Positions 1 to 64,000 of a stretch of DNA of 64,000 bases are shown here, one piece after another. Where the stretch lies: assembly GCF_000263195.1 (NCBI RefSeq), contig NC_018748.1, forward strand, positions 3,348,001-3,412,000. The letters are read 5' to 3'. The notes beneath the pieces were generated by a model. The model was not told where the DNA came from and ran no database searches. It saw only the letters and a list, made by a program, of their open reading frames with translations. Numbering within the stretch: position 1 is the stretch's first letter; every line of letters starts with the position of its first letter. The stretch comes from Emticicia oligotrophica DSM 17448. Its GTDB lineage: Bacteria > Bacteroidota > Bacteroidia > Cytophagales > Spirosomataceae. A program made the position numbers and the translations under genes.

Positions 1-743
1 ATATAAGGAGGAAGATGGGTGATTGTTTTAAAAATCGGTACAAAAAGAAGCGAACCTAAACCTACAAAAAACATTGTATTTCGTTCTTTAGCAGTAGTTT
101 CTGCAAAATCTTTCTCTTCAACTAGCTTACTATCAATTTGCTGGCCTTTCAATTTTAAACTTATAGCTGCAAGCGGTACAACCAAAGAGATTAGACTTGG
201 AATAAATAGGCCCTTCATGATATTTATAGCCATAATTTGCCCTCCAATCCAAAGCATTGTGGTCGTCACATCACCAATTGGCGACCACGCCCCGCCTGCA
301 TTGGCTGCAATAATTACCACACCAGCAAAAAACTTACGTTGGTCTGCATGAGCAATAATTTTTCTTAATAATGAAACCATTACAATCGCCGTAGTAAGGT
401 TATCAAGAGCAGCCGAAAGGAAAAAAGCTAAGAAACTAATCACCCAAAGAAGCGTTACGGCACTTTTACTTGAAATTTGGTCGGTAATAATCTTAAATCC
501 TTGGTGAGCATCAATTAACTCGACTATGGTCATGGCTCCAAGCAAGAAAAATAAAATTTCTGCAATACTAGCCAAATGATGAGAGAGGTGCTCTTGTATT
601 GCATGACTATCAGAGCCGCTCATTGCATATACTGTCCAACAGATTGTCCCAACGAGTAGGGCAGAAGCCGTTTTATTAATTTTTATAGGGTGTTCGAATG
701 CAATGGCCAAATAGCCAATGATGAATATAATAGTAATAAGCAT
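1..743 (-). CDS. NhaD-type Na+/H+ antiporter (partial, C-terminus beyond window)
   Basis: The minus-strand frame is open from ATG at 743 to the window edge, giving about 247 N-terminal residues. It reads as a polytopic inner-membrane protein. The segments ALDNLTTAIVM and ANAGGAWSPIGDVTTTMLW are typical of the NhaD / ArsB-like ion transporter superfamily, which exchanges cytoplasmic Na+ (or Li+) for H+. Family members are usually a little over 400 residues, so nearly half is missing. In-frame codons upstream of 743 offer no better ATG before a stop near 792. Family call is firm; substrate is inferred. Confidence 0.85.
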   Translation of the reverse strand, partial: MLITIIFIIGYLAIAFEHPIKINKTASALLVGTICWTVYAMSGSDSHAIQEHLSHHLASIAEILFFLLGAMTIVELIDAHQGFKIITDQISSKSAVTLLWVISFLAFFLSAALDNLTTAIVMVSLLRKIIAHADQRKFFAGVVIIAANAGGAWSPIGDVTTTMLWIGGQIMAINIMKGLFIPSLISLVVPLAAISLKLKGQQIDSKLVEEKDFAETTAKERNTMFFVGLGSLLFVPIFKTITHLPPY

Positions 744-848
744 GATGTGGTTAAATTGATTGAATGACAATATTACAAATAATCGTAAGCTTTATCAACC
801 TTTTACAAGGCCCCATCAAGCCCCGCAACCACTCATTCAAAAAATTAA

Positions 849-879
849 TTGAGCTGATAAAACTATTTCTCTATTTTTG
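849..879 (+). promoter_or_regulatory. Bacteroidota-type promoter for the Ppx/GppA-like gene
   Basis: TTG at 849-851, 20 nt, then TATTTTTG at 872-879 fits the -33/-7 consensus (TTG, N19-21, TAnnTTTG). The TTG at 877, which would extend the downstream reading frame, lies inside the -7 element, so translation more likely starts at ATG 922. Confidence 0.7.
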
Positions 880-921
880 CTCAACACTTATTTTAATTTA
901 AAAATAAAACTAATTAAGAAA

Positions 922-1965
922 ATGAACAAACTAACACCTCTTTCAAGATTTCTGATAATGCTTGTAATTCTTGGAACTATCTTTTTTGGTGGAAAATATG
1001 TCTTTGAGAATACTTCTTGGGGAAAAAGTATGTTGGCTAAAAGTGCCGAAGAACAATCTCAAACTGATACAAAAGCTCCCGAAAATGGTCCTGCTTCCGA
1101 AACTTCGAGTAGCGAAAACTCATCTTCTTCAAGTGATACTGAAGCAACTGCTAGCAGCGAAAGTAGCTTTAGCTATGTAGCACCTGAACCTATCAATGGT
1201 AAATTGAAAGGAGTAGTTGAGCTGGGTGCTAGTGGTTTTAATTCTTTTATTGTGCGAATAGATAAAGATAAAAACTGGAAGCTTGAAAAGGCAGAGTTTG
1301 GGAATAGTTTAGTAACTGAAAATATGGCAACCGATGAAGATATTCGTGCAGGTTTGAAGCAATATATTGGTAAAATGCTTGATTTTGGCGTGGGTGGTCG
1401 TGATATTCACTTTGTGGTGAGTTCAGGAGCGGTAAAGGCAGAAGTTACTCAAAAAATTGTTAAAAATTTAAAATCAATCAATTATTTTGTAAATACAGTT
1501 ACGCCAGAGCAAGAAGGTGCTTTAGGATTAAAATGTGTTTTGCCTAAGGATTTTGAAGATGAAGCTTTTGTAGCAGATATTGGTTCAGGAAACACTAAAA
1601 TTTCATGGATTAAAAATGGCGGTGTTACAGCGGTTGAAACTTATGGAGCTAAATACTTTCAAAATGGGCTAGATGATGGTAAAGTATATGATGAAGTAAA
1701 GGCAAAATGCAACGATATTCCTAGCATGAAACGTAAAACTTGCTTCATCATCGGTGGAGCTCCATTTTCGATGGCCAAACAAACACGTGTAGGGAAAGAA
1801 CGCTATACTGTTTTGAAAGCCCCTAAAGATTATAAAATGGATGATGCGAAAGGAAAAGCTGGTGTAAATATTTATAAAGCTATCAAAGATGCTACTGGAT
1901 GCGAACAATTTGTTTTCGACTGGGATGCTAACTTTACAATTGGTTTTTTATTGAATTTGCCATAA
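922..1965 (+). CDS. membrane-anchored Ppx/GppA-like (actin-fold) protein
   Basis: 347 residues from ATG 922; an upstream in-frame TTG at 877 falls inside the promoter and is rejected. Residues about 8-25 form a membrane anchor, about 45-85 are a Ser/Glu/Thr-rich linker, and the rest is an actin/Hsp70-type ATPase fold. Phosphate-loop-like segments are GVVELGASG (97-105) and VADIGSGNT (217-225); TPEQEGALG resembles the conserved glutamate segment of exopolyphosphatase/GppA proteins. The domain would sit outside the cytoplasm or be tethered to the membrane. Exopolyphosphatase or pppGpp hydrolase activity is not shown. It is monocistronic, with its own promoter and terminator. Confidence 0.6.
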   Translation: MNKLTPLSRFLIMLVILGTIFFGGKYVFENTSWGKSMLAKSAEEQSQTDTKAPENGPASETSSSENSSSSSDTEATASSESSFSYVAPEPINGKLKGVVELGASGFNSFIVRIDKDKNWKLEKAEFGNSLVTENMATDEDIRAGLKQYIGKMLDFGVGGRDIHFVVSSGAVKAEVTQKIVKNLKSINYFVNTVTPEQEGALGLKCVLPKDFEDEAFVADIGSGNTKISWIKNGGVTAVETYGAKYFQNGLDDGKVYDEVKAKCNDIPSMKRKTCFIIGGAPFSMAKQTRVGKERYTVLKAPKDYKMDDAKGKAGVNIYKAIKDATGCEQFVFDWDANFTIGFLLNLP

Positions 1966-1990
1966 TTCCCAAAAGTATAACTTTCAATTA

Positions 1991-2027
1991 AAAGTCGGCA
2001 GGTTGAAGAAACCTGCCGACTTTTTTT
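1991..2027 (+). terminator. intrinsic terminator
   Basis: A 14-bp perfect stem (AAAGTCGGCAGGTT / AACCTGCCGACTTT), 5-nt loop and a T run at 2021-2027 directly follow the Ppx/GppA-like gene. Confidence 0.9.
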
Positions 2028-2048
2028 ATGAAAAAAATCAAACCGCCC

Positions 2049-2076
2049 GCAAGTTTTTTCTAAATTCCGCATCTAA
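2049..2076 (+). promoter_or_regulatory. putative ECF-sigma promoter, copy 1 (autoregulatory)
   Basis: GCAAGTTTTTTC (2049-2060), 8 nt, GCATCTAA (2069-2076). The same two blocks with the same 8-nt spacing recur at 3518-3545. The position 30 nt before the sigma gene, and the likeness to ECF promoters (AA-TT-rich -35, TCTAA-like -10), suggest the downstream sigma factor reads it. No TAnnTTTG housekeeping element was seen here. Confidence 0.6.
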
Positions 2077-2106
2077 TAGTTATAGACCTAATCTAACCGA
2101 CACTGT

Positions 2107-2682
2107 TTGGACGAAAGACAACTGATTACTGAATTACAGAAAGGCTCACAAAATGCTTTTCGCCACCTCGTTGAATCATTTCAAAGCAAGGTGTTTAACA
2201 CGGTATTGTCTATTGTCCAAAATATTGAAGAAGCTGAAGATGTTGCTCAAGAAGTATTTATTGAAGTATATGAATCGGTTGGTAAATTTAAAGGAGAAGC
2301 AAAAATTTCTACTTGGATTTACCGAATTGCAACCACAAAAGCTTTAGAGGTACATCGCAAGAAAAAAGCAGTTAAGCGATTTGCATTCTTAACAAGCCTT
2401 TTCGGTGAAGATGATGAAATCGTACATCACCCCGTTGAATTTGAGCATCCGGGTGTAGTTTTTGAAAATAAAGAACGAGCAAAAGTATTATTTGCTCATA
2501 TAAATCAATTGCCTGATAATCAAAAAGTTGCGTTTTCATTATTTAATGTTGAAGGATTAAGTTATCAGGAAATTTCGGAGGTTATGCAGATTACCATTTC
2601 ATCAGTGGAATCATTAATATTTCGGGCAAAAACAAATCTTCGAAAAACACTTAAAGACCATTATGTGAACAAAAGCATATAA
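2107..2682 (+). CDS. ECF-family RNA polymerase sigma factor
   Basis: 191 residues. Region 2 spans about residues 15-85 (EAEDVAQEVFIEVY, then ISTWIYRIATTKALEVHRKKK), followed by an acidic/His linker and region 4 (about 135-185: LPDNQKVAFSLFNVEGLSYQEISEVM, SSVESLIFRAKTNLRK). This is normal ECF length and layout. The start is a TTG; no ATG fits the family N-terminus. The gene is 4 nt upstream of a small membrane protein and then a Spy/CnrX-like protein, the layout of a sigma/anti-sigma/sensor cassette. The motif at 2049-2076 implies autoregulation. Confidence 0.92.
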   Translation: MDERQLITELQKGSQNAFRHLVESFQSKVFNTVLSIVQNIEEAEDVAQEVFIEVYESVGKFKGEAKISTWIYRIATTKALEVHRKKKAVKRFAFLTSLFGEDDEIVHHPVEFEHPGVVFENKERAKVLFAHINQLPDNQKVAFSLFNVEGLSYQEISEVMQITISSVESLIFRAKTNLRKTLKDHYVNKSI

Positions 2683-2686
2683 GTAA

Positions 2687-2992
2687 ATGAAAAATCAAGA
2701 AGAAATCGAACGCCAAATAGAAGAAACCTTAAGAGCATTAGAAGGAATCGAACGAGCAGAGCCTCGGCCTTTTTTCTTAACTCGACTAGAGAACCGAATG
2801 CAACAACGCTATGCTCCAGTACCTAAGTTTATGGTAAAACCAGCATTTATTTGGTCGTTTTTGACCTTGATAGTACTCATTAATGTAGGTGTTTTACTTC
2901 GTTATGGACAAAAAACTGTAAAGTCTGAGGCACAAGATGCTAGCTCTTTCGCTCAAGAATATGGCCTGAATACCTTCGATTCAAATTTATAG
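2687..2992 (+). CDS. putative anti-sigma factor (small single-pass membrane protein)
   Basis: 101 residues: a charged cytoplasmic N-terminus (about 1-45), one membrane helix (about 48-68, PAFIWSFLTLIVLINVGVLL) and a short outer tail. No zinc-binding HxxxCxxC motif is visible, so the anti-sigma role is inferred from topology and from position between the ECF gene (4-nt gap) and the sensor-like gene (4-nt gap). CnrY-type anti-sigmas are similarly small single-pass proteins. Confidence comes from context, not from sequence similarity. Confidence 0.6.
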   Translation: MKNQEEIERQIEETLRALEGIERAEPRPFFLTRLENRMQQRYAPVPKFMVKPAFIWSFLTLIVLINVGVLLRYGQKTVKSEAQDASSFAQEYGLNTFDSNL

Positions 2993-2996
2993 AACC

Positions 2997-3491
2997 ATGA
3001 AAGAAAATAGTAAATTTCGATTACTTTGGGTGGCAGTAGGCGTTCTGTTGCTACTTAATATTAGCTTGTTAGCTTGGATTAGCTTTTTTTCAAAAATGCT
3101 TCCTAGAGAACCTCAAAGATTATTCTTAGAAACTGAATTAAAGTTTGATGAAAAGCAAGCCGAAGCCTATCGAAAACTTCGACACGAACATGCCGAGCAG
3201 ATGAGAAGCTTGCGTGATGGGGTAAAAGAAATGAAAGAGGCTTATTATGCCGATTTAGACAAAACAATTTCTGAAGATTCGCTGAAGGAAAGAGCTGAAA
3301 AAATTGAAGGGAGAATGGTAGAAGCAGATGTCATTACTTTTAAGCATTTTCAACAAGTAAGAGAAATGTGCACACCTGAACAGCAAAAACATTTTGATGA
3401 AGTGATTATTGAACTCATTCGTTCACTAGAACGCCCCGGACCGCCAAGAAGAGGACCGCACCCAGAGGGGATGCCTCCCGAAAGACGATAA
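2997..3491 (+). CDS. Spy/CnrX-like periplasmic metal-sensor protein
   Basis: 164 residues. One N-terminal membrane helix (about 9-31) anchors a helical periplasmic domain rich in Lys, Glu, His and Met, with LRHEHAEQMRSLRDGVKEM and, later, MCTPEQQKHFDEVI. The latter is the conserved helix of the Spy/CpxP/CnrX 'periplasmic heavy metal sensor' group. The tail is Pro/Arg-rich. In CnrYXH-type systems the membrane sensor holds the anti-sigma until metal or envelope stress frees the sigma factor. It is last in the sigma operon, ending just before the second copy of the putative sigma promoter. Confidence 0.7.
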   Translation: MKENSKFRLLWVAVGVLLLLNISLLAWISFFSKMLPREPQRLFLETELKFDEKQAEAYRKLRHEHAEQMRSLRDGVKEMKEAYYADLDKTISEDSLKERAEKIEGRMVEADVITFKHFQQVREMCTPEQQKHFDEVIIELIRSLERPGPPRRGPHPEGMPPERR

Positions 3492-3517
3492 AAATTCGGT
3501 AAAAAATAAAAAAGACC

Positions 3518-3545
3518 GCAAGTTTTTTCGAGTAATTGCATCTAA
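3518..3545 (+). promoter_or_regulatory. putative ECF-sigma promoter, copy 2
   Basis: GCAAGTTTTTTC (3518-3529), 8 nt, GCATCTAA (3538-3545): both blocks and their spacing are identical to 2049-2076, while the spacer differs (GAGTAATT versus TAAATTCC). It lies 100 nt before the YHYH gene, so the YHYH/MORN/SCO operon is a predicted sigma target. Confidence 0.6.
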
Positions 3546-3644
3546 ACATCCAAGACTTTAAAAATTGACTAAATATTCTATGAATTGAACTTTACTAATA
3601 AAACACTTTATTCTTTTCAAGTTTCAAAACAAAATTCAGTTCCT

Positions 3645-4454
3645 ATGAAAAAGTCAATAGCAGTCATTTGTTTTTTTGCAGTAAATACGCTTATTACTTC
3701 TGCATGTAAGGATTCAAATTCAGAGATGACACCAAACGATGGTAGTAGTAATACGAATACTGCTTCAAGCACTACCAATACAGCAAGTGCTAATGCCACT
3801 ACTTCGCTCGAATTATTTAAAAAAATCTATGGAGCAACTGAGGTTTACATTGAAGGTAATTATGCTGTCATCAAAACCAATGGTTTACCCGACCACAAGA
3901 CTCCTTATTATAAAGATACCCAATGGGCCAATACTATGTATGAAGGATACAATGGAACGAATACAAAGTTCAATTTGAATCCAAATCGCATTACTTCACA
4001 AAGCTTGGTGTTCAAAATTCCAATCAATCCAACTAAAGCAAATAAGTCAAGTGCTACGCCGCTCGGTCCAATTGGCGTTTCACTCAATGGTGTGCCATTT
4101 TTCAATCAATATGCGGCAATGAATGCTCCATTAACAAATGAAATTAATAGTTTTGACCAATATAATGGGCATCCTCAACAACAAGGTCAGTACCACTATC
4201 ATGTTGAACCTACCTATCTAACTACTAAAAAAGGGAAAGATGCACTTTTAGGATTTTTGTTAGATGGTTTTCCTGTTTATGGGCCACTTGAAAAAGGGAA
4301 AACTGTTTCAAATAGCGATTTAGATGGTTATCATGGACATACTCACGCTACAACCGAATATCCGAACGGTATTTATCATTATCACATTACTGATGCAGAC
4401 CCTTATATCAATGGAAATGGTTTCTATGGCACGGCAGGTACTGTTTCTAAGTAG
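3645..4454 (+). CDS. YHYH-domain lipoprotein
   Basis: 269 residues from ATG 3645; the frame opens at TTG 3585, but MKKSIAVICFFAVNTLITSAC is a clear lipoprotein signal with the lipidated Cys at 21. A Ser/Thr/Asn-rich linker follows. The C-terminal half has GQYHYHVEP, DGYHGHTH and GIYHYHITDADPY, the signature of the YHYH domain family, whose biochemical role is poorly defined; the His density suggests metal binding. Likely exported to the envelope. It overlaps the next gene by 29 nt and heads the operon behind the second sigma-type promoter. Confidence 0.8.
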   Translation: MKKSIAVICFFAVNTLITSACKDSNSEMTPNDGSSNTNTASSTTNTASANATTSLELFKKIYGATEVYIEGNYAVIKTNGLPDHKTPYYKDTQWANTMYEGYNGTNTKFNLNPNRITSQSLVFKIPINPTKANKSSATPLGPIGVSLNGVPFFNQYAAMNAPLTNEINSFDQYNGHPQQQGQYHYHVEPTYLTTKKGKDALLGFLLDGFPVYGPLEKGKTVSNSDLDGYHGHTHATTEYPNGIYHYHITDADPYINGNGFYGTAGTVSK

Positions 4455-5007
4455 TATTTGTTTAATATTGGTTGCTTGTCAATCAAAAAACATTCAAGAA
4501 ACTTTGCTAAAAGTCCATGAGTCTGATGCTGCATTTAGCCGAAATCAAGGGCAATTGTTTTATAAGAATCAGCTTTTTTCGGGAATTCAGTTTGCAGTTT
4601 TTACGAATGGCGATACTGCTAGAATTACTCATTTTAAAGAGGGGAAGGAACAAGGTTCTAGTAAAGTATGGTACGAAAATGGTCAGTTGGCCGAACAAAG
4701 ATTCTACAATAAAGGTAAAAAGGAGGGTATTCATCGAGCATGGTGGCCAGATGGTAAACCACGATTTGAATATCATTTTAAAAACGATGAACATCATGGG
4801 GTGCAAAGAGATTGGTTTCCTAATGGACGTTTAGCAGAGGTTTTTCATTATCAAAATGGTCATGAAGAAGGCCCTCAACAAATGTGGTTTGATGATGGTA
4901 CTTTAAAGGCAAACTACGTAATAAAGGATGGTAGAAGGTATGGCTTGCCGGGTGTTAAAAACTGTGTTTCGGTAGTAGAAAACAATATTTTTCAAGCAAA
5001 AAAATGA
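4426..5007 (+). CDS. MORN-like repeat lipoprotein
   Basis: About 193 residues. ATG 4426 gives a compact lipoprotein signal (MARQVLFLSSICLILVAC); ATG 4417 and 4411 are alternatives. The body holds about five 'toxin-antitoxin YwqK' / MORN-like units: KVWYENGQLAEQRFY, RAWWPDGKPRFEYHF, RDWFPNGRLAEVFHY, QMWFDDGTLKANY. These repeats form beta-hairpin stacks, generally of unknown role in Bacteroidota. Start overlaps the YHYH gene by 29 nt and the stop overlaps the SCO gene (ATGA), so translation is probably coupled. Confidence 0.75.
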   Translation: MARQVLFLSSICLILVACQSKNIQETLLKVHESDAAFSRNQGQLFYKNQLFSGIQFAVFTNGDTARITHFKEGKEQGSSKVWYENGQLAEQRFYNKGKKEGIHRAWWPDGKPRFEYHFKNDEHHGVQRDWFPNGRLAEVFHYQNGHEEGPQQMWFDDGTLKANYVIKDGRRYGLPGVKNCVSVVENNIFQAKK

Positions 5008-5684
5008 TTTTTAAAATCTTAAATATAAAAGAAGCAGAAGGGTGTAAATATTTTTTTGTGCTTTTGTTCTTTGGTTTGGTTGCGTGTCAAACCAAAGAAC
5101 AAATCCAAAAACACAGCTTACCCTATTATAATACTGCCGATTTTACCCCTAACTGGTATTCTCAAAGCCAATTAGATACATTAAAATTGCATCAAATTGC
5201 CAATTTTAGTTTTACTGACCAAGAGGGTAAAAATATTACCCAAGAGACTGTAAAAGGAAAAATATTTGTAGCCAATTTCTTTTTTACTATTTGCCCAAGT
5301 ATTTGTCCAACTATGACTCAAAATCTACAAGTTGTCCAAAAAGCTTTTGGGAATGATACGAATATAGTAATGATTTCTCATTCAGTAATGCCTGCTACTG
5401 ACTCGGTAGCACAATTAAAAAAATATGCTAATCGTTGGAAAATTGATTCTCAGCGATGGCATTTGTTAACTGGCGAGAAAGAAAAAATCTATTCTTTGGC
5501 TAGAGAATCATATTTTGCCGAAAAAGAAATAGGCTTGCAGAAAGAAAAAAACGAATTTTTGCATACAGAAAATGCCTTTTTGATAGATAAGCATGGCCAT
5601 ATTAGAGGAGTTTATAATGCAACCTTACCACTTGACATAGAAAATTTAGTAAAAGATATTCATGTATTGAAATCCGTTGATTAG
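5004..5684 (+). CDS. SCO1/SenC-family copper-binding thioredoxin-fold protein
   Basis: 226 residues with a membrane-directing N-terminus (about 15-32; LVAC may be a lipobox). The thioredoxin-like core carries the SCO motif CPSICP (Cys pair three residues apart) and a distal His in FLHTENAFLID, the three copper ligands of the family. SCO proteins deliver copper to the CuA site of cytochrome oxidase or act as envelope thiol reductases. Third gene of the operon, overlapping its neighbour by 4 nt. Association with a metal-sensor-type sigma cassette fits a copper or redox envelope stress role (inference). Confidence 0.88.
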   Translation: MIFKILNIKEAEGCKYFFVLLFFGLVACQTKEQIQKHSLPYYNTADFTPNWYSQSQLDTLKLHQIANFSFTDQEGKNITQETVKGKIFVANFFFTICPSICPTMTQNLQVVQKAFGNDTNIVMISHSVMPATDSVAQLKKYANRWKIDSQRWHLLTGEKEKIYSLARESYFAEKEIGLQKEKNEFLHTENAFLIDKHGHIRGVYNATLPLDIENLVKDIHVLKSVD

Positions 5685-5708
5685 CTACATTTAGGTCGAT
5701 TTTTGTTT

Positions 5709-5724
5709 GACCCCATTCGGGGTC
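5709..5724. repeat. short hairpin after the SCO gene
   Basis: GACCCC-ATTC-GGGGTC is a perfect 6-bp hairpin without a clear T run on either side. It may be a weak terminator or stabilising structure. Apart from this and the promoter at 5865-5899, nothing recognisable was seen in 5685-5959. Confidence 0.35.
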
Positions 5725-5864
5725 GAACATGGTAATCTTACAAACATGAGAACTATTTATTGATAATAAATCTTCCCTTGATTACACTCAAATTCTTCAT
5801 ATTCAGTCCAAACATCGTATCAAATTTTACTTATTTGGTCTGATGCACTGATGATTTCCTCTCA

Positions 5865-5899
5865 TTTTGCTTTAAAATTTTACAAAAAATATAACTTTG
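5865..5899 (+). promoter_or_regulatory. Bacteroidota-type promoter for the tricorn-type protease gene
   Basis: TTTTG at 5865-5869, 22 nt, TAACTTTG at 5892-5899. The -7 match is exact and the spacing slightly long. It lies 61 nt before the ATG. Confidence 0.55.
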
Positions 5900-5959
5900 T
5901 TAGAAAATGGAAGGTTATTGAAATAAAGCACAAAAAACCTATCAGCAAACTAACATATT

Positions 5960-8900
5960 ATGAAAAAAACTCTCCTAACCGCAGCAATTCTTAGCTGTAC
6001 AAGCCTTTTTATTCAAGCACAAAATAATTTATTGCTACGTCAGCCAGCCATTAATAAAGATGGTTCGGTAGTAGCTTTTTCGTTTCAGGGCGATATTTGG
6101 ACAGTTCCGAGTTCTGGTGGAAAAGCCACTCGCTTAACTATTCATGAGGCTTATGAAAGTAACCCAGTTTTTAGTCCAGATGGCAACCAAATTGCTTTTT
6201 CAGGAGCGAGATTTGGTAATAATGATGTATTCGTCATGCCAACTGAAGGTGGTATGGCTAAACGCCTAACTTACCATTCTGGCAATGACTTGGTTTCGAG
6301 TTGGACTCAAGCTGATAAAATCGTTTTCTCAACCAACCGAGAATTTAAACAAATCGAACGCCCGAATGAGGTTTATGCGATTAACCCTAAAGGTGGTACA
6401 GAATTCCGTGTACTCGATGCCGTAGGATTCGACCCAGTTTATTCACCTGATGGCCGATTCATGGTTTTTGTTCGTGGTGATATTAATCCTGTGGCTCGTC
6501 AAGAATACAAAGGTAGTTCTGACCGTGACCTATGGCTTTATGATAACAAAAATAAAACTTTCCTGCAGTTACCGGGTTTCGAAACCAACGATGTTTTTCC
6601 GCAATGGGTCGGAAATAATACTGTTTATTTTTTAAGTAGTAATGAAGGCGTTTATAATATCTATCGCTTGAAAATTGACGCTAATGGAAAAGCAATGGAT
6701 AAACCTGAAAAACTGACCAATTATAAAGATGAGTCGATTCGAGCATTTAGCGTATCAGCCGATGGTAATTCGATTGTTTTTGAAAAAGACATGAATCTTT
6801 ATACCATGAAAATCAATGGTGGTTCTGCCCAGAAATTGAATGTGAAAATCAGTGCAGATGAACGTTTAGATGCATCCGAACAGAAAACTTTTACCAGCGG
6901 AGCAAATGAGTATGCGGTTTCGCCTAATGGTAAATTATTGGCTTATTCAATTCGTGGTGAAATATTTGTAAAGGAAGCAGATAAAGAAAAGTCAAGAAGT
7001 ATCAATGTTTCTGAACATCCTTTCCGTGATATAGAACCTACTTGGCTTAATGATTCTACTCTACTCTTCAGCAGCGACCGTAATAATGGTAATTTTGATA
7101 TCTACATGGTACGCTCTACCGATAGCACTCAACGCAATATTTTCAAATCACTGAAGCACGAAATCGTACAACTTACTAAAACACCAGGGGATGAAACCAG
7201 TATGAGTGTGTCTGGTGATGGAAAGAAAATAGCTTACGTACGTGGGCGAGGAACATTTGTGGTGGCCGATATTACAACTGATGGTAAATTGAGCAACGAG
7301 AAAATTTTAAACGATAGTTGGGCATCTCCAAGTGGTATTGTTTGGAGTCCGGATAATAAATGGTTAGCCTACTCATTAGAAGATTTATATTTTAACGAAG
7401 AAATCTTTATTCAAGCCGCCGATAATTCTACAAAAGCCGTCAATGTTTCGATGCATCCACGAACTGACCGTCGTCCATTTTGGAGTGCTGATGGTTCGAA
7501 GTTGGGTTTCCTATCTGAGCGTAGTGTAGGTCGTAGTTTTGATGTTTGGTTTGCTTGGTTGAAAAAAGAAGATTGGGAAAAAGAAACCCAAGATTGGCAA
7601 GAACGCGATACACCTGCCGCTGAAGCTGCTCCTGCTAAACCAAACGATAAAAAAGATAAAACACCAAAGCCAATTAAAATCGACTTTGATAAAATTCATG
7701 AACGAGTAGTACAGGTAACTAACTTCACTGGTGATGAAAGTGACCTTGTAATCTCGAAAGATGGTGAGACTTTCTACTATACAACCGCTAGTAGTAATGC
7801 GAAGGGGCGTGACCTATACAGTATTAAATGGGATGGCAAAGATTTGAAAGAAATCACCAAAGGAGGGGCAAATCCATCGGGAGTAACCATGGATAAAGAT
7901 GGAAAGTATTTATATTATGCTCGTCAAGGAGCTTTGGCACGAATTGATGTAAAATCAAATGTATCAGAATCACTGCCTTTTGTTGCAAAAATGAAAATTG
8001 ATTATATGGCAGAGCGTACACAAGTATTTGAAGAAGCATGGAGAACCATTCGAGATGGTTTCTATGACCCCAAATTCCATGGCAATGATTGGGTAAAACT
8101 GCATGATAAATACAAAGAACGTTGTATCAATGCCAGCACGGGCAATGACTTCAGAGATATGTTTAATTTACTTTTGGGCGAACTTAACTCAAGTCACATG
8201 GGCTTAACCGTAACTGAAAGAGCAGACACTCAACGTGAATCAACTGGATTATTAGGTACAGAATTAGTACCTGTGGCGGGCGGAGTAAGAATAAACCATG
8301 TAGTGCCAGAAACACCTGCAGATAAAGAAAAAAGCAAACTCAATGAGGGCGATGTAATTATTGCCGTAAATGGTGAAGCTGTTGCAGAAAATGGCAATTT
8401 TTATGAGTTATTGAATGGATTAGTCAATGAAAAAGTGTTACTTACTGTGAAAGCTACTGATGGAAAAACACGTGAAGTAGCTATTAGACTCACGGCAAGT
8501 ATCGCTAATAACCTTTATGAGGAATGGGTAGAAGGCCGCAAAAAATTGGTTGAAAAATACTCGAATGGACGTTTGGGCTATATTCATATTAAAGGTATGG
8601 ATTTTCCGAGTTTTGAAGTAGTTGAACGTGAATTTACAGCGGCTGGTTATGGTAAAGATGGAATCATCATTGATGTTAGATATAATGGTGGTGGTTCAAC
8701 GACCGATTACTTAATGACCATCCTCAACTACAAGCAACACGCCTACACGATACCACGAGGAGCAAGTAATGATTTAGAGAAAGATAAACTCAAATTTAGA
8801 GATTATTATCCTTTGGGTGAAAGATTAGTCTATGCGGCATGGACAAAGCCTTCTATTGCTCTTTGTAATGAAGGTAGCTACTCTAATGCAGAGATTTTCT

Positions 8901-9178
8901 CTCATGCTTACAAATCGCTTGGTATTGGTAAATTGGTAGGTGTGCCAACTAATGGCTCAGTAATTTCAACTGGTGGAAAAGGTTTGATGGATGGCTCATT
9001 TGTTCGTTTACCATTCCGTGGGTGGTTTACAAAGGCTACTGATAAAAACCAAGAACTCGGACCAGCAATTCCAGATATTATTGTAGAAAATCAACCAGAT
9101 TGGATTGCTAAAGGCACTGACGACCAGCTTAAAGCAGCCGTCGATGAACTTTTGAAAGAGATAAATTCGAAGAAGTAA
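5960..9178 (+). CDS. tricorn-type S41 serine protease (secreted)
   Basis: 1072 residues with a Sec signal (1-20, MKKTLLTAAILSCTSLFIQA). About 25-560 are PD40/WD40-like blades (repeated 'SPDG..IAF' and 'DGKKIAY' strands) forming two beta-propellers. A helical region follows, then a PDZ domain (about 765-850: GVRINHVVPETPADK, LNEGDVIIAVNGE), then a C-terminal S41 peptidase domain with IIDVRYNGGGSTTDY and NEGSYSNAEIF, the nucleophile serine being at about 973-975. Tricorn homologues degrade oligopeptides; the signal peptide places this one in the periplasm or outside. Monocistronic, with its own promoter and terminator. Confidence 0.93.
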   Translation: MKKTLLTAAILSCTSLFIQAQNNLLLRQPAINKDGSVVAFSFQGDIWTVPSSGGKATRLTIHEAYESNPVFSPDGNQIAFSGARFGNNDVFVMPTEGGMAKRLTYHSGNDLVSSWTQADKIVFSTNREFKQIERPNEVYAINPKGGTEFRVLDAVGFDPVYSPDGRFMVFVRGDINPVARQEYKGSSDRDLWLYDNKNKTFLQLPGFETNDVFPQWVGNNTVYFLSSNEGVYNIYRLKIDANGKAMDKPEKLTNYKDESIRAFSVSADGNSIVFEKDMNLYTMKINGGSAQKLNVKISADERLDASEQKTFTSGANEYAVSPNGKLLAYSIRGEIFVKEADKEKSRSINVSEHPFRDIEPTWLNDSTLLFSSDRNNGNFDIYMVRSTDSTQRNIFKSLKHEIVQLTKTPGDETSMSVSGDGKKIAYVRGRGTFVVADITTDGKLSNEKILNDSWASPSGIVWSPDNKWLAYSLEDLYFNEEIFIQAADNSTKAVNVSMHPRTDRRPFWSADGSKLGFLSERSVGRSFDVWFAWLKKEDWEKETQDWQERDTPAAEAAPAKPNDKKDKTPKPIKIDFDKIHERVVQVTNFTGDESDLVISKDGETFYYTTASSNAKGRDLYSIKWDGKDLKEITKGGANPSGVTMDKDGKYLYYARQGALARIDVKSNVSESLPFVAKMKIDYMAERTQVFEEAWRTIRDGFYDPKFHGNDWVKLHDKYKERCINASTGNDFRDMFNLLLGELNSSHMGLTVTERADTQRESTGLLGTELVPVAGGVRINHVVPETPADKEKSKLNEGDVIIAVNGEAVAENGNFYELLNGLVNEKVLLTVKATDGKTREVAIRLTASIANNLYEEWVEGRKKLVEKYSNGRLGYIHIKGMDFPSFEVVEREFTAAGYGKDGIIIDVRYNGGGSTTDYLMTILNYKQHAYTIPRGASNDLEKDKLKFRDYYPLGERLVYAAWTKPSIALCNEGSYSNAEIFSHAYKSLGIGKLVGVPTNGSVISTGGKGLMDGSFVRLPFRGWFTKATDKNQELGPAIPDIIVENQPDWIAKGTDDQLKAAVDELLKEINSKK

Positions 9179-9200
9179 ATACTGAGAAGTGATTTTTAAA

Positions 9201-9235
9201 CGTCGGCATGGTTTTTTGACCATGCCGACGTTTTT
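9201..9235 (+). terminator. intrinsic terminator
   Basis: CGTCGGCATGG / CCATGCCGACG, an 11-bp perfect stem with 8-nt loop and TTTTT, 22 nt after the protease stop. Confidence 0.9.
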
Positions 9236-9275
9236 AATATTTAGTAGGAATTTGCTTGAAAGCTTCAAAATTCAT

Positions 9276-9299
9276 AACCGTCGGTTTAAACTGACGGTT
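9276..9299. repeat. dispersed palindromic repeat, family A
   Basis: A 24-nt near-perfect palindrome (AACCGTCGGTTTAAAC then TGACGGTT). Related intergenic copies are at 32741-32763 and 39283-39309, sharing a CAGTTnAAAC core and CGG(C/T) arms. Confidence 0.55.
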
Positions 9300-9384
9300 G
9301 TTAGAAAATATCTCAAACATTGCTTGCATTAGAATTTAGCCAAACTGAATTTATAGGTTTAAGATTAAAGCTACTACATTTTTA

Positions 9385-10116
9385 TTAATTCCCAGTCTTG
9401 ATTGTTTTGGTTTTATTCACCACGAATGGAACGCAAATATTGGGCTTACAACACTCATAAGGTGTTAGCGAAATTTGTAAATCCCCTTTGATAGTGGCTA
9501 CGCCACCATTTGTATTGGCATTATCAAACCACAAGCCCGAGCCTAATGTTGACTGCCAAGTATTAGCTCCTTGGCCAATTTGAAAAGTGTGCTTATTGGC
9601 CTGTGGAGAACTAAATTCAAAATACTGGCCCGAATTTGCGTTTTTACCTTCAAGTTTTAATATAAATTGATTATAAAATATCCACCCATCTGAATTTACA
9701 CTGGCACAATAATTTAAAGCAGGTGTGAAGCCTGCTGTAGGATTATTTAAGCTTTTTGAAGAACCTTCCATTTGAATCAAATACTCTTTTGAAATATCAG
9801 ATTTCATAATTACTGAAATTTCTAAGCGAAATGTTCCATCATCATATTCCACTAAAAATGGATTAGTATTTGGTTTAATAATGTAATAGCCTGTACTCAC
9901 TTCTTGTCCTTCGACTGAAAACATAAAGCCGTTTATGTTGGTGTCTGAACATAAAAAGGGTGGACTATCTACTTGATAACTTCTTAATACGTTTGCTGCA
10001 CAAGGGTCTAAAACCTGAATGCGTTTATTTTTATTTTCCTTAGAAATTCCTACAAAAAAGTATGAATGTAAGACCAAAATCAAAGGTAGAAATATTATTT
10101 GTCGAATTAGCTGCAT
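9385..10116 (-). CDS. secreted protein of unknown function
   Basis: 243 residues from ATG 10116 (the frame stays open to 10179, but only MQLIRQIIFLPLILVLHSYFFV gives a signal peptide). The mature part is beta-strand-rich, with cysteines in LDPCAAN, FLCSDTN, NYCASVN and YECCKPNICVP; the C-terminal CC..C cluster could form disulfides. Phrases such as GQYFEFSSPQANKHTFQIG suggest a jelly-roll-like extracellular domain, but I do not recognise a named family. It stands alone, convergent with the protease gene. Confidence 0.6.
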   Translation of the reverse strand: MQLIRQIIFLPLILVLHSYFFVGISKENKNKRIQVLDPCAANVLRSYQVDSPPFLCSDTNINGFMFSVEGQEVSTGYYIIKPNTNPFLVEYDDGTFRLEISVIMKSDISKEYLIQMEGSSKSLNNPTAGFTPALNYCASVNSDGWIFYNQFILKLEGKNANSGQYFEFSSPQANKHTFQIGQGANTWQSTLGSGLWFDNANTNGGVATIKGDLQISLTPYECCKPNICVPFVVNKTKTIKTGN

Positions 10117-10390
10117 AAGGATACCATATTGATCAATTTCACTTGTGATATTTCGTACAATAAAAATACCAAAAACCAATTTGTTTTTAAAAAATGGTGA
10201 TAATCGTAAAAAAAGGTTGTGAATAGCATTTAATGATGTAAAAAATATTTATTAATCTGAAATGCTTCTTCTCTGACAAAATAACTTTTGATAAAATTTA
10301 ATGAAAAAACTTGTTGTTTTTTTATTATGCATTCATACTTCTACGCATATATTTTTCTTTATTTTTCGAAAATTAAAACCGTTCATCACA

Positions 10391-10410
10391 ATTACGAAAT
10401 ATTTCGTAAT
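10391..10410. promoter_or_regulatory. upstream palindromic operator (O1)
   Basis: ATTACGAAATATTTCGTAAT is a perfect 20-nt palindrome ending 5 nt before the -33 TTG. Its 16-nt core TACGAAATATTTCGTA is repeated exactly at 10449-10464, 56 nt downstream. Confidence 0.7.
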
Positions 10411-10415
10411 AATTC

Positions 10416-10447
10416 TTGGATTCATCAATTATTTCATTTTATCTTTG
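10416..10447 (+). promoter_or_regulatory. promoter between two operators
   Basis: TTG (10416-10418), 21 nt, TATCTTTG (10440-10447): an exact -7 element directed at the outer-membrane receptor gene. It predicts a 5' leader of about 155 nt. The remaining stretch to 10609 holds no other gene I can support. Confidence 0.65.
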
Positions 10448-10448
10448 T

Positions 10449-10464
10449 TACGAAATATTTCGTA
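10449..10464. promoter_or_regulatory. downstream palindromic operator (O2) at the start site
   Basis: TACGAAATATTTCGTA, a perfect 16-nt palindrome beginning one base after the -7 element, hence over the expected transcription start. A bound repressor would block initiation. The regulator family cannot be named from the motif; BlaI/MecI, MarR or PadR-type dimers are possible. No such regulator is encoded nearby. Confidence 0.7.
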
Positions 10465-10609
10465 GTTTGAATTTAAGTGTTAGTTGTAACCTTTTTTAGT
10501 CAAAGAAGTATTCATAAAAACTTAGATGCAAAACGCAACTTTAGCCTTACATGATTCATGAGCGTGGGGGCCCAATAACATTTTTGAAAAAGCTATAATA
10601 ATTAAAATT

Positions 10610-13027
10610 ATGAAAAATCTATTACTCGTGTTTCTCACGAGCCTGACGAGCCATGTCTTTGCTCAAACCTTTGGCGTGAAAGGAACTGCCAAAACACAAC
10701 AAAATGAAGCTGCTTCGTTTGCAACTGTGGCCATGCATAAAGCTTTAGATTCTACCTTGGTAAAGGCCGATATTGCCGATGAAAACGGTGGTTTTAAGTT
10801 TAGCAATCTAAATAAGGGTAAGTATTTTATTAAGATTTCGGCAGTAGGCTTTCAAAATTTTTCTTCGCCTACATTTGAAATTATAGATGCTGATATTGAA
10901 TTCAATCCTTTTACTCTACTAGCAGAAACCCAGCAGCTAAAGGAAGTAAAAGTCGTAGCTTCTAAGCCCATGATTGAAGTGAAAGACGATAGGATAGTGT
11001 TTAATGTAGAAAGTAGTATTAATTCTACTGGTACAACCGCTTTGGAGTTAATGCGAAAATCACCTGGTGTACAGGTTGATAAAGATGAAAATATTCTAAT
11101 AAAGGGAAAATCTGGCGTAAGAATTTATATTGATGGCCGACCGTCGCAAATGAGTGGCCGTGATTTAGCTTCTACCCTTAAAAGTTTGAATTCTGCCGAT
11201 ATTGAGGCCATCGAAATCATTACCAATCCATCGGCTAAATATGATGCCGCAGGAGATTTAGGAATTATCAATATTCGATTGAAGAAAAACCGAAAACTTG
11301 GTACCAACGGGAATGTCAACTTAGCAGGAATGTTTGGTATTACTCCAAAATACAATACTTCACTTAGTCTTAACCACCGAGATAAGAAAGTCAATCTTTT
11401 TGGTACATATAGTTATAATCAAGGAGGCTGGCATAATCGAACTCTCGACGACCAAATACTGAATAATGTAATGTATAATAAAACTTGGCGTGGTTTATGG
11501 CGTGATACTTCAAATAATTTAAAACTTGGAGCTGATTATTTTATTAACTCAAAAAATACGATTGGTGTCAATTTTAATGGCCGAGTAAGCGACCACAATG
11601 GCGGAGGTGAAAGCGAAACATTGATTGGACGAAGATTTAGCACTGCCGAACCTGATTCTGCGATTTTGAATTCACAGACATCCAATCCAGAAAAAAATAA
11701 AAATCTGAATTTCAACCTAAATTATCGCTATGCTGATACCACAGGACACGAATTGAATATTGATGCTGATTATGGCATTTTTACTTCGAGAGGTATTAGT
11801 TATCAACCTAATAGATATACTTTCTTGAGAAGTGATAGACCTTCGTTTGAGCGAAATTATGTAACTAAGACTCCAACGGATATCATAATTAAGTCGGCAA
11901 AAATTGATTATGAACAGCCTTTTAAAAAAGGTAAACTCTCTTATGGTGTAAAACTTTCTGATGTAACTTCTGATAATACATTTGATTTTTTTACGAAAGT
12001 ACAAAGCGAAGAAATCAGAGATACCGAACGTAGTAATCAGTTTAGATATACCGAGCGAGTTTATGCGGCTTATGTAAATTACAATAAGTCAATTGGTAAA
12101 AAATGGAATGTACAAGCAGGTTTGCGTGCTGAAAATACCCATTCTCTAGGAAAGCTAACGAGCTTCAAACAGAATGATTTGGATAAAGTAGATACCACTT
12201 ATTTAAATTTGTTTCCGAGTGGAGCCTTATCTTATAAAGCATCTGATAATCATTCGCTTAATCTTAATTATAGCAGAAGAATTAATCGACCAAGCTACCA
12301 AAACCTGAATCCATTTGAGTATCGTATAGATGAATTGGTTTATTCGAAAGGAAATCCATTCCTACGTCCAGAATATGCCAATAACTTTAAGTTAACGCAT
12401 ACGTATAAAGGCAAACTCACTACTTCGTTAGGTTATTGGCGTACGAAATATCCAGTAGTTGGTTTACGAATTCCTTACGATAATAGCCGTACTTATTTTA
12501 TCTCCGAAAACCTCGATTATTCGGAAGGATATAGCTTAGATTTGAGTCTCAATACTCAATTAACAAAATGGTGGGAATTAAGTGTGAACCTGAATGGCTA
12601 CCATAATTTATGGCGTGCAAAATTAGATAATGGTTTAATAATCAATAATCGAACTACAGCTTTTAATGCCAACGGACAAAGTACTATTAAATTAAAAAAT
12701 AATTGGACATTTGAACTTTCGGGCTGGTATAATTCACCATACAAACGTATTGATAATAATTTAGCAATGGGAATGATGGATATGGGAGTTCAGAAGAAAT
12801 TTATGAAAGATAATGCGTCATTAAAGATTGTTTTTAGCGATGTATTGAACACCGCAAGAGGAGGTTATTATTCTGAATATGCTGGCGTAGCCACCAACCT
12901 TAGATTTAAGTTTGAAGGTCGCTTGCTTCGTGTAACATTCAATTATCGTTTTGGAAGTAAGGAAATCAAAGAAGCTCGCAACCGTCGTTCAAGTTCAGAA
13001 GATGAACTACGCAGAATAAAAGGTTGA
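10610..13027 (+). CDS. TonB-dependent-receptor-like outer-membrane beta-barrel protein
   Basis: 805 residues with signal peptide (1-19, ending VFAQ). Residues about 20-105 are a carboxypeptidase-regulatory-like beta domain (VKGTAKTQQNEAASFATVAM, GKYFIKISAVGFQ). About 120-215 form the plug (RKSPGVQVDKDENILIKGKSG, IEAIEIITNPSAKYDAAG), followed by a large barrel ending with an aromatic-rich terminal strand. It matches the 'outer membrane beta-barrel family' receptors of Bacteroidota, which lack an obvious SusD partner; none is present. Substrate unknown. The promoter lies between two operators, so the gene is probably repressible. Confidence 0.85.
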   Translation: MKNLLLVFLTSLTSHVFAQTFGVKGTAKTQQNEAASFATVAMHKALDSTLVKADIADENGGFKFSNLNKGKYFIKISAVGFQNFSSPTFEIIDADIEFNPFTLLAETQQLKEVKVVASKPMIEVKDDRIVFNVESSINSTGTTALELMRKSPGVQVDKDENILIKGKSGVRIYIDGRPSQMSGRDLASTLKSLNSADIEAIEIITNPSAKYDAAGDLGIINIRLKKNRKLGTNGNVNLAGMFGITPKYNTSLSLNHRDKKVNLFGTYSYNQGGWHNRTLDDQILNNVMYNKTWRGLWRDTSNNLKLGADYFINSKNTIGVNFNGRVSDHNGGGESETLIGRRFSTAEPDSAILNSQTSNPEKNKNLNFNLNYRYADTTGHELNIDADYGIFTSRGISYQPNRYTFLRSDRPSFERNYVTKTPTDIIIKSAKIDYEQPFKKGKLSYGVKLSDVTSDNTFDFFTKVQSEEIRDTERSNQFRYTERVYAAYVNYNKSIGKKWNVQAGLRAENTHSLGKLTSFKQNDLDKVDTTYLNLFPSGALSYKASDNHSLNLNYSRRINRPSYQNLNPFEYRIDELVYSKGNPFLRPEYANNFKLTHTYKGKLTTSLGYWRTKYPVVGLRIPYDNSRTYFISENLDYSEGYSLDLSLNTQLTKWWELSVNLNGYHNLWRAKLDNGLIINNRTTAFNANGQSTIKLKNNWTFELSGWYNSPYKRIDNNLAMGMMDMGVQKKFMKDNASLKIVFSDVLNTARGGYYSEYAGVATNLRFKFEGRLLRVTFNYRFGSKEIKEARNRRSSSEDELRRIKG

Positions 13028-13114
13028 TAAGTACAGTACATTGCCATTTATCAAATAGAAAAACCATTGGTGTAATAGATAATTTTTATTGAATGGCTAA
13101 ACAATTTTGAGATT

Positions 13115-13171
13115 TATATTTGCGTTGAAATACAAATTATGAAAAAGCGAATTCACTTTACTGCTATTTGA
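13115..13171 (+). other. promoter plus very short ORF (possible gene remnant)
   Basis: TATATTTG at 13115-13122 (TTG at 13089-13091, spacing 23) is followed 16 nt later by ATG 13139 encoding only MKKRIHFTAI before a stop. A promoter driving a signal-like 10-residue peptide looks like the 5' end of a decayed gene. The rest of 13028-13368 shows nothing else recognisable. Confidence 0.3.
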
Positions 13172-13368
13172 AAGTAAACAAATTGGTCGCTTCACAAGTT
13201 TAAGCTTATAATTAATTATAAAGATACTTATCAAGAGTAAAAGATATTAAAGTTTTTTACTGTGTGTAACCCATGCAGTTTGTTGTTAGAAGCATAAAAT
13301 CCCAGCCATTTTGTGTTGGGATTTTTTTATCCATAAAGCCTTTGAATGCGTATAAAGAGAGCATTTTT

Positions 13369-15084
13369 TTATTGACAATCTCGAATTTTTGCTGTAAATA
13401 CTGTATTTTTTGAAGATTCAAATCCTGCAAGTAGTTCAATTGATTTTCCAGCTAAATAGCTAATTTTGCTTGCCTGATTCAAAATAGAATTGGACGTAAT
13501 GTTATTGGCCGTTTTAAAATTTTGAATAGGAGGATTGACTACATGAGTACTAAAATTCAAGCTTTCAGGGCAATTATTTTCAACAATAATAGTTTTTGTG
13601 TTCGTATATTGTGGGCAGGCTTCTTGGCAAATGGCAGTATAGGTAACAGTTTGTGTGGTTAAAACCTCTGAGATACTTGTGGAACTAAAAGAACCACTTG
13701 TTCCATCAGCATTTTCAAATTTCCAAGTAACCAAGCTTGAAGAACAAGTTGAAATCAACCCAACTAATTGATTAGCTTGTGCTGTTTGCTGGCCAGCTAA
13801 TATTCTTCCATCACCAGAGATATTATGAATATTTTCATCTATCCAATTAATTCTCTTGCCAACGAAGTTTTTTAATTTTTGTATTTCTTCCAAAAATATA
13901 TGATTAGTTGATGGAAACCATTTTTCCCTATCTCTTATTGCTGCTTCTTGAATACTGCTACTAAGGCTATCAATAAATATCAAACTTTTTTCAATACTCA
14001 AAAAAGTTTTTCTGAAAGTCTTATACTTGTCAATAACTTTATTTTTGAAGGTGCAGTCTTGTATCATACGTTCGGCCCAAAAGAAACGAGGGTCACAGCT
14101 TTGACAATTAAAACGCCAGTCTGAAGTGTAATTTTCGAATAATCCAGATGAAGTATCCCAAAGTGGCGAAGCTACCAATTTTTGATTTCTATCTTTATAA
14201 AAATATTGGCTCCGAGCAAATACATCTAAGTGAAGGCTATATTCTTGAATTACAAAGTTTTCAACAAAACTATTCTCATCAACGTATTTTCTAAAGCCTA
14301 AAGTAGAGTCACGAAAATTAGAACTATTCAATGCGTCTTCGAATTCTCGAATGTAGGTTTGAATATAATTGAATTGTTGAGGAACTGGTTGTTTAGGATA
14401 AATACAATCAAAATACATTCGAAATTCAGATGGTGGCGATGAAGCATAATTTGATTGCCAAGCATAATTAGAGGTTAACGGTTCGGGTTCACGAGTTGCC
14501 TCAATGATATAACCACCAGTAATTTTTGAAGAGGTGGTATCTGCGGCCTCTAATTTTTTAATATTTATTCTATCAGAGCCTCTTTTTATTCGTTCGGTGA
14601 AAGTGAATAAACCCATGTATTCTCCATCAATAACCACTTCAACATGTTTAAATCGTGGAGAATATTTGCCTGTTTTTGCCCATAAATCGTATATATATGC
14701 ATTTTTTATATGAGTGGGGTCATCATAATTAGCGATTAATGCCCAGTCAGTGCCTTTGGGTAAACCAAATACAGGAAAATCTAAATCACTATTTGATGAA
14801 TCTTTTAACGCTATGCTGTAAGATTTTTTGGGATAAAGTAGAGAGGAAGAACCTCTATATTCAATTCCTGCAAAACCATTGTAATGAAAAATACTATCAG
14901 AAAGAAAATTAGTGCCACCACCTTGATGGTATATAATCTTGAAATTTACCTTTACTTTGTCGTCATCAACAATCGTTGCTCCGTTAGTTTCTATGACCAC
15001 AATAGGAAGATTAGAATTGGTAAATTGGGCAAGACAAATTTGTGATAGTAGTAAATAAATCGATGCTAACCACAACTTGAACAT
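13369..15084 (-). CDS. CotH-family kinase-like secreted protein
   Basis: 571 residues with signal peptide (1-19, ending CLAQ). About 60-400 is the CotH domain: EYRGSSSLLYPKKSYSI, NAYIYDLWAKTGKYSPRFKHVEVVIDGEYMGLFTFTE (in pieces) and DVFARSQYFYKD...LWDTSSG. Some CotH proteins are atypical secreted protein kinases. A beta-rich segment follows, then a C-terminal SYLAGKSIELLAGFESS motif that recurs in Bacteroidota cell-surface proteins. No partner gene is adjacent. Kinase activity is not demonstrated by the sequence. Confidence 0.8.
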   Translation of the reverse strand: MFKLWLASIYLLLSQICLAQFTNSNLPIVVIETNGATIVDDDKVKVNFKIIYHQGGGTNFLSDSIFHYNGFAGIEYRGSSSLLYPKKSYSIALKDSSNSDLDFPVFGLPKGTDWALIANYDDPTHIKNAYIYDLWAKTGKYSPRFKHVEVVIDGEYMGLFTFTERIKRGSDRINIKKLEAADTTSSKITGGYIIEATREPEPLTSNYAWQSNYASSPPSEFRMYFDCIYPKQPVPQQFNYIQTYIREFEDALNSSNFRDSTLGFRKYVDENSFVENFVIQEYSLHLDVFARSQYFYKDRNQKLVASPLWDTSSGLFENYTSDWRFNCQSCDPRFFWAERMIQDCTFKNKVIDKYKTFRKTFLSIEKSLIFIDSLSSSIQEAAIRDREKWFPSTNHIFLEEIQKLKNFVGKRINWIDENIHNISGDGRILAGQQTAQANQLVGLISTCSSSLVTWKFENADGTSGSFSSTSISEVLTTQTVTYTAICQEACPQYTNTKTIIVENNCPESLNFSTHVVNPPIQNFKTANNITSNSILNQASKISYLAGKSIELLAGFESSKNTVFTAKIRDCQ

Positions 15085-15239
15085 TTAAGATTGAATATAG
15101 ATAAAATTTACAAAGCAGTTTTGTTGTGTGCAAAGGTATTGTAATTATCAAGTGTTTGAATATCATTTATTGAAAACTTATTAATCGGCAATCTTTTAAA
15201 AATATTTAGGAGGGTGAGTGAATCATCCTCCTAAATTAA

Positions 15240-16247
15240 TTATATACTTTTCACGGCTTCAATTACCCTGATTTGTTCAAGTACTTGCTCTGGTTTGATA
15301 TAAAGCTCTTTTCCTTCTACAATTGCCGCATGTAGATTTTGGAAAAGTAAATCCCAGTTACCTGCTTCAGTTTCGATATGGCCTCTGAAATGCTGCCCAC
15401 CAATTTCAGTGTTTAGTACACCCCAATTATCTTTGGGTTCAACTCCAAAGCCTTCCATACGTGGCATAAGACCTGCTTTTAGGTGGTCTTCTTGTACATC
15501 AATGCCATATTTTACGAATGAACCTTTAGTTCCGTGAATGATATAACGTGGGCCTTCTTCACGCACTAATAAACTTGATTTGAGCGTAACTTTTAATTTG
15601 CCGTAATCAAGTCTAATATCAAAAGCATCATCAATGGCTGAACCTTCTCGTTGTGTATAAGTTTCACCCGAAATAGACATTGGCGAACCAAATAAAACAA
15701 TAGTTTGGTCGATGATGTGTGCCCCTAAATCATATAAAATTCCATTGGCTGGGCTAACTTCCTCTTTCCACTTTTTAGGGTTTAATATTGGTTTATGACG
15801 GTCATAGTGCACTTCAAACGAAACTAATTCGCCTAAAAATTTATTTTCAACGATTTTTTTTACAGTCATGAAATCGCTATCAAATCGGCGATTTTGGAAG
15901 ATGGAAAGTACTTTTCCTTGTTTTTTCGATAGGGCTATGAGTTCCTCTGCTTCAGCAACTGTGGCGGTAAAAGGTTTTTCAACCAACACATTTTTGCCCG
16001 CTAAAAGTGCCTGCTTTGCCTGACTAAAATGTAAATGACTCGGCGAAGCAATACTGATGAGGTCTATCTCGTCGTCGGCTAATACTTCTTCAATATTGCG
16101 GGCAACACCTACACTTGGGTATATGGCTTGTGGGTTTTGAGAACCCGAAACGATGATTTTTAGATTAAAATCCGGATTGGTTAGAAAGAAAGGAGCTTGA
16201 AGATATCTCCCCGAAAGTCCAAATCCGACGAGGGCAACGTTGAGCAT
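15240..16247 (-). CDS. Gfo/Idh/MocA-family NAD(P)-dependent oxidoreductase
   Basis: 335 residues from ATG 16247. The N-terminal Rossmann fold has the dinucleotide loop VALVGFGLSGRYLQAP (4-19), then IASPSHLHFSQAKQALLAGKNVLVEKP, whose EKP lysine is the family signature. The C-terminal half is the sheet domain with a likely catalytic pair in YDLGAHIIDQ. Related to YhhX/YdgJ-type enzymes acting on sugars or inositols; substrate cannot be deduced. Stands alone, with a short hypothetical gap on both sides. Confidence 0.88.
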   Translation of the reverse strand: MLNVALVGFGLSGRYLQAPFFLTNPDFNLKIIVSGSQNPQAIYPSVGVARNIEEVLADDEIDLISIASPSHLHFSQAKQALLAGKNVLVEKPFTATVAEAEELIALSKKQGKVLSIFQNRRFDSDFMTVKKIVENKFLGELVSFEVHYDRHKPILNPKKWKEEVSPANGILYDLGAHIIDQTIVLFGSPMSISGETYTQREGSAIDDAFDIRLDYGKLKVTLKSSLLVREEGPRYIIHGTKGSFVKYGIDVQEDHLKAGLMPRMEGFGVEPKDNWGVLNTEIGGQHFRGHIETEAGNWDLLFQNLHAAIVEGKELYIKPEQVLEQIRVIEAVKSI

Positions 16248-16466
16248 AATGGATTAAGATTTTGGTTGAAGCTACTAAAGTACAGGCTTTTTATGCTAAT
16301 TCCAAAATTCTTGATTTTAGTTAAAAACTTCAAATGCTTGAACAGAAAATTTGAAAAGTAATAGTTTGAAAATCAAGTATTTGAGATTTTTTATAAAATG
16401 TTGTATTTATTTTCAAGTCAGCGTAAGTGTTTATTATTGTTTTTATAAAGAAAAGTTCTGCCTTTC

Positions 16467-16500
16467 TTGCGTAAATGAATCTTTTTTCGTCCTATATTTG
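16467..16500 (+). promoter_or_regulatory. Bacteroidota-type promoter for DUF2007-cdsA operon
   Basis: TTG (16467-16469) and TATATTTG (16493-16500), spacing 23 nt, 23 nt before the ATG at 16523. Confidence 0.55.
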
Positions 16501-16522
16501 GGTGAAATTCACAATATAAGAA

Positions 16523-16750
16523 ATGGCAAACTGGATAAAAGTTTTTGAAACCAAAAATATTTTTGAAGCCGAGTTATTAAAAAACGAGCTATTGACCCAT
16601 GAAATAATGGCCGTTGTATTAAATAAAAGAGATAGTAATTACCTGATTGGCTACTGCGAAGTACAAGTGCCTGAAGAGCAACAAAGTATCGCGAAAGTAG
16701 TTATTGATATTTTCAACCAAAATGACATCGAGACTGAACCAACTTCCTAA
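16523..16750 (+). CDS. DUF2007 small protein
   Basis: 75 residues: MANWIKVFETKNIFEAELLKNELL... VPEEQQSIAKVVID. This is the ferredoxin-like DUF2007 family, sometimes annotated as putative signal-transducing protein, with no established function. The gene overlaps cdsA by 29 nt, so the two are co-transcribed and probably translationally coupled. Confidence 0.8.
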   Translation: MANWIKVFETKNIFEAELLKNELLTHEIMAVVLNKRDSNYLIGYCEVQVPEEQQSIAKVVIDIFNQNDIETEPTS

Positions 16751-17558
16751 TCTTACTCAAAGAATTATTGCAGCAATCATTGGCGTATCAATTATTTTGG
16801 CTGCCGTACTTTATAATGAGTGGACTTTCTGGGTATTATTCCTAACCATTAGTATTCTTACACAGAGAGAGTTTTATAAACTACTAAAACTTGATGAAAA
16901 TCATCCACTAAGTTTCTATGGTATATTTTGTGGAATTGTGTTAAATACACTTACATTTTTTATTGAAAAAGAGTATTTACCTTTTAAGTTCTATTATTTA
17001 ATAGTACCTCTACTCACTTCCACATTTTTCATTAAGCTTTATCGTAAGAAAGATACCAAGCCATTTGCTAATTTAGGATATACTTTTTTGGGTATTATTT
17101 ATGTGGCAGTGCCTTTTGCTCTTATTAATGAAATGGTGTTGACTGATACCATCGGCTATGCTCCGCAACTAATTTTGGGTTGTTTGTTTATACTTTGGGC
17201 AAATGATACGGGAGCTTATTTTGCAGGAAGATTCTTAGGAAAAAGAAAACTCTTTGAACGAGTTTCTCCCAAAAAAACGTGGGAAGGCTTTGTTGGTGGG
17301 GCAATAACCTCACTTCTTGTGGCGTTTATTCTAACAAAGTATTTTGATAATTTGTTAAGTTGGCAGTGGTATGGCATTTCAGTAATAATTTTTATAACCG
17401 GAACACTCGGTGATTTGGTTGAATCATTGTTTAAGCGTAGCATTTCTATCAAAGATTCTGGCGATATGATTCCAGGGCACGGAGGGTTTATGGATAGGTT
17501 TGATGGATTATTGCTTTCGATGCCATTTATTGTTACATTTCTGAAAATTTTTGGTTGA
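16722..17558 (+). CDS. cdsA: phosphatidate cytidylyltransferase (CDP-diglyceride synthase)
   Basis: 278 residues from ATG 16722; the frame opens at TTG 16704 inside the upstream gene. It is a polytopic membrane enzyme (about eight helices) that makes CDP-diacylglycerol from CTP and phosphatidic acid, the precursor of phospholipids. The C-terminal signature IKDSGDMIPGHGGFMDRFDG is the CdsA family motif and carries the metal-binding acidic residues; FERVSPKKTWEG precedes it. Normal length. Followed 10 nt later by a secreted protein gene. Confidence 0.95.
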   Translation: MTSRLNQLPNLTQRIIAAIIGVSIILAAVLYNEWTFWVLFLTISILTQREFYKLLKLDENHPLSFYGIFCGIVLNTLTFFIEKEYLPFKFYYLIVPLLTSTFFIKLYRKKDTKPFANLGYTFLGIIYVAVPFALINEMVLTDTIGYAPQLILGCLFILWANDTGAYFAGRFLGKRKLFERVSPKKTWEGFVGGAITSLLVAFILTKYFDNLLSWQWYGISVIIFITGTLGDLVESLFKRSISIKDSGDMIPGHGGFMDRFDGLLLSMPFIVTFLKIFG

Positions 17559-17568
17559 ATCACTCACA

Positions 17569-18282
17569 ATGAAAAATATAGGCATACTATTATTTGTTTT
17601 TATCTCCTTGATAATGAGCGATTTAGCTTTTTCTCAAGGTGAGGTGAAGTATATTACATTCTCAGGCTTAGTTATTGATAGTCAAACCAAAGAGCCGCTG
17701 CCAGGAGCTTATATTACTATTCCACGTGCTGGTAGAGGAACACTTTCGAATAGTAAAGGTTATTTTGTTTTAGGTGTTTTTCCGGGAGATACCGTTGTCT
17801 TTAGTTATTTGGGTTTTAAGAAGCAATACCACGTAATACCTAAAAAGACTGATGTAGATTATTCAGTTTTTGTAGAGCTTCAGACAGACTCAAAAATGTT
17901 AAAAGAAGTTAAAGTTTATCCTTTTAGCACAGAAGAAGAATTCAAGCAAGCATTGGTCGATATGAAACTCCCAGATGACCGAGAACGCAAAATTTTGAAT
18001 GAAACTTATAGCCCCGAAAATATTGCTAAAATGGCCTCTGTTCATGGGATGAGTGCTGATGCAAATTATAGGTATGCCAATAGTCAGTTCTTGAAACAAG
18101 TACAAAGTCAAGGTCAAATTACTACCAATCCATTGCTTAATCCATTTGCATGGGCCAACTTCGTGCGAGCAGTAAAAGGTGGAGCGTGGAAAGACCAGTC
18201 GTGGAAAGCAGGAGCGGCCACTCCTCCAAAAGATAATGTAACTCGCGACCAGTTCTTTAGGAATAATACAAAGAAAGATTAG
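17569..18282 (+). CDS. secreted carboxypeptidase-regulatory-like domain protein
   Basis: 237 residues from ATG 17569 with signal peptide (1-22, ending AFSQ). About 28-110 is a CarboxypepD_reg-like beta-sandwich: FSGLVIDSQTKEPLPGAYI, RGTLSNSKGYFVLGVFPGD, FSYLGFKKQ. The rest is helical and charged, without a barrel, unlike TonB receptors that share this domain. Probably periplasmic or surface-exposed; function unknown. It follows cdsA by 10 nt and is probably in the same operon. Confidence 0.7.
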   Translation: MKNIGILLFVFISLIMSDLAFSQGEVKYITFSGLVIDSQTKEPLPGAYITIPRAGRGTLSNSKGYFVLGVFPGDTVVFSYLGFKKQYHVIPKKTDVDYSVFVELQTDSKMLKEVKVYPFSTEEEFKQALVDMKLPDDRERKILNETYSPENIAKMASVHGMSADANYRYANSQFLKQVQSQGQITTNPLLNPFAWANFVRAVKGGAWKDQSWKAGAATPPKDNVTRDQFFRNNTKKD

Positions 18283-18602
18283 GTAAAATTTATTTACTGT
18301 AACCTTTCTTGTATTATTAACTGTTTAAATTGTACCCCCCTATCAAAGGTACATCCGAATGGTTTAGGTTGTGTGGGTATTAGTAGTTCTACGCCATTCC
18401 CTTATTCATTAGTTAAATATTGAGAAACAGGTAAAAAATACTTTTATAATATACAGCAAAGTTGTAAAGGATTCACCTCGAAATTAGTTGGGACTACACT
18501 TAAAATAGAATTCAGCAAAAGTTGAAATAGATTTTACTTTTTGGATTCTATGCGAAGCTACAAACTCAATTGTTTTAAAAAAATACTTTTGGTGATATAC
18601 AT

Positions 18603-18651
18603 AATCTCTTGGTGATAAAATACAATTATCCAAGGGATTTTGTCTTTTTGC
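18603..18651 (+). terminator. hairpin with T-rich tail upstream of carA
   Basis: AATCTCTTGG pairs with CCAAGGGATT (including wobble pairs), with an inner GATAA/TTATC stem, then TTGTCTTTTTG. It lies after the secreted-protein gene and before the -7 element at 18705, so a terminator is more likely than a carA attenuator. The remainder of 18283-18759 contains no gene I can support. Confidence 0.4.
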
Positions 18652-18704
18652 AAGAAAGAATAAGACATTAATAGGTTTTTAATTAATGTTAATGTTTTTT
18701 TTAC

Positions 18705-18712
18705 TACCTTTG
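18705..18712 (+). promoter_or_regulatory. -7 element for carA
   Basis: TACCTTTG, an exact TAnnTTTG match 47 nt before the carA ATG. No good TTG is present at the expected -33 distance. Confidence 0.45.
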
Positions 18713-18759
18713 TTCTCCGATAACCATCAATTTTTTCGGAACTCTTTTATTATTCTTCG

Positions 18760-19860
18760 ATGAATCAAAAACCTTCTGATGCCCTTCTGCTCCTTGAAGA
18801 TGGCACTATTTTCAAAGGAAAAGCACTTGGCAAAATTGGTACTTCGGCAGGCGAAATCTGTTTCAATACAGGCATGACTGGCTACCAAGAAATCTATACT
18901 GACCCTTCTTACTTCGGTCAGGTAATCGTAAATACAACTTCTCATATTGGCAACTACGGTGTTGTATTAGATGACGAAGAAGAATCATCAAGCGTAAAGA
19001 TTAGTGGAATGGTTTGTAATGCTTATGCAAATCATTACTATTCACGTGCGACAGCTGATTTTTCATTGCAAGAATATTTCGAGAGAGCGAATATCGTGGG
19101 AATCTGCGATATTGATACTCGCCAAATTGTTCGCCATATCCGCAATGCAGGTGTGATGAACTGTATTATTTCTTCTGAAATTCTTGACCCAGAGGCACTC
19201 GCTCTCGAACTGAAGAAAGTTCCTTCGATGGATGGTCTTGAATTATCATCAGTAGTAAGCACAAAAGAAGCCTACTATTTAGGAAGTGAAGATGCGAAAT
19301 ATAGAGTAGCGGTTTTAGATTTTGGTGTGAAGAAAAGCATTTTGAACAATTTTGTAGAAAGAGATTGTTATTGTAAAGTTTTCAATGCCAAAACAAGCTT
19401 CGAAGAAATTGCAGCATTTAATCCAGATGGCTATTTTCTATCAAATGGCCCCGGCGACCCTTCTTCTATGAGTTATGCCGTAGAAACGATTAAGCAAATC
19501 ATAGAAACTAATAAGCCTGTTTTTGGTATTTGTTTAGGACACCAATTATTAGCTCTTTCAAGTGGAATTGGTACTTATAAAATGAAAAATGGTCACCGTG
19601 GTTTAAATCACCCAGTGAAAAATATTCGCACAGGTCTTTGTGAAATTACCTCCCAAAACCATGGTTTTGCCGTAAAACCAGAGCAAGTATCAGGTGCAGA
19701 AAATATTGAGCTTACACACGTGAATCTCAACGATAATACAATCGAAGGAATTCGTAGAAAAGATAAACCAGCGTTTTCTGTTCAATATCACCCAGAGGCC
19801 TCACCTGGCCCACACGATTCTCGATACTTATTCGATGATTTCGTGAAGATGTTAGGATAA
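18760..19860 (+). CDS. carA: carbamoyl-phosphate synthase small (glutaminase) subunit
   Basis: 366 residues. The N-terminal half is the small-subunit domain (ALLLEDGTIFKGKALGKIG, CFNTGMTGYQEIYTDPSYFGQ). The C-terminal half is a class I glutamine amidotransferase with nucleophile Cys258 in FGICLGHQLLAL and the catalytic His/Glu in YHPEASPGP. It supplies ammonia to CarB for arginine and pyrimidine synthesis. carB is not adjacent; the next genes are a toxin-antitoxin pair and thrC. Confidence 0.97.
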   Translation: MNQKPSDALLLLEDGTIFKGKALGKIGTSAGEICFNTGMTGYQEIYTDPSYFGQVIVNTTSHIGNYGVVLDDEEESSSVKISGMVCNAYANHYYSRATADFSLQEYFERANIVGICDIDTRQIVRHIRNAGVMNCIISSEILDPEALALELKKVPSMDGLELSSVVSTKEAYYLGSEDAKYRVAVLDFGVKKSILNNFVERDCYCKVFNAKTSFEEIAAFNPDGYFLSNGPGDPSSMSYAVETIKQIIETNKPVFGICLGHQLLALSSGIGTYKMKNGHRGLNHPVKNIRTGLCEITSQNHGFAVKPEQVSGAENIELTHVNLNDNTIEGIRRKDKPAFSVQYHPEASPGPHDSRYLFDDFVKMLG

Positions 19861-19881
19861 GAATTTGTAAAATATCTTAAT

Positions 19882-19926
19882 ATTGTGCCATACCTATTTA
19901 TCTATGATAAAAAGGTGTGGCACAAT
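19882..19926. repeat. 14-bp inverted repeat between carA and the toxin-antitoxin pair
   Basis: ATTGTGCCATACCT (19882-19895) and AGGTGTGGCACAAT (19913-19926), one wobble pair, 17-nt loop. The downstream T run is poor. It may end carA transcription or mark the edge of the inserted toxin-antitoxin module. Confidence 0.5.
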
Positions 19927-19980
19927 TGCTTTAGAATGCTTACAGGTTTTTTTATATCTTTGCAAAAAAGGAGGTGTATC

Positions 19981-20190
19981 ATGACAGAAGTTATTAAGAA
20001 AAAGTCAAAGAAACCATTTATTCCAAGAAGTAAAGACCCCAAGCTAAATCTTTACAGCCCGGATGATATTATAAAGGCTGGTGGATTGGCTGAGTTTAGT
20101 AAATTAATTGGAAATGATAAGCCGATTTCTCCGCCTCACATTCACTTTACGGATGAAGAATGGAATGAGATGATGAAATTTTTAGATTAA
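19981..20190 (+). CDS. putative antitoxin of a VapBC-like pair
   Basis: 69 residues from ATG 19981; upstream in-frame codons are discarded because a strong Shine-Dalgarno AAGGAGGTG (19968-19976) sits 4 nt before this ATG, and TATCTTTG at 19955-19962 is the likely -7. The protein is basic at the N-terminus (IKKKSKKPFIPRSKDPK) and acidic at the C-terminus (FTDEEWNEMMKFLD). No known antitoxin DNA-binding fold is obvious. The role rests on position 4 nt before the PIN toxin gene. Confidence 0.65.
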   Translation: MTEVIKKKSKKPFIPRSKDPKLNLYSPDDIIKAGGLAEFSKLIGNDKPISPPHIHFTDEEWNEMMKFLD

Positions 20191-20194
20191 TGTA

Positions 20195-20596
20195 ATGCGT
20201 TTATTGGATACGAATATTATAATTGGATACATTAGAAAAGATGTTGCTTGTCCACCTGATAGATTTATTTCAATAGTTACAGTTGGTGAATTAAAGGCGT
20301 TCTCAATAAAAAGTAAATGGGGTACTGATAAGCAAAAGAAATTGAATAGGTATTTACAAACTTTGCAGGTACTTGATATTGATGCTAAAATTTCAGATAT
20401 ATATGCAGAAATAGATGCTTATAGTCAAGGGCTTCACCCTGAAAAGAAATTAACAATTACTTCTCGAAATATGGGGAAAAACGACCTTTGGATTGCCGCA
20501 ACTGCTTTTTTCTTTGATATTCCTCTTCAAACGACTGATAATGATTTTGACCACCTCTCAGAATTTGGTTTAAGACTTGAAAAAACTCCTCTTTAG
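20195..20596 (+). CDS. PIN-domain ribonuclease toxin (VapC-like)
   Basis: 133 residues. The PIN acidic residues are visible: Asp5 in LLDTNIIIGY, Glu in VTVGELKAF, Asp in GKNDLWIAATA, and Asp in QTTDNDFDHL. VapC-type toxins cleave tRNA or rRNA and are held by the upstream antitoxin. Normal length. The pair sits between two housekeeping genes, carA and thrC, which suggests insertion into a conserved region. Confidence 0.88.
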   Translation: MRLLDTNIIIGYIRKDVACPPDRFISIVTVGELKAFSIKSKWGTDKQKKLNRYLQTLQVLDIDAKISDIYAEIDAYSQGLHPEKKLTITSRNMGKNDLWIAATAFFFDIPLQTTDNDFDHLSEFGLRLEKTPL

Positions 20597-20608
20597 TAAT
20601 CCTTATTT

Positions 20609-21919
20609 ATGAAATTATACAGCACAAACCACCAAAGTCCAGATGTAGATTTAGCAGAAGCCGTATTTCGTGGACTTCCTCCCGATAATGGACTTTATAT
20701 GCCTACTGAATTTAAACCTTTGCCTTCGTCTTTTTGGGATAACGTTCAGAACTTAAGTCTGCAAGAAATTGCCTTCGAAATTGCCCACGCACTAATTGGA
20801 GAGGATGTTCCAACTGAAGACCTTCGCCAATTAATCAATCGAGCGATAGATTTTGAAGCACCAATTGTAAAAGTTGAAGAAAATACCTACTGTTTAGAGC
20901 TTTTTCATGGCCCGTCAATGGCATTTAAAGATTTTGGAGCAAGATTTATGGCTGCTTTAATGTCGTATTTTCTCCAAAAATCTCAAAAGCAGATTCATAT
21001 TTTAGTAGCCACTTCGGGTGATACCGGTGGTGCGGTGGCTCAAGGTTTTTACAAAACTCCTAATATTGATGTAACGATTCTTTATCCGAGCGGCAAAGTA
21101 AGTGATATTCAAGAAAAACAATTAACTACTCTTGGAGAAAATGTAAGAGCTTTGGAAGTGTCAGGTACGTTTGATGATTGTCAAAAATTAGTTAAACAAG
21201 CTTTTTTAGACAAAGACCTTACTTCGAAATTCGACTTAGCTTCGGCAAATTCGATTAATATAGCTCGCTTAATTCCACAAGCATTTTATTATGTAAGTAC
21301 CTATGCTCAACTAAAAAAATCGGGTGCCGATTTACCAGTTGTTATTTCTGTACCAAGCGGTAACTTTGGTAATTTGAGTGCAGGAATTATTGCATGGCGT
21401 TTGGGAATGCCAATTAAGAAATTTATTGCTACTACCAACGTAAATAATGTAGTGCCTACTTATTTAGAAAGTGGTATTTACGAGCCTATAAGCCCTTCAT
21501 TATCAACGATTTCCAATGCAATGGATGTGGGTAATCCGAGTAATTTTCCTCGTATGAAAGCATTGCTTGATAATGATTTGGAAAAAATGAAAGAACTGGT
21601 AGCTGGTTATTATTATAATGATGATGCTACGCGTGCTGCCATGAAAGATGTTTATGAGCGTACAGGATACGTGATGTGTCCACACACTGCTGTTGCCTAT
21701 TTAGGTTTAAAATCCTATACCAATACATTGAATGAACCAGTAAGTGGTGTATTTTTGTCTACGGCACATTATGCTAAATTCTTAGACGTTGTAGAGGAAG
21801 TGGTTGGAAAGCAGGATATTCCTCAGCGTCTTTCTGATTTATTAAGTCTAGAAAAACAAGCGACTCCAATATCAACTAATTTTGCTGATTTCAAAGCTTG
21901 GTTGATGGAGAATTTATAA
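20609..21919 (+). CDS. thrC: threonine synthase
   Basis: 436 residues. Converts O-phosphohomoserine to threonine with PLP; Lys107 in GPSMAFKDFGARF is the PLP-binding lysine, TSGDTGGAVAQGF and VPSGNFGNLSAG bind phosphate. N-terminal MKLYSTNHQSPDVDLAEAVFRG is typical. Length is normal. No other homoserine-pathway gene is adjacent. It starts 12 nt after the toxin stop, so it may be co-transcribed with the toxin-antitoxin pair. Confidence 0.96.
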   Translation: MKLYSTNHQSPDVDLAEAVFRGLPPDNGLYMPTEFKPLPSSFWDNVQNLSLQEIAFEIAHALIGEDVPTEDLRQLINRAIDFEAPIVKVEENTYCLELFHGPSMAFKDFGARFMAALMSYFLQKSQKQIHILVATSGDTGGAVAQGFYKTPNIDVTILYPSGKVSDIQEKQLTTLGENVRALEVSGTFDDCQKLVKQAFLDKDLTSKFDLASANSINIARLIPQAFYYVSTYAQLKKSGADLPVVISVPSGNFGNLSAGIIAWRLGMPIKKFIATTNVNNVVPTYLESGIYEPISPSLSTISNAMDVGNPSNFPRMKALLDNDLEKMKELVAGYYYNDDATRAAMKDVYERTGYVMCPHTAVAYLGLKSYTNTLNEPVSGVFLSTAHYAKFLDVVEEVVGKQDIPQRLSDLLSLEKQATPISTNFADFKAWLMENL

Positions 21920-21931
21920 ATTATGCTATAT

Positions 21932-21970
21932 ATTATCAATGACAACTTAAAAAGAGTTGTCATTGATAAT
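21932..21970. terminator. convergent hairpin between thrC and the DUF1338 gene
   Basis: ATTATCAATGACAACT / AGTTGTCATTGATAAT, a 16-bp perfect stem with a 7-nt loop, placed exactly between two converging genes. T runs are weak on both strands. Confidence 0.6.
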
Positions 21971-21977
21971 CAAGGAT

Positions 21978-22913
21978 TTACATTTCCATTTCAGCCTTCA
22001 TAGTTTGGCTGGTGAAAGTACTTTCAAAAATCTTATCTGCATTACCAGTTTCGAAACCATCTCGTCGGTGGATTCTTTCGATTTTATTAAGTGGAATGTT
22101 GGCAAATTGAGGTAAAATCTTTCTTTCTGCAAATTCTACATAACTTCCCGAAATCTGGTGCGTGCTTCCATCGGCAAACTCAGCTTCAATCATTTCAGCA
22201 ACAGTCGAACTTTGAAGAAGTCCTCCATCTGGACTAATTTTTATTTTACCGCCAGCATCATTCAGCTTTACCCCAATCTTCTCTAAGAAATCATTAAATT
22301 GCTGTATCGTATTGTAGCCATCTTTAAGGTTATGTACGCTAATAGTGTAGTGGTTGAGGTAATAACGATTGAAAATTACCCAAGCAGCGTACTCACTTTC
22401 TTTGAGTAAAGTTTCATAATCGTTCCAAGAGGGAGTTCTCCAAAGTGGACGATGTAAAAACTCATCAATAGCCGCCCCATCATTCAAATCTAAAGCATCT
22501 ACTGGGTCTGATTTTACTTCGTCAGTATAACTTTTGATGATTTTTTGAGCCGTTTCAGACAAATCATCTACCCTAAGTTCACTAACGAAAATTCTTGGGA
22601 AAGCGGAACTCCGCCCGTTAGTTTCTGGCGGAGAAAACCAAAAAGCGTTGAGTTTTTTGCCTTCAAAATTGAAAAAATCACGTTTTTCGTAACCTAAGTG
22701 TAAAAAAATCTTTTCAAATGATTGGATGCCTAATTGCGGAACACCCATCGTGCGAAAAGCTACGTGGTCATTTTCAATTTCAGAAACTTCATCAATGATT
22801 CCTTCTGCTATCATGGCGTTTGATACCTTTCTCACGTCGGGTACTCGCTCACTGTATCTCCGCATTAAACCATCAAGTACGTATGCTAAAGTCTGTGTTT
22901 TACTATTTTCCAT
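21978..22913 (-). CDS. DUF1338 2-oxoadipate dioxygenase/decarboxylase-like (HglS/YdcJ-type)
   Basis: 311 residues. DHVAFRTMG near residue 50 gives the metal-binding His, PRIFVSELRVDDL and YYLNHYTISVHNL add further family residues, and the C-terminal YVEFAERKILPQF closes the fold. Known DUF1338 enzymes (HglS) turn 2-oxoadipate into D-2-hydroxyglutarate in lysine catabolism. The gene follows a saccharopine-dehydrogenase-like gene by 6 nt, which supports that role. Bacteroidota members may be a distinct subclade, so the substrate is inferred. Confidence 0.82.
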   Translation of the reverse strand: MENSKTQTLAYVLDGLMRRYSERVPDVRKVSNAMIAEGIIDEVSEIENDHVAFRTMGVPQLGIQSFEKIFLHLGYEKRDFFNFEGKKLNAFWFSPPETNGRSSAFPRIFVSELRVDDLSETAQKIIKSYTDEVKSDPVDALDLNDGAAIDEFLHRPLWRTPSWNDYETLLKESEYAAWVIFNRYYLNHYTISVHNLKDGYNTIQQFNDFLEKIGVKLNDAGGKIKISPDGGLLQSSTVAEMIEAEFADGSTHQISGSYVEFAERKILPQFANIPLNKIERIHRRDGFETGNADKIFESTFTSQTMKAEMEM

Positions 22914-22919
22914 AAATCT

Positions 22920-23975
22920 TTAATCTTTAAAGTACGAACCGTTTTGGGTTTCAAGATAAGAACCAAAATCAATATCTTCTTGTTTCAAGAAACCCTGTTG
23001 AGGAAGTTTTCCATCAGCAACCATTTCTACAACCGCAGCTACCGAAGCGGCCGTAGTCCAGGAGATGGCACGCCAATGTTTACCATCAATTTCAATAGGA
23101 TGGTACGCTCTATAAAACTCTTCACGGGCTAATTCTTCGCCTTTCCAACCTTCAACTACAGCATAAACATAAACCACATCTTCTTGGACTGGAGGTTTCG
23201 CTTCTGTTAGAATCTGCTCAACTAGCTGGCGTTTATCTTTCAAAATTAACTCATACAAAAGAAATTTCATCAGTTTTGCATGGCCCGGGTAGCGAATTGT
23301 TTTGTAATTAAGCGTATCTACCTTTCCTGCATAAGTTTCACACATAGTTCCGAGTCCACCAGATGTTGAAAATGCTTCAAATTCTTGTCCTTCAATTTGA
23401 ATATGTTCAATTCCATCCAGTGAAGGAACCATTTTCACTACGCCATTATGAATCACCTCGGCATCGTTGATGTACTCATTGATTACACCTGCCGGCGACC
23501 ATGTGAATGAGTAGCCCATGAGTCCGTTTGGATAACGTGGTAAAGCACCTACACGAAGCTCAATATCACGGAGTTTGGTAAAACGTTTAGCCAAATCTGC
23601 TCCTACAATTCCGATTAAACCAGGGGCTAGTCCACATTGTGGGGCCATAATGGCTTTTGAACTGGTTGCCATTTCTCTGATGGCGGCAGTTGTAGGTACA
23701 TCCTCGGTCAGGTCGAAGTAATGAATTCCTAATTTATGAGCTGTCTTGGCTATAGGTAGGTTGAGATTGTAAGGCATGGCTGAAACTACGGCATCAAAAT
23801 CTTTGAGTGTAGTTTCAAGAAAATTGACGTCGTTTACATCTCCGAGTAAGACATCAAAGGGCAATGAGGTAGTAGGTTGGCGTAGGTCCATACCCTTAAC
23901 GGCAAAGCGTTTTGCGAGTAATGTACCAACCAACGAACCTACCTTGCCCATTCCAATGACAAGTATGTTTTTCAT
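22920..23975 (-). CDS. saccharopine dehydrogenase-family protein
   Basis: 351 residues with an N-terminal Rossmann loop MKNILVIGMGKVGSLVG, then VVSAMPYNLNLPIAKTAHKLGIHYFDLTED (in the family core) and APQCGLAPGLIGIVGADL. It resembles the saccharopine reductase/dehydrogenase domain that links lysine and 2-aminoadipate semialdehyde. Pairing with a DUF1338 enzyme in one operon points to lysine degradation through saccharopine and 2-oxoadipate. The aminotransferase and aldehyde dehydrogenase steps are not in this window. A well-formed promoter is 270 nt upstream. Confidence 0.83.
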   Translation of the reverse strand: MKNILVIGMGKVGSLVGTLLAKRFAVKGMDLRQPTTSLPFDVLLGDVNDVNFLETTLKDFDAVVSAMPYNLNLPIAKTAHKLGIHYFDLTEDVPTTAAIREMATSSKAIMAPQCGLAPGLIGIVGADLAKRFTKLRDIELRVGALPRYPNGLMGYSFTWSPAGVINEYINDAEVIHNGVVKMVPSLDGIEHIQIEGQEFEAFSTSGGLGTMCETYAGKVDTLNYKTIRYPGHAKLMKFLLYELILKDKRQLVEQILTEAKPPVQEDVVYVYAVVEGWKGEELAREEFYRAYHPIEIDGKHWRAISWTTAASVAAVVEMVADGKLPQQGFLKQEDIDFGSYLETQNGSYFKD

Positions 23976-24057
23976 TGTTTGGATAAGAAAGAATTAAATG
24001 TAATTTGTTGATGATGAAATGTATTGCGACAACAGCTCAAACAAATGATTTGAATGA

Positions 24058-24092
24058 ATCATGCAGTTTTACGCATAACGTAAACCCATGAT
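24058..24092 (-). other. hairpin in the leader of the lysine-catabolism operon
   Basis: ATCATG...TTTACG pairs with CGTAAA...CATGAT around a 5-nt loop and small internal loop. It lies within the about 265-nt untranslated leader implied by the promoter at 24248-24277. I could not match it to a named riboswitch. Nothing else is evident in 23976-24247. Confidence 0.35.
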
Positions 24093-24247
24093 GCATAAAA
24101 TCAATGAAACAATAGATGTTTGTCGGGAAAAAGTATGAAAAGACAACCTAACAAAAGTCAGGAACAAATGAGCAAGCACTACGAAGATAGGCGAGGCGTG
24201 CTAGATGATATTTTAGGTCTTTAAACAATGGTAGAATTATTTTTGTG

Positions 24248-24277
24248 CAAATGTAAACAAGGAAAAATGATTTGCAA
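24248..24277 (-). promoter_or_regulatory. consensus promoter for the lysine-catabolism operon
   Basis: On the minus strand TTG (24277-24275), 19 nt, TACATTTG (24255-24248): both elements and the spacing match the Bacteroidota consensus. Confidence 0.65.
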
Positions 24278-24307
24278 GAAAAGGTGGGATAAATTTTATA
24301 AACTCTA

Positions 24308-24331
24308 TTGCCTTCGACTACGCTCAAGCAA
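24308..24331. repeat. dispersed palindromic repeat, family B, copy 1
   Basis: TTGCCTTCGACTACGCTCAAGCAA: TTGC/GCAA arms around the CTTCGnCTnCGCTCA core that recurs at 24376-24434, 47591-47610 and 54861-54886. Confidence 0.6.
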
Positions 24332-24375
24332 CGTTTTTTATTTTTTAATAAATAAAATAATTGAATTTAAGTTTT

Positions 24376-24434
24376 AACTGGTGCCTGAGCGAAGCCGAAG
24401 GCACCAGTTAAAACGAAGCCGAAGGCAGCAGTTA
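24376..24434. repeat. dispersed palindromic repeat, family B, copy 2 with partial duplication
   Basis: AACTGGTGCC and GGCACCAGTT arms enclose TGAGCGAAGCCGAA. The right half is then repeated imperfectly (ACGAAGCCGAAGGCAGCAGTTA) and runs into the stop codon of nspC, so the repeat supplies the end of that gene. Confidence 0.65.
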
Positions 24435-25568
24435 GATTCTATCTTTATATGTTTCAAAGCCAAAGCTTTTCAACAACTGAAACTCATCATTTTCTTTCCA
24501 AATACCAATAGATGGTAATCCAACGCCATTGAAGGTAGTCGTTTTAACCATCGTGTAATGTATCATGTCATCAAAGACTACACTGTCGCCAATTTGTAGA
24601 GGCTTTTCGAATGAATAATCTCCTTTAAAATCACCAGCTAAACAAGTCATTCCACCCATACGGTACGTTGGTTTTCCTTCTACTGGGTCGGTTGCTCCCC
24701 AAATACGTGGCTTATAGGGCATTTCGAGGGTATCGGGCATGTGTGCCGCAAACGAAACATCAAGAATCGCTACATCCACACCTTGAGCATCCACAATATC
24801 TAAAACTGTAGAAGTTAAATAACCTGTTTGCCAACCAATTGCAGAACCCGGTTCAAGAATTACTTCGATATTATATGTATTTCTAAGGCGTTTGATGATT
24901 GAAATGAGGTGCTCATGATTATAACCTTCACGCGTCATTAAGTGGCCACCGCCGAGGTTTAACCATTTTACTTGATGAAGTAAATCGCCAAACTTTTCTT
25001 CGATGTGCACAAGCGTACGTTCGAGTGTGTAAGAATCGTTTTCACAAAGTGTATGTGAGTGTAAGCCCTCAATTCCTTCTGGAAGTTCTTTTCCTAGTAA
25101 ATCACGTGTAATACCTAATCTCGACCCAACAATACAAGGGTTATACATATCGGTTTCAACTTCCGCATATTGTGGATTTATTCTAATTCCACACGAAATT
25201 TTAGGCTCAAAGCCTTGAACTTTATCTTTAAATTGATTCCACTGATTCAAGGAATTGAAAGTTATATGACTGCTATACTGCATGATTTCATCGAATTCAT
25301 GTGGTTTATAGGCAGGGGCGTAAGTATGCGATAAACAACCCATTTCTTCAACGATTAGTCTTGCTTCATTGAGTGAACTGGCAGTTGCTCCTGATAAATA
25401 CTGTTTCACCATCGGGAAAGTGGCATACATTGAAAACCCTTTTAAGGCAACAATAATATGAGCACCCGATTCATTCTGGACACGATTTAATAATTCAAGA
25501 TTTCGGCGTAAAAGTCGTTCTTCAAGAACATAACACGGCGAAGGAATTTTAGAAATATCTATAGACAT
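24432..25568 (-). CDS. nspC: carboxynorspermidine/carboxyspermidine decarboxylase
   Basis: 378 residues of the alanine-racemase-fold, PLP-dependent group III decarboxylases. Lys43 in IVALKGFSMYA is the PLP lysine; LHSHTLCEN and LNLGGGHLMTREGY are phosphate-binding segments, and EPGSAIGWQTGYL and GMTCLAGD complete the active site. It removes CO2 from carboxynorspermidine or carboxyspermidine, the last step of the alternative spermidine pathway. The preceding enzyme is encoded 16 kb away at 41605-42816. A TAATTTTG -7 candidate lies at 25629-25636 on the minus strand. Confidence 0.92.
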   Translation of the reverse strand: MSIDISKIPSPCYVLEERLLRRNLELLNRVQNESGAHIIVALKGFSMYATFPMVKQYLSGATASSLNEARLIVEEMGCLSHTYAPAYKPHEFDEIMQYSSHITFNSLNQWNQFKDKVQGFEPKISCGIRINPQYAEVETDMYNPCIVGSRLGITRDLLGKELPEGIEGLHSHTLCENDSYTLERTLVHIEEKFGDLLHQVKWLNLGGGHLMTREGYNHEHLISIIKRLRNTYNIEVILEPGSAIGWQTGYLTSTVLDIVDAQGVDVAILDVSFAAHMPDTLEMPYKPRIWGATDPVEGKPTYRMGGMTCLAGDFKGDYSFEKPLQIGDSVVFDDMIHYTMVKTTTFNGVGLPSIGIWKENDEFQLLKSFGFETYKDRI

Positions 25569-25657
25569 TTTTTAATGCAAAATGGATAATTTAAAATGAT
25601 AAATACTTTAAAACGTATTTTTGTTTTACAAAATTACTCATTAAATATCAATCAATA

Positions 25658-25694
25658 ACAAAAAAATAGCCCGAACAAGGTTGAGCGGGCTATT
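25658..25694 (-). terminator. intrinsic terminator of the TonB gene
   Basis: Minus-strand AATAGCCCG / CGGGCTATT, 9-bp stem with 12-nt loop, followed by a run of seven or more T. Confidence 0.85.
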
Positions 25695-25793
25695 GTTGTG
25701 GAATAATTTAGTAACATTGGGAAAGGTAGAGACATAACATACCCTGTCTCTATGAGAATAAAATATTATTTATGAAATTATTTATACAAATAT

Positions 25794-26636
25794 CTAATCA
25801 TCAAGTTTGAAAAAGACAGGAATGGTGAATTTAACTCTTACGTTTCTTCCATTTTGCTTTCCTGCAATCCATTTTGGCATGAGTTTTACCACACGGATGG
25901 CTTCTTCATCACAACCAAATCCAATACCTTTCATGGTCTCAATGTCGGTAATACTACCATCTTTTTCAACAATAAAACTCAAAAATACTTTGCCTTGAAT
26001 ATTTGCACGTTGAGCCGCAGATGGGTACTTCAGATTTTTACTCAAAAACTTATACATTTCACTGTTTCCACCTATAAATGAAGGCTGAACCTCAACCGTA
26101 AGAAATGCAGTATTATCTTCTTCTGGAAGCTCAATAATTGCTTTTTCGGTAGTTTTTATTTCAGTTGGAGGAGCCGCCGCAATTTCATCTGTTTCTACGC
26201 CATCTTGTGTTTTATTACTAATAATGGCATTTTCCATTGAATTATAGTCAGGAGGAGGTATTTCATTATCAGTTTCTTCAACAACTTCTGGTACTAAAAA
26301 GGCAATACTTTTTACTTGCTCAACTGGCTTTGGTGGTTCTTCTTCCTTCGGTTTTTCTAGTGCTGGTAATGGTTCATCTGGAAGTCTTTGAGCATTCAGG
26401 TCGACTGTTACTATATCCTCTGTTTTGTCTTTTTGGCGGGCAAAAATAAAGTTTGTAAGCAACATTAACCCGAAACAACCAACGCCAATAAATAATGCAC
26501 GATTAAGGTTTTGGGAGTAATTCGTACGAATCTCGTAGGCTCCATAATCTTTGTTTCGTTGTTCAAAAACTATATCATCAAGTGTGCTAGGTACGAGGGT
26601 AGCAATAGAGGCTTCCCCATGAGTGTGAGATTTCAT
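25794..26636 (-). CDS. TonB-family energy transducer
   Basis: 280 residues. The cytoplasmic N-terminus has the Bacteroidota TonB signature LDDIVFEQRNKDYGAYEIR; residues about 48-64 form the membrane helix; about 85-125 are Pro/Glu-rich and span the periplasm. The C-terminal TonB domain (about 190-280) contains YPSAAQRANIQGKVFLSFIVEKDGS and the IPVFF end. It couples the proton-motive force (with ExbB/ExbD, not in this window) to outer-membrane receptors. Own terminator downstream. Confidence 0.92.
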   Translation of the reverse strand: MKSHTHGEASIATLVPSTLDDIVFEQRNKDYGAYEIRTNYSQNLNRALFIGVGCFGLMLLTNFIFARQKDKTEDIVTVDLNAQRLPDEPLPALEKPKEEEPPKPVEQVKSIAFLVPEVVEETDNEIPPPDYNSMENAIISNKTQDGVETDEIAAAPPTEIKTTEKAIIELPEEDNTAFLTVEVQPSFIGGNSEMYKFLSKNLKYPSAAQRANIQGKVFLSFIVEKDGSITDIETMKGIGFGCDEEAIRVVKLMPKWIAGKQNGRNVRVKFTIPVFFKLDD

Positions 26637-26831
26637 GATTTTGAAAGTTTAAGTTGAACATTTGTAGTTTTACTGGACTACATTGCAATGTTAAGCAATA
26701 TTTTTGAACTGTGCAAGGAAAGGTAAATAAATATTTAGACAAGTGTTTAAATATTTATTTGTTGTAATAAAAAAGGGCACAATTGCTATAATAATTAACG
26801 AATTGAGCCCTTTTAATGGAAGTAAGTATGT

Positions 26832-27608
26832 CTATAAACTATCATAAAAAGCCAATACCTTGGCTATGTCAATATCGTTTTTGAATGAAAGGTTTTCTTT
26901 CTTGATATATTCTTCAACTTGTGCCTTTTTGTCTTCCAAGGCATCAATTACGGAACCTTTTTTTAATCTTACTTTTACTAAAGAATTATCAGCTTTACGA
27001 ATAAAGTATTGAGAGTTGTCAATGTATGAATCATAGCGGCGGTCGGAACTATATCCACCCTGATAATTAGCTTTCAGAACATTCTTACTTACATATTTGA
27101 GTAAAGATGATTTGTTTTTATAAAGTACCATTAAAAAGCAGACTGGTACAGTTCCTCCGTCGGCTTTTAAATTTTCAACCTTTACAAAAGGATAATTAAT
27201 GCTTTTGGCTGCATCATTGATGGTAAAAGCGGTAATCTGATTAGGGAAAATAATGATAGAATCGCCTTGCGGACGCTTCATCATAAGCTCTTTGGTATGA
27301 GTATTATACTTGAGTAAATGTGTTTTCGTGCCTGTACTTCCATTTATGAATAAAAGCGTTCCAGTGAGCCATTCGTCAATAAAATAGGGGGTTCCTTGCA
27401 TTCCTTCATAACGAAGATCATAAGTTCTGACTACGCCAGTTCCACCGCCCATTTCTTCATTTTTTTGCAAAGAATTATATATCATGGCCGATTGAATTGA
27501 AACATCGGGTTGATTATTATTGGTATTTGATTGCTTTTTTTCTTCGGTTTTATTTTGGGCTAATACCTTTGAAGAAAGGAGAATAATAAAGAAAATTACT
27601 TTTTTCAT
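26832..27608 (-). CDS. secreted protein of unknown function
   Basis: 258 residues from ATG 27608, which begins a signal peptide (MKKVIFFIILLSSKVLAQ); upstream in-frame codons to 27692 are not used. After a Lys/Glu/Asn-rich linker the mature part has YDLRYEGMQGTPYFIDEW, FINGSTGTKTHLLKYN and a lysine-rich helical end (EEYIKKENLSFKNDIDIAKVLAFYDSL). Such 200-260-residue secreted proteins are common in Bacteroidota without a known role. Divergent from the Crp/Fnr gene. Confidence 0.6.
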   Translation of the reverse strand: MKKVIFFIILLSSKVLAQNKTEEKKQSNTNNNQPDVSIQSAMIYNSLQKNEEMGGGTGVVRTYDLRYEGMQGTPYFIDEWLTGTLLFINGSTGTKTHLLKYNTHTKELMMKRPQGDSIIIFPNQITAFTINDAAKSINYPFVKVENLKADGGTVPVCFLMVLYKNKSSLLKYVSKNVLKANYQGGYSSDRRYDSYIDNSQYFIRKADNSLVKVRLKKGSVIDALEDKKAQVEEYIKKENLSFKNDIDIAKVLAFYDSL

Positions 27609-27807
27609 CAGTTTAGGTTTGTTTTCTAGGTAAAGATAATTACAAAAAAATATAATACATTTAGGTCTTAAACGAATGTAGTTGTATTCCAAGTTTTAAA
27701 CGCAATATTGATTCATTTGTTTTGTTGCTTTCATACTTACACAAATAATGAACAATTGAAACTTACTAAAATAAAACGGAGTTGTTTAAGCCAAAGCACT
27801 TTAATAA

Positions 27808-28458
27808 ATGTTTGTAACAACCATGACTTTAGACTTAAAATTCTTGCGAGAAAAATTCGGGACAATGTTTGAGGTGGGCCTCTTACAGGAAATTATAGAA
27901 TATGGTAATTATATGAAGGTTGAAGAAGGATACATACTGATGCGTCCTGGAGGATTTATTCGTTCGGTACCGATTTTGTTGAGTGGTTCAGTAAAAATAG
28001 TAAGAGCCGATGCAGATGGTAAGGAAGCATTATTGTATTATTTAGGTGAAAAAGATTCATGTGCCATGTCGCTGACCTGTTGTTTAAATAGCCGTCAAAG
28101 TGAAATTAGTGCCATCGCCGATTCTCCAACTGAATTTATTTCTTTACCAGTACAGAAAATAGAAGAATGGATGTCGAAATATTCTTCTTGGAAAGAATTT
28201 GTGTTTATGACCTACCAAAGAAGATTCGATGATTTGCTCACGGCCATAGACCAAATTGCTTTCATGAAATTAGATGAGCGATTGATAAATTTATTGAAAA
28301 AGAAATCGGCCCAATGTAATTGTAATACATTTAACGTAACGCACGAAGAATTGGCCAATGAATTATCAACCTCAAGAGAGGTAATCTCAAGATTATTGAA
28401 ACAACTCGAACGCCTTGATAAAGTCAAATTATCCAGAAATAAAGTTGAGTTGGTATAA
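27808..28458 (+). CDS. Crp/Fnr-family transcription regulator of the sulfur cluster (predicted)
   Basis: 216 residues (ATG 27823 is an alternative). About 15-125 is the cyclic-nucleotide-binding-like beta-roll; about 128-150 the dimer helix; about 155-216 a winged helix-turn-helix. The recognition helix STSREVISRLLKQLE has Arg190, Glu191 and Arg195 with the spacing of the CRP residues that read a TGTGA half-site, agreeing with the TGTAAC/GTGAC half-sites of five boxes downstream. Cysteines 85, 91, 92, 170 and 172 could sense sulfur species or bind a cofactor (inference). The first box lies 73 nt after its stop. Confidence 0.85.
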   Translation: MFVTTMTLDLKFLREKFGTMFEVGLLQEIIEYGNYMKVEEGYILMRPGGFIRSVPILLSGSVKIVRADADGKEALLYYLGEKDSCAMSLTCCLNSRQSEISAIADSPTEFISLPVQKIEEWMSKYSSWKEFVFMTYQRRFDDLLTAIDQIAFMKLDERLINLLKKKSAQCNCNTFNVTHEELANELSTSREVISRLLKQLERLDKVKLSRNKVELV

Positions 28459-28530
28459 TTTATCGAAATGATGCTACAAATCATATCTTTTTTCTAAAAC
28501 ATAGTCCAGAATCATATTTTTTCTGGGCTA

Positions 28531-28575
28531 TGTAACAATTATCACGGAATACCCCTTCACTAAAAAATACTTTTG
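28531..28575 (+). promoter_or_regulatory. Crp/Fnr box 1 and promoter (tauE, cstB-like)
   Basis: TGTAACAATTATCACGG at 28531-28547, -7 element TACTTTTG at 28568-28575. Box start to -7 start is 37 bp. No TTG at the normal -33 position, which suits an activator-dependent promoter. Confidence 0.75.
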
Positions 28576-28602
28576 TAGTGTAAATAACAAAATCACTACA
28601 AA

Positions 28603-29409
28603 ATGAACTCTACAGAAATATTTGGTTTTTCGGCATCAATCCTAATCGGTGTTAGCTTAGGTCTTATAGGCGGCGGCGGGAGTATTCTCACATTGCCCGT
28701 ATTAGTGTATCTGCTTCATATAAGTCCAGTTACCTCAACCGCTTATTCTTTGTTTGTCGTTGGGACTACATCGTTGGTTGGGTCGACGAGTTTTATGCGT
28801 AAATCGCTTGTAAATTATCGTGCGGCTGTTGTGTTTGCCATTCCTTCATTTACAACTGTTTTTTTAACTCGCAAATATTTAGTACCTGCCATTCCCGACC
28901 CAATTATTAGTTTTTCGGGTGTTGAAGTATCAAAAAATGTAGGTATTATGGTGTTTTTTGCTCTGATTATGTTAGCGGCATCTTATTCAATGATTAAAAG
29001 CAAAAAGGAAGAAAGTGCGAATGAAACGGGAGAACTGAAATTCAATTATCTAATGATTGCCCTTGAGGGTGGTGTTGTTGGAATTCTAACAGGAATCGTT
29101 GGAGCAGGTGGTGGATTTTTGATTATTCCTGCTTTGGTTTTATTTGCTCGTTTGCCCATGAAAATGGCGGTTGGAACTTCATTATTAATCATTGCTGCTA
29201 AATCTCTCATTGGCTTTGTTGGTGATTTATCGAATATGGAAGTAGATTGGAAATTTCTTATCTCATTTACTGCCCTTTCGGTTGTCGGCATCTTTTTAGG
29301 CTCGTATTTATCGAAATTCGTTCCGGGCGAAAAACTTAAAAAATCATTCGGTTGGTTTGTGCTCGTCATGGGTATTTATATCATATCAAAAGAAATCTTT
29401 TTCAAATAA
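28603..29409 (+). CDS. TauE/SafE-family sulfite/organosulfonate exporter
   Basis: 268 residues with about eight membrane helices in two related halves, each opening with a glycine-rich loop: LIGVSLGLIGGGGSIL (N half) and VVGILTGIVGAGGGFLI (C half), the TauE signature. Members export sulfite, sulfoacetate or related anions, or act in sulfur-compound uptake. It is first in a two-gene unit with the persulfide dioxygenase, whose product is sulfite, so sulfite export is a good inference. Confidence 0.9.
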   Translation: MNSTEIFGFSASILIGVSLGLIGGGGSILTLPVLVYLLHISPVTSTAYSLFVVGTTSLVGSTSFMRKSLVNYRAAVVFAIPSFTTVFLTRKYLVPAIPDPIISFSGVEVSKNVGIMVFFALIMLAASYSMIKSKKEESANETGELKFNYLMIALEGGVVGILTGIVGAGGGFLIIPALVLFARLPMKMAVGTSLLIIAAKSLIGFVGDLSNMEVDWKFLISFTALSVVGIFLGSYLSKFVPGEKLKKSFGWFVLVMGIYIISKEIFFK

Positions 29410-29444
29410 TAAATCTTCGAATCAAAATTAAACTATAAGAAATC

Positions 29445-30860
29445 ATGTTTTTTCAACACGTATATGACAAATCATTGGCTCAAGCGAGCTACTTTATTGG
29501 CTGCCAAAAAGCTGGTGTTGCCCTTGTAATCGACCCGAAAAGAGATATTGATACCTATCTCGAAATTGCCAAGCAAAATAATATGAAAATTACCCACGTG
29601 ACAGAAACGCACATTCATGCTGATTTTCTTTCTGGGGCAAGAGAATTGGCTGCGGTTACGGGTGCTCAACTCTACTTATCAGATGAAGGTGGTGAAGGAT
29701 GGGAATATGAGTTTGAACACGTTGGGCTAAAAGATGGCAGTATTTTTTATGTTGGAAACTTAAAACTAGAAGTTTTACATACACCGGGGCATACGCCAGA
29801 AAGTATTAGCTTCTTACTTACTGACCAACCTGCAAGCCCAGAGCCAGTGATGTTGTTTACAGGCGATTTTGTTTTTGTAGGAGATGTTGGTCGCCCTGAT
29901 TTATTAGAAAAAGCCGCAGGTGTGGCGGGTACAAAAGAAGCAGGTGCTTTAGAAATGTATAAATCAATTCAGCGTTTCAATGCCTTACCCGATTTCTTGC
30001 AAGTTTGGCCAGGACACGGAGCTGGTTCGGCATGTGGAAAAGCATTAGGTGCAGTGCCAAGTTCGACAGTTGGATATGAGAAAATCAGAAACTGGGCATT
30101 CCAGTATGAAGATAATAAAGATGGATTTGTACAGTACCTACTAGCTGACCAACCTGAACCACCAAAGTATTTTGCCATGATGAAGCACTTGAATAAAGTT
30201 GCTCGTCCGCTACTGACAGAAGTACCACAACAGAAAAAGTTAAGTGCAGAAGAAGTAAAGGATGCAATGGCAAAAGGTGTAAAACTCATAGATACACGTA
30301 ATAAGATTGATTTTGCTGCTGGCTACGTACCTGGTAGTATCAATATTCAAGGAAACAATTCTTTTGCTACTTGGATGGGTTGGTTTGTGAACTACGAAGA
30401 GCAATTTATGTTGGTAGCTTCGGAGTCCCAAATTGAAGACCTTACCCGTAAATTAATGCGTATAGGTTTAGATAACGTTTTGGGGTATATTACAGATGTT
30501 GGCAATTTAGGGCTTGAACTTCAAAAAAGTGATGTCATCGGAATGGATGAGTTTAAGACCTATTTAGACCGTGAAGATACCCAAATAATTGATTTGAGAG
30601 GTGTTGCCGAATACAATACAGGCCACATACAAGGTGCAGAAAATGTATTTATTGGTACAATTCTACAAAATCTTGATAAAATAAGTAAAGACAAACAAAT
30701 TGTTATTCATTGTCAAGGTGGAGATAGAGCCGCAATCGGTCATTCAGTGCTTGAAAGAGCGGGCTTTAAAAATATCAAAAATTATTCTGCAGGTATGAAT
30801 GAATGGGTGAATAAAGGTAATCCAGTAGGAACTTCAGTTGCTGAAGCCATAGCTCAGTAA
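29445..30860 (+). CDS. CstB-like persulfide dioxygenase with pseudo-rhodanese and rhodanese domains
   Basis: 471 residues. Residues 1-240 are a metallo-beta-lactamase-fold persulfide dioxygenase: THIHAD (His56, His58, Asp60), HTPGHTPES (His116) and TGDFVFVGDVGRP (Asp141) give the ETHE1-type iron ligands. About 260-355 is a rhodanese domain without a catalytic Cys (FMLVASESQ). About 365-465 is an active rhodanese with Cys423 in VIHCQGGDRA. This three-domain order is that of Staphylococcus CstB, which oxidises low-molecular-weight persulfides to sulfite and thiosulfate. It lies 36 nt after tauE under Crp/Fnr box 1. Confidence 0.9.
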   Translation: MFFQHVYDKSLAQASYFIGCQKAGVALVIDPKRDIDTYLEIAKQNNMKITHVTETHIHADFLSGARELAAVTGAQLYLSDEGGEGWEYEFEHVGLKDGSIFYVGNLKLEVLHTPGHTPESISFLLTDQPASPEPVMLFTGDFVFVGDVGRPDLLEKAAGVAGTKEAGALEMYKSIQRFNALPDFLQVWPGHGAGSACGKALGAVPSSTVGYEKIRNWAFQYEDNKDGFVQYLLADQPEPPKYFAMMKHLNKVARPLLTEVPQQKKLSAEEVKDAMAKGVKLIDTRNKIDFAAGYVPGSINIQGNNSFATWMGWFVNYEEQFMLVASESQIEDLTRKLMRIGLDNVLGYITDVGNLGLELQKSDVIGMDEFKTYLDREDTQIIDLRGVAEYNTGHIQGAENVFIGTILQNLDKISKDKQIVIHCQGGDRAAIGHSVLERAGFKNIKNYSAGMNEWVNKGNPVGTSVAEAIAQ

Positions 30861-30878
30861 ATTGTTTGAGGTTGTGGT

Positions 30879-30928
30879 GCGGAACTTCAGATGCTTAGTT
30901 CCGCAACTTCATTCGTGGAGTTTCCACG
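30879..30928. repeat. two small hairpins after the CstB-like gene
   Basis: GCGGAACT/AGTTCCGC (30879-30904) and CGTGGA/TCCACG (30914-30928). Neither has a long T run; they may help to end or stabilise the transcript. Confidence 0.4.
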
Positions 30929-31014
30929 TTTAATTAGTGTAAAAATAATTATTGCTTTAGCAAAACTTTGAATTTCAAATTTGTAAAGCAGTATTTTAGA
31001 GGTTTAGAGAATGT

Positions 31015-31044
31015 AAAAACACGAATTGATGATTCGTGTTTTTT
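31015..31044 (+). terminator. intrinsic terminator between boxes 1 and 2
   Basis: AAAAACACGAAT / ATTCGTGTTTTT, 12-bp perfect stem, 5-nt loop, T tail. It separates the tauE transcript from the rhodanese unit. Confidence 0.85.
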
Positions 31045-31096
31045 ATGATTGAGGTAATGAAAGCATAGATTGAAAAAAGTGAAAATATTTTCGGTA

Positions 31097-31141
31097 TGTA
31101 ACATTTGTCACTTTTTAGGCTTCTCAAATCGTCGATATTTG
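31097..31141 (+). promoter_or_regulatory. Crp/Fnr box 2 and promoter (rhodanese-thioredoxin unit)
   Basis: TGTAACATTTGTCACTT at 31097-31113, -7-like GATATTTG at 31134-31141. Spacing is again 37 bp. The -7 has G in place of the first T, as at box 5. Confidence 0.72.
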
Positions 31142-31173
31142 TTGTATAAATATTAAAAATACAATAAACGCAC

Positions 31174-31500
31174 ATGAACATGTTTGAATTTTTGAAACCT
31201 AAAAAAACGTATGAAAATGTATCTGCAACAGATTTTAGAAAGTTGATTTCTGAAAATCCAGATGCGATAATTCTTGATGTACGTACTCCTGCTGAATTTA
31301 GTCAAGGAGCGATTAAAGGGGCAGTAAATATGGATATTATGGAGGCTGATTTTGGTACTAAAGTAGCGAAACTCGATAAATCAAAAACATATTTAGTTTA
31401 CTGTAGAAGTGGAAATAGAAGCGGAAGTGCTTGCAGTTCAATGCGTACTGAAGGCTTTGATAAAGTTTATAATCTTGCAGGTGGTTTAATGAACTACTAA
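31174..31500 (+). CDS. single-domain rhodanese
   Basis: 108 residues, one rhodanese domain without an export signal, so cytoplasmic. The catalytic Cys77 is in VYCRSGNRSGSAC; ILDVRTPAEFSQGAIKGAVNMD is the usual early motif. It transfers sulfane sulfur between thiosulfate or persulfides and thiol acceptors. First gene of a four-gene unit with a DUF2892 protein, thioredoxin and methyltransferase; thioredoxin is a natural acceptor for the sulfur. Confidence 0.9.
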   Translation: MNMFEFLKPKKTYENVSATDFRKLISENPDAIILDVRTPAEFSQGAIKGAVNMDIMEADFGTKVAKLDKSKTYLVYCRSGNRSGSACSSMRTEGFDKVYNLAGGLMNY

Positions 31501-31515
31501 AATCTGATACAAACC

Positions 31516-31752
31516 ATGAAAAATTTAATAGTTGATTGGGATTTTCTAAGGTTACTCCGACTAGGTATAGGTTTATGGCTTGGTTTTCTGGCAATCGCTG
31601 AAAGTCAGTTGATTGTGGGAGTAATGGCAGCTTTATTTTTGCTCCAAGCCATTTTTAATATTGGTTGTGCAGGCGGTGCTTGCAATACGCCATGGATTCG
31701 TGCAAATCATAAGCATTTAATTAAAGAAGAAGTTTTTGAAGAAATTAAATAA
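31516..31752 (+). CDS. DUF2892-like small membrane protein
   Basis: 78 residues with two helices (about 10-28 and 32-50) and a cysteine pair in [12 protein letters not shown] at the second helix. DUF2892 proteins, like the YgaP membrane domain, are often fused to or encoded beside rhodaneses, as here (15 nt downstream). The cysteines may pass sulfur at the membrane (inference). Confidence 0.75.
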
Positions 31753-31762
31753 TAAGTCCAAC

Positions 31763-32080
31763 ATGAATACGACAGAAAAAAAAGAAAGTTTTGCAGATAT
31801 CATTGGTGGTGATACACCAGTTTTAGTCGATTTTTTTGCTGAATGGTGCGGGCCATGTAAAATGATGTCTCCAATTTTACAAGACTTTGCTGCCGAAATG
31901 GGCAACCGAGTGAGAGTTCTCAAAGTAGATGTGGATAGAAATCCTGCACTTGCACAAAACTTCAGAATACAGGGCGTTCCGACTTTAATGCTTTTCAAAA
32001 ATGGCGAAGCTAAATGGCGTCAATCAGGAGTATTACAGAAAAAACAATTAGAACAAATAATTAATCAATTTGCTGGCTGA
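31763..32080 (+). CDS. thioredoxin
   Basis: 105 residues from ATG 31763 (the frame opens 27 nt earlier inside the upstream gene). Active site WCGPC in [15 protein letters not shown], cis-Pro in [13 protein letters not shown]. Cytoplasmic. In this unit it probably reduces rhodanese-bound sulfur. Overlaps the methyltransferase start by one base (TGATG). Confidence 0.93.
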
Positions 32081-32679
32081 TGAAAGAATTTTGGGATGCT
32101 CGATATAACGAAGAAACTTTTGCTTATGGAATAAACCCCAATGAGTTTTTTAAGGAAAATATAGATAAACTCCCAGTTGGAAATATTCTCCTTCCTGCAG
32201 AAGGTGAAGGTCGAAATGCCGTTTATGCCGCCCGAAAAGGTTGGCAGGTAACGGCATTTGATTTTAGTGTTTCAGCAAAGATAAAGGCCATGAAATTGGC
32301 AGAAGAGCATGGTGTAAGTATTGATTTTAAAGTACTTGATGCCGCTAATTTCCAACCCGAGGCAAATATAAAATATGATGTGGTGGGACTTTTTTATGCC
32401 CATATTCCAGCGGAATTACGTTTGGAATTTCACCAAAAAATAGTTCAAATAGTTAAAAATTCGGGTTATGTTATATTCGAAGCATTCCATAAAAACCAAT
32501 TAAATTATCTCTCGGGGGGGCCAAAAGATGCTAAAATGTTATTTTCTAAAGAAGAATTAGAACAAGAGTTTGCGGGTTTAAAATTTCTTTCAATTGAAGA
32601 TAAAGTAATCAACTTAGATGAAGGTTTATACCATCAAGGCCAAGGATATGTACTCCGAATGATTGCTACTAAGGCCTAA
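32080..32679 (+). CDS. class I SAM-dependent methyltransferase (TehB/thiopurine-type)
   Basis: 199 residues. WDARYNEETFAYGINPNEFF at the N-terminus is typical of the TehB / thiopurine-methyltransferase-like group; the SAM loop is ILLPAEGEGRNAVYAARKGWQVTAFDFS (split here as LLPAEGEGRNAV and VTAFDFS). Relatives methylate chalcogen compounds such as tellurite, or thiols. In a sulfur operon, methylation of sulfide or a thiol is a reasonable inference. Translation is coupled to thioredoxin. Confidence 0.82.
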   Translation: MKEFWDARYNEETFAYGINPNEFFKENIDKLPVGNILLPAEGEGRNAVYAARKGWQVTAFDFSVSAKIKAMKLAEEHGVSIDFKVLDAANFQPEANIKYDVVGLFYAHIPAELRLEFHQKIVQIVKNSGYVIFEAFHKNQLNYLSGGPKDAKMLFSKEELEQEFAGLKFLSIEDKVINLDEGLYHQGQGYVLRMIATKA

Positions 32680-32740
32680 TGTAATTTTATTGTTTTTTAA
32701 ACTTAAATCGTCCCGAATTTAGAAAGAAATTTCACTCCTC

Positions 32741-32763
32741 ATCAGTTAAAACTGCCGGCAATG
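32741..32763. repeat. dispersed palindromic repeat, family A, copy 2
   Basis: ATCAGTTAAAACTGCCGGCAATG resembles 39283-39309 (CAGTTAAAACT core, CGGCAAT end). The rest of 32680-33126 is AT-rich and shows no gene I can support. Confidence 0.5.
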
Positions 32764-33126
32764 AATCAAATTTTATTATCATTCAAATAAATTCTTCATC
32801 GCATAATTATTTTTATTAGCTTTTAGTATAACCGTTTTCCTTTGGTGAAATGAACAAGTAGTTATTTGTCATTTTTTTGTTGAATGTATTCTACATGTTT
32901 GTCAATTTCTTTTTATTTTACAGATTACTTATTTTTAGAGCTAATTTTGGAATTACCCTATGTATTTGGTGTCACAATATCTTTGGCCTAAACTTTTCCT
33001 CAATAATCATCTATTAATCAAATAAGGCTTGCCCATTTCCGTATTTAATAAATCTGAAACAAGTTTGACAAAATGATCATATTCAAATCTACCCTTTAAA
33101 AGAAAAATCCAATTTTATCAATAATA

Positions 33127-33171
33127 TGTAACATTTGTTACACATATAGCCAATTGAACTAAATAACTTTG
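33127..33171 (+). promoter_or_regulatory. Crp/Fnr box 3 and promoter (tsdA-dsrE-soxB unit)
   Basis: TGTAACATTTGTTACAC at 33127-33143 is a perfect palindrome over TGTAAC and GTTACA. The -7 TAACTTTG is at 33164-33171, box-to--7 distance 37 bp, 29 nt before the ATG. Confidence 0.8.
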
Positions 33172-33199
33172 CTAGAACCGTAAAACACTTCGTATTAAA

Positions 33200-34264
33200 A
33201 TGTCTAAAATCGAACCTGAGAAAGTCACCGCAAGGCTTACTAAAATTTTGTATTTGTTGAGTATCTTGATGCCACTGGCTCTTATTTTTATTCTGAGCAT
33301 TGTTTACATTCAACTTTTTGGTTTTCCAGCCACTAAAACGAAAGAGGCCGAGGCTTCTCAAAAAGAGTTTGTAAAAATTGATAGTAATTTTGTTCAACTC
33401 TGGACGGCCCCATCGGAATGGCGTATGTCAAAACTCGACCCCGAGGAGCAAAAACTCATCAAGTATGGGAAAGAGCTCATTGCTCACACTGCTGATTATC
33501 TTGGCCCTAAAGGAAGCGTAAAACCTATTTCAAATGGTATGAATTGTCAAAATTGTCATTTGAATGCTGGTACACAGCCTTGGGGAAATAATTACTTTGC
33601 TGTTCAGGCCAATTATCCTAAATTCAGAGAGCGTTCAGGAACAGTTGAAAATCAAATCAAACGTGTAAATGATTGTTTTGAAAGGAGTCTCAACGGTAAG
33701 GCTCTTGATTCTACAAGTCGAGAGATGCGTGCAATTTTAGCTTATATCAAGTGGATAGGTTCTGATGTGCCTAAAAAGATAACCCCAAAAGGAGCGGGTA
33801 TTTTCAAACTTAAAGGTCTAAAAAGAGCAACAGACCCAGAAAAAGGTCGTATCGTTTACGAGCAAAAATGCCAAAGTTGCCATCAAGCAAATGGTGAAGG
33901 TATTTTAGCCGAAAATGGCAAAAATTATACCTATCCACCACTTTGGGGGCAACACAGCTATAACAACGGAGCAGGTTTATACAGAATTTCGAATTTTGCG
34001 GGCTATGTCAAATATAATATGCCTCTTGGTACAACCTACGAACGCCCACAACTGAGCGATGAAGAGGCTTGGGATGTTGCAGCTTTTGTAAATACGATGC
34101 CTCGACCTACCAAAGACCTTAGTAAAGATTGGCCAAGTATTGCAGGAAAACCTTTCGACCATCCTTTTGGCCCCTATACCGACCCTTTCTCGGAGCAACA
34201 ACACAAATATGGCCCATATAAGCCTATTAAAGAGTGGAAAGAAGCTCACAAATCAAAAAAATAA
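33200..34264 (+). CDS. TsdA-like dihaem cytochrome c (thiosulfate dehydrogenase family)
   Basis: 354 residues. One membrane anchor (about 16-40), then two cytochrome c domains with haem motifs C116-x-x-C-H120 (NCQNCH) and C224-x-x-C-H228 (KCQSCH). Cys159 in RVNDCFERSLNGK lies 39 residues after His120, as does the unusual Cys haem ligand of TsdA; NYPKFRERSGT and NMPLGTTY (Met ligand) also fit. TsdA joins two thiosulfates to tetrathionate, or the reverse. Periplasmic. First gene of a unit with dsrE-like and soxB-like genes. Confidence 0.85.
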   Translation: MSKIEPEKVTARLTKILYLLSILMPLALIFILSIVYIQLFGFPATKTKEAEASQKEFVKIDSNFVQLWTAPSEWRMSKLDPEEQKLIKYGKELIAHTADYLGPKGSVKPISNGMNCQNCHLNAGTQPWGNNYFAVQANYPKFRERSGTVENQIKRVNDCFERSLNGKALDSTSREMRAILAYIKWIGSDVPKKITPKGAGIFKLKGLKRATDPEKGRIVYEQKCQSCHQANGEGILAENGKNYTYPPLWGQHSYNNGAGLYRISNFAGYVKYNMPLGTTYERPQLSDEEAWDVAAFVNTMPRPTKDLSKDWPSIAGKPFDHPFGPYTDPFSEQQHKYGPYKPIKEWKEAHKSKK

Positions 34265-34287
34265 TCAAACCCCTAATTTATTTTACA

Positions 34288-34710
34288 ATGAAAATTTTTA
34301 AGTTCTTCGCACTTGTACTATTGGTTTCTTTGGCATCACAGTCTTATGCACAGAAAAAAACAAAAGAACACCGCATCGTTTTTCATCTTTCAACGCCTGA
34401 TACATTGGCTTATCGTGCACTAACTAAACAACTTACCAATGTATTGGCTGTATGGCCTACCGCAAAAATAGAAGTAGTAGTGCATAACAAAGGCTTGGGT
34501 ATGGTTTTGAAAGGGAAAAGTCAATTTGAGCCAGAAATTCAAAGCTTAGTTAATCAAGGTATTTCGTTTGCTGTTTGTGAAAACTCACTAAAACAACAAA
34601 AACTTACCAAAGAACAAATCTTTTCGCAAGCATCGTTTGTACCATCGGGTTTAGTCGAAATTGTTGAAAAACAAGAGGCGGGTTGGTCATATATCAAAGC
34701 AGGATTCTAA
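34288..34710 (+). CDS. periplasmic DsrE-family protein
   Basis: 140 residues from ATG 34288, with signal peptide (1-22, ending SYAQ). The alpha/beta DsrE-like domain contains IVFHLSTPDTLAYRAL, TAKIEVVVHNKGL and Cys97 in GISFAVCENSL, the position of the sulfur-carrying cysteine in this family. DsrE-like proteins pass sulfane sulfur. Export to the periplasm is uncommon among characterised relatives but fits a partner for TsdA and SoxB. Confidence 0.82.
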   Translation: MKIFKFFALVLLVSLASQSYAQKKTKEHRIVFHLSTPDTLAYRALTKQLTNVLAVWPTAKIEVVVHNKGLGMVLKGKSQFEPEIQSLVNQGISFAVCENSLKQQKLTKEQIFSQASFVPSGLVEIVEKQEAGWSYIKAGF

Positions 34711-34723
34711 AACACTTAATCTT

Positions 34724-36400
34724 ATGCAATCAAGAAGAAAATTTTTGCAATCGGGGCTTCTAGCTACTGCGGCGGCTGGAACTCCCAATGCTTTGATAGC
34801 TCACTCAAACGAAGAAAGTTTTACGAACAATATTGAAGGTTCATCAAAAAATGGCACGATAACTATTTTACAAACAACCGATGTGCACTGTCAGTTACAT
34901 GCTCATGATGAACTTTTTTGGGAAAATAACCAACTTACATTCCGAAAAGCAGGTGGATACGCCCATTTGGCTACTGCTCTCGATGTGATGAAAAAGGAGA
35001 ATCCTGAAAATACCATTACACTCGATACTGGCGATATGTTTCAAGGCAGTATGCTTTCGGTAAAAACGAATGGGCAAGCATTTGTCCCCTTACTAAATGC
35101 TTTGAATTATGACCTTTATTTACCCGGAAATTGGGAAGTGGTTTATTATAAGAAAAATATGCAAAAACTCTTGGGCGGTTTATTAGGTCCAAAAGTTTGT
35201 GCAAATATGTATCATGATTTGGGAGATGGTAAGCGGGGAGATTTGATTTTTCAACCTTACCAAATTATGCATCGAATGGGGGTGAAGATTGGTTTTTTAG
35301 GCTATACTGACCCACTAGTACCTTTAAGACAATCTCCGCTTTATAGTAAAGGAATTATCTATACCAAACCAGAAGAAAACCTTAAACAATATGTAGATAT
35401 TCTGAAAGAACAAGAGCAATGTGATTTTATAATTATTCTTTCGCATCTTGGACTTTCGCAGCAAATTGCCTTGGGAAATCACCCTGATTGCCGCGGAGTT
35501 GACTATATTTTTGGAGCTGACACGCACGAACGCGTACGTAAACCCATTCAGGCAGAATATACCAAAATTGTAGAGCCGGGTGCTTTTGGCTCTTTTATTG
35601 GTCGTTTAGATTTAAAAGTTGAAAATGGGAAAATTACGGGTGAAAAATATCAGTTAATAGAAGTTAGCCCACAAAAATACCCTGCAAAGAAGGAAATTGT
35701 TGAGATTATCGACCAAATAGAAAAACCTTTTAAAGAGGAAATGAACAAAGTATTAGGTTATAGTACATTGCCACTTTACCGAAATTTTGTGGTTGAAAAT
35801 ACCATCGACACAATGATTGTTGATGCTTTGAAGTGGAAAGTAAACGCTGATGTTGTTTTATCTAACGGCTTCCGTTTTTGTCCGCCACGAACTGCTGGCA
35901 AAGAGGGTAAAGTGGCAATTACTGAAAGTTATTTACATGATATGTTGCCCGTAGATTCGCCAATTCGAACGGCAAAAGCTACAGGGCAACAGATTGCTGA
36001 TTGGCTGGAAAAAGAACTTCAAAATGTATTTGCACAAGATGCTTCGAAACGTTTTGGTGGTTGGTTAATTCGCTTCAAAGGAATGCAGGTAGAATTTAAA
36101 GCCTTTGAAAGAGTTGGGCATCGTGTACAAAAAGTAACGATTGCAGGTGAACCACTTGATTTGACTAAAACTTATGTTTTATGTGCTTGCGAACGTGACG
36201 GAGACCCCGAAGATATGATTTGTCGAATGAGAGGAGTGAAAGAAGGGACTAATACTTCATTTACTTTACATTCGATTATGAAAGAGTATCTTCAGAAATT
36301 CTCACCGATAACGCCAACACTTCGGCATGATGCTAAAATTTTAGATGCCCCACAGGAGTTGCTAAGCCAAGTTTCTGGTGTTGATTATCAATTTGCCTAA
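34724..36400 (+). CDS. SoxB-like metallophosphoesterase-fold hydrolase (Tat-exported)
   Basis: 558 residues from ATG 34724, with a Tat signal (SRRKFLQSG). The calcineurin-like domain has LQTTDVHCQLH (Asp53, His55), DTGDMFQGS, LPGNWEVVYY, ILSHLG and GADTHE, giving the dimetal site; the C-terminal 5'-nucleotidase domain follows (about 370-540). The Q-G-S and P-G-N-W-E segments are closer to SoxB thiosulfohydrolases than to plain nucleotidases. SoxB hydrolyses sulfate from SoxY-bound thiosulfate, but soxYZ and soxAX are absent here. Confidence 0.8.
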   Translation: MQSRRKFLQSGLLATAAAGTPNALIAHSNEESFTNNIEGSSKNGTITILQTTDVHCQLHAHDELFWENNQLTFRKAGGYAHLATALDVMKKENPENTITLDTGDMFQGSMLSVKTNGQAFVPLLNALNYDLYLPGNWEVVYYKKNMQKLLGGLLGPKVCANMYHDLGDGKRGDLIFQPYQIMHRMGVKIGFLGYTDPLVPLRQSPLYSKGIIYTKPEENLKQYVDILKEQEQCDFIIILSHLGLSQQIALGNHPDCRGVDYIFGADTHERVRKPIQAEYTKIVEPGAFGSFIGRLDLKVENGKITGEKYQLIEVSPQKYPAKKEIVEIIDQIEKPFKEEMNKVLGYSTLPLYRNFVVENTIDTMIVDALKWKVNADVVLSNGFRFCPPRTAGKEGKVAITESYLHDMLPVDSPIRTAKATGQQIADWLEKELQNVFAQDASKRFGGWLIRFKGMQVEFKAFERVGHRVQKVTIAGEPLDLTKTYVLCACERDGDPEDMICRMRGVKEGTNTSFTLHSIMKEYLQKFSPITPTLRHDAKILDAPQELLSQVSGVDYQFA

Positions 36401-36425
36401 TTACTATCCTAAATCAAATATATTT

Positions 36426-36469
36426 AGCTGCATTAGATAGGTCATTCTCCTATATAATGCGGCTTTTTT
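36426..36469 (+). terminator. intrinsic terminator of the tsdA-soxB unit
   Basis: AGCTGCATTAGATAGG pairs with CCTATATAATGCGGCT (two mismatches), then a T run at 36464-36469. Confidence 0.85.
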
Positions 36470-36548
36470 GTTGTTTATTGAGTCTAAAAACCTTTCTTCA
36501 ATGCCTACAAATAATTAATTCATAAAAAATTTGATACTTCTTCACCAA

Positions 36549-36593
36549 TGTAACATTTGTCACGGATTAGCCTTCATTCAAGCGGTAGCTTTG
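36549..36593 (+). promoter_or_regulatory. Crp/Fnr box 4 and promoter (porin-yeeE unit)
   Basis: TGTAACATTTGTCACGG at 36549-36565, -7 TAGCTTTG at 36586-36593. Spacing 37 bp; ATG 19 nt after the -7 element. Confidence 0.8.
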
Positions 36594-36611
36594 TATCATA
36601 AAGTTTAAATT

Positions 36612-38015
36612 ATGAGGAAAGTCAGACTATATGCAGTGTTATTGTCATTGTTTTTATTCGATTCTGTAACAAATGCTCAGGGTATTCATACACATCATGA
36701 AACAGAAAAAGATACAAATACTTTAAGTCATTTTTTTGAGAGAGGCCGATTTTATGGGCATGCACGTTCATATTTTTCTTCCACCACAAACAAAGGAAAT
36801 TTAAGTGATTATTACGCTTGGGGCATGGGGGCTGGTATTGGCTATGAAACCCCTAAGTTTTTGAAATATTTTCAAGTGGGTTTAAGTGGCTTTTTTATGT
36901 TTAACCTAAAATCTTCTGACTTACAAAAAGCAGACCCCACAACTAATCAAGTGAATAGATATGAAGTAGGTTTATTTGATATCGAACGCCCAAATGACCA
37001 TAAAGATTTAGACCGCCTTGAAGAACTTTTCGTGAAACTTCATCTCTCAAAGAAAACAAAAATTACCGTTGGTAGGCAAATACCTGAAACTCCCATGATA
37101 AATCCACAAGATGGACGAATGCGGCCAACTTTGATAGAAGCAGCGGTTTTAGATGTGAATGAAGCGAAAAATCTGAATCTGCATGCAGAGTATATTTGGC
37201 GTTTTTCGCCACGCTCAACTGTTAGGTGGTTTGACGTTGGAGAAAGTATTGGGGTTTATCCAGTAGGTGTAGGAATTGATGGAAAGCCATCGCAATACAA
37301 AAATAATATTGAATCGGGTGGGGTGGGTGTTTTAGGAATAACCTATAAAAAGAATCAATGGAATCTTCAAGTATGGGATACCTACATTGATAATGTTCTG
37401 AATACTGCTATGCTGAAAACAGAATGGAAGTCGAGTACATCTGCCGGGAAAAACTGGTTTTTAGGTGGACAGTTTTTTTACCAAAATGCGGTCGGAAATG
37501 GTGGAAATGATAACCCAACAAAAGCTTATATAGCTGCCGAGAGTGCCTCAAAGATTTATTCTGCTCGTATTGGTCAACAAGCTAATAAATTCGATTGGTT
37601 TCTGAATGGTACCCGAATTACTGCCCAAGGTCGATATTTATTCCCGAGAGAGTGGGGGCGTGAGCCCTTCTATACCTTCATGCCTCGTGAACGTAATGAG
37701 GGATTTGGTGATGTAAAAACCGTAACGATAAATACATTTTTCAAACCTCAAAAGAACATTAAAATCGAGCTTAGTGGAGGCTATTTTCAGTTACCAGATG
37801 TGAAAAATTATACGCTAAATAAATATGGAATGCCTTCTTATTCACAAGTAAATTTAGGAATTACCTACCAATTCGAGCATTTTTTGAAGGGTTTAAATGC
37901 ACTTCTTTTGGTCGTTCGTAAAGATGAAGTTGGTCAAACTTACCAAAATGACCGATACATTATTAACAAAGTAAATATGACGCACTTAAATTTTATAATC
38001 AATTATCACTACTAA
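36612..38015 (+). CDS. OprD-like outer-membrane porin
   Basis: 467 residues with signal peptide (1-22, ending TNAQ). Alternating hydrophobic strands throughout, GRFYGHARSYFSSTTN near the start, LDRLEELFVKLHLSKKTKITVGRQIPETPMINPQDGRM (in segments, the OprD-type eyelet region) and a terminal strand MTHLNFIINYHY ending in an aromatic residue. Probably an 18-strand anion porin. It opens the unit that continues with two YeeE half-transporters, so thiosulfate entry through the outer membrane is a sensible inference. Confidence 0.75.
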   Translation: MRKVRLYAVLLSLFLFDSVTNAQGIHTHHETEKDTNTLSHFFERGRFYGHARSYFSSTTNKGNLSDYYAWGMGAGIGYETPKFLKYFQVGLSGFFMFNLKSSDLQKADPTTNQVNRYEVGLFDIERPNDHKDLDRLEELFVKLHLSKKTKITVGRQIPETPMINPQDGRMRPTLIEAAVLDVNEAKNLNLHAEYIWRFSPRSTVRWFDVGESIGVYPVGVGIDGKPSQYKNNIESGGVGVLGITYKKNQWNLQVWDTYIDNVLNTAMLKTEWKSSTSAGKNWFLGGQFFYQNAVGNGGNDNPTKAYIAAESASKIYSARIGQQANKFDWFLNGTRITAQGRYLFPREWGREPFYTFMPRERNEGFGDVKTVTINTFFKPQKNIKIELSGGYFQLPDVKNYTLNKYGMPSYSQVNLGITYQFEHFLKGLNALLLVVRKDEVGQTYQNDRYIINKVNMTHLNFIINYHY

Positions 38016-38023
38016 TACAAAAC

Positions 38024-38599
38024 ATGAATCAGATTTTTGAATTTATTCTCCAACCTTGGCCGTGGTATGTGGCTGGCCCTTTGATTGGTCTAACGGTTCC
38101 GACCTTATTATTGATTGGCAATAAATCTTTCGGTATTTCCTCATCTCTTCGTCACGTTTGTGCGGCTTGTATTCCAGCCAATATTCCATTCTTTAAGTAT
38201 GATTGGAAAAAAGAAATCTGGAATTTAGTATTTGTTGCTGGGGTATTTTTGGGTGGATTGATTGCCACGCATTTCCTCGAAAATCCAAATGATTTTGTAC
38301 TTTCAGAAGCCACGATTGCTGATTTAAAAGCCCTTGGAATCAAGGATTTTTCTGGACTGATGCCTGCCGATTTGTTTTCGATTGAAACGCTTTTTTCAGT
38401 AAAAGGACTGCTGTTTTTTGTTTTTGGTGGATTTTTAGTTGGTTTCGGTACTCGCTATGCGGGGGGCTGTACTTCTGGCCATGCCATCATGGGGCTTTCT
38501 AATTTACAATTACCTTCTTTGTTAGCTACTTGTTGTTTCATGGTAGGAGGTTTTACGATGACGCACCTGATTATGCCCTATATTTTTAAATTATTTTAA
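38024..38599 (+). CDS. YeeE/YedE (TsuA-like) sulfur transporter, first half
   Basis: 191 residues, about five membrane helices. Cysteines lie in [11 protein letters not shown] and [11 protein letters not shown]; the second is the YeeE/YedE signature, where cysteines relay thiosulfate through the channel. Full-length TsuA is about twice this size, so this and the next gene encode the two halves (a PmpA/PmpB-type split). Starts 9 nt after the porin. Confidence 0.85.
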
Positions 38600-38620
38600 T
38601 ACTTCGAAAAACTAAAAGAA

Positions 38621-39115
38621 ATGAAAGATTTTCAAAACGCACAAGTTATTGCAGAACCGTTTGTTTGTGAAGCTCCCAATGATATGAAAAAGGCTGAATC
38701 GTGGAGCGATAATATTAAATATTTAATTGTGGGAATTATGTTTGGAATCGTATTCGTAAAAGCAGAAATTATTTCTTGGTTTAGAATTCAAGAGATGTTT
38801 CGGTTGCAGAGTTTCCACATGTATGGCGTAATTGGAAGTGCGGTGATTGTAGGCATGATTTCAGTATTTTTAATTAAAAAATTCAATATCAAGACCATTG
38901 CTGGTGAAACAGTAGAATTTCACCCAAAGAAGTTTCAAAAAGGACAAATCTATGGTGGTTTGATTTTTGGATTAGGTTGGGCAATCACTGGAGCGTGCCC
39001 AGGTCCATTATTTGCCCAAATCGGTAGTGGATTTGTAGTTGTATTAGTCACTCTTTTGAGTGCTGTTGCAGGTACTTGGGCATACGGATATTTCAAAGAT
39101 AGATTACCTAACTAA
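38621..39115 (+). CDS. YeeE/YedE sulfur transporter, second half
   Basis: 164 residues, about four membrane helices. Contains GWAITGACPGPLFAQIGSG, the second cysteine-bearing repeat of the YeeE/YedE family. Together with the preceding gene it should form one thiosulfate or sulfur-compound channel in the inner membrane. Last gene of the porin unit, followed by a strong terminator. Confidence 0.85.
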   Translation: MKDFQNAQVIAEPFVCEAPNDMKKAESWSDNIKYLIVGIMFGIVFVKAEIISWFRIQEMFRLQSFHMYGVIGSAVIVGMISVFLIKKFNIKTIAGETVEFHPKKFQKGQIYGGLIFGLGWAITGACPGPLFAQIGSGFVVVLVTLLSAVAGTWAYGYFKDRLPN

Positions 39116-39219
39116 GTATTTTCTGAGAAGAAATAATCCCAAAATAGAGTCACCCCGACTTTTGTAAGAAATTCTCATTAGGGAACTCCATCTATTTAAA
39201 CGGATAAGTATTTTGGCAT

Positions 39220-39275
39220 AAACAAATTTGACTTTACTCTAAACTTATAGTTTAACTAAAGTCAAATTTGTTTTT
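39220..39275 (+). terminator. strong terminator of the porin-yeeE unit
   Basis: 17-bp perfect stem AAACAAATTTGACTTTA (39220-39236) / TAAAGTCAAATTTGTTT (39257-39273), with an inner AAAC/GTTT stem in the 20-nt loop and a T tail. Confidence 0.85.
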
Positions 39276-39282
39276 ATAATGG

Positions 39283-39309
39283 ATTCCGTCAGTTAAAACT
39301 AACGGCAAT
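39283..39309. repeat. dispersed palindromic repeat, family A, copy 3
   Basis: ATTCCGTCAGTTAAAACT then AACGGCAAT; see 9276-9299 and 32741-32763. Confidence 0.5.
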
Positions 39310-39345
39310 AAAAGATGCTTTTTCTTAATTAATTTTACAAAATTG

Positions 39346-39475
39346 AAATGAAATATATTTTATATTTCATTTAGGCTGAATGCATAAAATAATATCCTGC
39401 GATTTGGTTAAAAGATGTGCCATTAGGCACTAAATATCGGTAGAAAGGAATTTCGTGTGCCGTAGGTACGAAACA
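39346..39475. repeat. structured intergenic stretch
   Basis: A perfect 12-bp hairpin AAATGAAATATA / TATATTTCATTT (39346-39372), then two GTGCC...GGnAC mini-hairpins (near 39417-39430 and 39457-39469) flanking CGGTAGAAAGGAATTTCG. GTGCCGTAGGTACGAAAC-like segments recall short repeats in other Bacteroidota genomes (memory, unchecked). No gene lies in 39116-39596. Confidence 0.35.
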
Positions 39476-39596
39476 GTCAAAAGGATTGCATATTATTACT
39501 ACATTCTAACGAGAGCCAATAGCTAATTTTAAGCCCTTAAAGGGGCAAGTTTAACCCAAAATGATGTGCGTTTAACATGAATTTCATTAGCCTTTC

Positions 39597-40184
39597 ATGA
39601 ATATTGATTATATTGGCTATATGAAAGAACTCTTCGACTACTTCGATAAATTTTTAAAACTATCTGCCGAAACTCAGAATATTTTGGCAGGTGTTTGTAG
39701 CACCGTTTTTCTTAAAAAAAATGAGCTATTGCAGCCCATCGGGCATACCTGTAAGACAATCTACTTCGTGCAATCGGGCATTGCTAGGATATTTTATTAC
39801 AAAGATGGTGTTGATATTACCGAAAGCTTTGCTTTTGCAGGAAATATCATTGTGCGGGTTGAAAGCCTTTTTACCGGAAAACCTTCTAAAAAAGCAATTC
39901 AAGTATTAGAAGATTCTGAAATCATTGCCATTAATGCAACCAAACTCTTTAAGCTCTACGATGAATATCCATCAATCGAACGCCTTTTTCGATTGATTTT
40001 TGAAAATGGTTATGTAGAAACTGTTAATCGAATTGAAAGTATTCAATTTCATACGGCAGAAGAACGCTATTTAAGTCTTTTAAAACAAACTAATATTGTT
40101 CAGAAAATTCCCCTCAAACACATTGCTTCTTATTTAGGCATCACGCAAGTATCATTAAGCCGAATTCGTGCTTCAATTAAATGA
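39597..40184 (+). CDS. Crp/Fnr-family regulator (short-HTH type)
   Basis: 195 residues (ATG 39618 is an alternative start). Cyclic-nucleotide-binding-like domain at about 10-125 (TIYFVQSGIARIFYYKDGVDITESFAFAG in segments), then a compact helix-turn-helix at about 165-195 (LKHIASYLGITQVSLSRIR). The recognition helix lacks the CRP Arg-Glu pair, so it probably reads a different site from the 27808 regulator. It lies between the porin-yeeE unit and the MFS gene; box 5 starts 4 nt after its stop. Confidence 0.85.
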   Translation: MNIDYIGYMKELFDYFDKFLKLSAETQNILAGVCSTVFLKKNELLQPIGHTCKTIYFVQSGIARIFYYKDGVDITESFAFAGNIIVRVESLFTGKPSKKAIQVLEDSEIIAINATKLFKLYDEYPSIERLFRLIFENGYVETVNRIESIQFHTAEERYLSLLKQTNIVQKIPLKHIASYLGITQVSLSRIRASIK

Positions 40185-40187
40185 TTA

Positions 40188-40232
40188 TTTAACATTTGTT
40201 AAAGGAAAAGTTATCGCACTCCATGAACTTTG
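40188..40232 (+). promoter_or_regulatory. Crp/Fnr box 5 and promoter (MFS gene)
   Basis: TTTAACATTTGTTAAA at 40188-40203, -7-like GAACTTTG at 40225-40232, spacing again 37 bp. Weaker than the other boxes (outer TG/CA lost) and 84 nt from the ATG, so the least certain member. Confidence 0.5.
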
Positions 40233-40315
40233 TTGAGTCAAGTAAACTCAAATTTTAGAGGTTAGACTATGTAAAATGATATAATTATCGTTTACAAATC
40301 GCCTCTCTTTTATTC

Positions 40316-41533
40316 ATGGAAAAGGTAAAGTTAGGTATGAAGGAAAACTGGCAACAGTTTACTTTATTGGTTATTATCAATGCATTTGTTGGTGGAATGA
40401 TAGGGCTTGAGCGTTCGATTTTTCCACTTTTAGCTGAAAAAGAATTTAGCGTAGCTTCCCAAACGGCTGTTTTATCGTTTATTGTTGCTTTTGGTTTGAC
40501 TAAGGCGGTTTGTAATTATTTTACTGGCCGATTAGCCAATAGAATTGGTCGAAAAAACTTGCTTGTTATTGGCTGGGTTTTCGCATTGCCCATTCCTTAT
40601 ATACTCATTTATGCCGATGCTTGGGCGTGGATTGTGCTTGCAAATATACTATTAGGAATCAATCAAGGGCTAACTTGGAGCATGGCGGTAGTCATGAAGA
40701 TTGACCTTGTGGGGCCACAAAAACGAGGCTTAGCCGTTGGTATTAATGAGTTCGCTGGGTATTTATCAGTCGGTTTGGTTGCTTTCCTAACTGGGTATAT
40801 TGCTCAAACTTATGGTGTCAGACCTTATCCATTTTATATGGGTATTGTTTTTTCTTTATTGGGGTTATTTCTTTCAGCTCTTTTTGTAAAAGATACACAT
40901 TTACACGTGAGTAGTGAAAGTATTAAGAGCCAAATACCAGCTTTAAATAATGTTTTTTTAGATACATCTTTTCTGAATAAATCTCTTAGTGGAATCACAC
41001 AGGCTGGTTTAGTAAATAATCTTAATGATGGAATGGTTTGGGGACTTCTACCAGTTGTTTTAAGCATCAAGCATTTCACCATTACTGAAATTGGCATCTT
41101 ATCGGCGGTTTACCCAACTACTTGGGGAATTAGCCAACTTTTTACTGGAAAGCTTTCAGATATTTATTCAAAGAAAAAACTACTATTTATTGGGATGTTA
41201 GTTCAAGCAATAGCGATTATTGCACTCTTAAAGGCAGAAACTTTTACGCATTTTTCATTAATTGGGCTGAGTTTAGGTTTAGGAACGGCACTCGTGTATC
41301 CGACATTTATTAATGCCATTGCCGATTTTACTTCACCCAAACAAAGGGCAGAAAGTTTAGGCGTTTTTAGATTTTGGCGTGATGCTGGCTATGCAATAGG
41401 TGCGTTATTTACAGGAATAATCGCTGATATTTTAGGGCTTGATTACTCAATATTTTTAATTGGATTTATCACGCTATTATCGGCTATCATAGTTTGGATG
41501 AGAGTAGAAGATAAAACATTAGATGTATCATGA
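40316..41533 (+). CDS. MFS transporter
   Basis: 405 residues with twelve predicted membrane helices. The loop GRLANRIGRKNLLVIG between helices 2 and 3 and LSDIYSKKKLLFIG in the second half are the MFS motif A repeats. Substrate cannot be read from the sequence. A degenerate Crp/Fnr box with matching spacing upstream suggests it belongs to the sulfur regulon, perhaps for anion or metabolite export. ATG 40337 is an alternative start. Confidence 0.88.
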   Translation: MEKVKLGMKENWQQFTLLVIINAFVGGMIGLERSIFPLLAEKEFSVASQTAVLSFIVAFGLTKAVCNYFTGRLANRIGRKNLLVIGWVFALPIPYILIYADAWAWIVLANILLGINQGLTWSMAVVMKIDLVGPQKRGLAVGINEFAGYLSVGLVAFLTGYIAQTYGVRPYPFYMGIVFSLLGLFLSALFVKDTHLHVSSESIKSQIPALNNVFLDTSFLNKSLSGITQAGLVNNLNDGMVWGLLPVVLSIKHFTITEIGILSAVYPTTWGISQLFTGKLSDIYSKKKLLFIGMLVQAIAIIALLKAETFTHFSLIGLSLGLGTALVYPTFINAIADFTSPKQRAESLGVFRFWRDAGYAIGALFTGIIADILGLDYSIFLIGFITLLSAIIVWMRVEDKTLDVS

Positions 41534-41540
41534 TAATTAA

Positions 41541-41575
41541 AAAGCCCTACCATTATTCATTATTGGTAGGGCTTT
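41541..41575. terminator. bidirectional terminator
   Basis: AAAGCCCTACCA / TGGTAGGGCTTT, 12-bp stem between the MFS gene and the converging minus-strand gene. Confidence 0.8.
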
Positions 41576-41604
41576 AGTTTATCAATTAGATAAAATGTAT
41601 CGAA

Positions 41605-42816
41605 TTAATATTCGTGGGGTAACTCAATATTTACTTGCTCATTCCAAGGTAAACCATGAATATTAAGTTGCTCCATGAATGGGTCTGGATTAAGCTCTTC
41701 ACAGTTCCAAACACCAGCTTTTTGCCAATCAGCATTTGTAAGCATCAACATCGCTCCAATCATCGCAGGTACGCCCGTTGTGTATGAAACCGCTTGTGCT
41801 TTTACTTCTTTATAACATTCAGCGTGGTCGCAGTTATTCCAAACGTAATAAGTTTTCTCTTCACCATCTTTGATTCCTTTAATTTGGCAACCAATAGAAG
41901 TTTGTCCTGTATAATTTTCGCCCAAAGTATCAGGAGCAGGTAATACCGCTTTCAAAAACTCAAGTGGAACAATATCCATACCATTGAATTTCACAGGGTC
42001 GATGCGAGTCATACCTACATTTTGAAGTACTTCAAGGTGCGTAAGGTAAGCTTGACCGAATGTCATCCAGAATCTTGCACGTTTCAATGTTGGGAAATTC
42101 TTTACCAATGATTCTAGTTCTTCATGGTATAAAACATAAGATTCTTTTGGCCCAATATTTGGATAATCAATTGGCTTATGAATCGACATTGGTGGAATTT
42201 CTACCCACTCGCCATTTTCCCAGTAACGTCCGTTTTGAGTAATTTCACGGATATTAATTTCAGGATTAAAGTTAGTAGCAAATGCTTTACCATGATTTCC
42301 TGCGTTACAGTCGATAATATCGAGGTAATGCATTTCATCAAATTGGTGTTTATTGGCATAAGCACAGTAAACTTGCGTTACGCCTGGGTCAAATCCACAA
42401 CCCAAAAGTGCCATCAAACCTTTCTCTTTGAAACGGTCTTGATAAGCCCATTGCCAGCTATATTCAAATTTTGCTACGTCTTTTGGCTCGTAATTAGCAG
42501 TATCGAGGTAGTGTACGCCAGTTTCCAAACACGCATCCATAATAGTTAAGTCTTGGTATGGCAATGCCACATTGATAACCATTTTGGGTTGGAAACTATT
42601 GATTAATGCTACTAATTCGGGTACGTTATCGGCATCTACTTGTGCCGTTTGGATTTTTACACCGTGCATTTCCTCAATGTCAGCGGCAATTTTATCGCAT
42701 TTTGATTTTGTACGACTTGCCAACATGATTTCGGTAAATACTTGGGAGTTCATCGCACATTTATGAGCGACAACGCTGCCGACTCCACCGGCACCAATGA
42801 TAATAACTTTCGACAT
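41605..42816 (-). CDS. carboxynorspermidine synthase (saccharopine dehydrogenase family)
   Basis: 403 residues. Rossmann loop VIIIGAGGVGSVVAHKCAMN at the start, VINVALPYQDLTIMDACLETGVHYLDTANYE, GCGFDPGVTQVYCAYA and CDHAECYKEVKAQAVSYTTGVPA, all typical of the Lys1-like carboxynorspermidine dehydrogenase subgroup. It condenses aspartate semialdehyde with a diamine using NADPH; NspC (24432-25568) then decarboxylates the product, so the spermidine route is split within the window. Named from family resemblance plus the presence of nspC. Confidence 0.88.
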   Translation of the reverse strand: MSKVIIIGAGGVGSVVAHKCAMNSQVFTEIMLASRTKSKCDKIAADIEEMHGVKIQTAQVDADNVPELVALINSFQPKMVINVALPYQDLTIMDACLETGVHYLDTANYEPKDVAKFEYSWQWAYQDRFKEKGLMALLGCGFDPGVTQVYCAYANKHQFDEMHYLDIIDCNAGNHGKAFATNFNPEINIREITQNGRYWENGEWVEIPPMSIHKPIDYPNIGPKESYVLYHEELESLVKNFPTLKRARFWMTFGQAYLTHLEVLQNVGMTRIDPVKFNGMDIVPLEFLKAVLPAPDTLGENYTGQTSIGCQIKGIKDGEEKTYYVWNNCDHAECYKEVKAQAVSYTTGVPAMIGAMLMLTNADWQKAGVWNCEELNPDPFMEQLNIHGLPWNEQVNIELPHEY

Positions 42817-42894
42817 TCTTTATTGATAAGTGAATGATTGAGTGATAGAATGAGAGTATTAGATAGTTTCTAATTCATTCATCAAAATAAACTA

Positions 42895-42902
42895 CAAAGA
42901 TA
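42895..42902 (-). promoter_or_regulatory. -7 element for carboxynorspermidine synthase
   Basis: TATCTTTG on the minus strand, 79 nt before the ATG. No clear -33. Confidence 0.45.
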
Positions 42903-43107
42903 CGACTTGAAACAGTAATGAGCGTATAAAACGTTAAGGTTTTTTGCAGGAAGGGGTTACCGTTTAATAAATTTAACTTGAGAGAGAAATTTTTTTTTCC
43001 TAAATTCGTTAATAGTATAAAATGGATAAAGTAGATTTTATACTTGTTACTTTTGCTGATACTTACGTCCAAATATAAATTCCATATAAACTATATTTTG
43101 AATCGCC

Positions 43108-43224
43108 ATGCAAAGAACAGCAAAATCAGCATCACAAATGAAGTACGCTGAATTATTATTAATCAGCGGATTGACGCTCGCGGTAGCTATCGGCCTGTAT
43201 TTTACCAATGTGAGACTTTGGTAA
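43108..43224 (+). CDS. 38-residue membrane protein
   Basis: ATG 43108 to TAA 43224. The N-terminus is polar and basic (MQRTAKSASQMKYAE), followed by one hydrophobic helix (LLLISGLTLAVAIGLYF) and a short NVRLW tail. A TATATTTTG sequence (one base longer than the -7 consensus) at 43092-43100 and a strong terminator at 43266 frame it as an independent gene. No family is recognised; the clean transcription unit is the main support. Confidence 0.5.
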   Translation: MQRTAKSASQMKYAELLLISGLTLAVAIGLYFTNVRLW

Positions 43225-43265
43225 TAGTAATCGTTTTATTTCCTTTTCTAATTTAACTATAAAAG

Positions 43266-43299
43266 CAAAAATCCCCGTCAGAAAACGGGGATTTTTTTA
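43266..43299. terminator. bidirectional terminator
   Basis: CAAAAATCCCCGT / ACGGGGATTTTTTT, about 12-bp stem with A and T flanks on both sides; serves the small plus-strand gene and pgk on the minus strand. Confidence 0.88.
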
Positions 43300-43321
43300 T
43301 TATCATTCAAGTAGCTAAATC

Positions 43322-44509
43322 TTAAGCAAGGGCGGCTACACCCGGAAGTGTTTTTCCTTCCATGTATTCGAGTAATGCACCACCACCCGTTGAAACATAA
43401 GAAACACGGTCGCCGAAGCCAGCATTATTAATAGCAGAAGCAGAATCTCCACCACCAATTAACGAAAACGCTGCATTTTCTTCAGTGGCTTTAACTACTG
43501 CCTCAGCAATGGCATTCGTACCATTTGCAAAGTTCGGGAATTCAAATACACCCATCGGGCCATTCCAAAGAATAGTTTTTGATTTCAGTAAAGTTTCAGT
43601 AAAGATTTTTACTGTCTCTGGGCCGATATCTAAACCTTCCCAACCATCAGGAATTTGGCCAGTAGCTACCGTGATACGATTTGCATCATTTGAGAATCCA
43701 TCAGCACAAACATTATCTACAGGCATGATAAGGTTTACACCTCTTTCTTTTGCCTTCTCAATTAATTGAAGAGCTAATTCTTGCTTATCGGCTTCTAAAA
43801 GCGATTTGCCAATAGCACCACCTTGAGCTTTTGTAAAAGTATAAGTCATACCACCACCAATGATGAGGTTATCAACTTTATCCAACAAACGTTCAATTAA
43901 TAAGATTTTGTCAGAGATTTTTGCACCACCCATAATAGCCGTAAACGGACGCTCAGCGTGATTTAAGATTTTCTCTGCATTTTCTACTTCGGCTTGCATT
44001 ACATACCCACAAACACGGTCTTCAAAGAATTGGCCGATAATAGCCGTTGAAGCGTGTGCACGGTGTGCAGTACCGAAAGCATCATTTACCCAAACATTAC
44101 CTAATTTCGATAATTTCTCGGCAAATTCTACATTTCCTTTTTCTTCTTCTTTATAAAAACGAAGGTTCTCTAATAATAAAACCTCGCCTGGTTGTAGGCT
44201 TCCAGCTTGTTCTGCAGCTGATTCGCCAATGCAATCATCAGCAAATTTTACTTGTAAGCCCAAAATAACAGAAAGTGGGTTTACTAAGTGTTTTAATGAA
44301 TATTTTTCGGTCGGACCATCTTTCGGACGCCCTAGGTGCGACATTAAGATACAAGAACCACCATCTTTCAAGATTTTCTTGATAGTTGGAATCGTTGCAG
44401 TGATACGCGTGTCATCAGTGATTTCGTACTTTTCATTAAGAGGTACGTTGAAATCAACTCGAATTAGGGCTTTTTTGCCCGAAAAATCATAAGTGTCTAA
44501 GGTTTTCAT
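43322..44509 (-). CDS. pgk: phosphoglycerate kinase
   Basis: 395 residues. RVDFNVPL (N-terminal substrate site), [37 protein letters not shown] and [14 protein letters not shown] (nucleotide-binding C domain) are all present. Transfers phosphate from 1,3-bisphosphoglycerate to ADP in glycolysis. Normal length. The minus-strand TATATTTG at 44618-44611 is a probable -7 element. Single-gene unit. Confidence 0.98.
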
Positions 44510-44790
44510 TCAATAATGAATAATTAAGTGAATGGGTGCTTGAGCAAATGAGTAAATTTACTCATTTTTTGCGGCTCAAACGTAATAAGAGGCTTTTTGA
44601 GAATCTTTTACAAATATAAATTTTCTTTTTACTTTATTCGTGAAATTCTACTACGATTCTTTAGTTATTTAGTGAAAAAACATGAAAAAATCATATTTTT
44701 TCTTTGCTAAATAAAATCTCGTTTTTATAGTTTGACAACTTTTATCTTCACTGTGTCGTCTTTATCTTTAGATTTGAAAATATTTTCAAA

Positions 44791-45633
44791 ATGATGAAGT
44801 TAAAAATTTTATTTTCTCTGCTCATATTTAGTAGTTGTGTCGAGGCATTTGCTCAAGAAGAAGACGAATATTTTAAGCCTTTGAGCAAAAGGAAAGATAT
44901 GCCCAATAGTACATATAAGAATTTGGATAGAAAATATCATAGCTTGTATGTAAGCATTGAAGGAGGATTTAAATTAAATTATTCTTCGTTCAATAATACA
45001 ATGAATAACCTGCTTGGAAATCAGAATAATAATGATTTCTCTTGGGGTGCTACATTAGGTTATAATTTTGATAACCGTTGGTCGGCCGAAACTGGTTACA
45101 TGAAAAATCCAGTATATTTTATCCAGTCTGTTGCCTCTGGTAGAGGAGTCCCTTTTACTTACAGAATTGGTACTGCACTAGATGCTATTCCGTTGAGATT
45201 TAAGTATAGAGTTTTTATGCTTGATGCTGTTACCAAGTCAGCAGGCTTATTTATAGGTGCGGGAGTTTTACTCAATGCTAATACCAAAGAACGCTTAATC
45301 TATGAGCGAAGTTTTACGGGTGTTTCTGGTAGTAGGGTTAAACCTGACACTATTCGCCTTACCTCAGCATCGTATATAACCAAAAAACTTTCTACTTCCC
45401 TCGAAATTAATGCTGAGTTACAAGGTCGAGTTGCCAATGGGTTTTATATTAGCTTATACAGTAGAGCCTATATTGCCCCCAATGCGGGTTTACGTTCTGA
45501 TTTGGTTTACTATCAGAATTCGAATAAAATTGCAGAAGCTACGCAGTCATTGAAAGGAATAAGTTATAATTTTGGGTTGTTATTGAGATTAGACCTCGCA
45601 AGAGGTTATCGCTATCAAAGTCAAGTTGAATAA
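44791..45633 (+). CDS. secreted outer-membrane beta-barrel protein, unknown function
   Basis: 280 residues with signal peptide (1-21, ending AFAQ; ATG 44794 is an alternative start). YHSLYVSIEGGFKLNY, WGATLGYNFDNRWSAETGYMKN and FGLLLRLDLARGYRYQ are alternating barrel strands of the small OmpA/PorT-type barrels common in Bacteroidota. Directly followed, 44 nt later, by the surface-glycan cluster. No specific family recognised. Confidence 0.65.
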   Translation: MMKLKILFSLLIFSSCVEAFAQEEDEYFKPLSKRKDMPNSTYKNLDRKYHSLYVSIEGGFKLNYSSFNNTMNNLLGNQNNNDFSWGATLGYNFDNRWSAETGYMKNPVYFIQSVASGRGVPFTYRIGTALDAIPLRFKYRVFMLDAVTKSAGLFIGAGVLLNANTKERLIYERSFTGVSGSRVKPDTIRLTSASYITKKLSTSLEINAELQGRVANGFYISLYSRAYIAPNAGLRSDLVYYQNSNKIAEATQSLKGISYNFGLLLRLDLARGYRYQSQVE

Positions 45634-45677
45634 TTCCTAAAGGTCGATATCAAAAGCTCGACCTTCCAACGTAATAA

Positions 45678-46826
45678 ATGAATTCTAAAGTAATCATCGT
45701 TAATCGCCATTATCCACCAAACCCCGGCATTACGGGTGAGTCGGCTTGGGATTTAGCTAAATATTTAATCGAAAAACATCAAGTTGATGTAGAAATTGTA
45801 AATATTGATGGTAGTGATGATGGAGGAGGGGCGAAGCGTGAACCGGTTGGGAATCTACACACACTTCATAGTACTTACAAAGTGAAAAACAAAATTTTGA
45901 AGCAATTAGCTAGTTTATTAGATGGGCGAATGCTTATTCAAAAAGCTAAGAGCATAGATGCAAATGCTCCAATAATTGTCATGACAAGCCCACCGCTTTT
46001 GCCTTTCTGGGCATCAATGTTGCTCCGTAGAGGTAAATGGGCACTTTGGTCGATGGATTTATTTCCTGAAGCCTTTGTAGCCATCGGAATGATTGCCGAG
46101 AAGAATCCTTTGTATCAATGGTTTTTAAGAAAAACTTACCAATTTGCTCCACAAAAACTCATTGCTTTAGGCCGAAAACAGGCTACTTTTTTAGAGAAAC
46201 AGTATAAAAAAACTTTAGATACCACCATTCTTCCATGTGGTGTAATTTTTCATCAGACTTATGAATCGTTAAAACCATTTTGGCGAAATGATGATGAAAA
46301 GATTTATTTTGGATACTGCGGAAACTTGAATGATGCTCATAATGAACACTTCTTGTTAGAATTTATCAAAGCCTTAAATCCAACCAAGCATCACTTGATT
46401 TTAGCTTTATATGGAAAAAAAGCCCAAAAAATTATTGATTTTGCCCAAAATCGTTCGGGTATTACTATTGTCTCCAATGTGCCTCGCAGTCAGTTAAACT
46501 TTTTAGATGTTCACTTAGTAAGTTTAATTTCAAAATATACACATTTGATGATACCTTCAAAAGCGGTTAGTGCTGTAGCAGCTGGTGGAGCTATCTTATT
46601 TTGTGGAAGTCAGGAAAGTGATAATTGGGATATGCTACAAGATGCGGCTTGGTTGATTAGAGAAGATAAAGATTTAGGTGAACAGATAAGTGATTTTTTG
46701 AAGAATTTATCGACCGAGGATTTAGCTATTAAAAAACAAAATGCTCAAAGATTAAATACTGATTTACAACAAAATGTATTGAAAGCTTATGATGAAATTG
46801 CTGCTTTTGTAAAACAAGTTCCCTGA
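45678..46826 (+). CDS. glycosyltransferase (GT4-like, GT-B fold)
   Basis: 382 residues. The N-terminal domain has YPPNPGITGESAWDLAKYL, a donor-side glycine loop, and the C-terminal domain has YFGYCGNLNDAHN, LALYGKKAQK and VPSKAVSAVAAGGAILFCG-type segments (here IPSKAVSAVAAGGAIL), as in GT4-type enzymes. It likely adds a sugar to a surface glycan. Converges with the next glycosyltransferase gene with 8 nt between stops. Confidence 0.8.
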   Translation: MNSKVIIVNRHYPPNPGITGESAWDLAKYLIEKHQVDVEIVNIDGSDDGGGAKREPVGNLHTLHSTYKVKNKILKQLASLLDGRMLIQKAKSIDANAPIIVMTSPPLLPFWASMLLRRGKWALWSMDLFPEAFVAIGMIAEKNPLYQWFLRKTYQFAPQKLIALGRKQATFLEKQYKKTLDTTILPCGVIFHQTYESLKPFWRNDDEKIYFGYCGNLNDAHNEHFLLEFIKALNPTKHHLILALYGKKAQKIIDFAQNRSGITIVSNVPRSQLNFLDVHLVSLISKYTHLMIPSKAVSAVAAGGAILFCGSQESDNWDMLQDAAWLIREDKDLGEQISDFLKNLSTEDLAIKKQNAQRLNTDLQQNVLKAYDEIAAFVKQVP

Positions 46827-46834
46827 TTTCGTGG

Positions 46835-48175
46835 TTAGGAAACTTGTTTTATCAGATTTCTATAAACTTCCAAATATTTTTCAATCACCACTTCTTCTGA
46901 ATAATTTTCAAGTACTTTTCTACGGGCATTTTTTGATAATTCCTCTTGATTGGCTTCGAATAGTACCCAATTAATTCCTTCAGCCAAACTTTCTGCTGAT
47001 TTGTATTTGGCTAAGAATCCATTTGGCTGCATTTGGCTTTCAATCATTTCTGGAATTCCACCTACTTCAAAACCAACTGCGGGTGTACCACAAGCCATCG
47101 CTTCCATGATTGTATTTGGAAGATTTTCTTGAATTGAAGAGGTAACAAAAACATCTGCCGCCGAATAAATCGAAACAATTTGGTGTACATCAGAAATTCT
47201 GCCCAAAGCGTGTGCTTTAAATGGTAATTTTTGAATGGTTTCGGCTTCGCTTTCGCCTAAAATTACTAATTCAATGTCTTTATGATTCGTATTATTGGCT
47301 TTTAAGATTTCGAGTGATTTCTGAAAATAACTAAATCCTTTCCAAATAACCGATACTTTGGCTGCTACAAAAAGTATTAATTTTTTATCAGTTGGTAAAC
47401 CCAATTTCTCTCTTGATTTAATTTTCTCTTGTGGAGAAAAAAGATGAATATCCAGCGGGTTTGGAATAGCTTTCACTTCAAAATCTTTGAATAAACTACT
47501 TTTTTTAGCTCTATTACTTAACCACTGGCTACAACCTATTATCGTGATTGTATCCTTTAAGCTTGATTGAGTATTTGTCCCTAAGCCGTTCCCTGAGCGA
47601 AGTCTAAGGGAATGGCTCCCGAAAGCTTCACTTTTTCTTTGCCAAACCGTATGCGATAAATCATTTGGCGATGGGTGCTTAAGGTAAGAAGTGCAATTAC
47701 CACAACTTTCTTGATAGTGTTCACAATCTCCGCTATGATGACAACCACCTGTAAAAGCCCACATATCGTGCAATGTCCAAACAATGGGTTTATTGAGAGC
47801 AAATAACTTTTCAAGTGAATGAATAGAAAGAAATCCAAAATTCACCCAATGTAAATGAATAATATCTGCCTCTTTTACAAGTGGATGTTGAGAAATATCA
47901 ATTCCAGAAACTGCTGTTGAAAAAGCAAATCGTACTTCTTTATTTTTCTCAAATAATTTAAAATGTAGTCGTTCTCTCACAAAACGCTCAAAGGCTAATT
48001 TTTTTTGAATCCATGAAGTAGCCATGGCTTTGACATTCTTATTATCTCTTTTCTTTTCTTGTACCAACATTGTTGCTTCGATTCCATCTAAAGAATTGAG
48101 CGTATTAAGTAATCTGAGGCAGGCAATGGCTGCTCCACCCATAGCATCGTCGGTATTAATCAGTAAAATTTTCAA
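46835..48175 (-). CDS. GT4-family glycosyltransferase with an in-frame repeat insertion
   Basis: 446 residues from a TTG start (LKILLINTDDAMGGAAIACL is the normal family start; the first internal ATG is residue 12). GT-B fold: ADIIHLHWVNFG, PIVWTLHDMWAFTGGCHHSGDC and CTSYL in the N domain; ESFASTSIQENLPNTIMEAMACGTPAVGFEVGGIPE-type donor site (SSIQENLPNTIMEA) in the C domain. Between SEAFG and TNTQSS, residues SHSLRLRSGNGLG are encoded by a copy of repeat family B (47591-47610), an insertion into a surface loop that keeps the frame. Confidence 0.85.
   Translation of the reverse strand: MKILLINTDDAMGGAAIACLRLLNTLNSLDGIEATMLVQEKKRDNKNVKAMATSWIQKKLAFERFVRERLHFKLFEKNKEVRFAFSTAVSGIDISQHPLVKEADIIHLHWVNFGFLSIHSLEKLFALNKPIVWTLHDMWAFTGGCHHSGDCEHYQESCGNCTSYLKHPSPNDLSHTVWQRKSEAFGSHSLRLRSGNGLGTNTQSSLKDTITIIGCSQWLSNRAKKSSLFKDFEVKAIPNPLDIHLFSPQEKIKSREKLGLPTDKKLILFVAAKVSVIWKGFSYFQKSLEILKANNTNHKDIELVILGESEAETIQKLPFKAHALGRISDVHQIVSIYSAADVFVTSSIQENLPNTIMEAMACGTPAVGFEVGGIPEMIESQMQPNGFLAKYKSAESLAEGINWVLFEANQEELSKNARRKVLENYSEEVVIEKYLEVYRNLIKQVS
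47591..47610. repeat. dispersed palindromic repeat, family B, inside a coding region
   Basis: CCCTGAGCGAAGTCTAAGGG. On the minus strand it is read as SLRLRSG within the glycosyltransferase at 46835-48175. Confidence 0.65.
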
Positions 48176-48295
48176 GCCTTTATGAATTTGATTTGAGAAT
48201 TGAATATGAAATAAATTTACTAGAAAAATTAGGGCTTTTAATCACTTTTGGGAAAATCATAAAATCAAAATAGCTTACAAATCCCAGATTTACGT

Positions 48296-49789
48296 TTAGA
48301 AAATCTTAACCATTTTTAACCATAAATTCTTCATTGCACCGTTCAATTCGGGCGATACTTTGCTCCAATAAATAACAACTCCATAAAGAAGCGTGAGAGA
48401 TACAGAACGATAACCCATATCCATGATTGACATTAGTTTATTTCCTTCAAGGTTAGGTAAAAGTCTGATAATCAGCCATGATGTCAAAGCTACTAGAAGC
48501 ACTTTGCCTAAATCAGAAGTGAAAGGTTGCATTTTTAACTTCAATAATACCACCATATAACGAGCCAAATTATAATAAACCGTAGCAATAGCTAAGGCGA
48601 AAGCTGCTCCATTCATACCATAAATTGGTATTAAGAAATAATTGAGAGCAACCGTGATGAAAATCAAACCAATCATGATGTAAGTATCATACACATAATG
48701 TTTCGAAAGTGCCAAAATAGTACCATTGAGTCCAGTAGCTAAATCGAAAAGTTTGCCTAAACTTATGATAATAACCACCATTTTTCCTGCCGCATAAGAA
48801 GGCGGAAGGAGTTGAAAGAGATTATCAATATTCGAATAAATTCCTAAGAAAATCCAACAGCCAACAATCAATGAGGTAGTACAGCTTTTCTTGTAAATGG
48901 TATGTATATTTTGTAAATCATTTTTGGCAAAAGAATCGGCAATGAGTGGTTGTGCCGCTTTCGTAACAGCCATTAGTGCCATGCCCATTACGCTTCCAAA
49001 AAAGGAAGCGGTATTATAAATTCCAGTTTCTTTGAAAGTAGAAATACCCGCCAACATGATTTTATCAATATACAAAATTACCATTGATGAAAAACCAGTT
49101 AGAATTGTAAGAAAGGCATAAAACCAAAATTCTCGATTGAAGGCAGGAGTCATAACCGAAAAGTCTGGTTTGAGCGAAAAACCATCGAGCCGACTGGCTT
49201 TCCAAAACATCGGAACAACATAAAAGCCTACCGCCAAAACCCACAAGTATAAAAACTGCTCAAAATTCACCCATTTGAAAACCACTAAAATCAAGGCTAA
49301 TAAAATCAAGAACCGCTGTAAAAACTGAGCTAGAAAAGTGCCCGTAACTGTATCGTAAAGATTCTTTGCGTAATTATCTAAGAGATTAAAAAGTAAAGTG
49401 GCCAGTGTTATCGGTAGTAATAAATAAAAATTATCGGCAAAAAGTGGTGAATGTTCTTCGTTTTTTACGATTGTATCTTTCAATAAAAATAAACCAATAC
49501 TGGTTATTGCAAAACCAATCAAGCCAGTCATTAAACCTAAAAACAAATATCCTTTGTGCCCCTTTTGAGCATCTCGAAAATGTGGAAAAAACCTACTTCC
49601 TGCCGCATTAAAACCTAAAGAAGAAAGCTGTACCAAAACATACATATACGATAGTAAAACTGCCAAAAGTCCATTTTCAGCTTCAGAAATGTTGTGAGGA
49701 ATCAGAAAAAACTGTGAAATAAAGCCAACTAATACCCCTCCGTATGAGAAGATAGTACCAAGAAATGCTTGTTTTTTTATTACATTCAT
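48296..49789 (-). CDS. Wzx-type polysaccharide flippase (MATE/MOP superfamily)
   Basis: 497 residues from ATG 49789 (the frame is open to 49864, but MNVIKKQAFLGTIFSYGGVLVGF is the usual family start). About twelve to fourteen membrane helices. Such proteins flip lipid-linked glycan units to the periplasm. It lies among glycosyltransferase and sugar-aminotransferase genes, which supports a surface-polysaccharide role. The linked O-unit polymerase is not obvious here. Confidence 0.88.
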   Translation of the reverse strand: MNVIKKQAFLGTIFSYGGVLVGFISQFFLIPHNISEAENGLLAVLLSYMYVLVQLSSLGFNAAGSRFFPHFRDAQKGHKGYLFLGLMTGLIGFAITSIGLFLLKDTIVKNEEHSPLFADNFYLLLPITLATLLFNLLDNYAKNLYDTVTGTFLAQFLQRFLILLALILVVFKWVNFEQFLYLWVLAVGFYVVPMFWKASRLDGFSLKPDFSVMTPAFNREFWFYAFLTILTGFSSMVILYIDKIMLAGISTFKETGIYNTASFFGSVMGMALMAVTKAAQPLIADSFAKNDLQNIHTIYKKSCTTSLIVGCWIFLGIYSNIDNLFQLLPPSYAAGKMVVIIISLGKLFDLATGLNGTILALSKHYVYDTYIMIGLIFITVALNYFLIPIYGMNGAAFALAIATVYYNLARYMVVLLKLKMQPFTSDLGKVLLVALTSWLIIRLLPNLEGNKLMSIMDMGYRSVSLTLLYGVVIYWSKVSPELNGAMKNLWLKMVKIF

Positions 49790-49943
49790 GAATAATATTA
49801 CAACTTTCAGAGTTGTTTCTTTGGGTGAAAATATACGCTTAGAAAATTCAGATTTAAACCACAATCAAAATAATTGGTTTATAATTTGCAAAGTTAATCA
49901 TCAAAATAGACAATATTTGCAGTAAAATTGATTTGTTTAAATA

Positions 49944-50789
49944 ATGCCCGTTTCGGAAGAAGTAAAAAATACAGGCTTAGTGCTTGACAAAAATAACATT
50001 TGGCGTGCTTCACACGCTGAGAAAATGTCGTATCCTGAAGAAGGAAATAACTATTGTTTTGCCGTAGAAGATAATAGTTTTTGGTTTAAACACCGCAATG
50101 ATGTCATTTATACTCTAACGCAAAGATTTAGATTTACCCAAAATTTTGCTGATGTAGGAGGTGGAAATGGCTTCCAAGTGAAATTTTTAGCAGAAAAGTA
50201 TCCTGATAAAGATATTTTCTTAATTGAACCTGGTTATGCGGGTTGTTTGAATGCCAAAAAAAGAGGCGTAAAAGAGGCTTACAATATCTTTTTTCAAGAA
50301 TTTCCATTCGATGAAAAGAAAATTGATGCAGTTGGTCTTTTTGATGTGATTGAACATATTGAAGACGACAAGGCATTTTTAGCCTCACTTGCTCAATATT
50401 TACCTTCAGGTTCACATATTTTTATTACTGTACCCGCTCACCAATGGCTTTGGTCGGAAGTTGATGATGAAAGCGGTCACTATCGACGTTATAACCTTGC
50501 AATGTTTGAGAAACTCGCTAAAGATTGTAACCTAGAATTTACCTACGGTAGTTATATTTTTTCTTATTTACCACCAATTATGGGCATTTTGAGGGCAATC
50601 CCGTTCAGAATTTCGAAGTTGTTTGGAAAAACTCGAAAAAATACCCTTGATGCGGAATTAGATAATCATACGCCATCAAAATTAGCGACTGTAATATTTG
50701 ATAAAATTCATAACTGGGAGTTGTCTCGTCTAAGAAAGTCAAAGATGTCGTTTGGGGCAAGTTGTGCGGTAGTATTAAAAACAAAGTAG
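49944..50789 (+). CDS. class I SAM-dependent methyltransferase
   Basis: 281 residues. ADVGGGNGFQVKFLAEKYPDKDIFLIEPG is the SAM-binding core (loop VGGGNG), AVGLFDVIEHIEDDKAFL the DxxEHI segment, and VPAHQWLWSEVDDESGHYRRYN a family hallmark of glycan-cluster methyltransferases. Probably methylates a sugar or lipid carrier in the neighbouring pathway. Its stop codon TAG lies inside repeat family C (50786-50814). Confidence 0.85.
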   Translation: MPVSEEVKNTGLVLDKNNIWRASHAEKMSYPEEGNNYCFAVEDNSFWFKHRNDVIYTLTQRFRFTQNFADVGGGNGFQVKFLAEKYPDKDIFLIEPGYAGCLNAKKRGVKEAYNIFFQEFPFDEKKIDAVGLFDVIEHIEDDKAFLASLAQYLPSGSHIFITVPAHQWLWSEVDDESGHYRRYNLAMFEKLAKDCNLEFTYGSYIFSYLPPIMGILRAIPFRISKLFGKTRKNTLDAELDNHTPSKLATVIFDKIHNWELSRLRKSKMSFGASCAVVLKTK

Positions 50790-50814
50790 GACAGGTTTGT
50801 AAACTGTTCCTACA
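50786..50814. repeat. dispersed palindromic repeat, family C, copy 1
   Basis: GTAGGACAGGTTTGTAAA then CTGTTCCTACA: an inverted repeat covering the methyltransferase stop. Related copies at 50851-50876 and 61118-61150. Confidence 0.6.
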
Positions 50815-50850
50815 CAGAATTTAGAATATTAGTTATAAAATATAAACATT

Positions 50851-50876
50851 GATAGGTTAAAACCTGTCCTACAATC
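50851..50876. repeat. dispersed palindromic repeat, family C, copy 2
   Basis: GATAGGTTAAAACCTGTCCTACAA shares the CCTGTCCTACA arm of copy 1. It lies just before the WecE-type gene. Confidence 0.5.
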
Positions 50877-50882
50877 ATTCTC

Positions 50883-52007
50883 GTGATTCCATTTAATAAA
50901 CCATACCTTTCTGGCAACGAGCTACAATACATCGGTGAGGCCGTTCAATCGGGTAAAATCTCTGGAAATGGTGTATTTACAAAAAAATGCCAGCAGTTTT
51001 TTGAAGAAAAATACGGTTTTCGACGCTGTTTACTTACTACTTCATGCACCGATGCCCTTGAAATGGCTGCTATTTTGTGCGATATTCAGGTAGGTGATGA
51101 AGTAATTGTACCCTCTTACACATTTGTTTCTACCGCTAATGCCTTTGTTTTGCGAGGTGCAAAAATTGTTTTTGCTGATAGTTCAGAAGAAAATCCAAAC
51201 CTTGACGCAACCAAATTAGCATCTTTAATTACTTCTAAAACCAAGGCTATTGTGGTTGTGCATTACGCAGGAATTGCCTGCGATATGGATGCCATAATGG
51301 CCATTGCGAAAAAGCACCAAATTTATGTAATTGAAGATGCTGCCCAGGCTATTGATTCTTTCTACAAAGGCCGAGCTTTGGGTAGTATTGGGCATTTATC
51401 TGCATTTAGTTTCCATGAAACTAAAAATATTATTTCGGGCGAAGGTGGGATGTTAGTTATCAATGATGAACGTTTCGAAAAAAGAGCCGAAATTATTTGG
51501 GAAAAGGGTACAAATCGCTCTGCTTTCTGGCGTGGAGAAGTTGATAAATACAATTGGGTCGATATTGGTTCTTCGTTTTTGCCTTCAGAAGTGGTGGCAG
51601 CTTATTTATATGCCCAATTAGAGAATCTTGAAAAAATACAAGCTCGTCGTAAGCAAATTTGGGATAATTATTTTACGGCATTCAAAGCCTTAGCCGATAA
51701 GGGTAAACTAAAATTGCCTGTTATTCCGGTCTATGCTACCAATAATGCACACATGTTTTATTTATTGACAGATTCAATTGAGCAAAGAGATGCCTTGATT
51801 ACTTACTTGAAAGAAAATAAAATATACGCAGTGTTCCATTATATTTCATTACATAGTAGTCCATTTTACCAAGAGAAAGCAAGGGAAGTATCACTTCCAA
51901 TGAGTGATTATTACTCCGATTGTTTGGTGCGATTGCCTTTATTTTATGAATTAAGCGAAGCCGACCAACAGTTGATTATTGAAAAGATTATTGCGTTTTA
52001 TAATTGA
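50883..52007 (+). CDS. wecE: dTDP-4-amino-4,6-dideoxygalactose transaminase
   Basis: 374 residues from a GTG start (MIPFNKPYLSGNEL is the usual N-terminus). Closely follows the WecE/RffA pattern: LLTTSCTDALEMAAILCDI, GDEVIVPSYTFVSTANAFVLRGAKIVFAD (in segments), and SFHETKN, in which Lys181 binds PLP, the same residue number as in E. coli WecE; then GTNRS and AVFHYISLH. It makes dTDP-Fuc4N from the 4-keto sugar. Its partner sugar-synthesis genes are not in the window. Confidence 0.93.
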   Translation: MIPFNKPYLSGNELQYIGEAVQSGKISGNGVFTKKCQQFFEEKYGFRRCLLTTSCTDALEMAAILCDIQVGDEVIVPSYTFVSTANAFVLRGAKIVFADSSEENPNLDATKLASLITSKTKAIVVVHYAGIACDMDAIMAIAKKHQIYVIEDAAQAIDSFYKGRALGSIGHLSAFSFHETKNIISGEGGMLVINDERFEKRAEIIWEKGTNRSAFWRGEVDKYNWVDIGSSFLPSEVVAAYLYAQLENLEKIQARRKQIWDNYFTAFKALADKGKLKLPVIPVYATNNAHMFYLLTDSIEQRDALITYLKENKIYAVFHYISLHSSPFYQEKAREVSLPMSDYYSDCLVRLPLFYELSEADQQLIIEKIIAFYN

Positions 52008-52056
52008 TAAATTTAAGACAAGATTCACGAAATCAGAATTTTATAACTGCTTTTTA

Positions 52057-53721
52057 ATGCTATTTTCTGTAAATAAATCATTGATTATAAGCTTCTTTTT
52101 GCTTTTGTGCTTCTTTGCCTTTTTGATATTTTTAGGTGAAGATGCCTCAATTAGAGTGCATGATAATTTAGAAGCAAATATTGCTTGGTATAAATCGTTG
52201 GCTGATCAACATTTACTTTTGGCGAGTTCTTATACGCCCAATGAAACCGTCATGCAAGCTCCACGCATTGCTTTTGGCTCGGAGTTAAGCCTTATTGCTT
52301 GGCTTTTTGTGTGGTTTAAGCCAATCATCGCATATAATATCAATGTGGTGCTGATGAGCTTGATTGCTTTTATCGGTACTTATTTATTTACTAAAGATTC
52401 CCTCAAACTTTCCCCTAAAATAGCTCCTTTAGTTGCTTTAGCTTTTGCATTATTACCATTTTGGTTTTCAGGTGGACAAAGTGCGGCAGGTCAACCTTTG
52501 TTATTTTGGAGTTTTGATAGAATCTTGAAAAAACACCATTCTTTACTCGAATGGACGATTTTTTTACTCTTTCCATTTTACTCATCACTCATCATTGCAG
52601 GTTTATTCATGATGGTCTTGATGGTGGCTTATTTGGGGCTAAAGTTTTTGACTAATGATAAAAGGATTGCCTACAAAGAAGGAATTTTTGCTTTAGTAAT
52701 ACTCACAGTTGGATATGTTTTGGTAGAATATCGACTTTTCTTAGATATTCTTAAAATTGGGACTCCCACTGGGTTTACGCCCCACAGATTAGAGTTTATT
52801 CAGGGAAATTCTTTTTCTGAATCATTAAAAGCTGCTAAAAACTCCTTTTTAGGTGGACAAAATCATTTTCCTTCTATTCACACATATTTGATTTTACCAG
52901 CGGCATTTCTTTATAGTATTTATGCTTTTTTTAAACGAAAAACATTAGCTACTATACTTTTATGTTTATTAATATTAGCTGGAATTGCCTTAATTGATGG
53001 GTTTTGGACTTATGAGGGCTTTGAAACATTCAAAGATAGCATTCCCATTTTAAAAGCTATTCAACTTGACCGCTTTTATTCACTTTACCCGATACTTTGG
53101 TTTAGTATTTTTGCCTTGATTATCAGAGAAATACCTATCAAGTTTGCGTTGGTTTTAGGGGCAGCTCAGGTAATTCTGGTTTTATTCAGTAATCAAGTTT
53201 TTGGTGATTTTATTAAAAAGAACATTCATGGACGAGACTATGTTTCTTACCGAGAATTTTATGCTGAAAGCCTATTTTCAAGAGTAAAAGCTGTTCTGCA
53301 AAATGACTCTAAAACTACTCCACGTGTGGGTTTGGTTGGTTTACATCCTGCGGTCGCACAGTATAATCAAATACCAACAATTGATGGTTATGTGGTGCTT
53401 TATTCATTGGCCTATAAACATCAAATTCAAGCAATTATTCAGTCTGAACTTAATCAAAATAAATTTATCAAAGATTATTTTGAGAAATGGGGGAGTAGAT
53501 GTTATTTGTTTGATAATGAGGCGATTATTTCGGGAGATGGTATTTTGAAAACCCAGAAATGTTGCACTAAAAGTTTAGATTATGATTTTGTAAAATTGAA
53601 GCAATTAAAGTGCGGCTATATCATATCGGCTGTCGAAGTTCAGAAGCCTTCGGTGCATTTAAAACTACTTTCAAAAGTAGAAGATGCTAATTGGCGTGTT
53701 TGGATTTATAAAGTGTTATAA
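52057..53721 (+). CDS. large polytopic membrane protein (DUF6044-like)
   Basis: 554 residues from ATG 52057; TTG 51979 would extend it into the wecE 3' end. About ten membrane helices, with an early periplasmic segment IRVHDNLEANIAWYKSL and a C-terminal extracytoplasmic domain (about 450-554) holding paired cysteines. I think it belongs to the DUF6044 group (from memory). The layout, and position in the glycan cluster, resemble membrane glycosyltransferases such as the YfhO class. Function unknown. Confidence 0.6.
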   Translation: MLFSVNKSLIISFFLLLCFFAFLIFLGEDASIRVHDNLEANIAWYKSLADQHLLLASSYTPNETVMQAPRIAFGSELSLIAWLFVWFKPIIAYNINVVLMSLIAFIGTYLFTKDSLKLSPKIAPLVALAFALLPFWFSGGQSAAGQPLLFWSFDRILKKHHSLLEWTIFLLFPFYSSLIIAGLFMMVLMVAYLGLKFLTNDKRIAYKEGIFALVILTVGYVLVEYRLFLDILKIGTPTGFTPHRLEFIQGNSFSESLKAAKNSFLGGQNHFPSIHTYLILPAAFLYSIYAFFKRKTLATILLCLLILAGIALIDGFWTYEGFETFKDSIPILKAIQLDRFYSLYPILWFSIFALIIREIPIKFALVLGAAQVILVLFSNQVFGDFIKKNIHGRDYVSYREFYAESLFSRVKAVLQNDSKTTPRVGLVGLHPAVAQYNQIPTIDGYVVLYSLAYKHQIQAIIQSELNQNKFIKDYFEKWGSRCYLFDNEAIISGDGILKTQKCCTKSLDYDFVKLKQLKCGYIISAVEVQKPSVHLKLLSKVEDANWRVWIYKVL

Positions 53722-53811
53722 TAATAGTTATTTTACGATATTTTAAGAGACCTATAAATCGCTTTTGTATTATTTCTTTATATTCAAAGCCTATTCAACC
53801 CTAAAACTTAC

Positions 53812-54732
53812 ATGAAAAATTATACTTACACGCTGTGCATAATCATTGCAGCTACAATTGCTTATTTTTTCCCTCAATACTTTACGGAAATTAATGGTTT
53901 TCAATTGAAAGAGTTGATTATTCCACTTCTGCAAGTCATTATGTTTGGCATGGGAACAACCATGACTTACGATGATTTTATGGGAGTTATAAAAATGCCA
54001 AGAGCCGTAATAGTTGGTTTGGTTTGTCAGTTTACTATCATGCCATTTTTAGGTTTTGCCATTGCCAAAAGTTTTAATTTCCCTCCTGAAATTGCTGCGG
54101 GGATAATTTTAGTTGGATGTTCGCCGAGTGGTTTAGCTTCTAATGTGATGTCTTATATTGCTAAAGCAAATGTTGCATTATCCATCACAATTACTTCATT
54201 TGCAACGCTTCTTGCTCCAATTATGACACCTTTTTTGATGAAAGTTCTTGGCGGTCAATTTATTGAAGTAGATTTTTGGAGTATGACATTCGATATTGCC
54301 AAAATGATTATTGTTCCAGTAGGAATAGGTTTTTTAGTGACGAAATTATTAGCTGGTCGTGCAGCTTGGTTACAGCAAGTATTACCAGTTATTTCGATGG
54401 CTGGTATTGCTTTTATTATTGTTATTATAACGGCTGCTGGACAGAAATCATTGCAAACTGTTGGTATAGCCTTAGTTTTTGCCACATTGTTGCATAATTT
54501 GGGCGGGTTTATATTAGGTTATTGGGGTGCAAGGCTCTTCAGATTACCTGAGCAAGATTGCCGCACCGTAGCTATTGAAGTAGGTTTACAAAATGCAGGT
54601 TTGGCATCTGGTTTAGCCAAAGCAATGGGGAAACTCGCTACTGTGGGCATTGCACCAGCACTTTTTGGACCGATTATGAACACAAACGGCTCACTTTTGG
54701 CCAGTTTTTGGAGTACAAGAAAGCCTTCATAA
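53812..54732 (+). CDS. BASS-family (bile acid:Na+ symporter-like) transporter
   Basis: 306 residues, nine to ten helices. MFGMGTTMTYDDFMGVIKMPRAVIVGLVCQFTIMP and ILVGCSPSGLASNVMSYIAKANVALSI (in segments, with the Na+-binding crossing) are characteristic of the bile acid:sodium symporter family; LQNAGLASGLAK is the second crossing segment. Bacterial members move organic acids such as pantoate. Substrate unknown. Single gene. Confidence 0.9.
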   Translation: MKNYTYTLCIIIAATIAYFFPQYFTEINGFQLKELIIPLLQVIMFGMGTTMTYDDFMGVIKMPRAVIVGLVCQFTIMPFLGFAIAKSFNFPPEIAAGIILVGCSPSGLASNVMSYIAKANVALSITITSFATLLAPIMTPFLMKVLGGQFIEVDFWSMTFDIAKMIIVPVGIGFLVTKLLAGRAAWLQQVLPVISMAGIAFIIVIITAAGQKSLQTVGIALVFATLLHNLGGFILGYWGARLFRLPEQDCRTVAIEVGLQNAGLASGLAKAMGKLATVGIAPALFGPIMNTNGSLLASFWSTRKPS

Positions 54733-54773
54733 GTTCAGAATTCTGATGAGGCTGCCCGTGAGGTTTAAAGTTC

Positions 54774-54886
54774 TGAGTCATTTTTCGATTCCCGAGTAAT
54801 TTTTCAGTGACTGAGTAATCAATATCCAAGCAAATTTTTCAGTGTCTGAGTAGATTTTTTGGTGCCCGAGCGAAGCCGAGGGCACC
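54774..54886. repeat. decayed tandem repeat of about 19-20 nt ending in a family B palindrome
   Basis: Six imperfect units can be laid out: starts at 54774, 54793, 54812, 54831, 54847 and 54867, several beginning TGAGTnA or CGAGnnA followed by TTTTTC-AGTG-like ends. The last unit is the family B palindrome GGTGCCCGAGCG...GGGCACC (54861-54886). Confidence 0.5.
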
Positions 54887-54895
54887 TAAAAAATC
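54853..54895. terminator. long palindrome at the 3' end of the GHL10-type gene
   Basis: GATTTTTT-GGTGCCC / GGGCACC-TAAAAAATC around GAGCGAAGCCGA; T runs flank both sides and the stop codon of the minus-strand gene overlaps it, so it probably also works as a terminator. Confidence 0.6.
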
Positions 54896-56447
54896 ATTTC
54901 AATTTCACCACATTACTCATAACGCTCTCATTTTGTAGGCGGTCAAGAGCAGTTACTACATAAAGATAGCTTTTCCCTTGATTGAAAGTTTTATCAGTAA
55001 AATTTAAAAGTCCCTGATTTCTTACAATCTGCAAGATGCGAGCTGGATTTTCTAGATTAATTGCTTCATTTTCTTCAAAACGATATATCACAAAAGCATA
55101 AACATCTTCAGCATCTTTGGGGGGGAGTGCTGGTAATTCCCAAGTAAGAGTGATTCCCAAATCAGCAACTTTTTTGACTTTTACATTTTGGGGGGCATTG
55201 GGAGGGGTTTTATCCTTCCAAGGCATGCTTGGCACAAGAGCGGGATAATTGTAAATATTTCTTAGAGAATCATTTACAGATAACTCATTGTTAGTTAATG
55301 ATTTAGAACTAAAATAAATACTGCCACTAATTTGTGGTTTGGTGCGGTTATATCTAATCTGACGTGGAATTTGATTTGCTTTTTCCCAACCTTCATCTTT
55401 GCTTCCAGCTTTTATTCGATAGGCTCCATGACCAATGTAGAGGTGTCGGCCAAAAGAATTTTTTACCCACCAATCGGTCATTACTTTGTAAGGTACTTTA
55501 TCAAATTCAAAGCTAAAATAGATTTGTGGGGCAATGTAATCTAACCAACCTTCTTTTACCCATTTACGAGTATCGGCATAAAGATTATCATAAGAAGGTT
55601 GTCCACCTTGGGTTGCTGAACCGATGGGGTCAGTAGAGGCATTTCTCCAAACTGCCGATGGACTAATGCCAAATTTTACTTTTGGCTTTTCACGTTTGAT
55701 GGCCTCACTTACATTTTTCACCACCATATCTACATTGTGGCGTCGCCAATCGTCAATATTGCTAAAACCATCGTTATATTTCTTGAATGTATCTTCATCT
55801 CTTAGTTTTTGATTGGCTTCGGCATAAGGATAAAAATAATCATCGAAATGAATGCCATCCACATCATAATTGCGAACAATATTTACTACCACATCAGTGA
55901 TATAATTTCGTACTTCAGGAATGCCTAAATTAAATAATTTGTATCCTCCGTAGCTTAAAAACCATTCGGGTTTCGTTTTGGTAATATGGTATTCCATCAC
56001 ACTTTTCGATGCCTTGTGTGTGCCTCGATTCATATTGAGCCAAGCATGAAACTCAAGTCCACGTTCGTGTGTTTCGTGTATCATAAACACCATTGGGTCA
56101 TAGTAGGGGTTAGGAGCTTTGCCTTGCTCACCCATAAGCCATTCTGACCAAGGTTCTTTACTTCTGGCATAAAAAGCATCGGCAGCGGCACGTACTTGTA
56201 CAAATACGGCATTCATGCCATAACTTTTTTGTTTATCGAGAATAGTACGAAATTCTTGTTGTTGAGCTTCAGAACTTAAGCCTTTTCGTGTGGGCCAATC
56301 AATATTATCGACTGTGGCAATCCATACGGCACGAAATTCTCGTTTAGGACCTGCTGGCTTTGAGACAACTTGTTGGTTAACTTTTTTACTACACCCACTT
56401 AGGAAAGCATAGATTATTAGGAAAAAAGCTGCTTTTTTGAAGTGCAT
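54894..56447 (-). CDS. GHL10-type glycoside hydrolase-like lipoprotein (YngK family)
   Basis: 517 residues with lipoprotein signal (lipobox LSGC at about 16-19). About 38-370 is the GHL10/DUF187 barrel: FRAVWIATVDNIDWPTRKGL, GMNAVFVQVRAAADAFYAR, GLEFHAWLNMNRGTHK, DVDGIHFDDYFYPYA and YIAPQIYFS; the DYFYP aspartates are candidate catalytic acids. A C-terminal fibronectin-III-like domain (about 420-510) follows. Likely cleaves a peptidoglycan- or polysaccharide-type substrate at the cell surface; substrate unproven. Confidence 0.88.
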   Translation of the reverse strand: MHFKKAAFFLIIYAFLSGCSKKVNQQVVSKPAGPKREFRAVWIATVDNIDWPTRKGLSSEAQQQEFRTILDKQKSYGMNAVFVQVRAAADAFYARSKEPWSEWLMGEQGKAPNPYYDPMVFMIHETHERGLEFHAWLNMNRGTHKASKSVMEYHITKTKPEWFLSYGGYKLFNLGIPEVRNYITDVVVNIVRNYDVDGIHFDDYFYPYAEANQKLRDEDTFKKYNDGFSNIDDWRRHNVDMVVKNVSEAIKREKPKVKFGISPSAVWRNASTDPIGSATQGGQPSYDNLYADTRKWVKEGWLDYIAPQIYFSFEFDKVPYKVMTDWWVKNSFGRHLYIGHGAYRIKAGSKDEGWEKANQIPRQIRYNRTKPQISGSIYFSSKSLTNNELSVNDSLRNIYNYPALVPSMPWKDKTPPNAPQNVKVKKVADLGITLTWELPALPPKDAEDVYAFVIYRFEENEAINLENPARILQIVRNQGLLNFTDKTFNQGKSYLYVVTALDRLQNESVMSNVVKLK

Positions 56448-56631
56448 CGAAATACGCTTTTGTGAAAATTTTTATTCAAAATTATAGAAAAATTTAACCA
56501 AAAGCTTAAATTTTGTTACTTTTGCTTTAAATAGTCTATTGTCTGCTAAGCAATTAATAATTTTCGAGTCATTGACTATAAACTTAAATCTGTCGTTAGT
56601 CTTTTATCGACTATCTACTAAATAATATACT

Positions 56632-57351
56632 GTGAAAGAATACGGAAGTAACATTCAGAAATTAACAGACTACATTGGTACTCTGCCTGACCGTGAACAA
56701 CGCACAAGATATGCACATATTTTGATTGAATTGATGCGTCAGATTCACCCAAATATGCGTGAGGGAATCGACTACTCGAAGAAACTTTGGGATGACCTCT
56801 ACGTAATGGCCAATTTTGATTTAGATGTTGATAGCCCGTTTCCGCCGCCACCAAAAGAAATTTTGGGTAAAAAGCCAATGACGGTACCTTATAACCAACA
56901 CCAACTCAAACATCGCCTTTATGGTCGTAATCTAGAGTTATTGGTGTTGAAAGCCATGATTACACCCGAACTCGATGACCGAAAGGCGTTTATTTCTTAT
57001 ATGGTGCGATTAATGAAGAGTTTCTATCAAGTTTGGAATAAGGATACTATTGAAACTGCTGAATGTTTGCAACAAATTTTAGAACTTTCAGGTTTTAAAT
57101 TACAGCAAGAGATTGACGAACTTCGCCGTGATGGTTTGATGGAATCTTCGCCAAGAGACGGTAGTAGCAATCGTCAGCGTTCGCAGCAAAATCAAGGTCA
57201 AAATGGGGGAGGCCACCAATTCAGAGATAATCGTGGCGATAACCGTGATAATCGTAATAATCGTAATGACCGCAACGACCGCAATAAAAACTTCGGTAAT
57301 AATGGCAATTACAAAAACAACAAAAACAATAATAATCGCAGACCGAGATAA
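56632..57351 (+). CDS. DUF4290 protein with disordered Asn/Arg/Asp tail
   Basis: 239 residues from GTG 56632. Residues 1-175 are the helical DUF4290 domain (YGSNIQKLTDYIGTLPDREQRTRYAHI, QIHPNMREGIDYSKKLWDDL in segments), found across Bacteroidota and of unknown function. The tail (about 180-239) is almost entirely Asn, Arg, Asp and Gly, recalling RNA-binding low-complexity regions. A TACTTTTG -7 candidate lies at 56517-56524. It sits upstream of murA with 146 nt between. Confidence 0.8.
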   Translation: MKEYGSNIQKLTDYIGTLPDREQRTRYAHILIELMRQIHPNMREGIDYSKKLWDDLYVMANFDLDVDSPFPPPPKEILGKKPMTVPYNQHQLKHRLYGRNLELLVLKAMITPELDDRKAFISYMVRLMKSFYQVWNKDTIETAECLQQILELSGFKLQQEIDELRRDGLMESSPRDGSSNRQRSQQNQGQNGGGHQFRDNRGDNRDNRNNRNDRNDRNKNFGNNGNYKNNKNNNNRRPR

Positions 57352-57497
57352 TGTTTAATGAATAATGGATAATGTAAAATGAAAAATTTTACAAATACTT
57401 TAATCTAATATTCTATAAAACTACTCAACAATTGAATGGTTTGATAATGAAAACCTTCATTATTCATTCTAAATTATTCATTCTACATTTATAAAAA

Positions 57498-58802
57498 ATG
57501 GCATCATTTAAAATAACAGGAGGACGAAAACTTAAAGGAGAAATTATTCCGCAGGGGGCGAAAAACGAAGCATTACAGATTTTGTGTGCCGTTTTAATGA
57601 CCAAAGAACCTGTAACGATTCATAATATTCCAAATATCCGTGATGTAAATAAACTCATGGAATTACTTGAAGATATGGGGGTAAGCCGCAATAAAATCGG
57701 TGAAGGCTCTTATCGTTTTCAGGCTGATGCTGTAAACTTCGAGTATTTCGAAACGGCTGAATATAAAGATAAAGCGGCTTCTTTGCGTGGTTCAATCATG
57801 CTTTTAGGTCCAATGTTGGCACGTTTTGGCAAAGGAAAAGCTCCACGTCCGGGTGGCGATAAAATCGGTCGCCGTCCTTTAGATACACACTTCACTGGTT
57901 TCCAAAAACTTGGTGCTGAATTTATCTACGACCCCAACGATGCTTTCTATACAGTAGATGGCTCAAAGATGAAAGGAGCGTATGTATGGATGGATGAAAT
58001 TTCGGTAACAGGTACGGCCAATGTTTTGATGGCTGCTGCCATGGCTGAAGGTACAACTACTATCTATAATGCTGCTTGTGAGCCATATCTTCAACAGTTG
58101 TGTAAGATGCTCAACCGAATGGGAGCAAAAATTACGGGTGTAGGTTCAAACTTGCTCACTATTGAAGGTGTAAGTGAATTAGGTGGTTGTGAACATACGA
58201 TGCTTCCAGATATGATTGAAATTGGTAGTTTTATTGGTTTGGCTGCCATGACTCAATCGGAGATTACCATTAAAAACTGTCAGATTCCAGAACTTGGTAT
58301 TATTCCCGATGTATTCAAGAAATTAGGTATTCAGATGGAATTCCGTGGAGATGATATTCATATTCCTGCTCAGAAACACTACGAAATCAGCTCATTGATT
58401 GATGGCTCGATTCTGACAATTTATGATGCTCCGTGGCCGGGCTTTACACCTGATTTGATTTCGATTATTTTGGTTACAGCTATTCAGGCTAAAGGTGCGG
58501 TGTTGATTCACCAAAAGATGTTTGAAAGTCGCCTTTTCTTTGTTGATAAATTGATTGAAATGGGTGCCCAGATTATTTTGTGCGACCCACATCGTGCCAA
58601 CGTAATTGGTTTAAATCGTGAGCATAATTTACGTGGAATCAGAATGACATCGCCAGATATTCGTGCTGGGGTTTCGTTGTTGATTGCGGCACTTTCGGCC
58701 GATGGTACGAGTACAATTGATAATATCGAACAAATTGACCGTGGCTACCAAGACATCGACAAACGCTTGAATGCGATTGGTGCCGAAATTATTAGAATAT
58801 AG
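57498..58802 (+). CDS. murA: UDP-N-acetylglucosamine 1-carboxyvinyltransferase, Asp in place of the usual Cys
   Basis: 434 residues. Adds enolpyruvate to UDP-GlcNAc, the first committed step of peptidoglycan synthesis. Opening GGRKLKGEIIPQGAKNEALQIL includes the catalytic Lys and Asn; the active-site loop reads PRPGGDKIGRRPLDTH, so residue 121 (E. coli Cys115 equivalent) is Asp. Asp at this position is known in naturally fosfomycin-insensitive MurA. Normal length; strong terminator downstream. Confidence 0.96.
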   Translation: MASFKITGGRKLKGEIIPQGAKNEALQILCAVLMTKEPVTIHNIPNIRDVNKLMELLEDMGVSRNKIGEGSYRFQADAVNFEYFETAEYKDKAASLRGSIMLLGPMLARFGKGKAPRPGGDKIGRRPLDTHFTGFQKLGAEFIYDPNDAFYTVDGSKMKGAYVWMDEISVTGTANVLMAAAMAEGTTTIYNAACEPYLQQLCKMLNRMGAKITGVGSNLLTIEGVSELGGCEHTMLPDMIEIGSFIGLAAMTQSEITIKNCQIPELGIIPDVFKKLGIQMEFRGDDIHIPAQKHYEISSLIDGSILTIYDAPWPGFTPDLISIILVTAIQAKGAVLIHQKMFESRLFFVDKLIEMGAQIILCDPHRANVIGLNREHNLRGIRMTSPDIRAGVSLLIAALSADGTSTIDNIEQIDRGYQDIDKRLNAIGAEIIRI

Positions 58803-58841
58803 TTTTTAATTAACGAACGCTTGTATAAGCGATAAAGATAA

Positions 58842-58868
58842 AAAAGGGTTGTTTCAACAACCCTTTTT
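58842..58868 (+). terminator. intrinsic terminator of murA
   Basis: AAAAGGGTTGT / ACAACCCTTTT, 11-bp stem with a 4-nt loop and T tail, 40 nt after murA. Confidence 0.88.
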
Positions 58869-58958
58869 TGTTTAAAGGCTAATGATTTGATTATCAGTAC
58901 GAAATCAATGTATTACACACGAATAGCAAAAAAAAAGAAAATTTCTTTAGTTGAGTTT

Positions 58959-58988
58959 TTGTATTTTAAAAATTAAACTCTACCTTTG
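58959..58988 (+). promoter_or_regulatory. consensus promoter of the tRNA gene
   Basis: TTG (58959-58961), exactly 19 nt, TACCTTTG (58981-58988), 19 nt before the mature tRNA 5' end. An ideal match to the Bacteroidota consensus. Confidence 0.8.
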
Positions 58989-59007
58989 CAATCCCAAAGC
59001 GACACTT

Positions 59008-59091
59008 GCCCGGATGGCGGAATTGGTAGACGCGTTGGTCTCAAACACCAATAGGTTCACCCCTGTGCCGGTTCGACTCCGGCTCCGGGTA
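59008..59091 (+). tRNA. tRNA-Leu (CAA anticodon)
   Basis: 84 nt, class II. Acceptor GCCCGGA pairs with TCCGGGT (one wobble at the first pair), discriminator A at 59091. D arm TGGCGGAATTGGTAGACGCG, anticodon stem TTGGT/ACCAA with loop CTCAAAC (CAA at 34-36), a long variable arm, and T arm CCGGTTCGACTCCGG. CCA is not encoded. The anticodon reads TTG leucine codons. Confidence 0.97.
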
Positions 59092-59108
59092 CGCAAAAAC
59101 AAAAAAAT

Positions 59109-59148
59109 AACCGTAAAATGCTGAAAATTAGGCTTTTACGGTTTTTTT
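59109..59148 (+). terminator. terminator of the tRNA gene
   Basis: AACCGTAAAA / TTTTACGGTT, 10-bp stem, then six T. The stretch 59149-59550 beyond it shows no gene; TAGATTTG at 59360-59367 is a weak -7 candidate for the SBBP gene. Confidence 0.88.
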
Positions 59149-59550
59149 GTTGCTAAAACTTTTCAATTGTTAGTAATAATATTAGTACAAGTTATTTCAA
59201 CAAGGCAGATATATAGTCTATGTAAAATATGACCTACAATGTAAAATTGATAGAATCAAATCAGGATAGAATGCAATTTCTTTGATTAAATAAGTATTGT
59301 TGTTGAAAAAATACATATATTAATTTCATTACTACTAATTTTTAATGGTTTAATGAAAGTAGATTTGTAGAAGATTAAGGAAATTACGATATTTTTTATT
59401 TATCAACCTCTAAAGGTTTCTGATAAATCAGTAAATCCATCACTCTTTGGGGTTTAGTTATTTTAAAGATTTTTTGCCATTTACTGTAGTTATTTTTACT
59501 TCTTTCCAAATTTATTTTGACCACAATTCCGAAAAGTATCACGACTAAAA

Positions 59551-61095
59551 ATGAAAAAAATATTGTATGTACTTGTTTGCCTAACTTTACAGTTTGGCAA
59601 TTTAAAAGCACAGAATGTTACTATTACACCCAATGGAATTACACCTGCTCAAACATCCGCTAGCTATCTACGCATTAGTTATGATGCAATATTAGCATTA
59701 CCAAGTCCAGTAAAAGGTGATATGGCTTACGATATCACATTTGATTGTTTACGAGTATATAATGGCAAAAAATGGCTTTGTACCTACCAGAATCCTAAAA
59801 GCTATGTACCTAATAGTGCAGCCATCGCATCGGTCAGTGGCAATAGTTATGCCTATGGAAATAAATGTGCCGTAGATGCCTCAGGAAATGTATATGTAAC
59901 TGGGTATTTTTCTAGAAAAGCTAATTTCGGATCAATATCTAAAACATCTGCCGGATATGAGGATATGTTCGTAGCAAAATATAATAGTGAGGGTGTAGTG
60001 CAGTGGGTACAAACTGCGGGGGGGAATGATACTGATTTTGGTTATGATATTGCCGTTGATGCTTCTGGCAATGTATATGTAACAGGGCTTTTTTGGTACA
60101 CTGCTAGTTTTGGTGGATTTTCTAAAATTTCATCGGGTTTAGGTGATGCCTTTGTTGTGAAATACAATAGCGAAGGTGTAGTGCAATGGGTACAAACTGC
60201 AGGTGGCATAGCAGGCGACGTAAGTAACAGCGTTGCAGTTGATATTTCTGGAAATGTCTATATAACAGGAACATATGGAGGTACAGCTAACTTCAATGAG
60301 CGTTCTATCACGCCTGTTGGTACAAATGATATCTTTGTGGCAAAATACAATAGCAGTGGTGTAATACAGTGGGTAGTTTCGGCAGGCGGGGCATTTGATG
60401 ATTATGCCAATGCTATTGCCGTTGATGCCTTGGGGAAAGTATATATAACTGGTGGTTTTTCAGGTACTGCTTATTTTGGTAGTAATGCTGAAACTACTTA
60501 CGGTAATACTGATATATTTGTTGCAAAATTTGACCAGTCTAGTATGAATTGGGAATGGTCAGAAAAGGCAGGTGGCACATCAGGAGATTATGGCAGAGAT
60601 ATTGCCGTAGATATTTCGGGTAATATCTACATAACTGGTAGTATATGGAGTTTTTCATATTTTGGCTCCATTACTAAATCAATAATAGGATATGATGATG
60701 CTTTTGTTGCAAAATACGACAATTATGGTTCGATACAATGGGTACAAACTGCTGGGGGCACAGGAATAGATGATGGTCTAAGTATTGCTCTTGATGCCTC
60801 AGCCAATGTTTATATAACAGGTTCTTTTTTTTCTTCTGCTACTTTTAACGGTGTCACCCAAACCTCAATCGGTAACTTTGATATTTTCGTGGTAAAATAT
60901 AGCAAGGACGGGGCTTTCCAATGGGTACAAAGTGGAGGAAGTACGGATGTTGATGGAGGATTGGGTATTGCTATTGACGCTTCATACAATGTTTACTTGA
61001 CTGGGTACTATAGAGGTTCTGCCACTTTTGGCTTAACCACACTTACCACTACTAATGATATCCCCTCTGTGTTTTTGGTAAGGATAGAAAAGTAA
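59551..61095 (+). CDS. SBBP-repeat secreted beta-propeller protein
   Basis: 514 residues with signal peptide (1-21, ending KAQ). A short N-terminal domain is followed from about residue 95 by at least eight SBBP-type units, each with a core like DASGNVYVTGYFSGTANFG, a DIFVAKYN strand and an IQWVQTAGG end; these form beta-propeller blades. Paralogous secreted proteins occur widely in Bacteroidota; function is probably extracellular but unknown. No surface-attachment domain is evident at the C-terminus. Confidence 0.85.
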   Translation: MKKILYVLVCLTLQFGNLKAQNVTITPNGITPAQTSASYLRISYDAILALPSPVKGDMAYDITFDCLRVYNGKKWLCTYQNPKSYVPNSAAIASVSGNSYAYGNKCAVDASGNVYVTGYFSRKANFGSISKTSAGYEDMFVAKYNSEGVVQWVQTAGGNDTDFGYDIAVDASGNVYVTGLFWYTASFGGFSKISSGLGDAFVVKYNSEGVVQWVQTAGGIAGDVSNSVAVDISGNVYITGTYGGTANFNERSITPVGTNDIFVAKYNSSGVIQWVVSAGGAFDDYANAIAVDALGKVYITGGFSGTAYFGSNAETTYGNTDIFVAKFDQSSMNWEWSEKAGGTSGDYGRDIAVDISGNIYITGSIWSFSYFGSITKSIIGYDDAFVAKYDNYGSIQWVQTAGGTGIDDGLSIALDASANVYITGSFFSSATFNGVTQTSIGNFDIFVVKYSKDGAFQWVQSGGSTDVDGGLGIAIDASYNVYLTGYYRGSATFGLTTLTTTNDIPSVFLVRIEK

Positions 61096-61117
61096 ATATT
61101 TAAGCAGTTTATTATAG

Positions 61118-61150
61118 TAAATCAGACAAGTTACAAACTTGTCCTACAAC
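61118..61150. repeat. dispersed palindromic repeat, family C, copy 3
   Basis: GACAAGTTACAAACTTGTCC within GTAAATCA...TACAAC; the CTTGTCCTACA arm matches copies at 50786-50814 and 50851-50876. Confidence 0.5.
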
Positions 61151-61163
61151 GTATTTAAAAGAA

Positions 61164-61198
61164 AAGCCACGTTAATTATACTTTTAACGTGGCTTCAT
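61164..61198. terminator. bidirectional terminator
   Basis: AAGCCACGTTAA / TTAACGTGGCTT, 12-bp stem with 8-nt loop between converging genes. Confidence 0.75.
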
Positions 61199-61232
61199 TA
61201 TTTTGACTGAAATTGATTGATGAATTGTTTTA

Positions 61233-62576
61233 TCAAAACAAATTCTTATCAATAAACTCATTTCTAAATTTTCCTTCTGGGTCGTGTTTGGTCATTAAAT
61301 CTTTAAATTCGCTAAGTTTTTCGATTCTTCCTTGTAAAACTGCTGGTTTTAAGGTAAAGATTTTTCCCCAATGTGGGCGAGGATTGAATGGAGCAAGGGC
61401 CTCTTCGATACTCGGCAAAAGTTTCGTGACTTCCTCGGTCTCTTGTTTCCATGTAAAATGAAAAGCTACGCATGTCTTCTTGTAAAATGGACTCATCATA
61501 AGCTCATCAGCTGCAATGGCACGTACCTCCGTTATGAATAAATGTGGCGAAACTTCTGCATTCAATTTTTCGATGGCCATTAGACCTTCGTAGGCGTGTT
61601 CGAATGGAATAAAAAATTCAGATTGTAATTCTTTTCCACTACTTGGTGTAAAGCCCATTTTAAAATGGGGCATTCGCTCGTACCAAGGGCCTTCTACACC
61701 CATTTGGTCGGTGCAGTTGATGGCATCAAGTGTTTCAATTGGATGAAGATTTTTAGTTTGAAGTTTCGCTCCATAAAACTCAGGTGCGATTTCTTTTAAA
61801 TCTTCTGCCTTGCTTTTTATCCAAACCTCATTGATATTTTTATTTTTCCAATCAGTAAACAAACTTACACTATATCCTGCCGACATAATTGCCTCAAAAT
61901 TTTTCTCTAAGGCCAGCATGGGCATATTTTGATACACAATTTGCTTCATTTTGAAGGTAGGTTGTAAATCAAGGGTCATTTTAGTTACAATTCCTAATGC
62001 TCCTAAATTCACCACCGCCCCTAAAAATTCGGCACCATCTTTTTCTTTGTTTAGGTTTATAACTTCTCCTTTTCCGTTCACAAACTCAATTCCTGAAACA
62101 CTACTTGCCAAACATCCATTTTTGATACCCGAACCGTGCGTAGCTGTGGCACAAGCACCAGCCACCGAAATATGAGGCAATGACGCCAAATTATAAAGTG
62201 CAAACCCATTTTCATCGAGGTATTTACAGAGTTCCCCATATTTGATTCCAGCCTCAACAGTAACAGTTTTTTTATCTTTATCTAACGATATTATTTTGTT
62301 AAATGCTGCCGAGGAAATTTGATTTTCAGTGCTATCGGCGATTTTATTAAAGCAATGTTTGGTGCCGAGCCCACGAACCTTTTTAAGTTTTTTGATTGTA
62401 TCTTGTAGTTCGGAGATATTTTTTGGTGTGTAAAGATTATCAGTGCTGTAAGTTAAATTGCCTGCCCAGTTTGTACGAGGGTCTGATTTTGGTTTTTCTT
62501 TGCAAGAAATGAGTTGAGGAAAAGCCGCTCCCGCTGCCAAAACAGAGGTGGTTTTGAGAAAGGTACGTTTGTTCAT
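61233..62576 (-). CDS. FAD-linked oxidase of the D-arabinono-1,4-lactone oxidase/alditol oxidase type
   Basis: 447 residues. Signal-bearing N-terminus (KRTFLKTTSVLAAGAAFPQLISC; Tat-like with one Arg, or lipoprotein). The PCMH-type FAD domain has RGLGTKHCFNKIAD (flavin loop, Gly-Thr-Lys-His) and VAGACATATHGSG; the C-terminal domain ends with FNPRPHWGKIF, the HWGK motif of the ALO family. Oxidises a sugar lactone or alditol with O2 or another acceptor. Single gene; substrate unknown. Confidence 0.86.
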   Translation of the reverse strand: MNKRTFLKTTSVLAAGAAFPQLISCKEKPKSDPRTNWAGNLTYSTDNLYTPKNISELQDTIKKLKKVRGLGTKHCFNKIADSTENQISSAAFNKIISLDKDKKTVTVEAGIKYGELCKYLDENGFALYNLASLPHISVAGACATATHGSGIKNGCLASSVSGIEFVNGKGEVINLNKEKDGAEFLGAVVNLGALGIVTKMTLDLQPTFKMKQIVYQNMPMLALEKNFEAIMSAGYSVSLFTDWKNKNINEVWIKSKAEDLKEIAPEFYGAKLQTKNLHPIETLDAINCTDQMGVEGPWYERMPHFKMGFTPSSGKELQSEFFIPFEHAYEGLMAIEKLNAEVSPHLFITEVRAIAADELMMSPFYKKTCVAFHFTWKQETEEVTKLLPSIEEALAPFNPRPHWGKIFTLKPAVLQGRIEKLSEFKDLMTKHDPEGKFRNEFIDKNLF

Positions 62577-62646
62577 AAATTAATGGAGTAAATAGGTTTG
62601 AATAGAAAAAATTAGGTAAATGCTTAATTTTTAGGCAAATGGGTTA

Positions 62647-64000
62647 TTATTTTAATACAACTTCTAAAAGTTCACCATCATGTTGAGGCATCACTTTACA
62701 GGTATTATCAAAATGCATAGTAGCTGTATTAGAGGCATTATATACTGGCCAATTAGGTAAACCTTTGTGATTAGGGTTGCCCGAACGAGCAAAGTTTATC
62801 CATGCTTGACTCATTTTTTCGGCAAGAATATATGCTTCTTTGGTACCTCCTGTCATTTCTTCGCAACGAGCAATATTATTAAATACAAATGGAATTTCCA
62901 TGCAATGAACGGCTTTGTATTTTCCATCCATCACTGGTGATTGCCAATCAAAAAGGTATAAATAGACAGGAGCTGCCTTCAAAGCCGATTTTTCATTAGA
63001 AAACCTGATAGCACCCGGGCGATAGGTGAAGTCAAAACTCAAGTAATTTGATGGTTTTACACTTGGATAAGCCTTTTTTAGTGCCGATAAATAAGCATCA
63101 GTTTTTGCTCCATAAGTTTTCTTTACTGCCTCAATGGCTTGTTGTTCAGTTGTATTGGGATTTAATCCACCGCGAAATGGCATAAACTCATTGATGGTTG
63201 TTCCAATCAAAAGAGGTATATCTTTTGATAATTCTAATGATTGCTTGTCATAATAGTCAAAAGGAAGTACGTTACCATCAATGCTCGGCCCCCAACCAAT
63301 TCCATAACCCGGAATACCAACAGGTTTCCCTTCCGCTTTCAAGCGGTCTGTTACTACTTGAATTGCTTTTTTTCCAGCATCACTTAGTTTTTGAAAAGGT
63401 ACATTTTGTATCTCATCCACTTTATCGGTTGAAATATTAAGTTCTTTCAAAACTTGGGCGGCAACGGCCTGCGTAGTTGCTTTATCGAGCATTCCAGGGC
63501 GAGCGGCACCACTTTCGTTGATTGCTTTATGAAATAAACCTTTGGCAGAAGGCATACACATGAGGGTTTGCACTTTTGCTCCACCTCCCGATTGACCAAA
63601 AATTGTCACATTTGATGGGTCTCCACCAAAATTTGAAATATTATTTTTTACCCATTCTAATGCCGATACAATATCAACCATGCCAGCATTAGCTGAATTT
63701 TTATACTTTTCGCCGTAGGCTGATAAATCTAAAAATCCAAGGATATTTAATCGGTGATTGATAGAAACGACTACAACATCACCTTTTTTTGATAAATTTT
63801 CACCGTCATAAGAAGGAAGTTCTTGTGATGAACCAGTGGTGAAACCACCGCCATGAATCCAAAACATGACTGGACGTTTTTTACCATCATTTAATGCAGG
63901 TGACCAAATATTGATTCGAAGGCAGTCTTCATTCGTAAAGCCCCAATCATGGTGAAAAACAAATTCGGGTTCGTCAGAAACACTTGTAGTTGGGTCTGGT
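62647..64000 (-). CDS. type-B carboxylesterase (partial, N-terminus beyond window)
   Basis: About 451 residues read from the window edge. The visible part starts within the family pattern TNEDCLRINIWSPAL, then FWIHGGGFTTGSS (oxyanion loop), TIFGQSGGGAKVQ (nucleophile Ser in GQSGGG) and ALHCMEIPFVFNN-type end with a His. The frame continues to 64000 without a stop, so the N-terminus lies upstream. Probably secreted; substrate unknown. Confidence 0.85.
   Translation of the reverse strand, partial: PDPTTSVSDEPEFVFHHDWGFTNEDCLRINIWSPALNDGKKRPVMFWIHGGGFTTGSSQELPSYDGENLSKKGDVVVVSINHRLNILGFLDLSAYGEKYKNSANAGMVDIVSALEWVKNNISNFGGDPSNVTIFGQSGGGAKVQTLMCMPSAKGLFHKAINESGAARPGMLDKATTQAVAAQVLKELNISTDKVDEIQNVPFQKLSDAGKKAIQVVTDRLKAEGKPVGIPGYGIGWGPSIDGNVLPFDYYDKQSLELSKDIPLLIGTTINEFMPFRGGLNPNTTEQQAIEAVKKTYGAKTDAYLSALKKAYPSVKPSNYLSFDFTYRPGAIRFSNEKSALKAAPVYLYLFDWQSPVMDGKYKAVHCMEIPFVFNNIARCEEMTGGTKEAYILAEKMSQAWINFARSGNPNHKGLPNWPVYNASNTATMHFDNTCKVMPQHDGELLEVVLK

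Follow-up and report, generated by a model that had tools for sequence, protein, structure and literature searches.

A sulfur gene cluster punctuated by five palindromic boxes

The window analysed here, a 64,000-nucleotide stretch of the Emticicia oligotrophica DSM 17448 genome (contig NC_018748.1), contains a series of genes for dealing with toxic and energy-rich sulfur compounds, interspersed with palindromic boxes that are each followed by a -7 element. The features are listed below; G009, G002 and G003 are genomes with orthologous clusters.

27808..28458, + strand: Crp1, Crp/Fnr regulator, 216 aa, recognition helix SREVISR, Cys85/91/92 (Pfam cNMP_binding and HTH_Crp_2; 70-sequence alignment)
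28531..28546, + strand: box 1, before tauE-cstB; kept with its spacing in G009, G002 and G003
28568..28575, + strand: -7 element of box 1, TACTTTTG, 37 bp from the box start
28603..29409, + strand: tauE, TauE/SafE exporter (PF01925, 6e-43)
29445..30860, + strand: cstB-like MBL-rhodanese, putative persulfide dioxygenase-sulfurtransferase (Pfam; 3tp9, 4e-124; 3r2u, 7e-116)
31097..31112, + strand: box 2, before the rhodanese unit; kept in G009 and G002
31134..31141, + strand: -7 element of box 2, GATATTTG, 37 bp from the box start
31174..31500, + strand: single-domain rhodanese (PF00581, 2e-20)
31516..31752, + strand: 78-aa protein, no Pfam match, presumably DUF2892-like; homologs in the equivalent place in G009 and G002
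31763..32080, + strand: thioredoxin (PF00085, 1e-29)
32080..32679, + strand: methyltransferase, TPMT/TehB-like (PF13649, 1e-8)
33127..33142, + strand: box 3, a perfect palindrome, before tsdA; kept in G009, G002 and G003
33164..33171, + strand: -7 element of box 3, TAACTTTG, 37 bp from the box start
33200..34264, + strand: tsdA, thiosulfate dehydrogenase homolog (4wqc, 4e-43; PF21342)
34288..34710, + strand: DsrE-family protein (PF02635, 1e-9)
34724..36400, + strand: SoxB-like metallophosphoesterase (TIGR04486, 272 bits)
36549..36564, + strand: box 4, before oprD; kept in G009, G002 and G003
36586..36593, + strand: -7 element of box 4, TAGCTTTG, 37 bp from the box start
36612..38015, + strand: OprD-family porin (PF03573, 4e-10)
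38024..38599, + strand: YeeE/YedE half, Sulf_transp (PF04143, 7e-16; short match to TsuA structures)
38621..39115, + strand: second YeeE/YedE half, DUF6691 (PF04143, PF20398)
39597..40184, + strand: Crp2, second Crp/Fnr protein, 195 aa, helix TQVSLSR (PF00027, 7e-9; 28 homolog loci)
40188..40203, + strand: box 5, TTTAACATTTGTTAAA, of the Crp2 site type and not that of Crp1
40225..40232, + strand: -7 element of box 5, GAACTTTG, 37 bp from the box start
40316..41533, + strand: MFS transporter of the Crp2 module (PF07690, 7e-47)

The gene names proposed in an earlier note on this DNA largely hold under Pfam, NCBIfam and structure matches, the exception being soxB: the TIGR04486 score lies below the curated cut-off of 550 bits, and we therefore call the product only SoxB-like. 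Its MBL and rhodanese domains and full-length homology indicate that the cstB product is probably CstB-type (the match to 3r2u, which we take to be a CstB structure, covers residues 1-451), and the alignment with 4wqc, spanning residues 110-304 and both cytochrome domains, argues for a TsdA homolog. No hcp gene was found among the scanned window genes.

The earlier note had quoted five boxes, each at a fixed distance from a -7 element and none accompanied by a TTG at the usual -33. All five are present in the window, and the -7 element NANNTTTG begins exactly 37 bp after the start of every one (5/5). TTG is also scarce in a wider set: among 127 non-redundant sites (169 distinct sites reduced at 70% identity) it occurs in ≤4% at every offset from 9 to 24. 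A fixed 37-bp distance combined with an absent -33 element would fit class II promoters, with the box centre near -41 as reckoned from the -7 element. At class II promoters, one strict spacing marks contact between activator and polymerase. That same mark, together with the absence of a -33 element, which would leave an unaided promoter weak, makes it quite improbable that the boxes are instead repressor sites blocking the promoter until a sulfur signal frees the protein, as in the BigR or CstR systems. A repressor could nevertheless act from the usual -33 region, which the box overlaps, and several known persulfide regulators are repressors (PMC9774590, PMC12423496, PMC7315123).

Exact boxes are confined to the cluster

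Within the window, TGTAACAWTTRTYAC has 7 matches at ≤2 mismatches against 2.06 expected, a number reached in 0/100 shuffles; five of them are the four TGTAAC boxes plus the opposite strand of box 3, and one is box 5. Across the 5.22-Mb genome the exact TGTAAC box occurs four times, always in the window cluster. Allowing one mismatch adds five places: box 3 read on its opposite strand, three sites inside open frames of 443-595 codons, and one behind a third Crp/Fnr-like gene. When the box is searched together with its spacing, the four exact places are again all in the window, two more appear at 2 mismatches (box 5 and 1669516, where the box lies inside a 443-codon frame) and 12 at 3 mismatches. 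Since a reversed-pattern control gives 9 places against 18 real ones at ≤3 mismatches, the 3-mismatch places are near chance. The earlier note had raised the prospect that such boxes might be equally common before unrelated genes; in this genome they are not, exact boxes being found only in the window.

Box 5 belongs to a separate Crp2 module

The earlier note placed all five boxes in one regulon, and this part of its claim was rejected. Box 5 has TTTAAC half-sites, a palindrome different from that of boxes 1-4, and these half-sites follow homologs of the 39597 Crp/Fnr gene: a box-5-type site (≤2 mismatches) is found in 22/28 Crp2 homolog loci, with the same spacing in 22/22. The TGTAAC box is also matched (≤2 mismatches) in two of these 28 loci, one being the window's own. 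These loci, drawn from 26 genomes, count the window's gene and some near-identical copies among them. In three congeners TTTATC....GATAAA occupies the place of box 5 ahead of mfs, and the two of these palindromes that were scored (L262 and L267) have the same spacing as box 5.

Boxes 1-4 are conserved with the cluster and with Crp1

In the orthologous clusters of G009, G002 and G003, the box and its 37-bp spacing are kept before tauE, tsdA and oprD in 3/3. The box before the rhodanese gene is kept in two; the third has no rhodanese there. All three carry an additional box before cstB. Over 73 family loci, TTTG stands at the predicted +41 behind 76 of 253 box-like sites, a count that covers both strands, so that perfect palindromes are doubled, and includes five sites of the window itself; at 39 other offsets TTTG reaches a maximum of 6 and a mean of 2.1. 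Family genomes possessing Crp1 have a site in 69/75 cases, leaving six without, versus 35/147 of those lacking a close Crp1 (the reversed-pattern control matched in 18 genomes). The family scan finds no site in G001 and G006, two genus members without a close Crp1. In G005, a full box lies upstream of the regulator gene itself.

A Crp/Fnr protein other than that encoded at 27808 might be the main reader of the boxes. The genome has 16 proteins with cNMP-domain matches, the 279140 paralog and Crp2 among them, and cross-talk is plausible. The paralog, 40% identical, retains R190, S194 and R195, and a similar box stands at the 3' end of its gene. We consider another main reader unlikely, as box 1 comes directly after the 27808 gene, whose orthologs remain with the cluster in G009, G002 and G003, and Crp2 has its own box type. 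Moreover, in G004, G008 and G010, where the paralog is present without a close Crp1, the family scan finds only the paralog's own site.

The layout recurs before sulfur genes across the phylum

A gene-blind scan for the box with its spacing found matches in 59/395 phylum genomes, compared with 4/395 when the gap was made 3 bp shorter; the reversed-pattern control gave 3 matches. Outside the window's genome there are 94 sites (95 places, collapsed if identical over 60 bases; five of the places fall in G160, a genome from the same family), 54 of which precede homologs of window cluster genes. The first gene behind the site is cstB in 31, rhodanese in 7, tauE in 6, thioredoxin in 3, methyltransferase and tsdA in 2 each, and oprD, yeeE and a Crp1 relative in 1 each; the remaining 40 have no blastp link to the cluster. 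Genes were assigned by taking the longest frame with a start no more than 400 bases away, which may pass over a short first gene, and seven assigned genes start >100 bases past the -7 element. Pfam searches with 20 of the 40 unlinked genes identified five Pyr_redox_2 flavoproteins, which we read as SQR-like, and one each of SulP, DoxX, OsmC and redoxin; the unlinked genes also include efflux, Hcp, FA_hydroxylase and DUF proteins. Since other Bacteroidota have the layout too, it has the look of a sulfur switch belonging to that phylum.

A Crp1-like gene (E ≤ 1e-30) is present in 54/59 site-bearing genomes versus 128/395 overall, in Fisher tests that ignore the relatedness of genomes, and 21/95 sites lie within 2 kb of such a gene. 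At the stringency of the scan, 74 of the 128 genomes with a Crp1-like gene have no site. Five site-bearing genomes lack such a gene, and in one of them (L138) an Hcp gene neighbours a different Crp/Fnr-like protein, so similar boxes can serve other regulators.

Loose matches to an AT-rich palindrome are common, as the 2.06 expected per window and the composite control of 9 versus 18 places illustrate, and palindromes lining up by chance or artefact would be one explanation. The wrong-spacing control (4 versus 59 genomes), the three reversed-pattern matches in the phylum and the orthologous conservation make it exceedingly improbable. What the earlier note had proposed, that fixed-spacing Crp/Fnr boxes define a sulfur regulon with the 27808 protein as its likely regulator, is strongly supported for boxes 1-4 by conservation, the gene-blind scan with its wrong-spacing control and co-occurrence, and falls for box 5. 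We consider it likely that boxes 1-4 mark a conserved sulfur regulon and that a Crp1-type regulator is its class II activator.

Crp1 and its candidate signal

A Crp/Fnr gene with an Arg-Glu...Arg recognition helix had been reported immediately before box 1, and the 27808 gene bears this out. Crp1 belongs to the Crp/Fnr superfamily, with PF00027 (1.5e-9) followed by PF13545 (1.1e-8). Its predicted structure (pLDDT 92.7), used here for fold and secondary structure only, matches CRP-type structures in Foldseek, with monomer TM-scores of ~0.5 to most of them and 0.78 to 4ev0_D. A FisR, ArsR (BigR/SqrR) or CsoR (CstR) family sensor was ruled out, as Pfam and NCBIfam matches are of the Crp/Fnr type only. 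Autoregulation through TGTAACAACCATGAC, which overlaps the proposed 27808 start, was dropped and is not claimed for the window, because by eye the upstream stretches of three congeners have no such box.

E. coli CRP holds cAMP through a conserved Glu (E72) and Arg (R82). In Crp1 the Glu position is Ala86 (Ala in 61/70 aligned relatives, Glu in none) and the Arg position, 96-97, is variable; a cAMP-responsive CRP was ruled out on these grounds. FNR carries a 4Fe-4S cluster on N-terminal cysteines and one central cysteine. The cysteines of Crp1 are residues 85, 91, 92, 170 and 172, and with none before residue 85 an Fe-S FNR was also ruled out. Cys85 is invariant in 70/70 aligned sequences (the window protein and 69 of 71 non-redundant relatives), whereas C91 (62/70) and C92 (54/70) are not universal. 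The two most distant relatives, L044 and L035:12413-13027, are omitted from the alignment and included in a wider set, where Cys85 is invariant in 73/73.

The invariance of Cys85 is consistent with a persulfide-responsive regulator and does not by itself identify the ligand. Whether persulfide is the signal of Crp1 we regard as evenly balanced. The same regulon and regulator could respond to something else, such as thiosulfate or tetrathionate, general thiol oxidation, oxygen, nitric oxide, or a bound thiol or nucleotide, and we take this as a serious possibility, though short of an even chance. An invariant Cys85 with variable C91 and C92 fits any thiol chemistry, and the genes behind phylum sites include one for a multiheme cytochrome and one for Hcp; PrfA and Vfr are reported to be activated by glutathione (PMC7315123). 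Against such signals, CstB homologs are the commonest genes at the sites (31/94), which points to persulfide, cAMP-contact positions are not conserved in Crp1 relatives, and Crp1 lacks an FNR-like N-terminal cysteine set.

A model for the sulfur switch

We infer from the sequence how Crp1 would bind DNA, where transcription would start, how it would be activated and by which signal. Boxes 1-4 are predicted operators of Crp1, a dimeric Crp/Fnr activator that would bind the 16-bp palindrome TGTAACAWWTGTTACA with its centre near -41, at promoters with a Bacteroidota -7 element and no -33 element, and would recruit RNA polymerase in class II fashion. Four units would thereby be switched on. The tauE-cstB unit would serve export and the oxidation of persulfide; the unit of rhodanese, the small protein, thioredoxin and methyltransferase would transfer sulfur; tsdA, dsrE and the soxB-like gene would act in the oxidation of thiosulfate; and the OprD porin with the YeeE pair would import sulfur. 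As the signal, sulfane sulfur in the form of persulfide or polysulfide is the most likely candidate. It would react with Cys85 in what is the cAMP pocket of CRP, and in most relatives Cys91/Cys92 would assist.

More tentatively, and with a probability that we put just under even, a cysteine-based Crp/Fnr subfamily may serve as the sulfane-sulfur sensor of much of Bacteroidota within one architecture common to several Crp/Fnr genes. Persulfidation of Cys85 in the former cAMP pocket would switch the dimer on to read TGTAACAWWTGTTACA, around which its promoters are built. Crp1, its paralog and Crp2, with some other Crp/Fnr genes of this genome, would share the order of regulator gene, box at or just past the stop codon, and next gene; the 37-bp spacing would be constant and the half-sites would vary with the helix (RE..SR with TGTAAC, QV..SR with TTTAAC).

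Relation to known systems

Persulfide regulons are described for Acinetobacter baumannii, where FisR goes with pdo-sqr-tauE and BigR with yeeE-yedE-pdo2 (PMC7315123). The kinds of targets of these proteins and of Staphylococcus aureus CstR, namely persulfide dioxygenase, SQR, TauE and YeeE/YedE, are as here (PMC7315123, PMC9774590). The regulators differ from Crp1, FisR being a sigma54 activator, BigR of ArsR type and CstR of CsoR type, and so do their DNA sites. The TsdA-SoxB-SdoA/B pathway of Erythrobacter flavus 21-3 likewise has neighbouring tsdA, soxB-like and MBL-rhodanese genes, and tsdA and soxB are reported in Bacteroidetes too; the word 'regulator' is absent from the text of that paper (PMC7608252), and the window adds the porin, the YeeE pair and the Crp/Fnr regulon. 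Of two papers on persulfide regulators, one (PMC9774590) lacks 'fnr' and 'bacteroid', its 'crp' passages shown being from the reference list, and the other (PMC12423496) lacks all three terms. HcpR, a nitrosative-stress Crp/Fnr regulator of Bacteroidota (PMC13370916), shares its superfamily with Crp1 and differs in its targets; the one same-spacing phylum site before an Hcp gene is that of L138.

For handling sulfide, persulfide and thiosulfate, other phyla use FisR, BigR/SqrR-type or CstR proteins; in the open-access literature searched, we found no transcriptional regulator described for these functions in Bacteroidota and no Crp/Fnr sulfur system of this kind. The Crp/Fnr family is best known for sensing cAMP, oxygen and CO, a range that would, if our reading is true, extend to sulfane sulfur. 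The sequence rule (box, 37 bp, NANNTTTG) lets targets be predicted in Bacteroidota genomes, and it is exact enough for a test that needs a single protein, four promoters and a single cysteine.

E. coli CRP at class II promoters resembles Crp1 in fold, domains, Arg-Glu...Arg helix and, by geometry, a box at ~-41. It differs in its conserved cAMP contacts and its half-site, TGTGA rather than TGTAAC, and the present system has a Bacteroidota -7 element without a -33 element and sulfur targets. On sequence (2e-35) as on Foldseek E-value, the closest solved relative of Crp1 is 3dv8, a structural genomics Crp/Fnr protein of Eubacterium rectale, a species of another phylum; in the alignment it has cysteines at the places of Crp1 C85 and C91.

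Boxes and promoter form

An earlier note had proposed that five Crp/Fnr boxes define a sulfur regulon in the window. The boxes and their -7 elements lie where described, and in 5/5 cases the -7 element starts 37 bp after the box start. The proposal is supported for four boxes, and sequence comparisons extend it to the phylum; box 5 falls outside it. The relevant features are:

27808..28458 (+), Crp1, Crp/Fnr protein, 216 aa
28531, box 1, before a TauE/SafE exporter and an MBL-rhodanese protein
31097, box 2, before a rhodanese, a 78-aa protein without a Pfam match, a thioredoxin and a methyltransferase
33127, box 3, before a thiosulfate dehydrogenase (TsdA) homolog, a DsrE-family protein and a SoxB-like protein
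36549, box 4, before an OprD porin and two YeeE/YedE halves
39597..40184 (+), Crp2, Crp/Fnr protein, 195 aa
40188, box 5
40316..41533 (+), mfs, MFS transporter gene

Within the 5.22-Mb genome (6 contigs), exact copies of TGTAACAWTTRTYAC are limited to the four TGTAAC boxes (1-4). The exact box with its spacing likewise occurs at these four places only, and is thus not common before unrelated genes. Because the search pattern came from these same boxes, what counts as evidence is the lack of other copies, together with the tests that follow. Among 127 non-redundant sites the -7 element reads T (70%), A (95%), two free bases and TTTG, with TTTG imposed by site selection and A partly so. TTG reaches at most 4% at every offset from 9 to 24 in these sites, bearing out the reported lack of a -33 TTG; these promoters therefore have no -33 element, and its position is occupied by the box. 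Class II activator promoters are a prediction that is sound by this geometry. No description of this system was found in the open-access literature searched; subscription papers lay mostly outside the search, making this weak evidence of novelty.

Genes behind boxes 1-4

The TsdA and DsrE labels were upheld; the soxB product scores below the SoxB cut-off and is therefore called SoxB-like. The MBL-rhodanese protein matches 3tp9 and 3r2u across almost its whole length. Judged by gene content, the four units together would import and oxidise thiosulfate, oxidise persulfide and transfer sulfur. The tsdA, soxB and MBL-rhodanese set is similar to the pathway of Erythrobacter flavus, in which TsdA is reported to make tetrathionate, on which SoxB then works, with sulfur dioxygenases as the next step (PMC7608252).

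Conservation in the genus and family

The closest named relatives of Crp1 come from Emticicia and a Cytophagaceae bin, and the cluster is present in three congeners (G009, G002, G003). Identity to these is 74-91% for Crp1, tauE, cstB, tsdA, dsrE, soxB, oprD and yeeE, and 54-67% for rhodanese and the 78-aa protein (each in two), mfs and Crp2. A box with the 37-bp spacing precedes tauE, tsdA and oprD in 3/3 congeners and rhodanese in both that carry it at that place; cstB has its own in 3/3 congeners and none in the window.

Our family sample comprised 73 regions, none longer than 20 kb: that of the window and 72 others containing a Crp1 homolog. In these, TGTAACAWWTGTTACA at ≤3 mismatches yields 253 sites on both strands. 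TTTG lies 41 bases past the box start at 76 of them; the other 39 offsets (20 to 59) give a mean of 2.1 and a maximum of 6. Behind the 76 sites, relatives of tauE, cstB, rhodanese, tsdA, oprD and yeeE recur.

A gene-blind scan of the phylum

Using no gene information, we looked in 395 genomes sampled across the phylum for the composite pattern (TGTAACAWWTGTYAC, spacing and ANNTTTG, ≤1 mismatch); 59 contain it. The reversed pattern gave 3 matches by our own count of the control columns, and shortening the gap by 3 bp left 4 genomes with one place each. Beyond the window's genome the scan gave 95 places, 94 of them distinct, and all were retrieved. The first gene is a cstB homolog at 31, rhodanese at 7, tauE at 6, thioredoxin at 3, methyltransferase and tsdA at 2 each, and oprD, yeeE and a Crp1 relative at 1 each. 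Twenty of the 40 first genes without assignment were run against Pfam: five are Pyr_redox_2 flavoproteins, SQR-like by our own reading; SulP permease, DoxX, OsmC, redoxin, outer-membrane efflux protein, DUF302, prismane (Hcp), multiheme cytochrome, fatty-acid hydroxylase, DUF2490, DUF983, DUF2492, Tll0287-like and methyltransferase appear once each, and one has no family. The sites thus stand mostly, though not exclusively, before sulfur genes. A TolC-like outer-membrane efflux protein was seen behind several sites (L159 by Pfam OEP; L169, L189, L203, L207 and L209 by N-termini alone), with no obvious sulfur link.

Which regulator goes with the sites

A Crp1-like gene (E ≤ 1e-30) occurs in 54/59 site-bearing phylum genomes versus 128/395 overall (Fisher 5e-25, relatedness ignored); 74 genomes have the gene without a site at the stringency of one mismatch only. 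In the family, sites occur in 69/75 genomes with Crp1 (E ≤ 1e-55) versus 35/147 without, and part of the 35 is chance, since by our own count the reversed pattern matches in 18/222 genomes. Within the genus, the family scan found no site in G006, which has no Crp1-like gene at E ≤ 1e-20, or in G001, with only a 33% relative. The nearest Crp1-like gene is no more than 2 kb away for 21 of 95 phylum sites, no more than 10 kb for 41 and no more than 30 kb for 50; in several genomes (e.g. G434, G582, G329), as in the window, a site immediately follows the regulator's stop codon.

Genome G570, in which no Crp1-like gene reaches E ≤ 1e-30, carries a site with the same spacing (L138) upstream of an Hcp (prismane) gene adjoining a different Crp/Fnr-like protein. 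Similar boxes may serve HcpR-type regulators.

Crp1 and its signal

An alignment of 70 Crp1 sequences (36-100% identity) has 11 invariant columns: G60, Y77, C85, W128, R139, F152, R158, R190, S194, R195 and K198. Cysteine is also found at C91 in 62/70 and at C92 in 54/70. In a HMMER alignment to CRP, C85 adjoins the cAMP-binding stretch. Glu72 and Arg82 of CRP are cAMP-contact residues; Glu72 aligns with Ala86 (Ala in 61/70, Glu in 0/70), and the Arg82 region is variable. The AlphaFold model, a confident one (pLDDT 92.7), places a helix (86-94) immediately past C85, and 3dv8, the nearest relative of known structure, also has cysteines at the positions of C85 and C91. These observations make a cysteine-based signal likely. 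We favour persulfide as the putative signal: homologs of CstB stand behind the sites more often than any other gene, and known persulfide regulons contain the same kinds of gene (PMC7315123). The same paper reports that an Acinetobacter Crp becomes persulfidated and names glutathione, by citation, as an activator of Vfr and PrfA; on these grounds thiol chemistry is plausible in the Crp fold.

Box 5 and Crp2

Box 5 has the half-site TTTAAC, a type that follows Crp2 homologs. In 28 loci from 26 genomes, the window's included, a TTTAACAWWTGTTAAA-type box (≤2 mismatches) lies close behind the Crp2 homolog in 22, all 22 with TTTG at +41; such a box occurs in 36/2000 random windows of these loci. 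The recognition helix is TQVSLSR in Crp2 versus SREVISR in Crp1, a difference that would fit the G to T change in the half-site. As the box type tracks Crp2 homologs, Crp2 and mfs form a second, adjoining module. One locus (L263) has an MBL-rhodanese gene between the two.

Other Crp/Fnr genes

A partial box, TGTAACAACCATGAC (27813-27827), overlaps the region of the start codon proposed for the Crp1 gene; by eye, none was seen upstream of the three congeners' genes. In G003, a third Crp1 relative (33% identity; L035, 12413-13027) is inserted within the cluster, and its 3' end likewise has a box together with a -7 element.

Gene 279140, a Crp1 paralog (40% identity) elsewhere in the window's genome, has a box with the same spacing at its 3' end, as do its counterparts in G002, G003, G004, G008 and G010, upstream of rhodanese genes. 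At its locus (L041, 270000-289999) the paralog and box are followed by two rhodanese genes, OsmC and a rhodanese-thioredoxin protein, a predicted second sulfur-transfer module.

Four of the 16 cNMP-domain loci of this genome (L296, L297, L298, L302) pass a palindrome-plus-TTTG test that 12/3000 random windows pass; in L297 the palindrome lies 97 bases further on. By eye, a similar layout is seen in L291, the locus of the 279140 paralog, and in L301, where the TTTG is one base more distant. Regulator, own box and next gene may be a common arrangement: in L291, L296, L298, L301 and L302 a palindrome sits just past the stop codon of the Crp/Fnr gene, with a -7 TTTG at the same distance, or one base off in L301.
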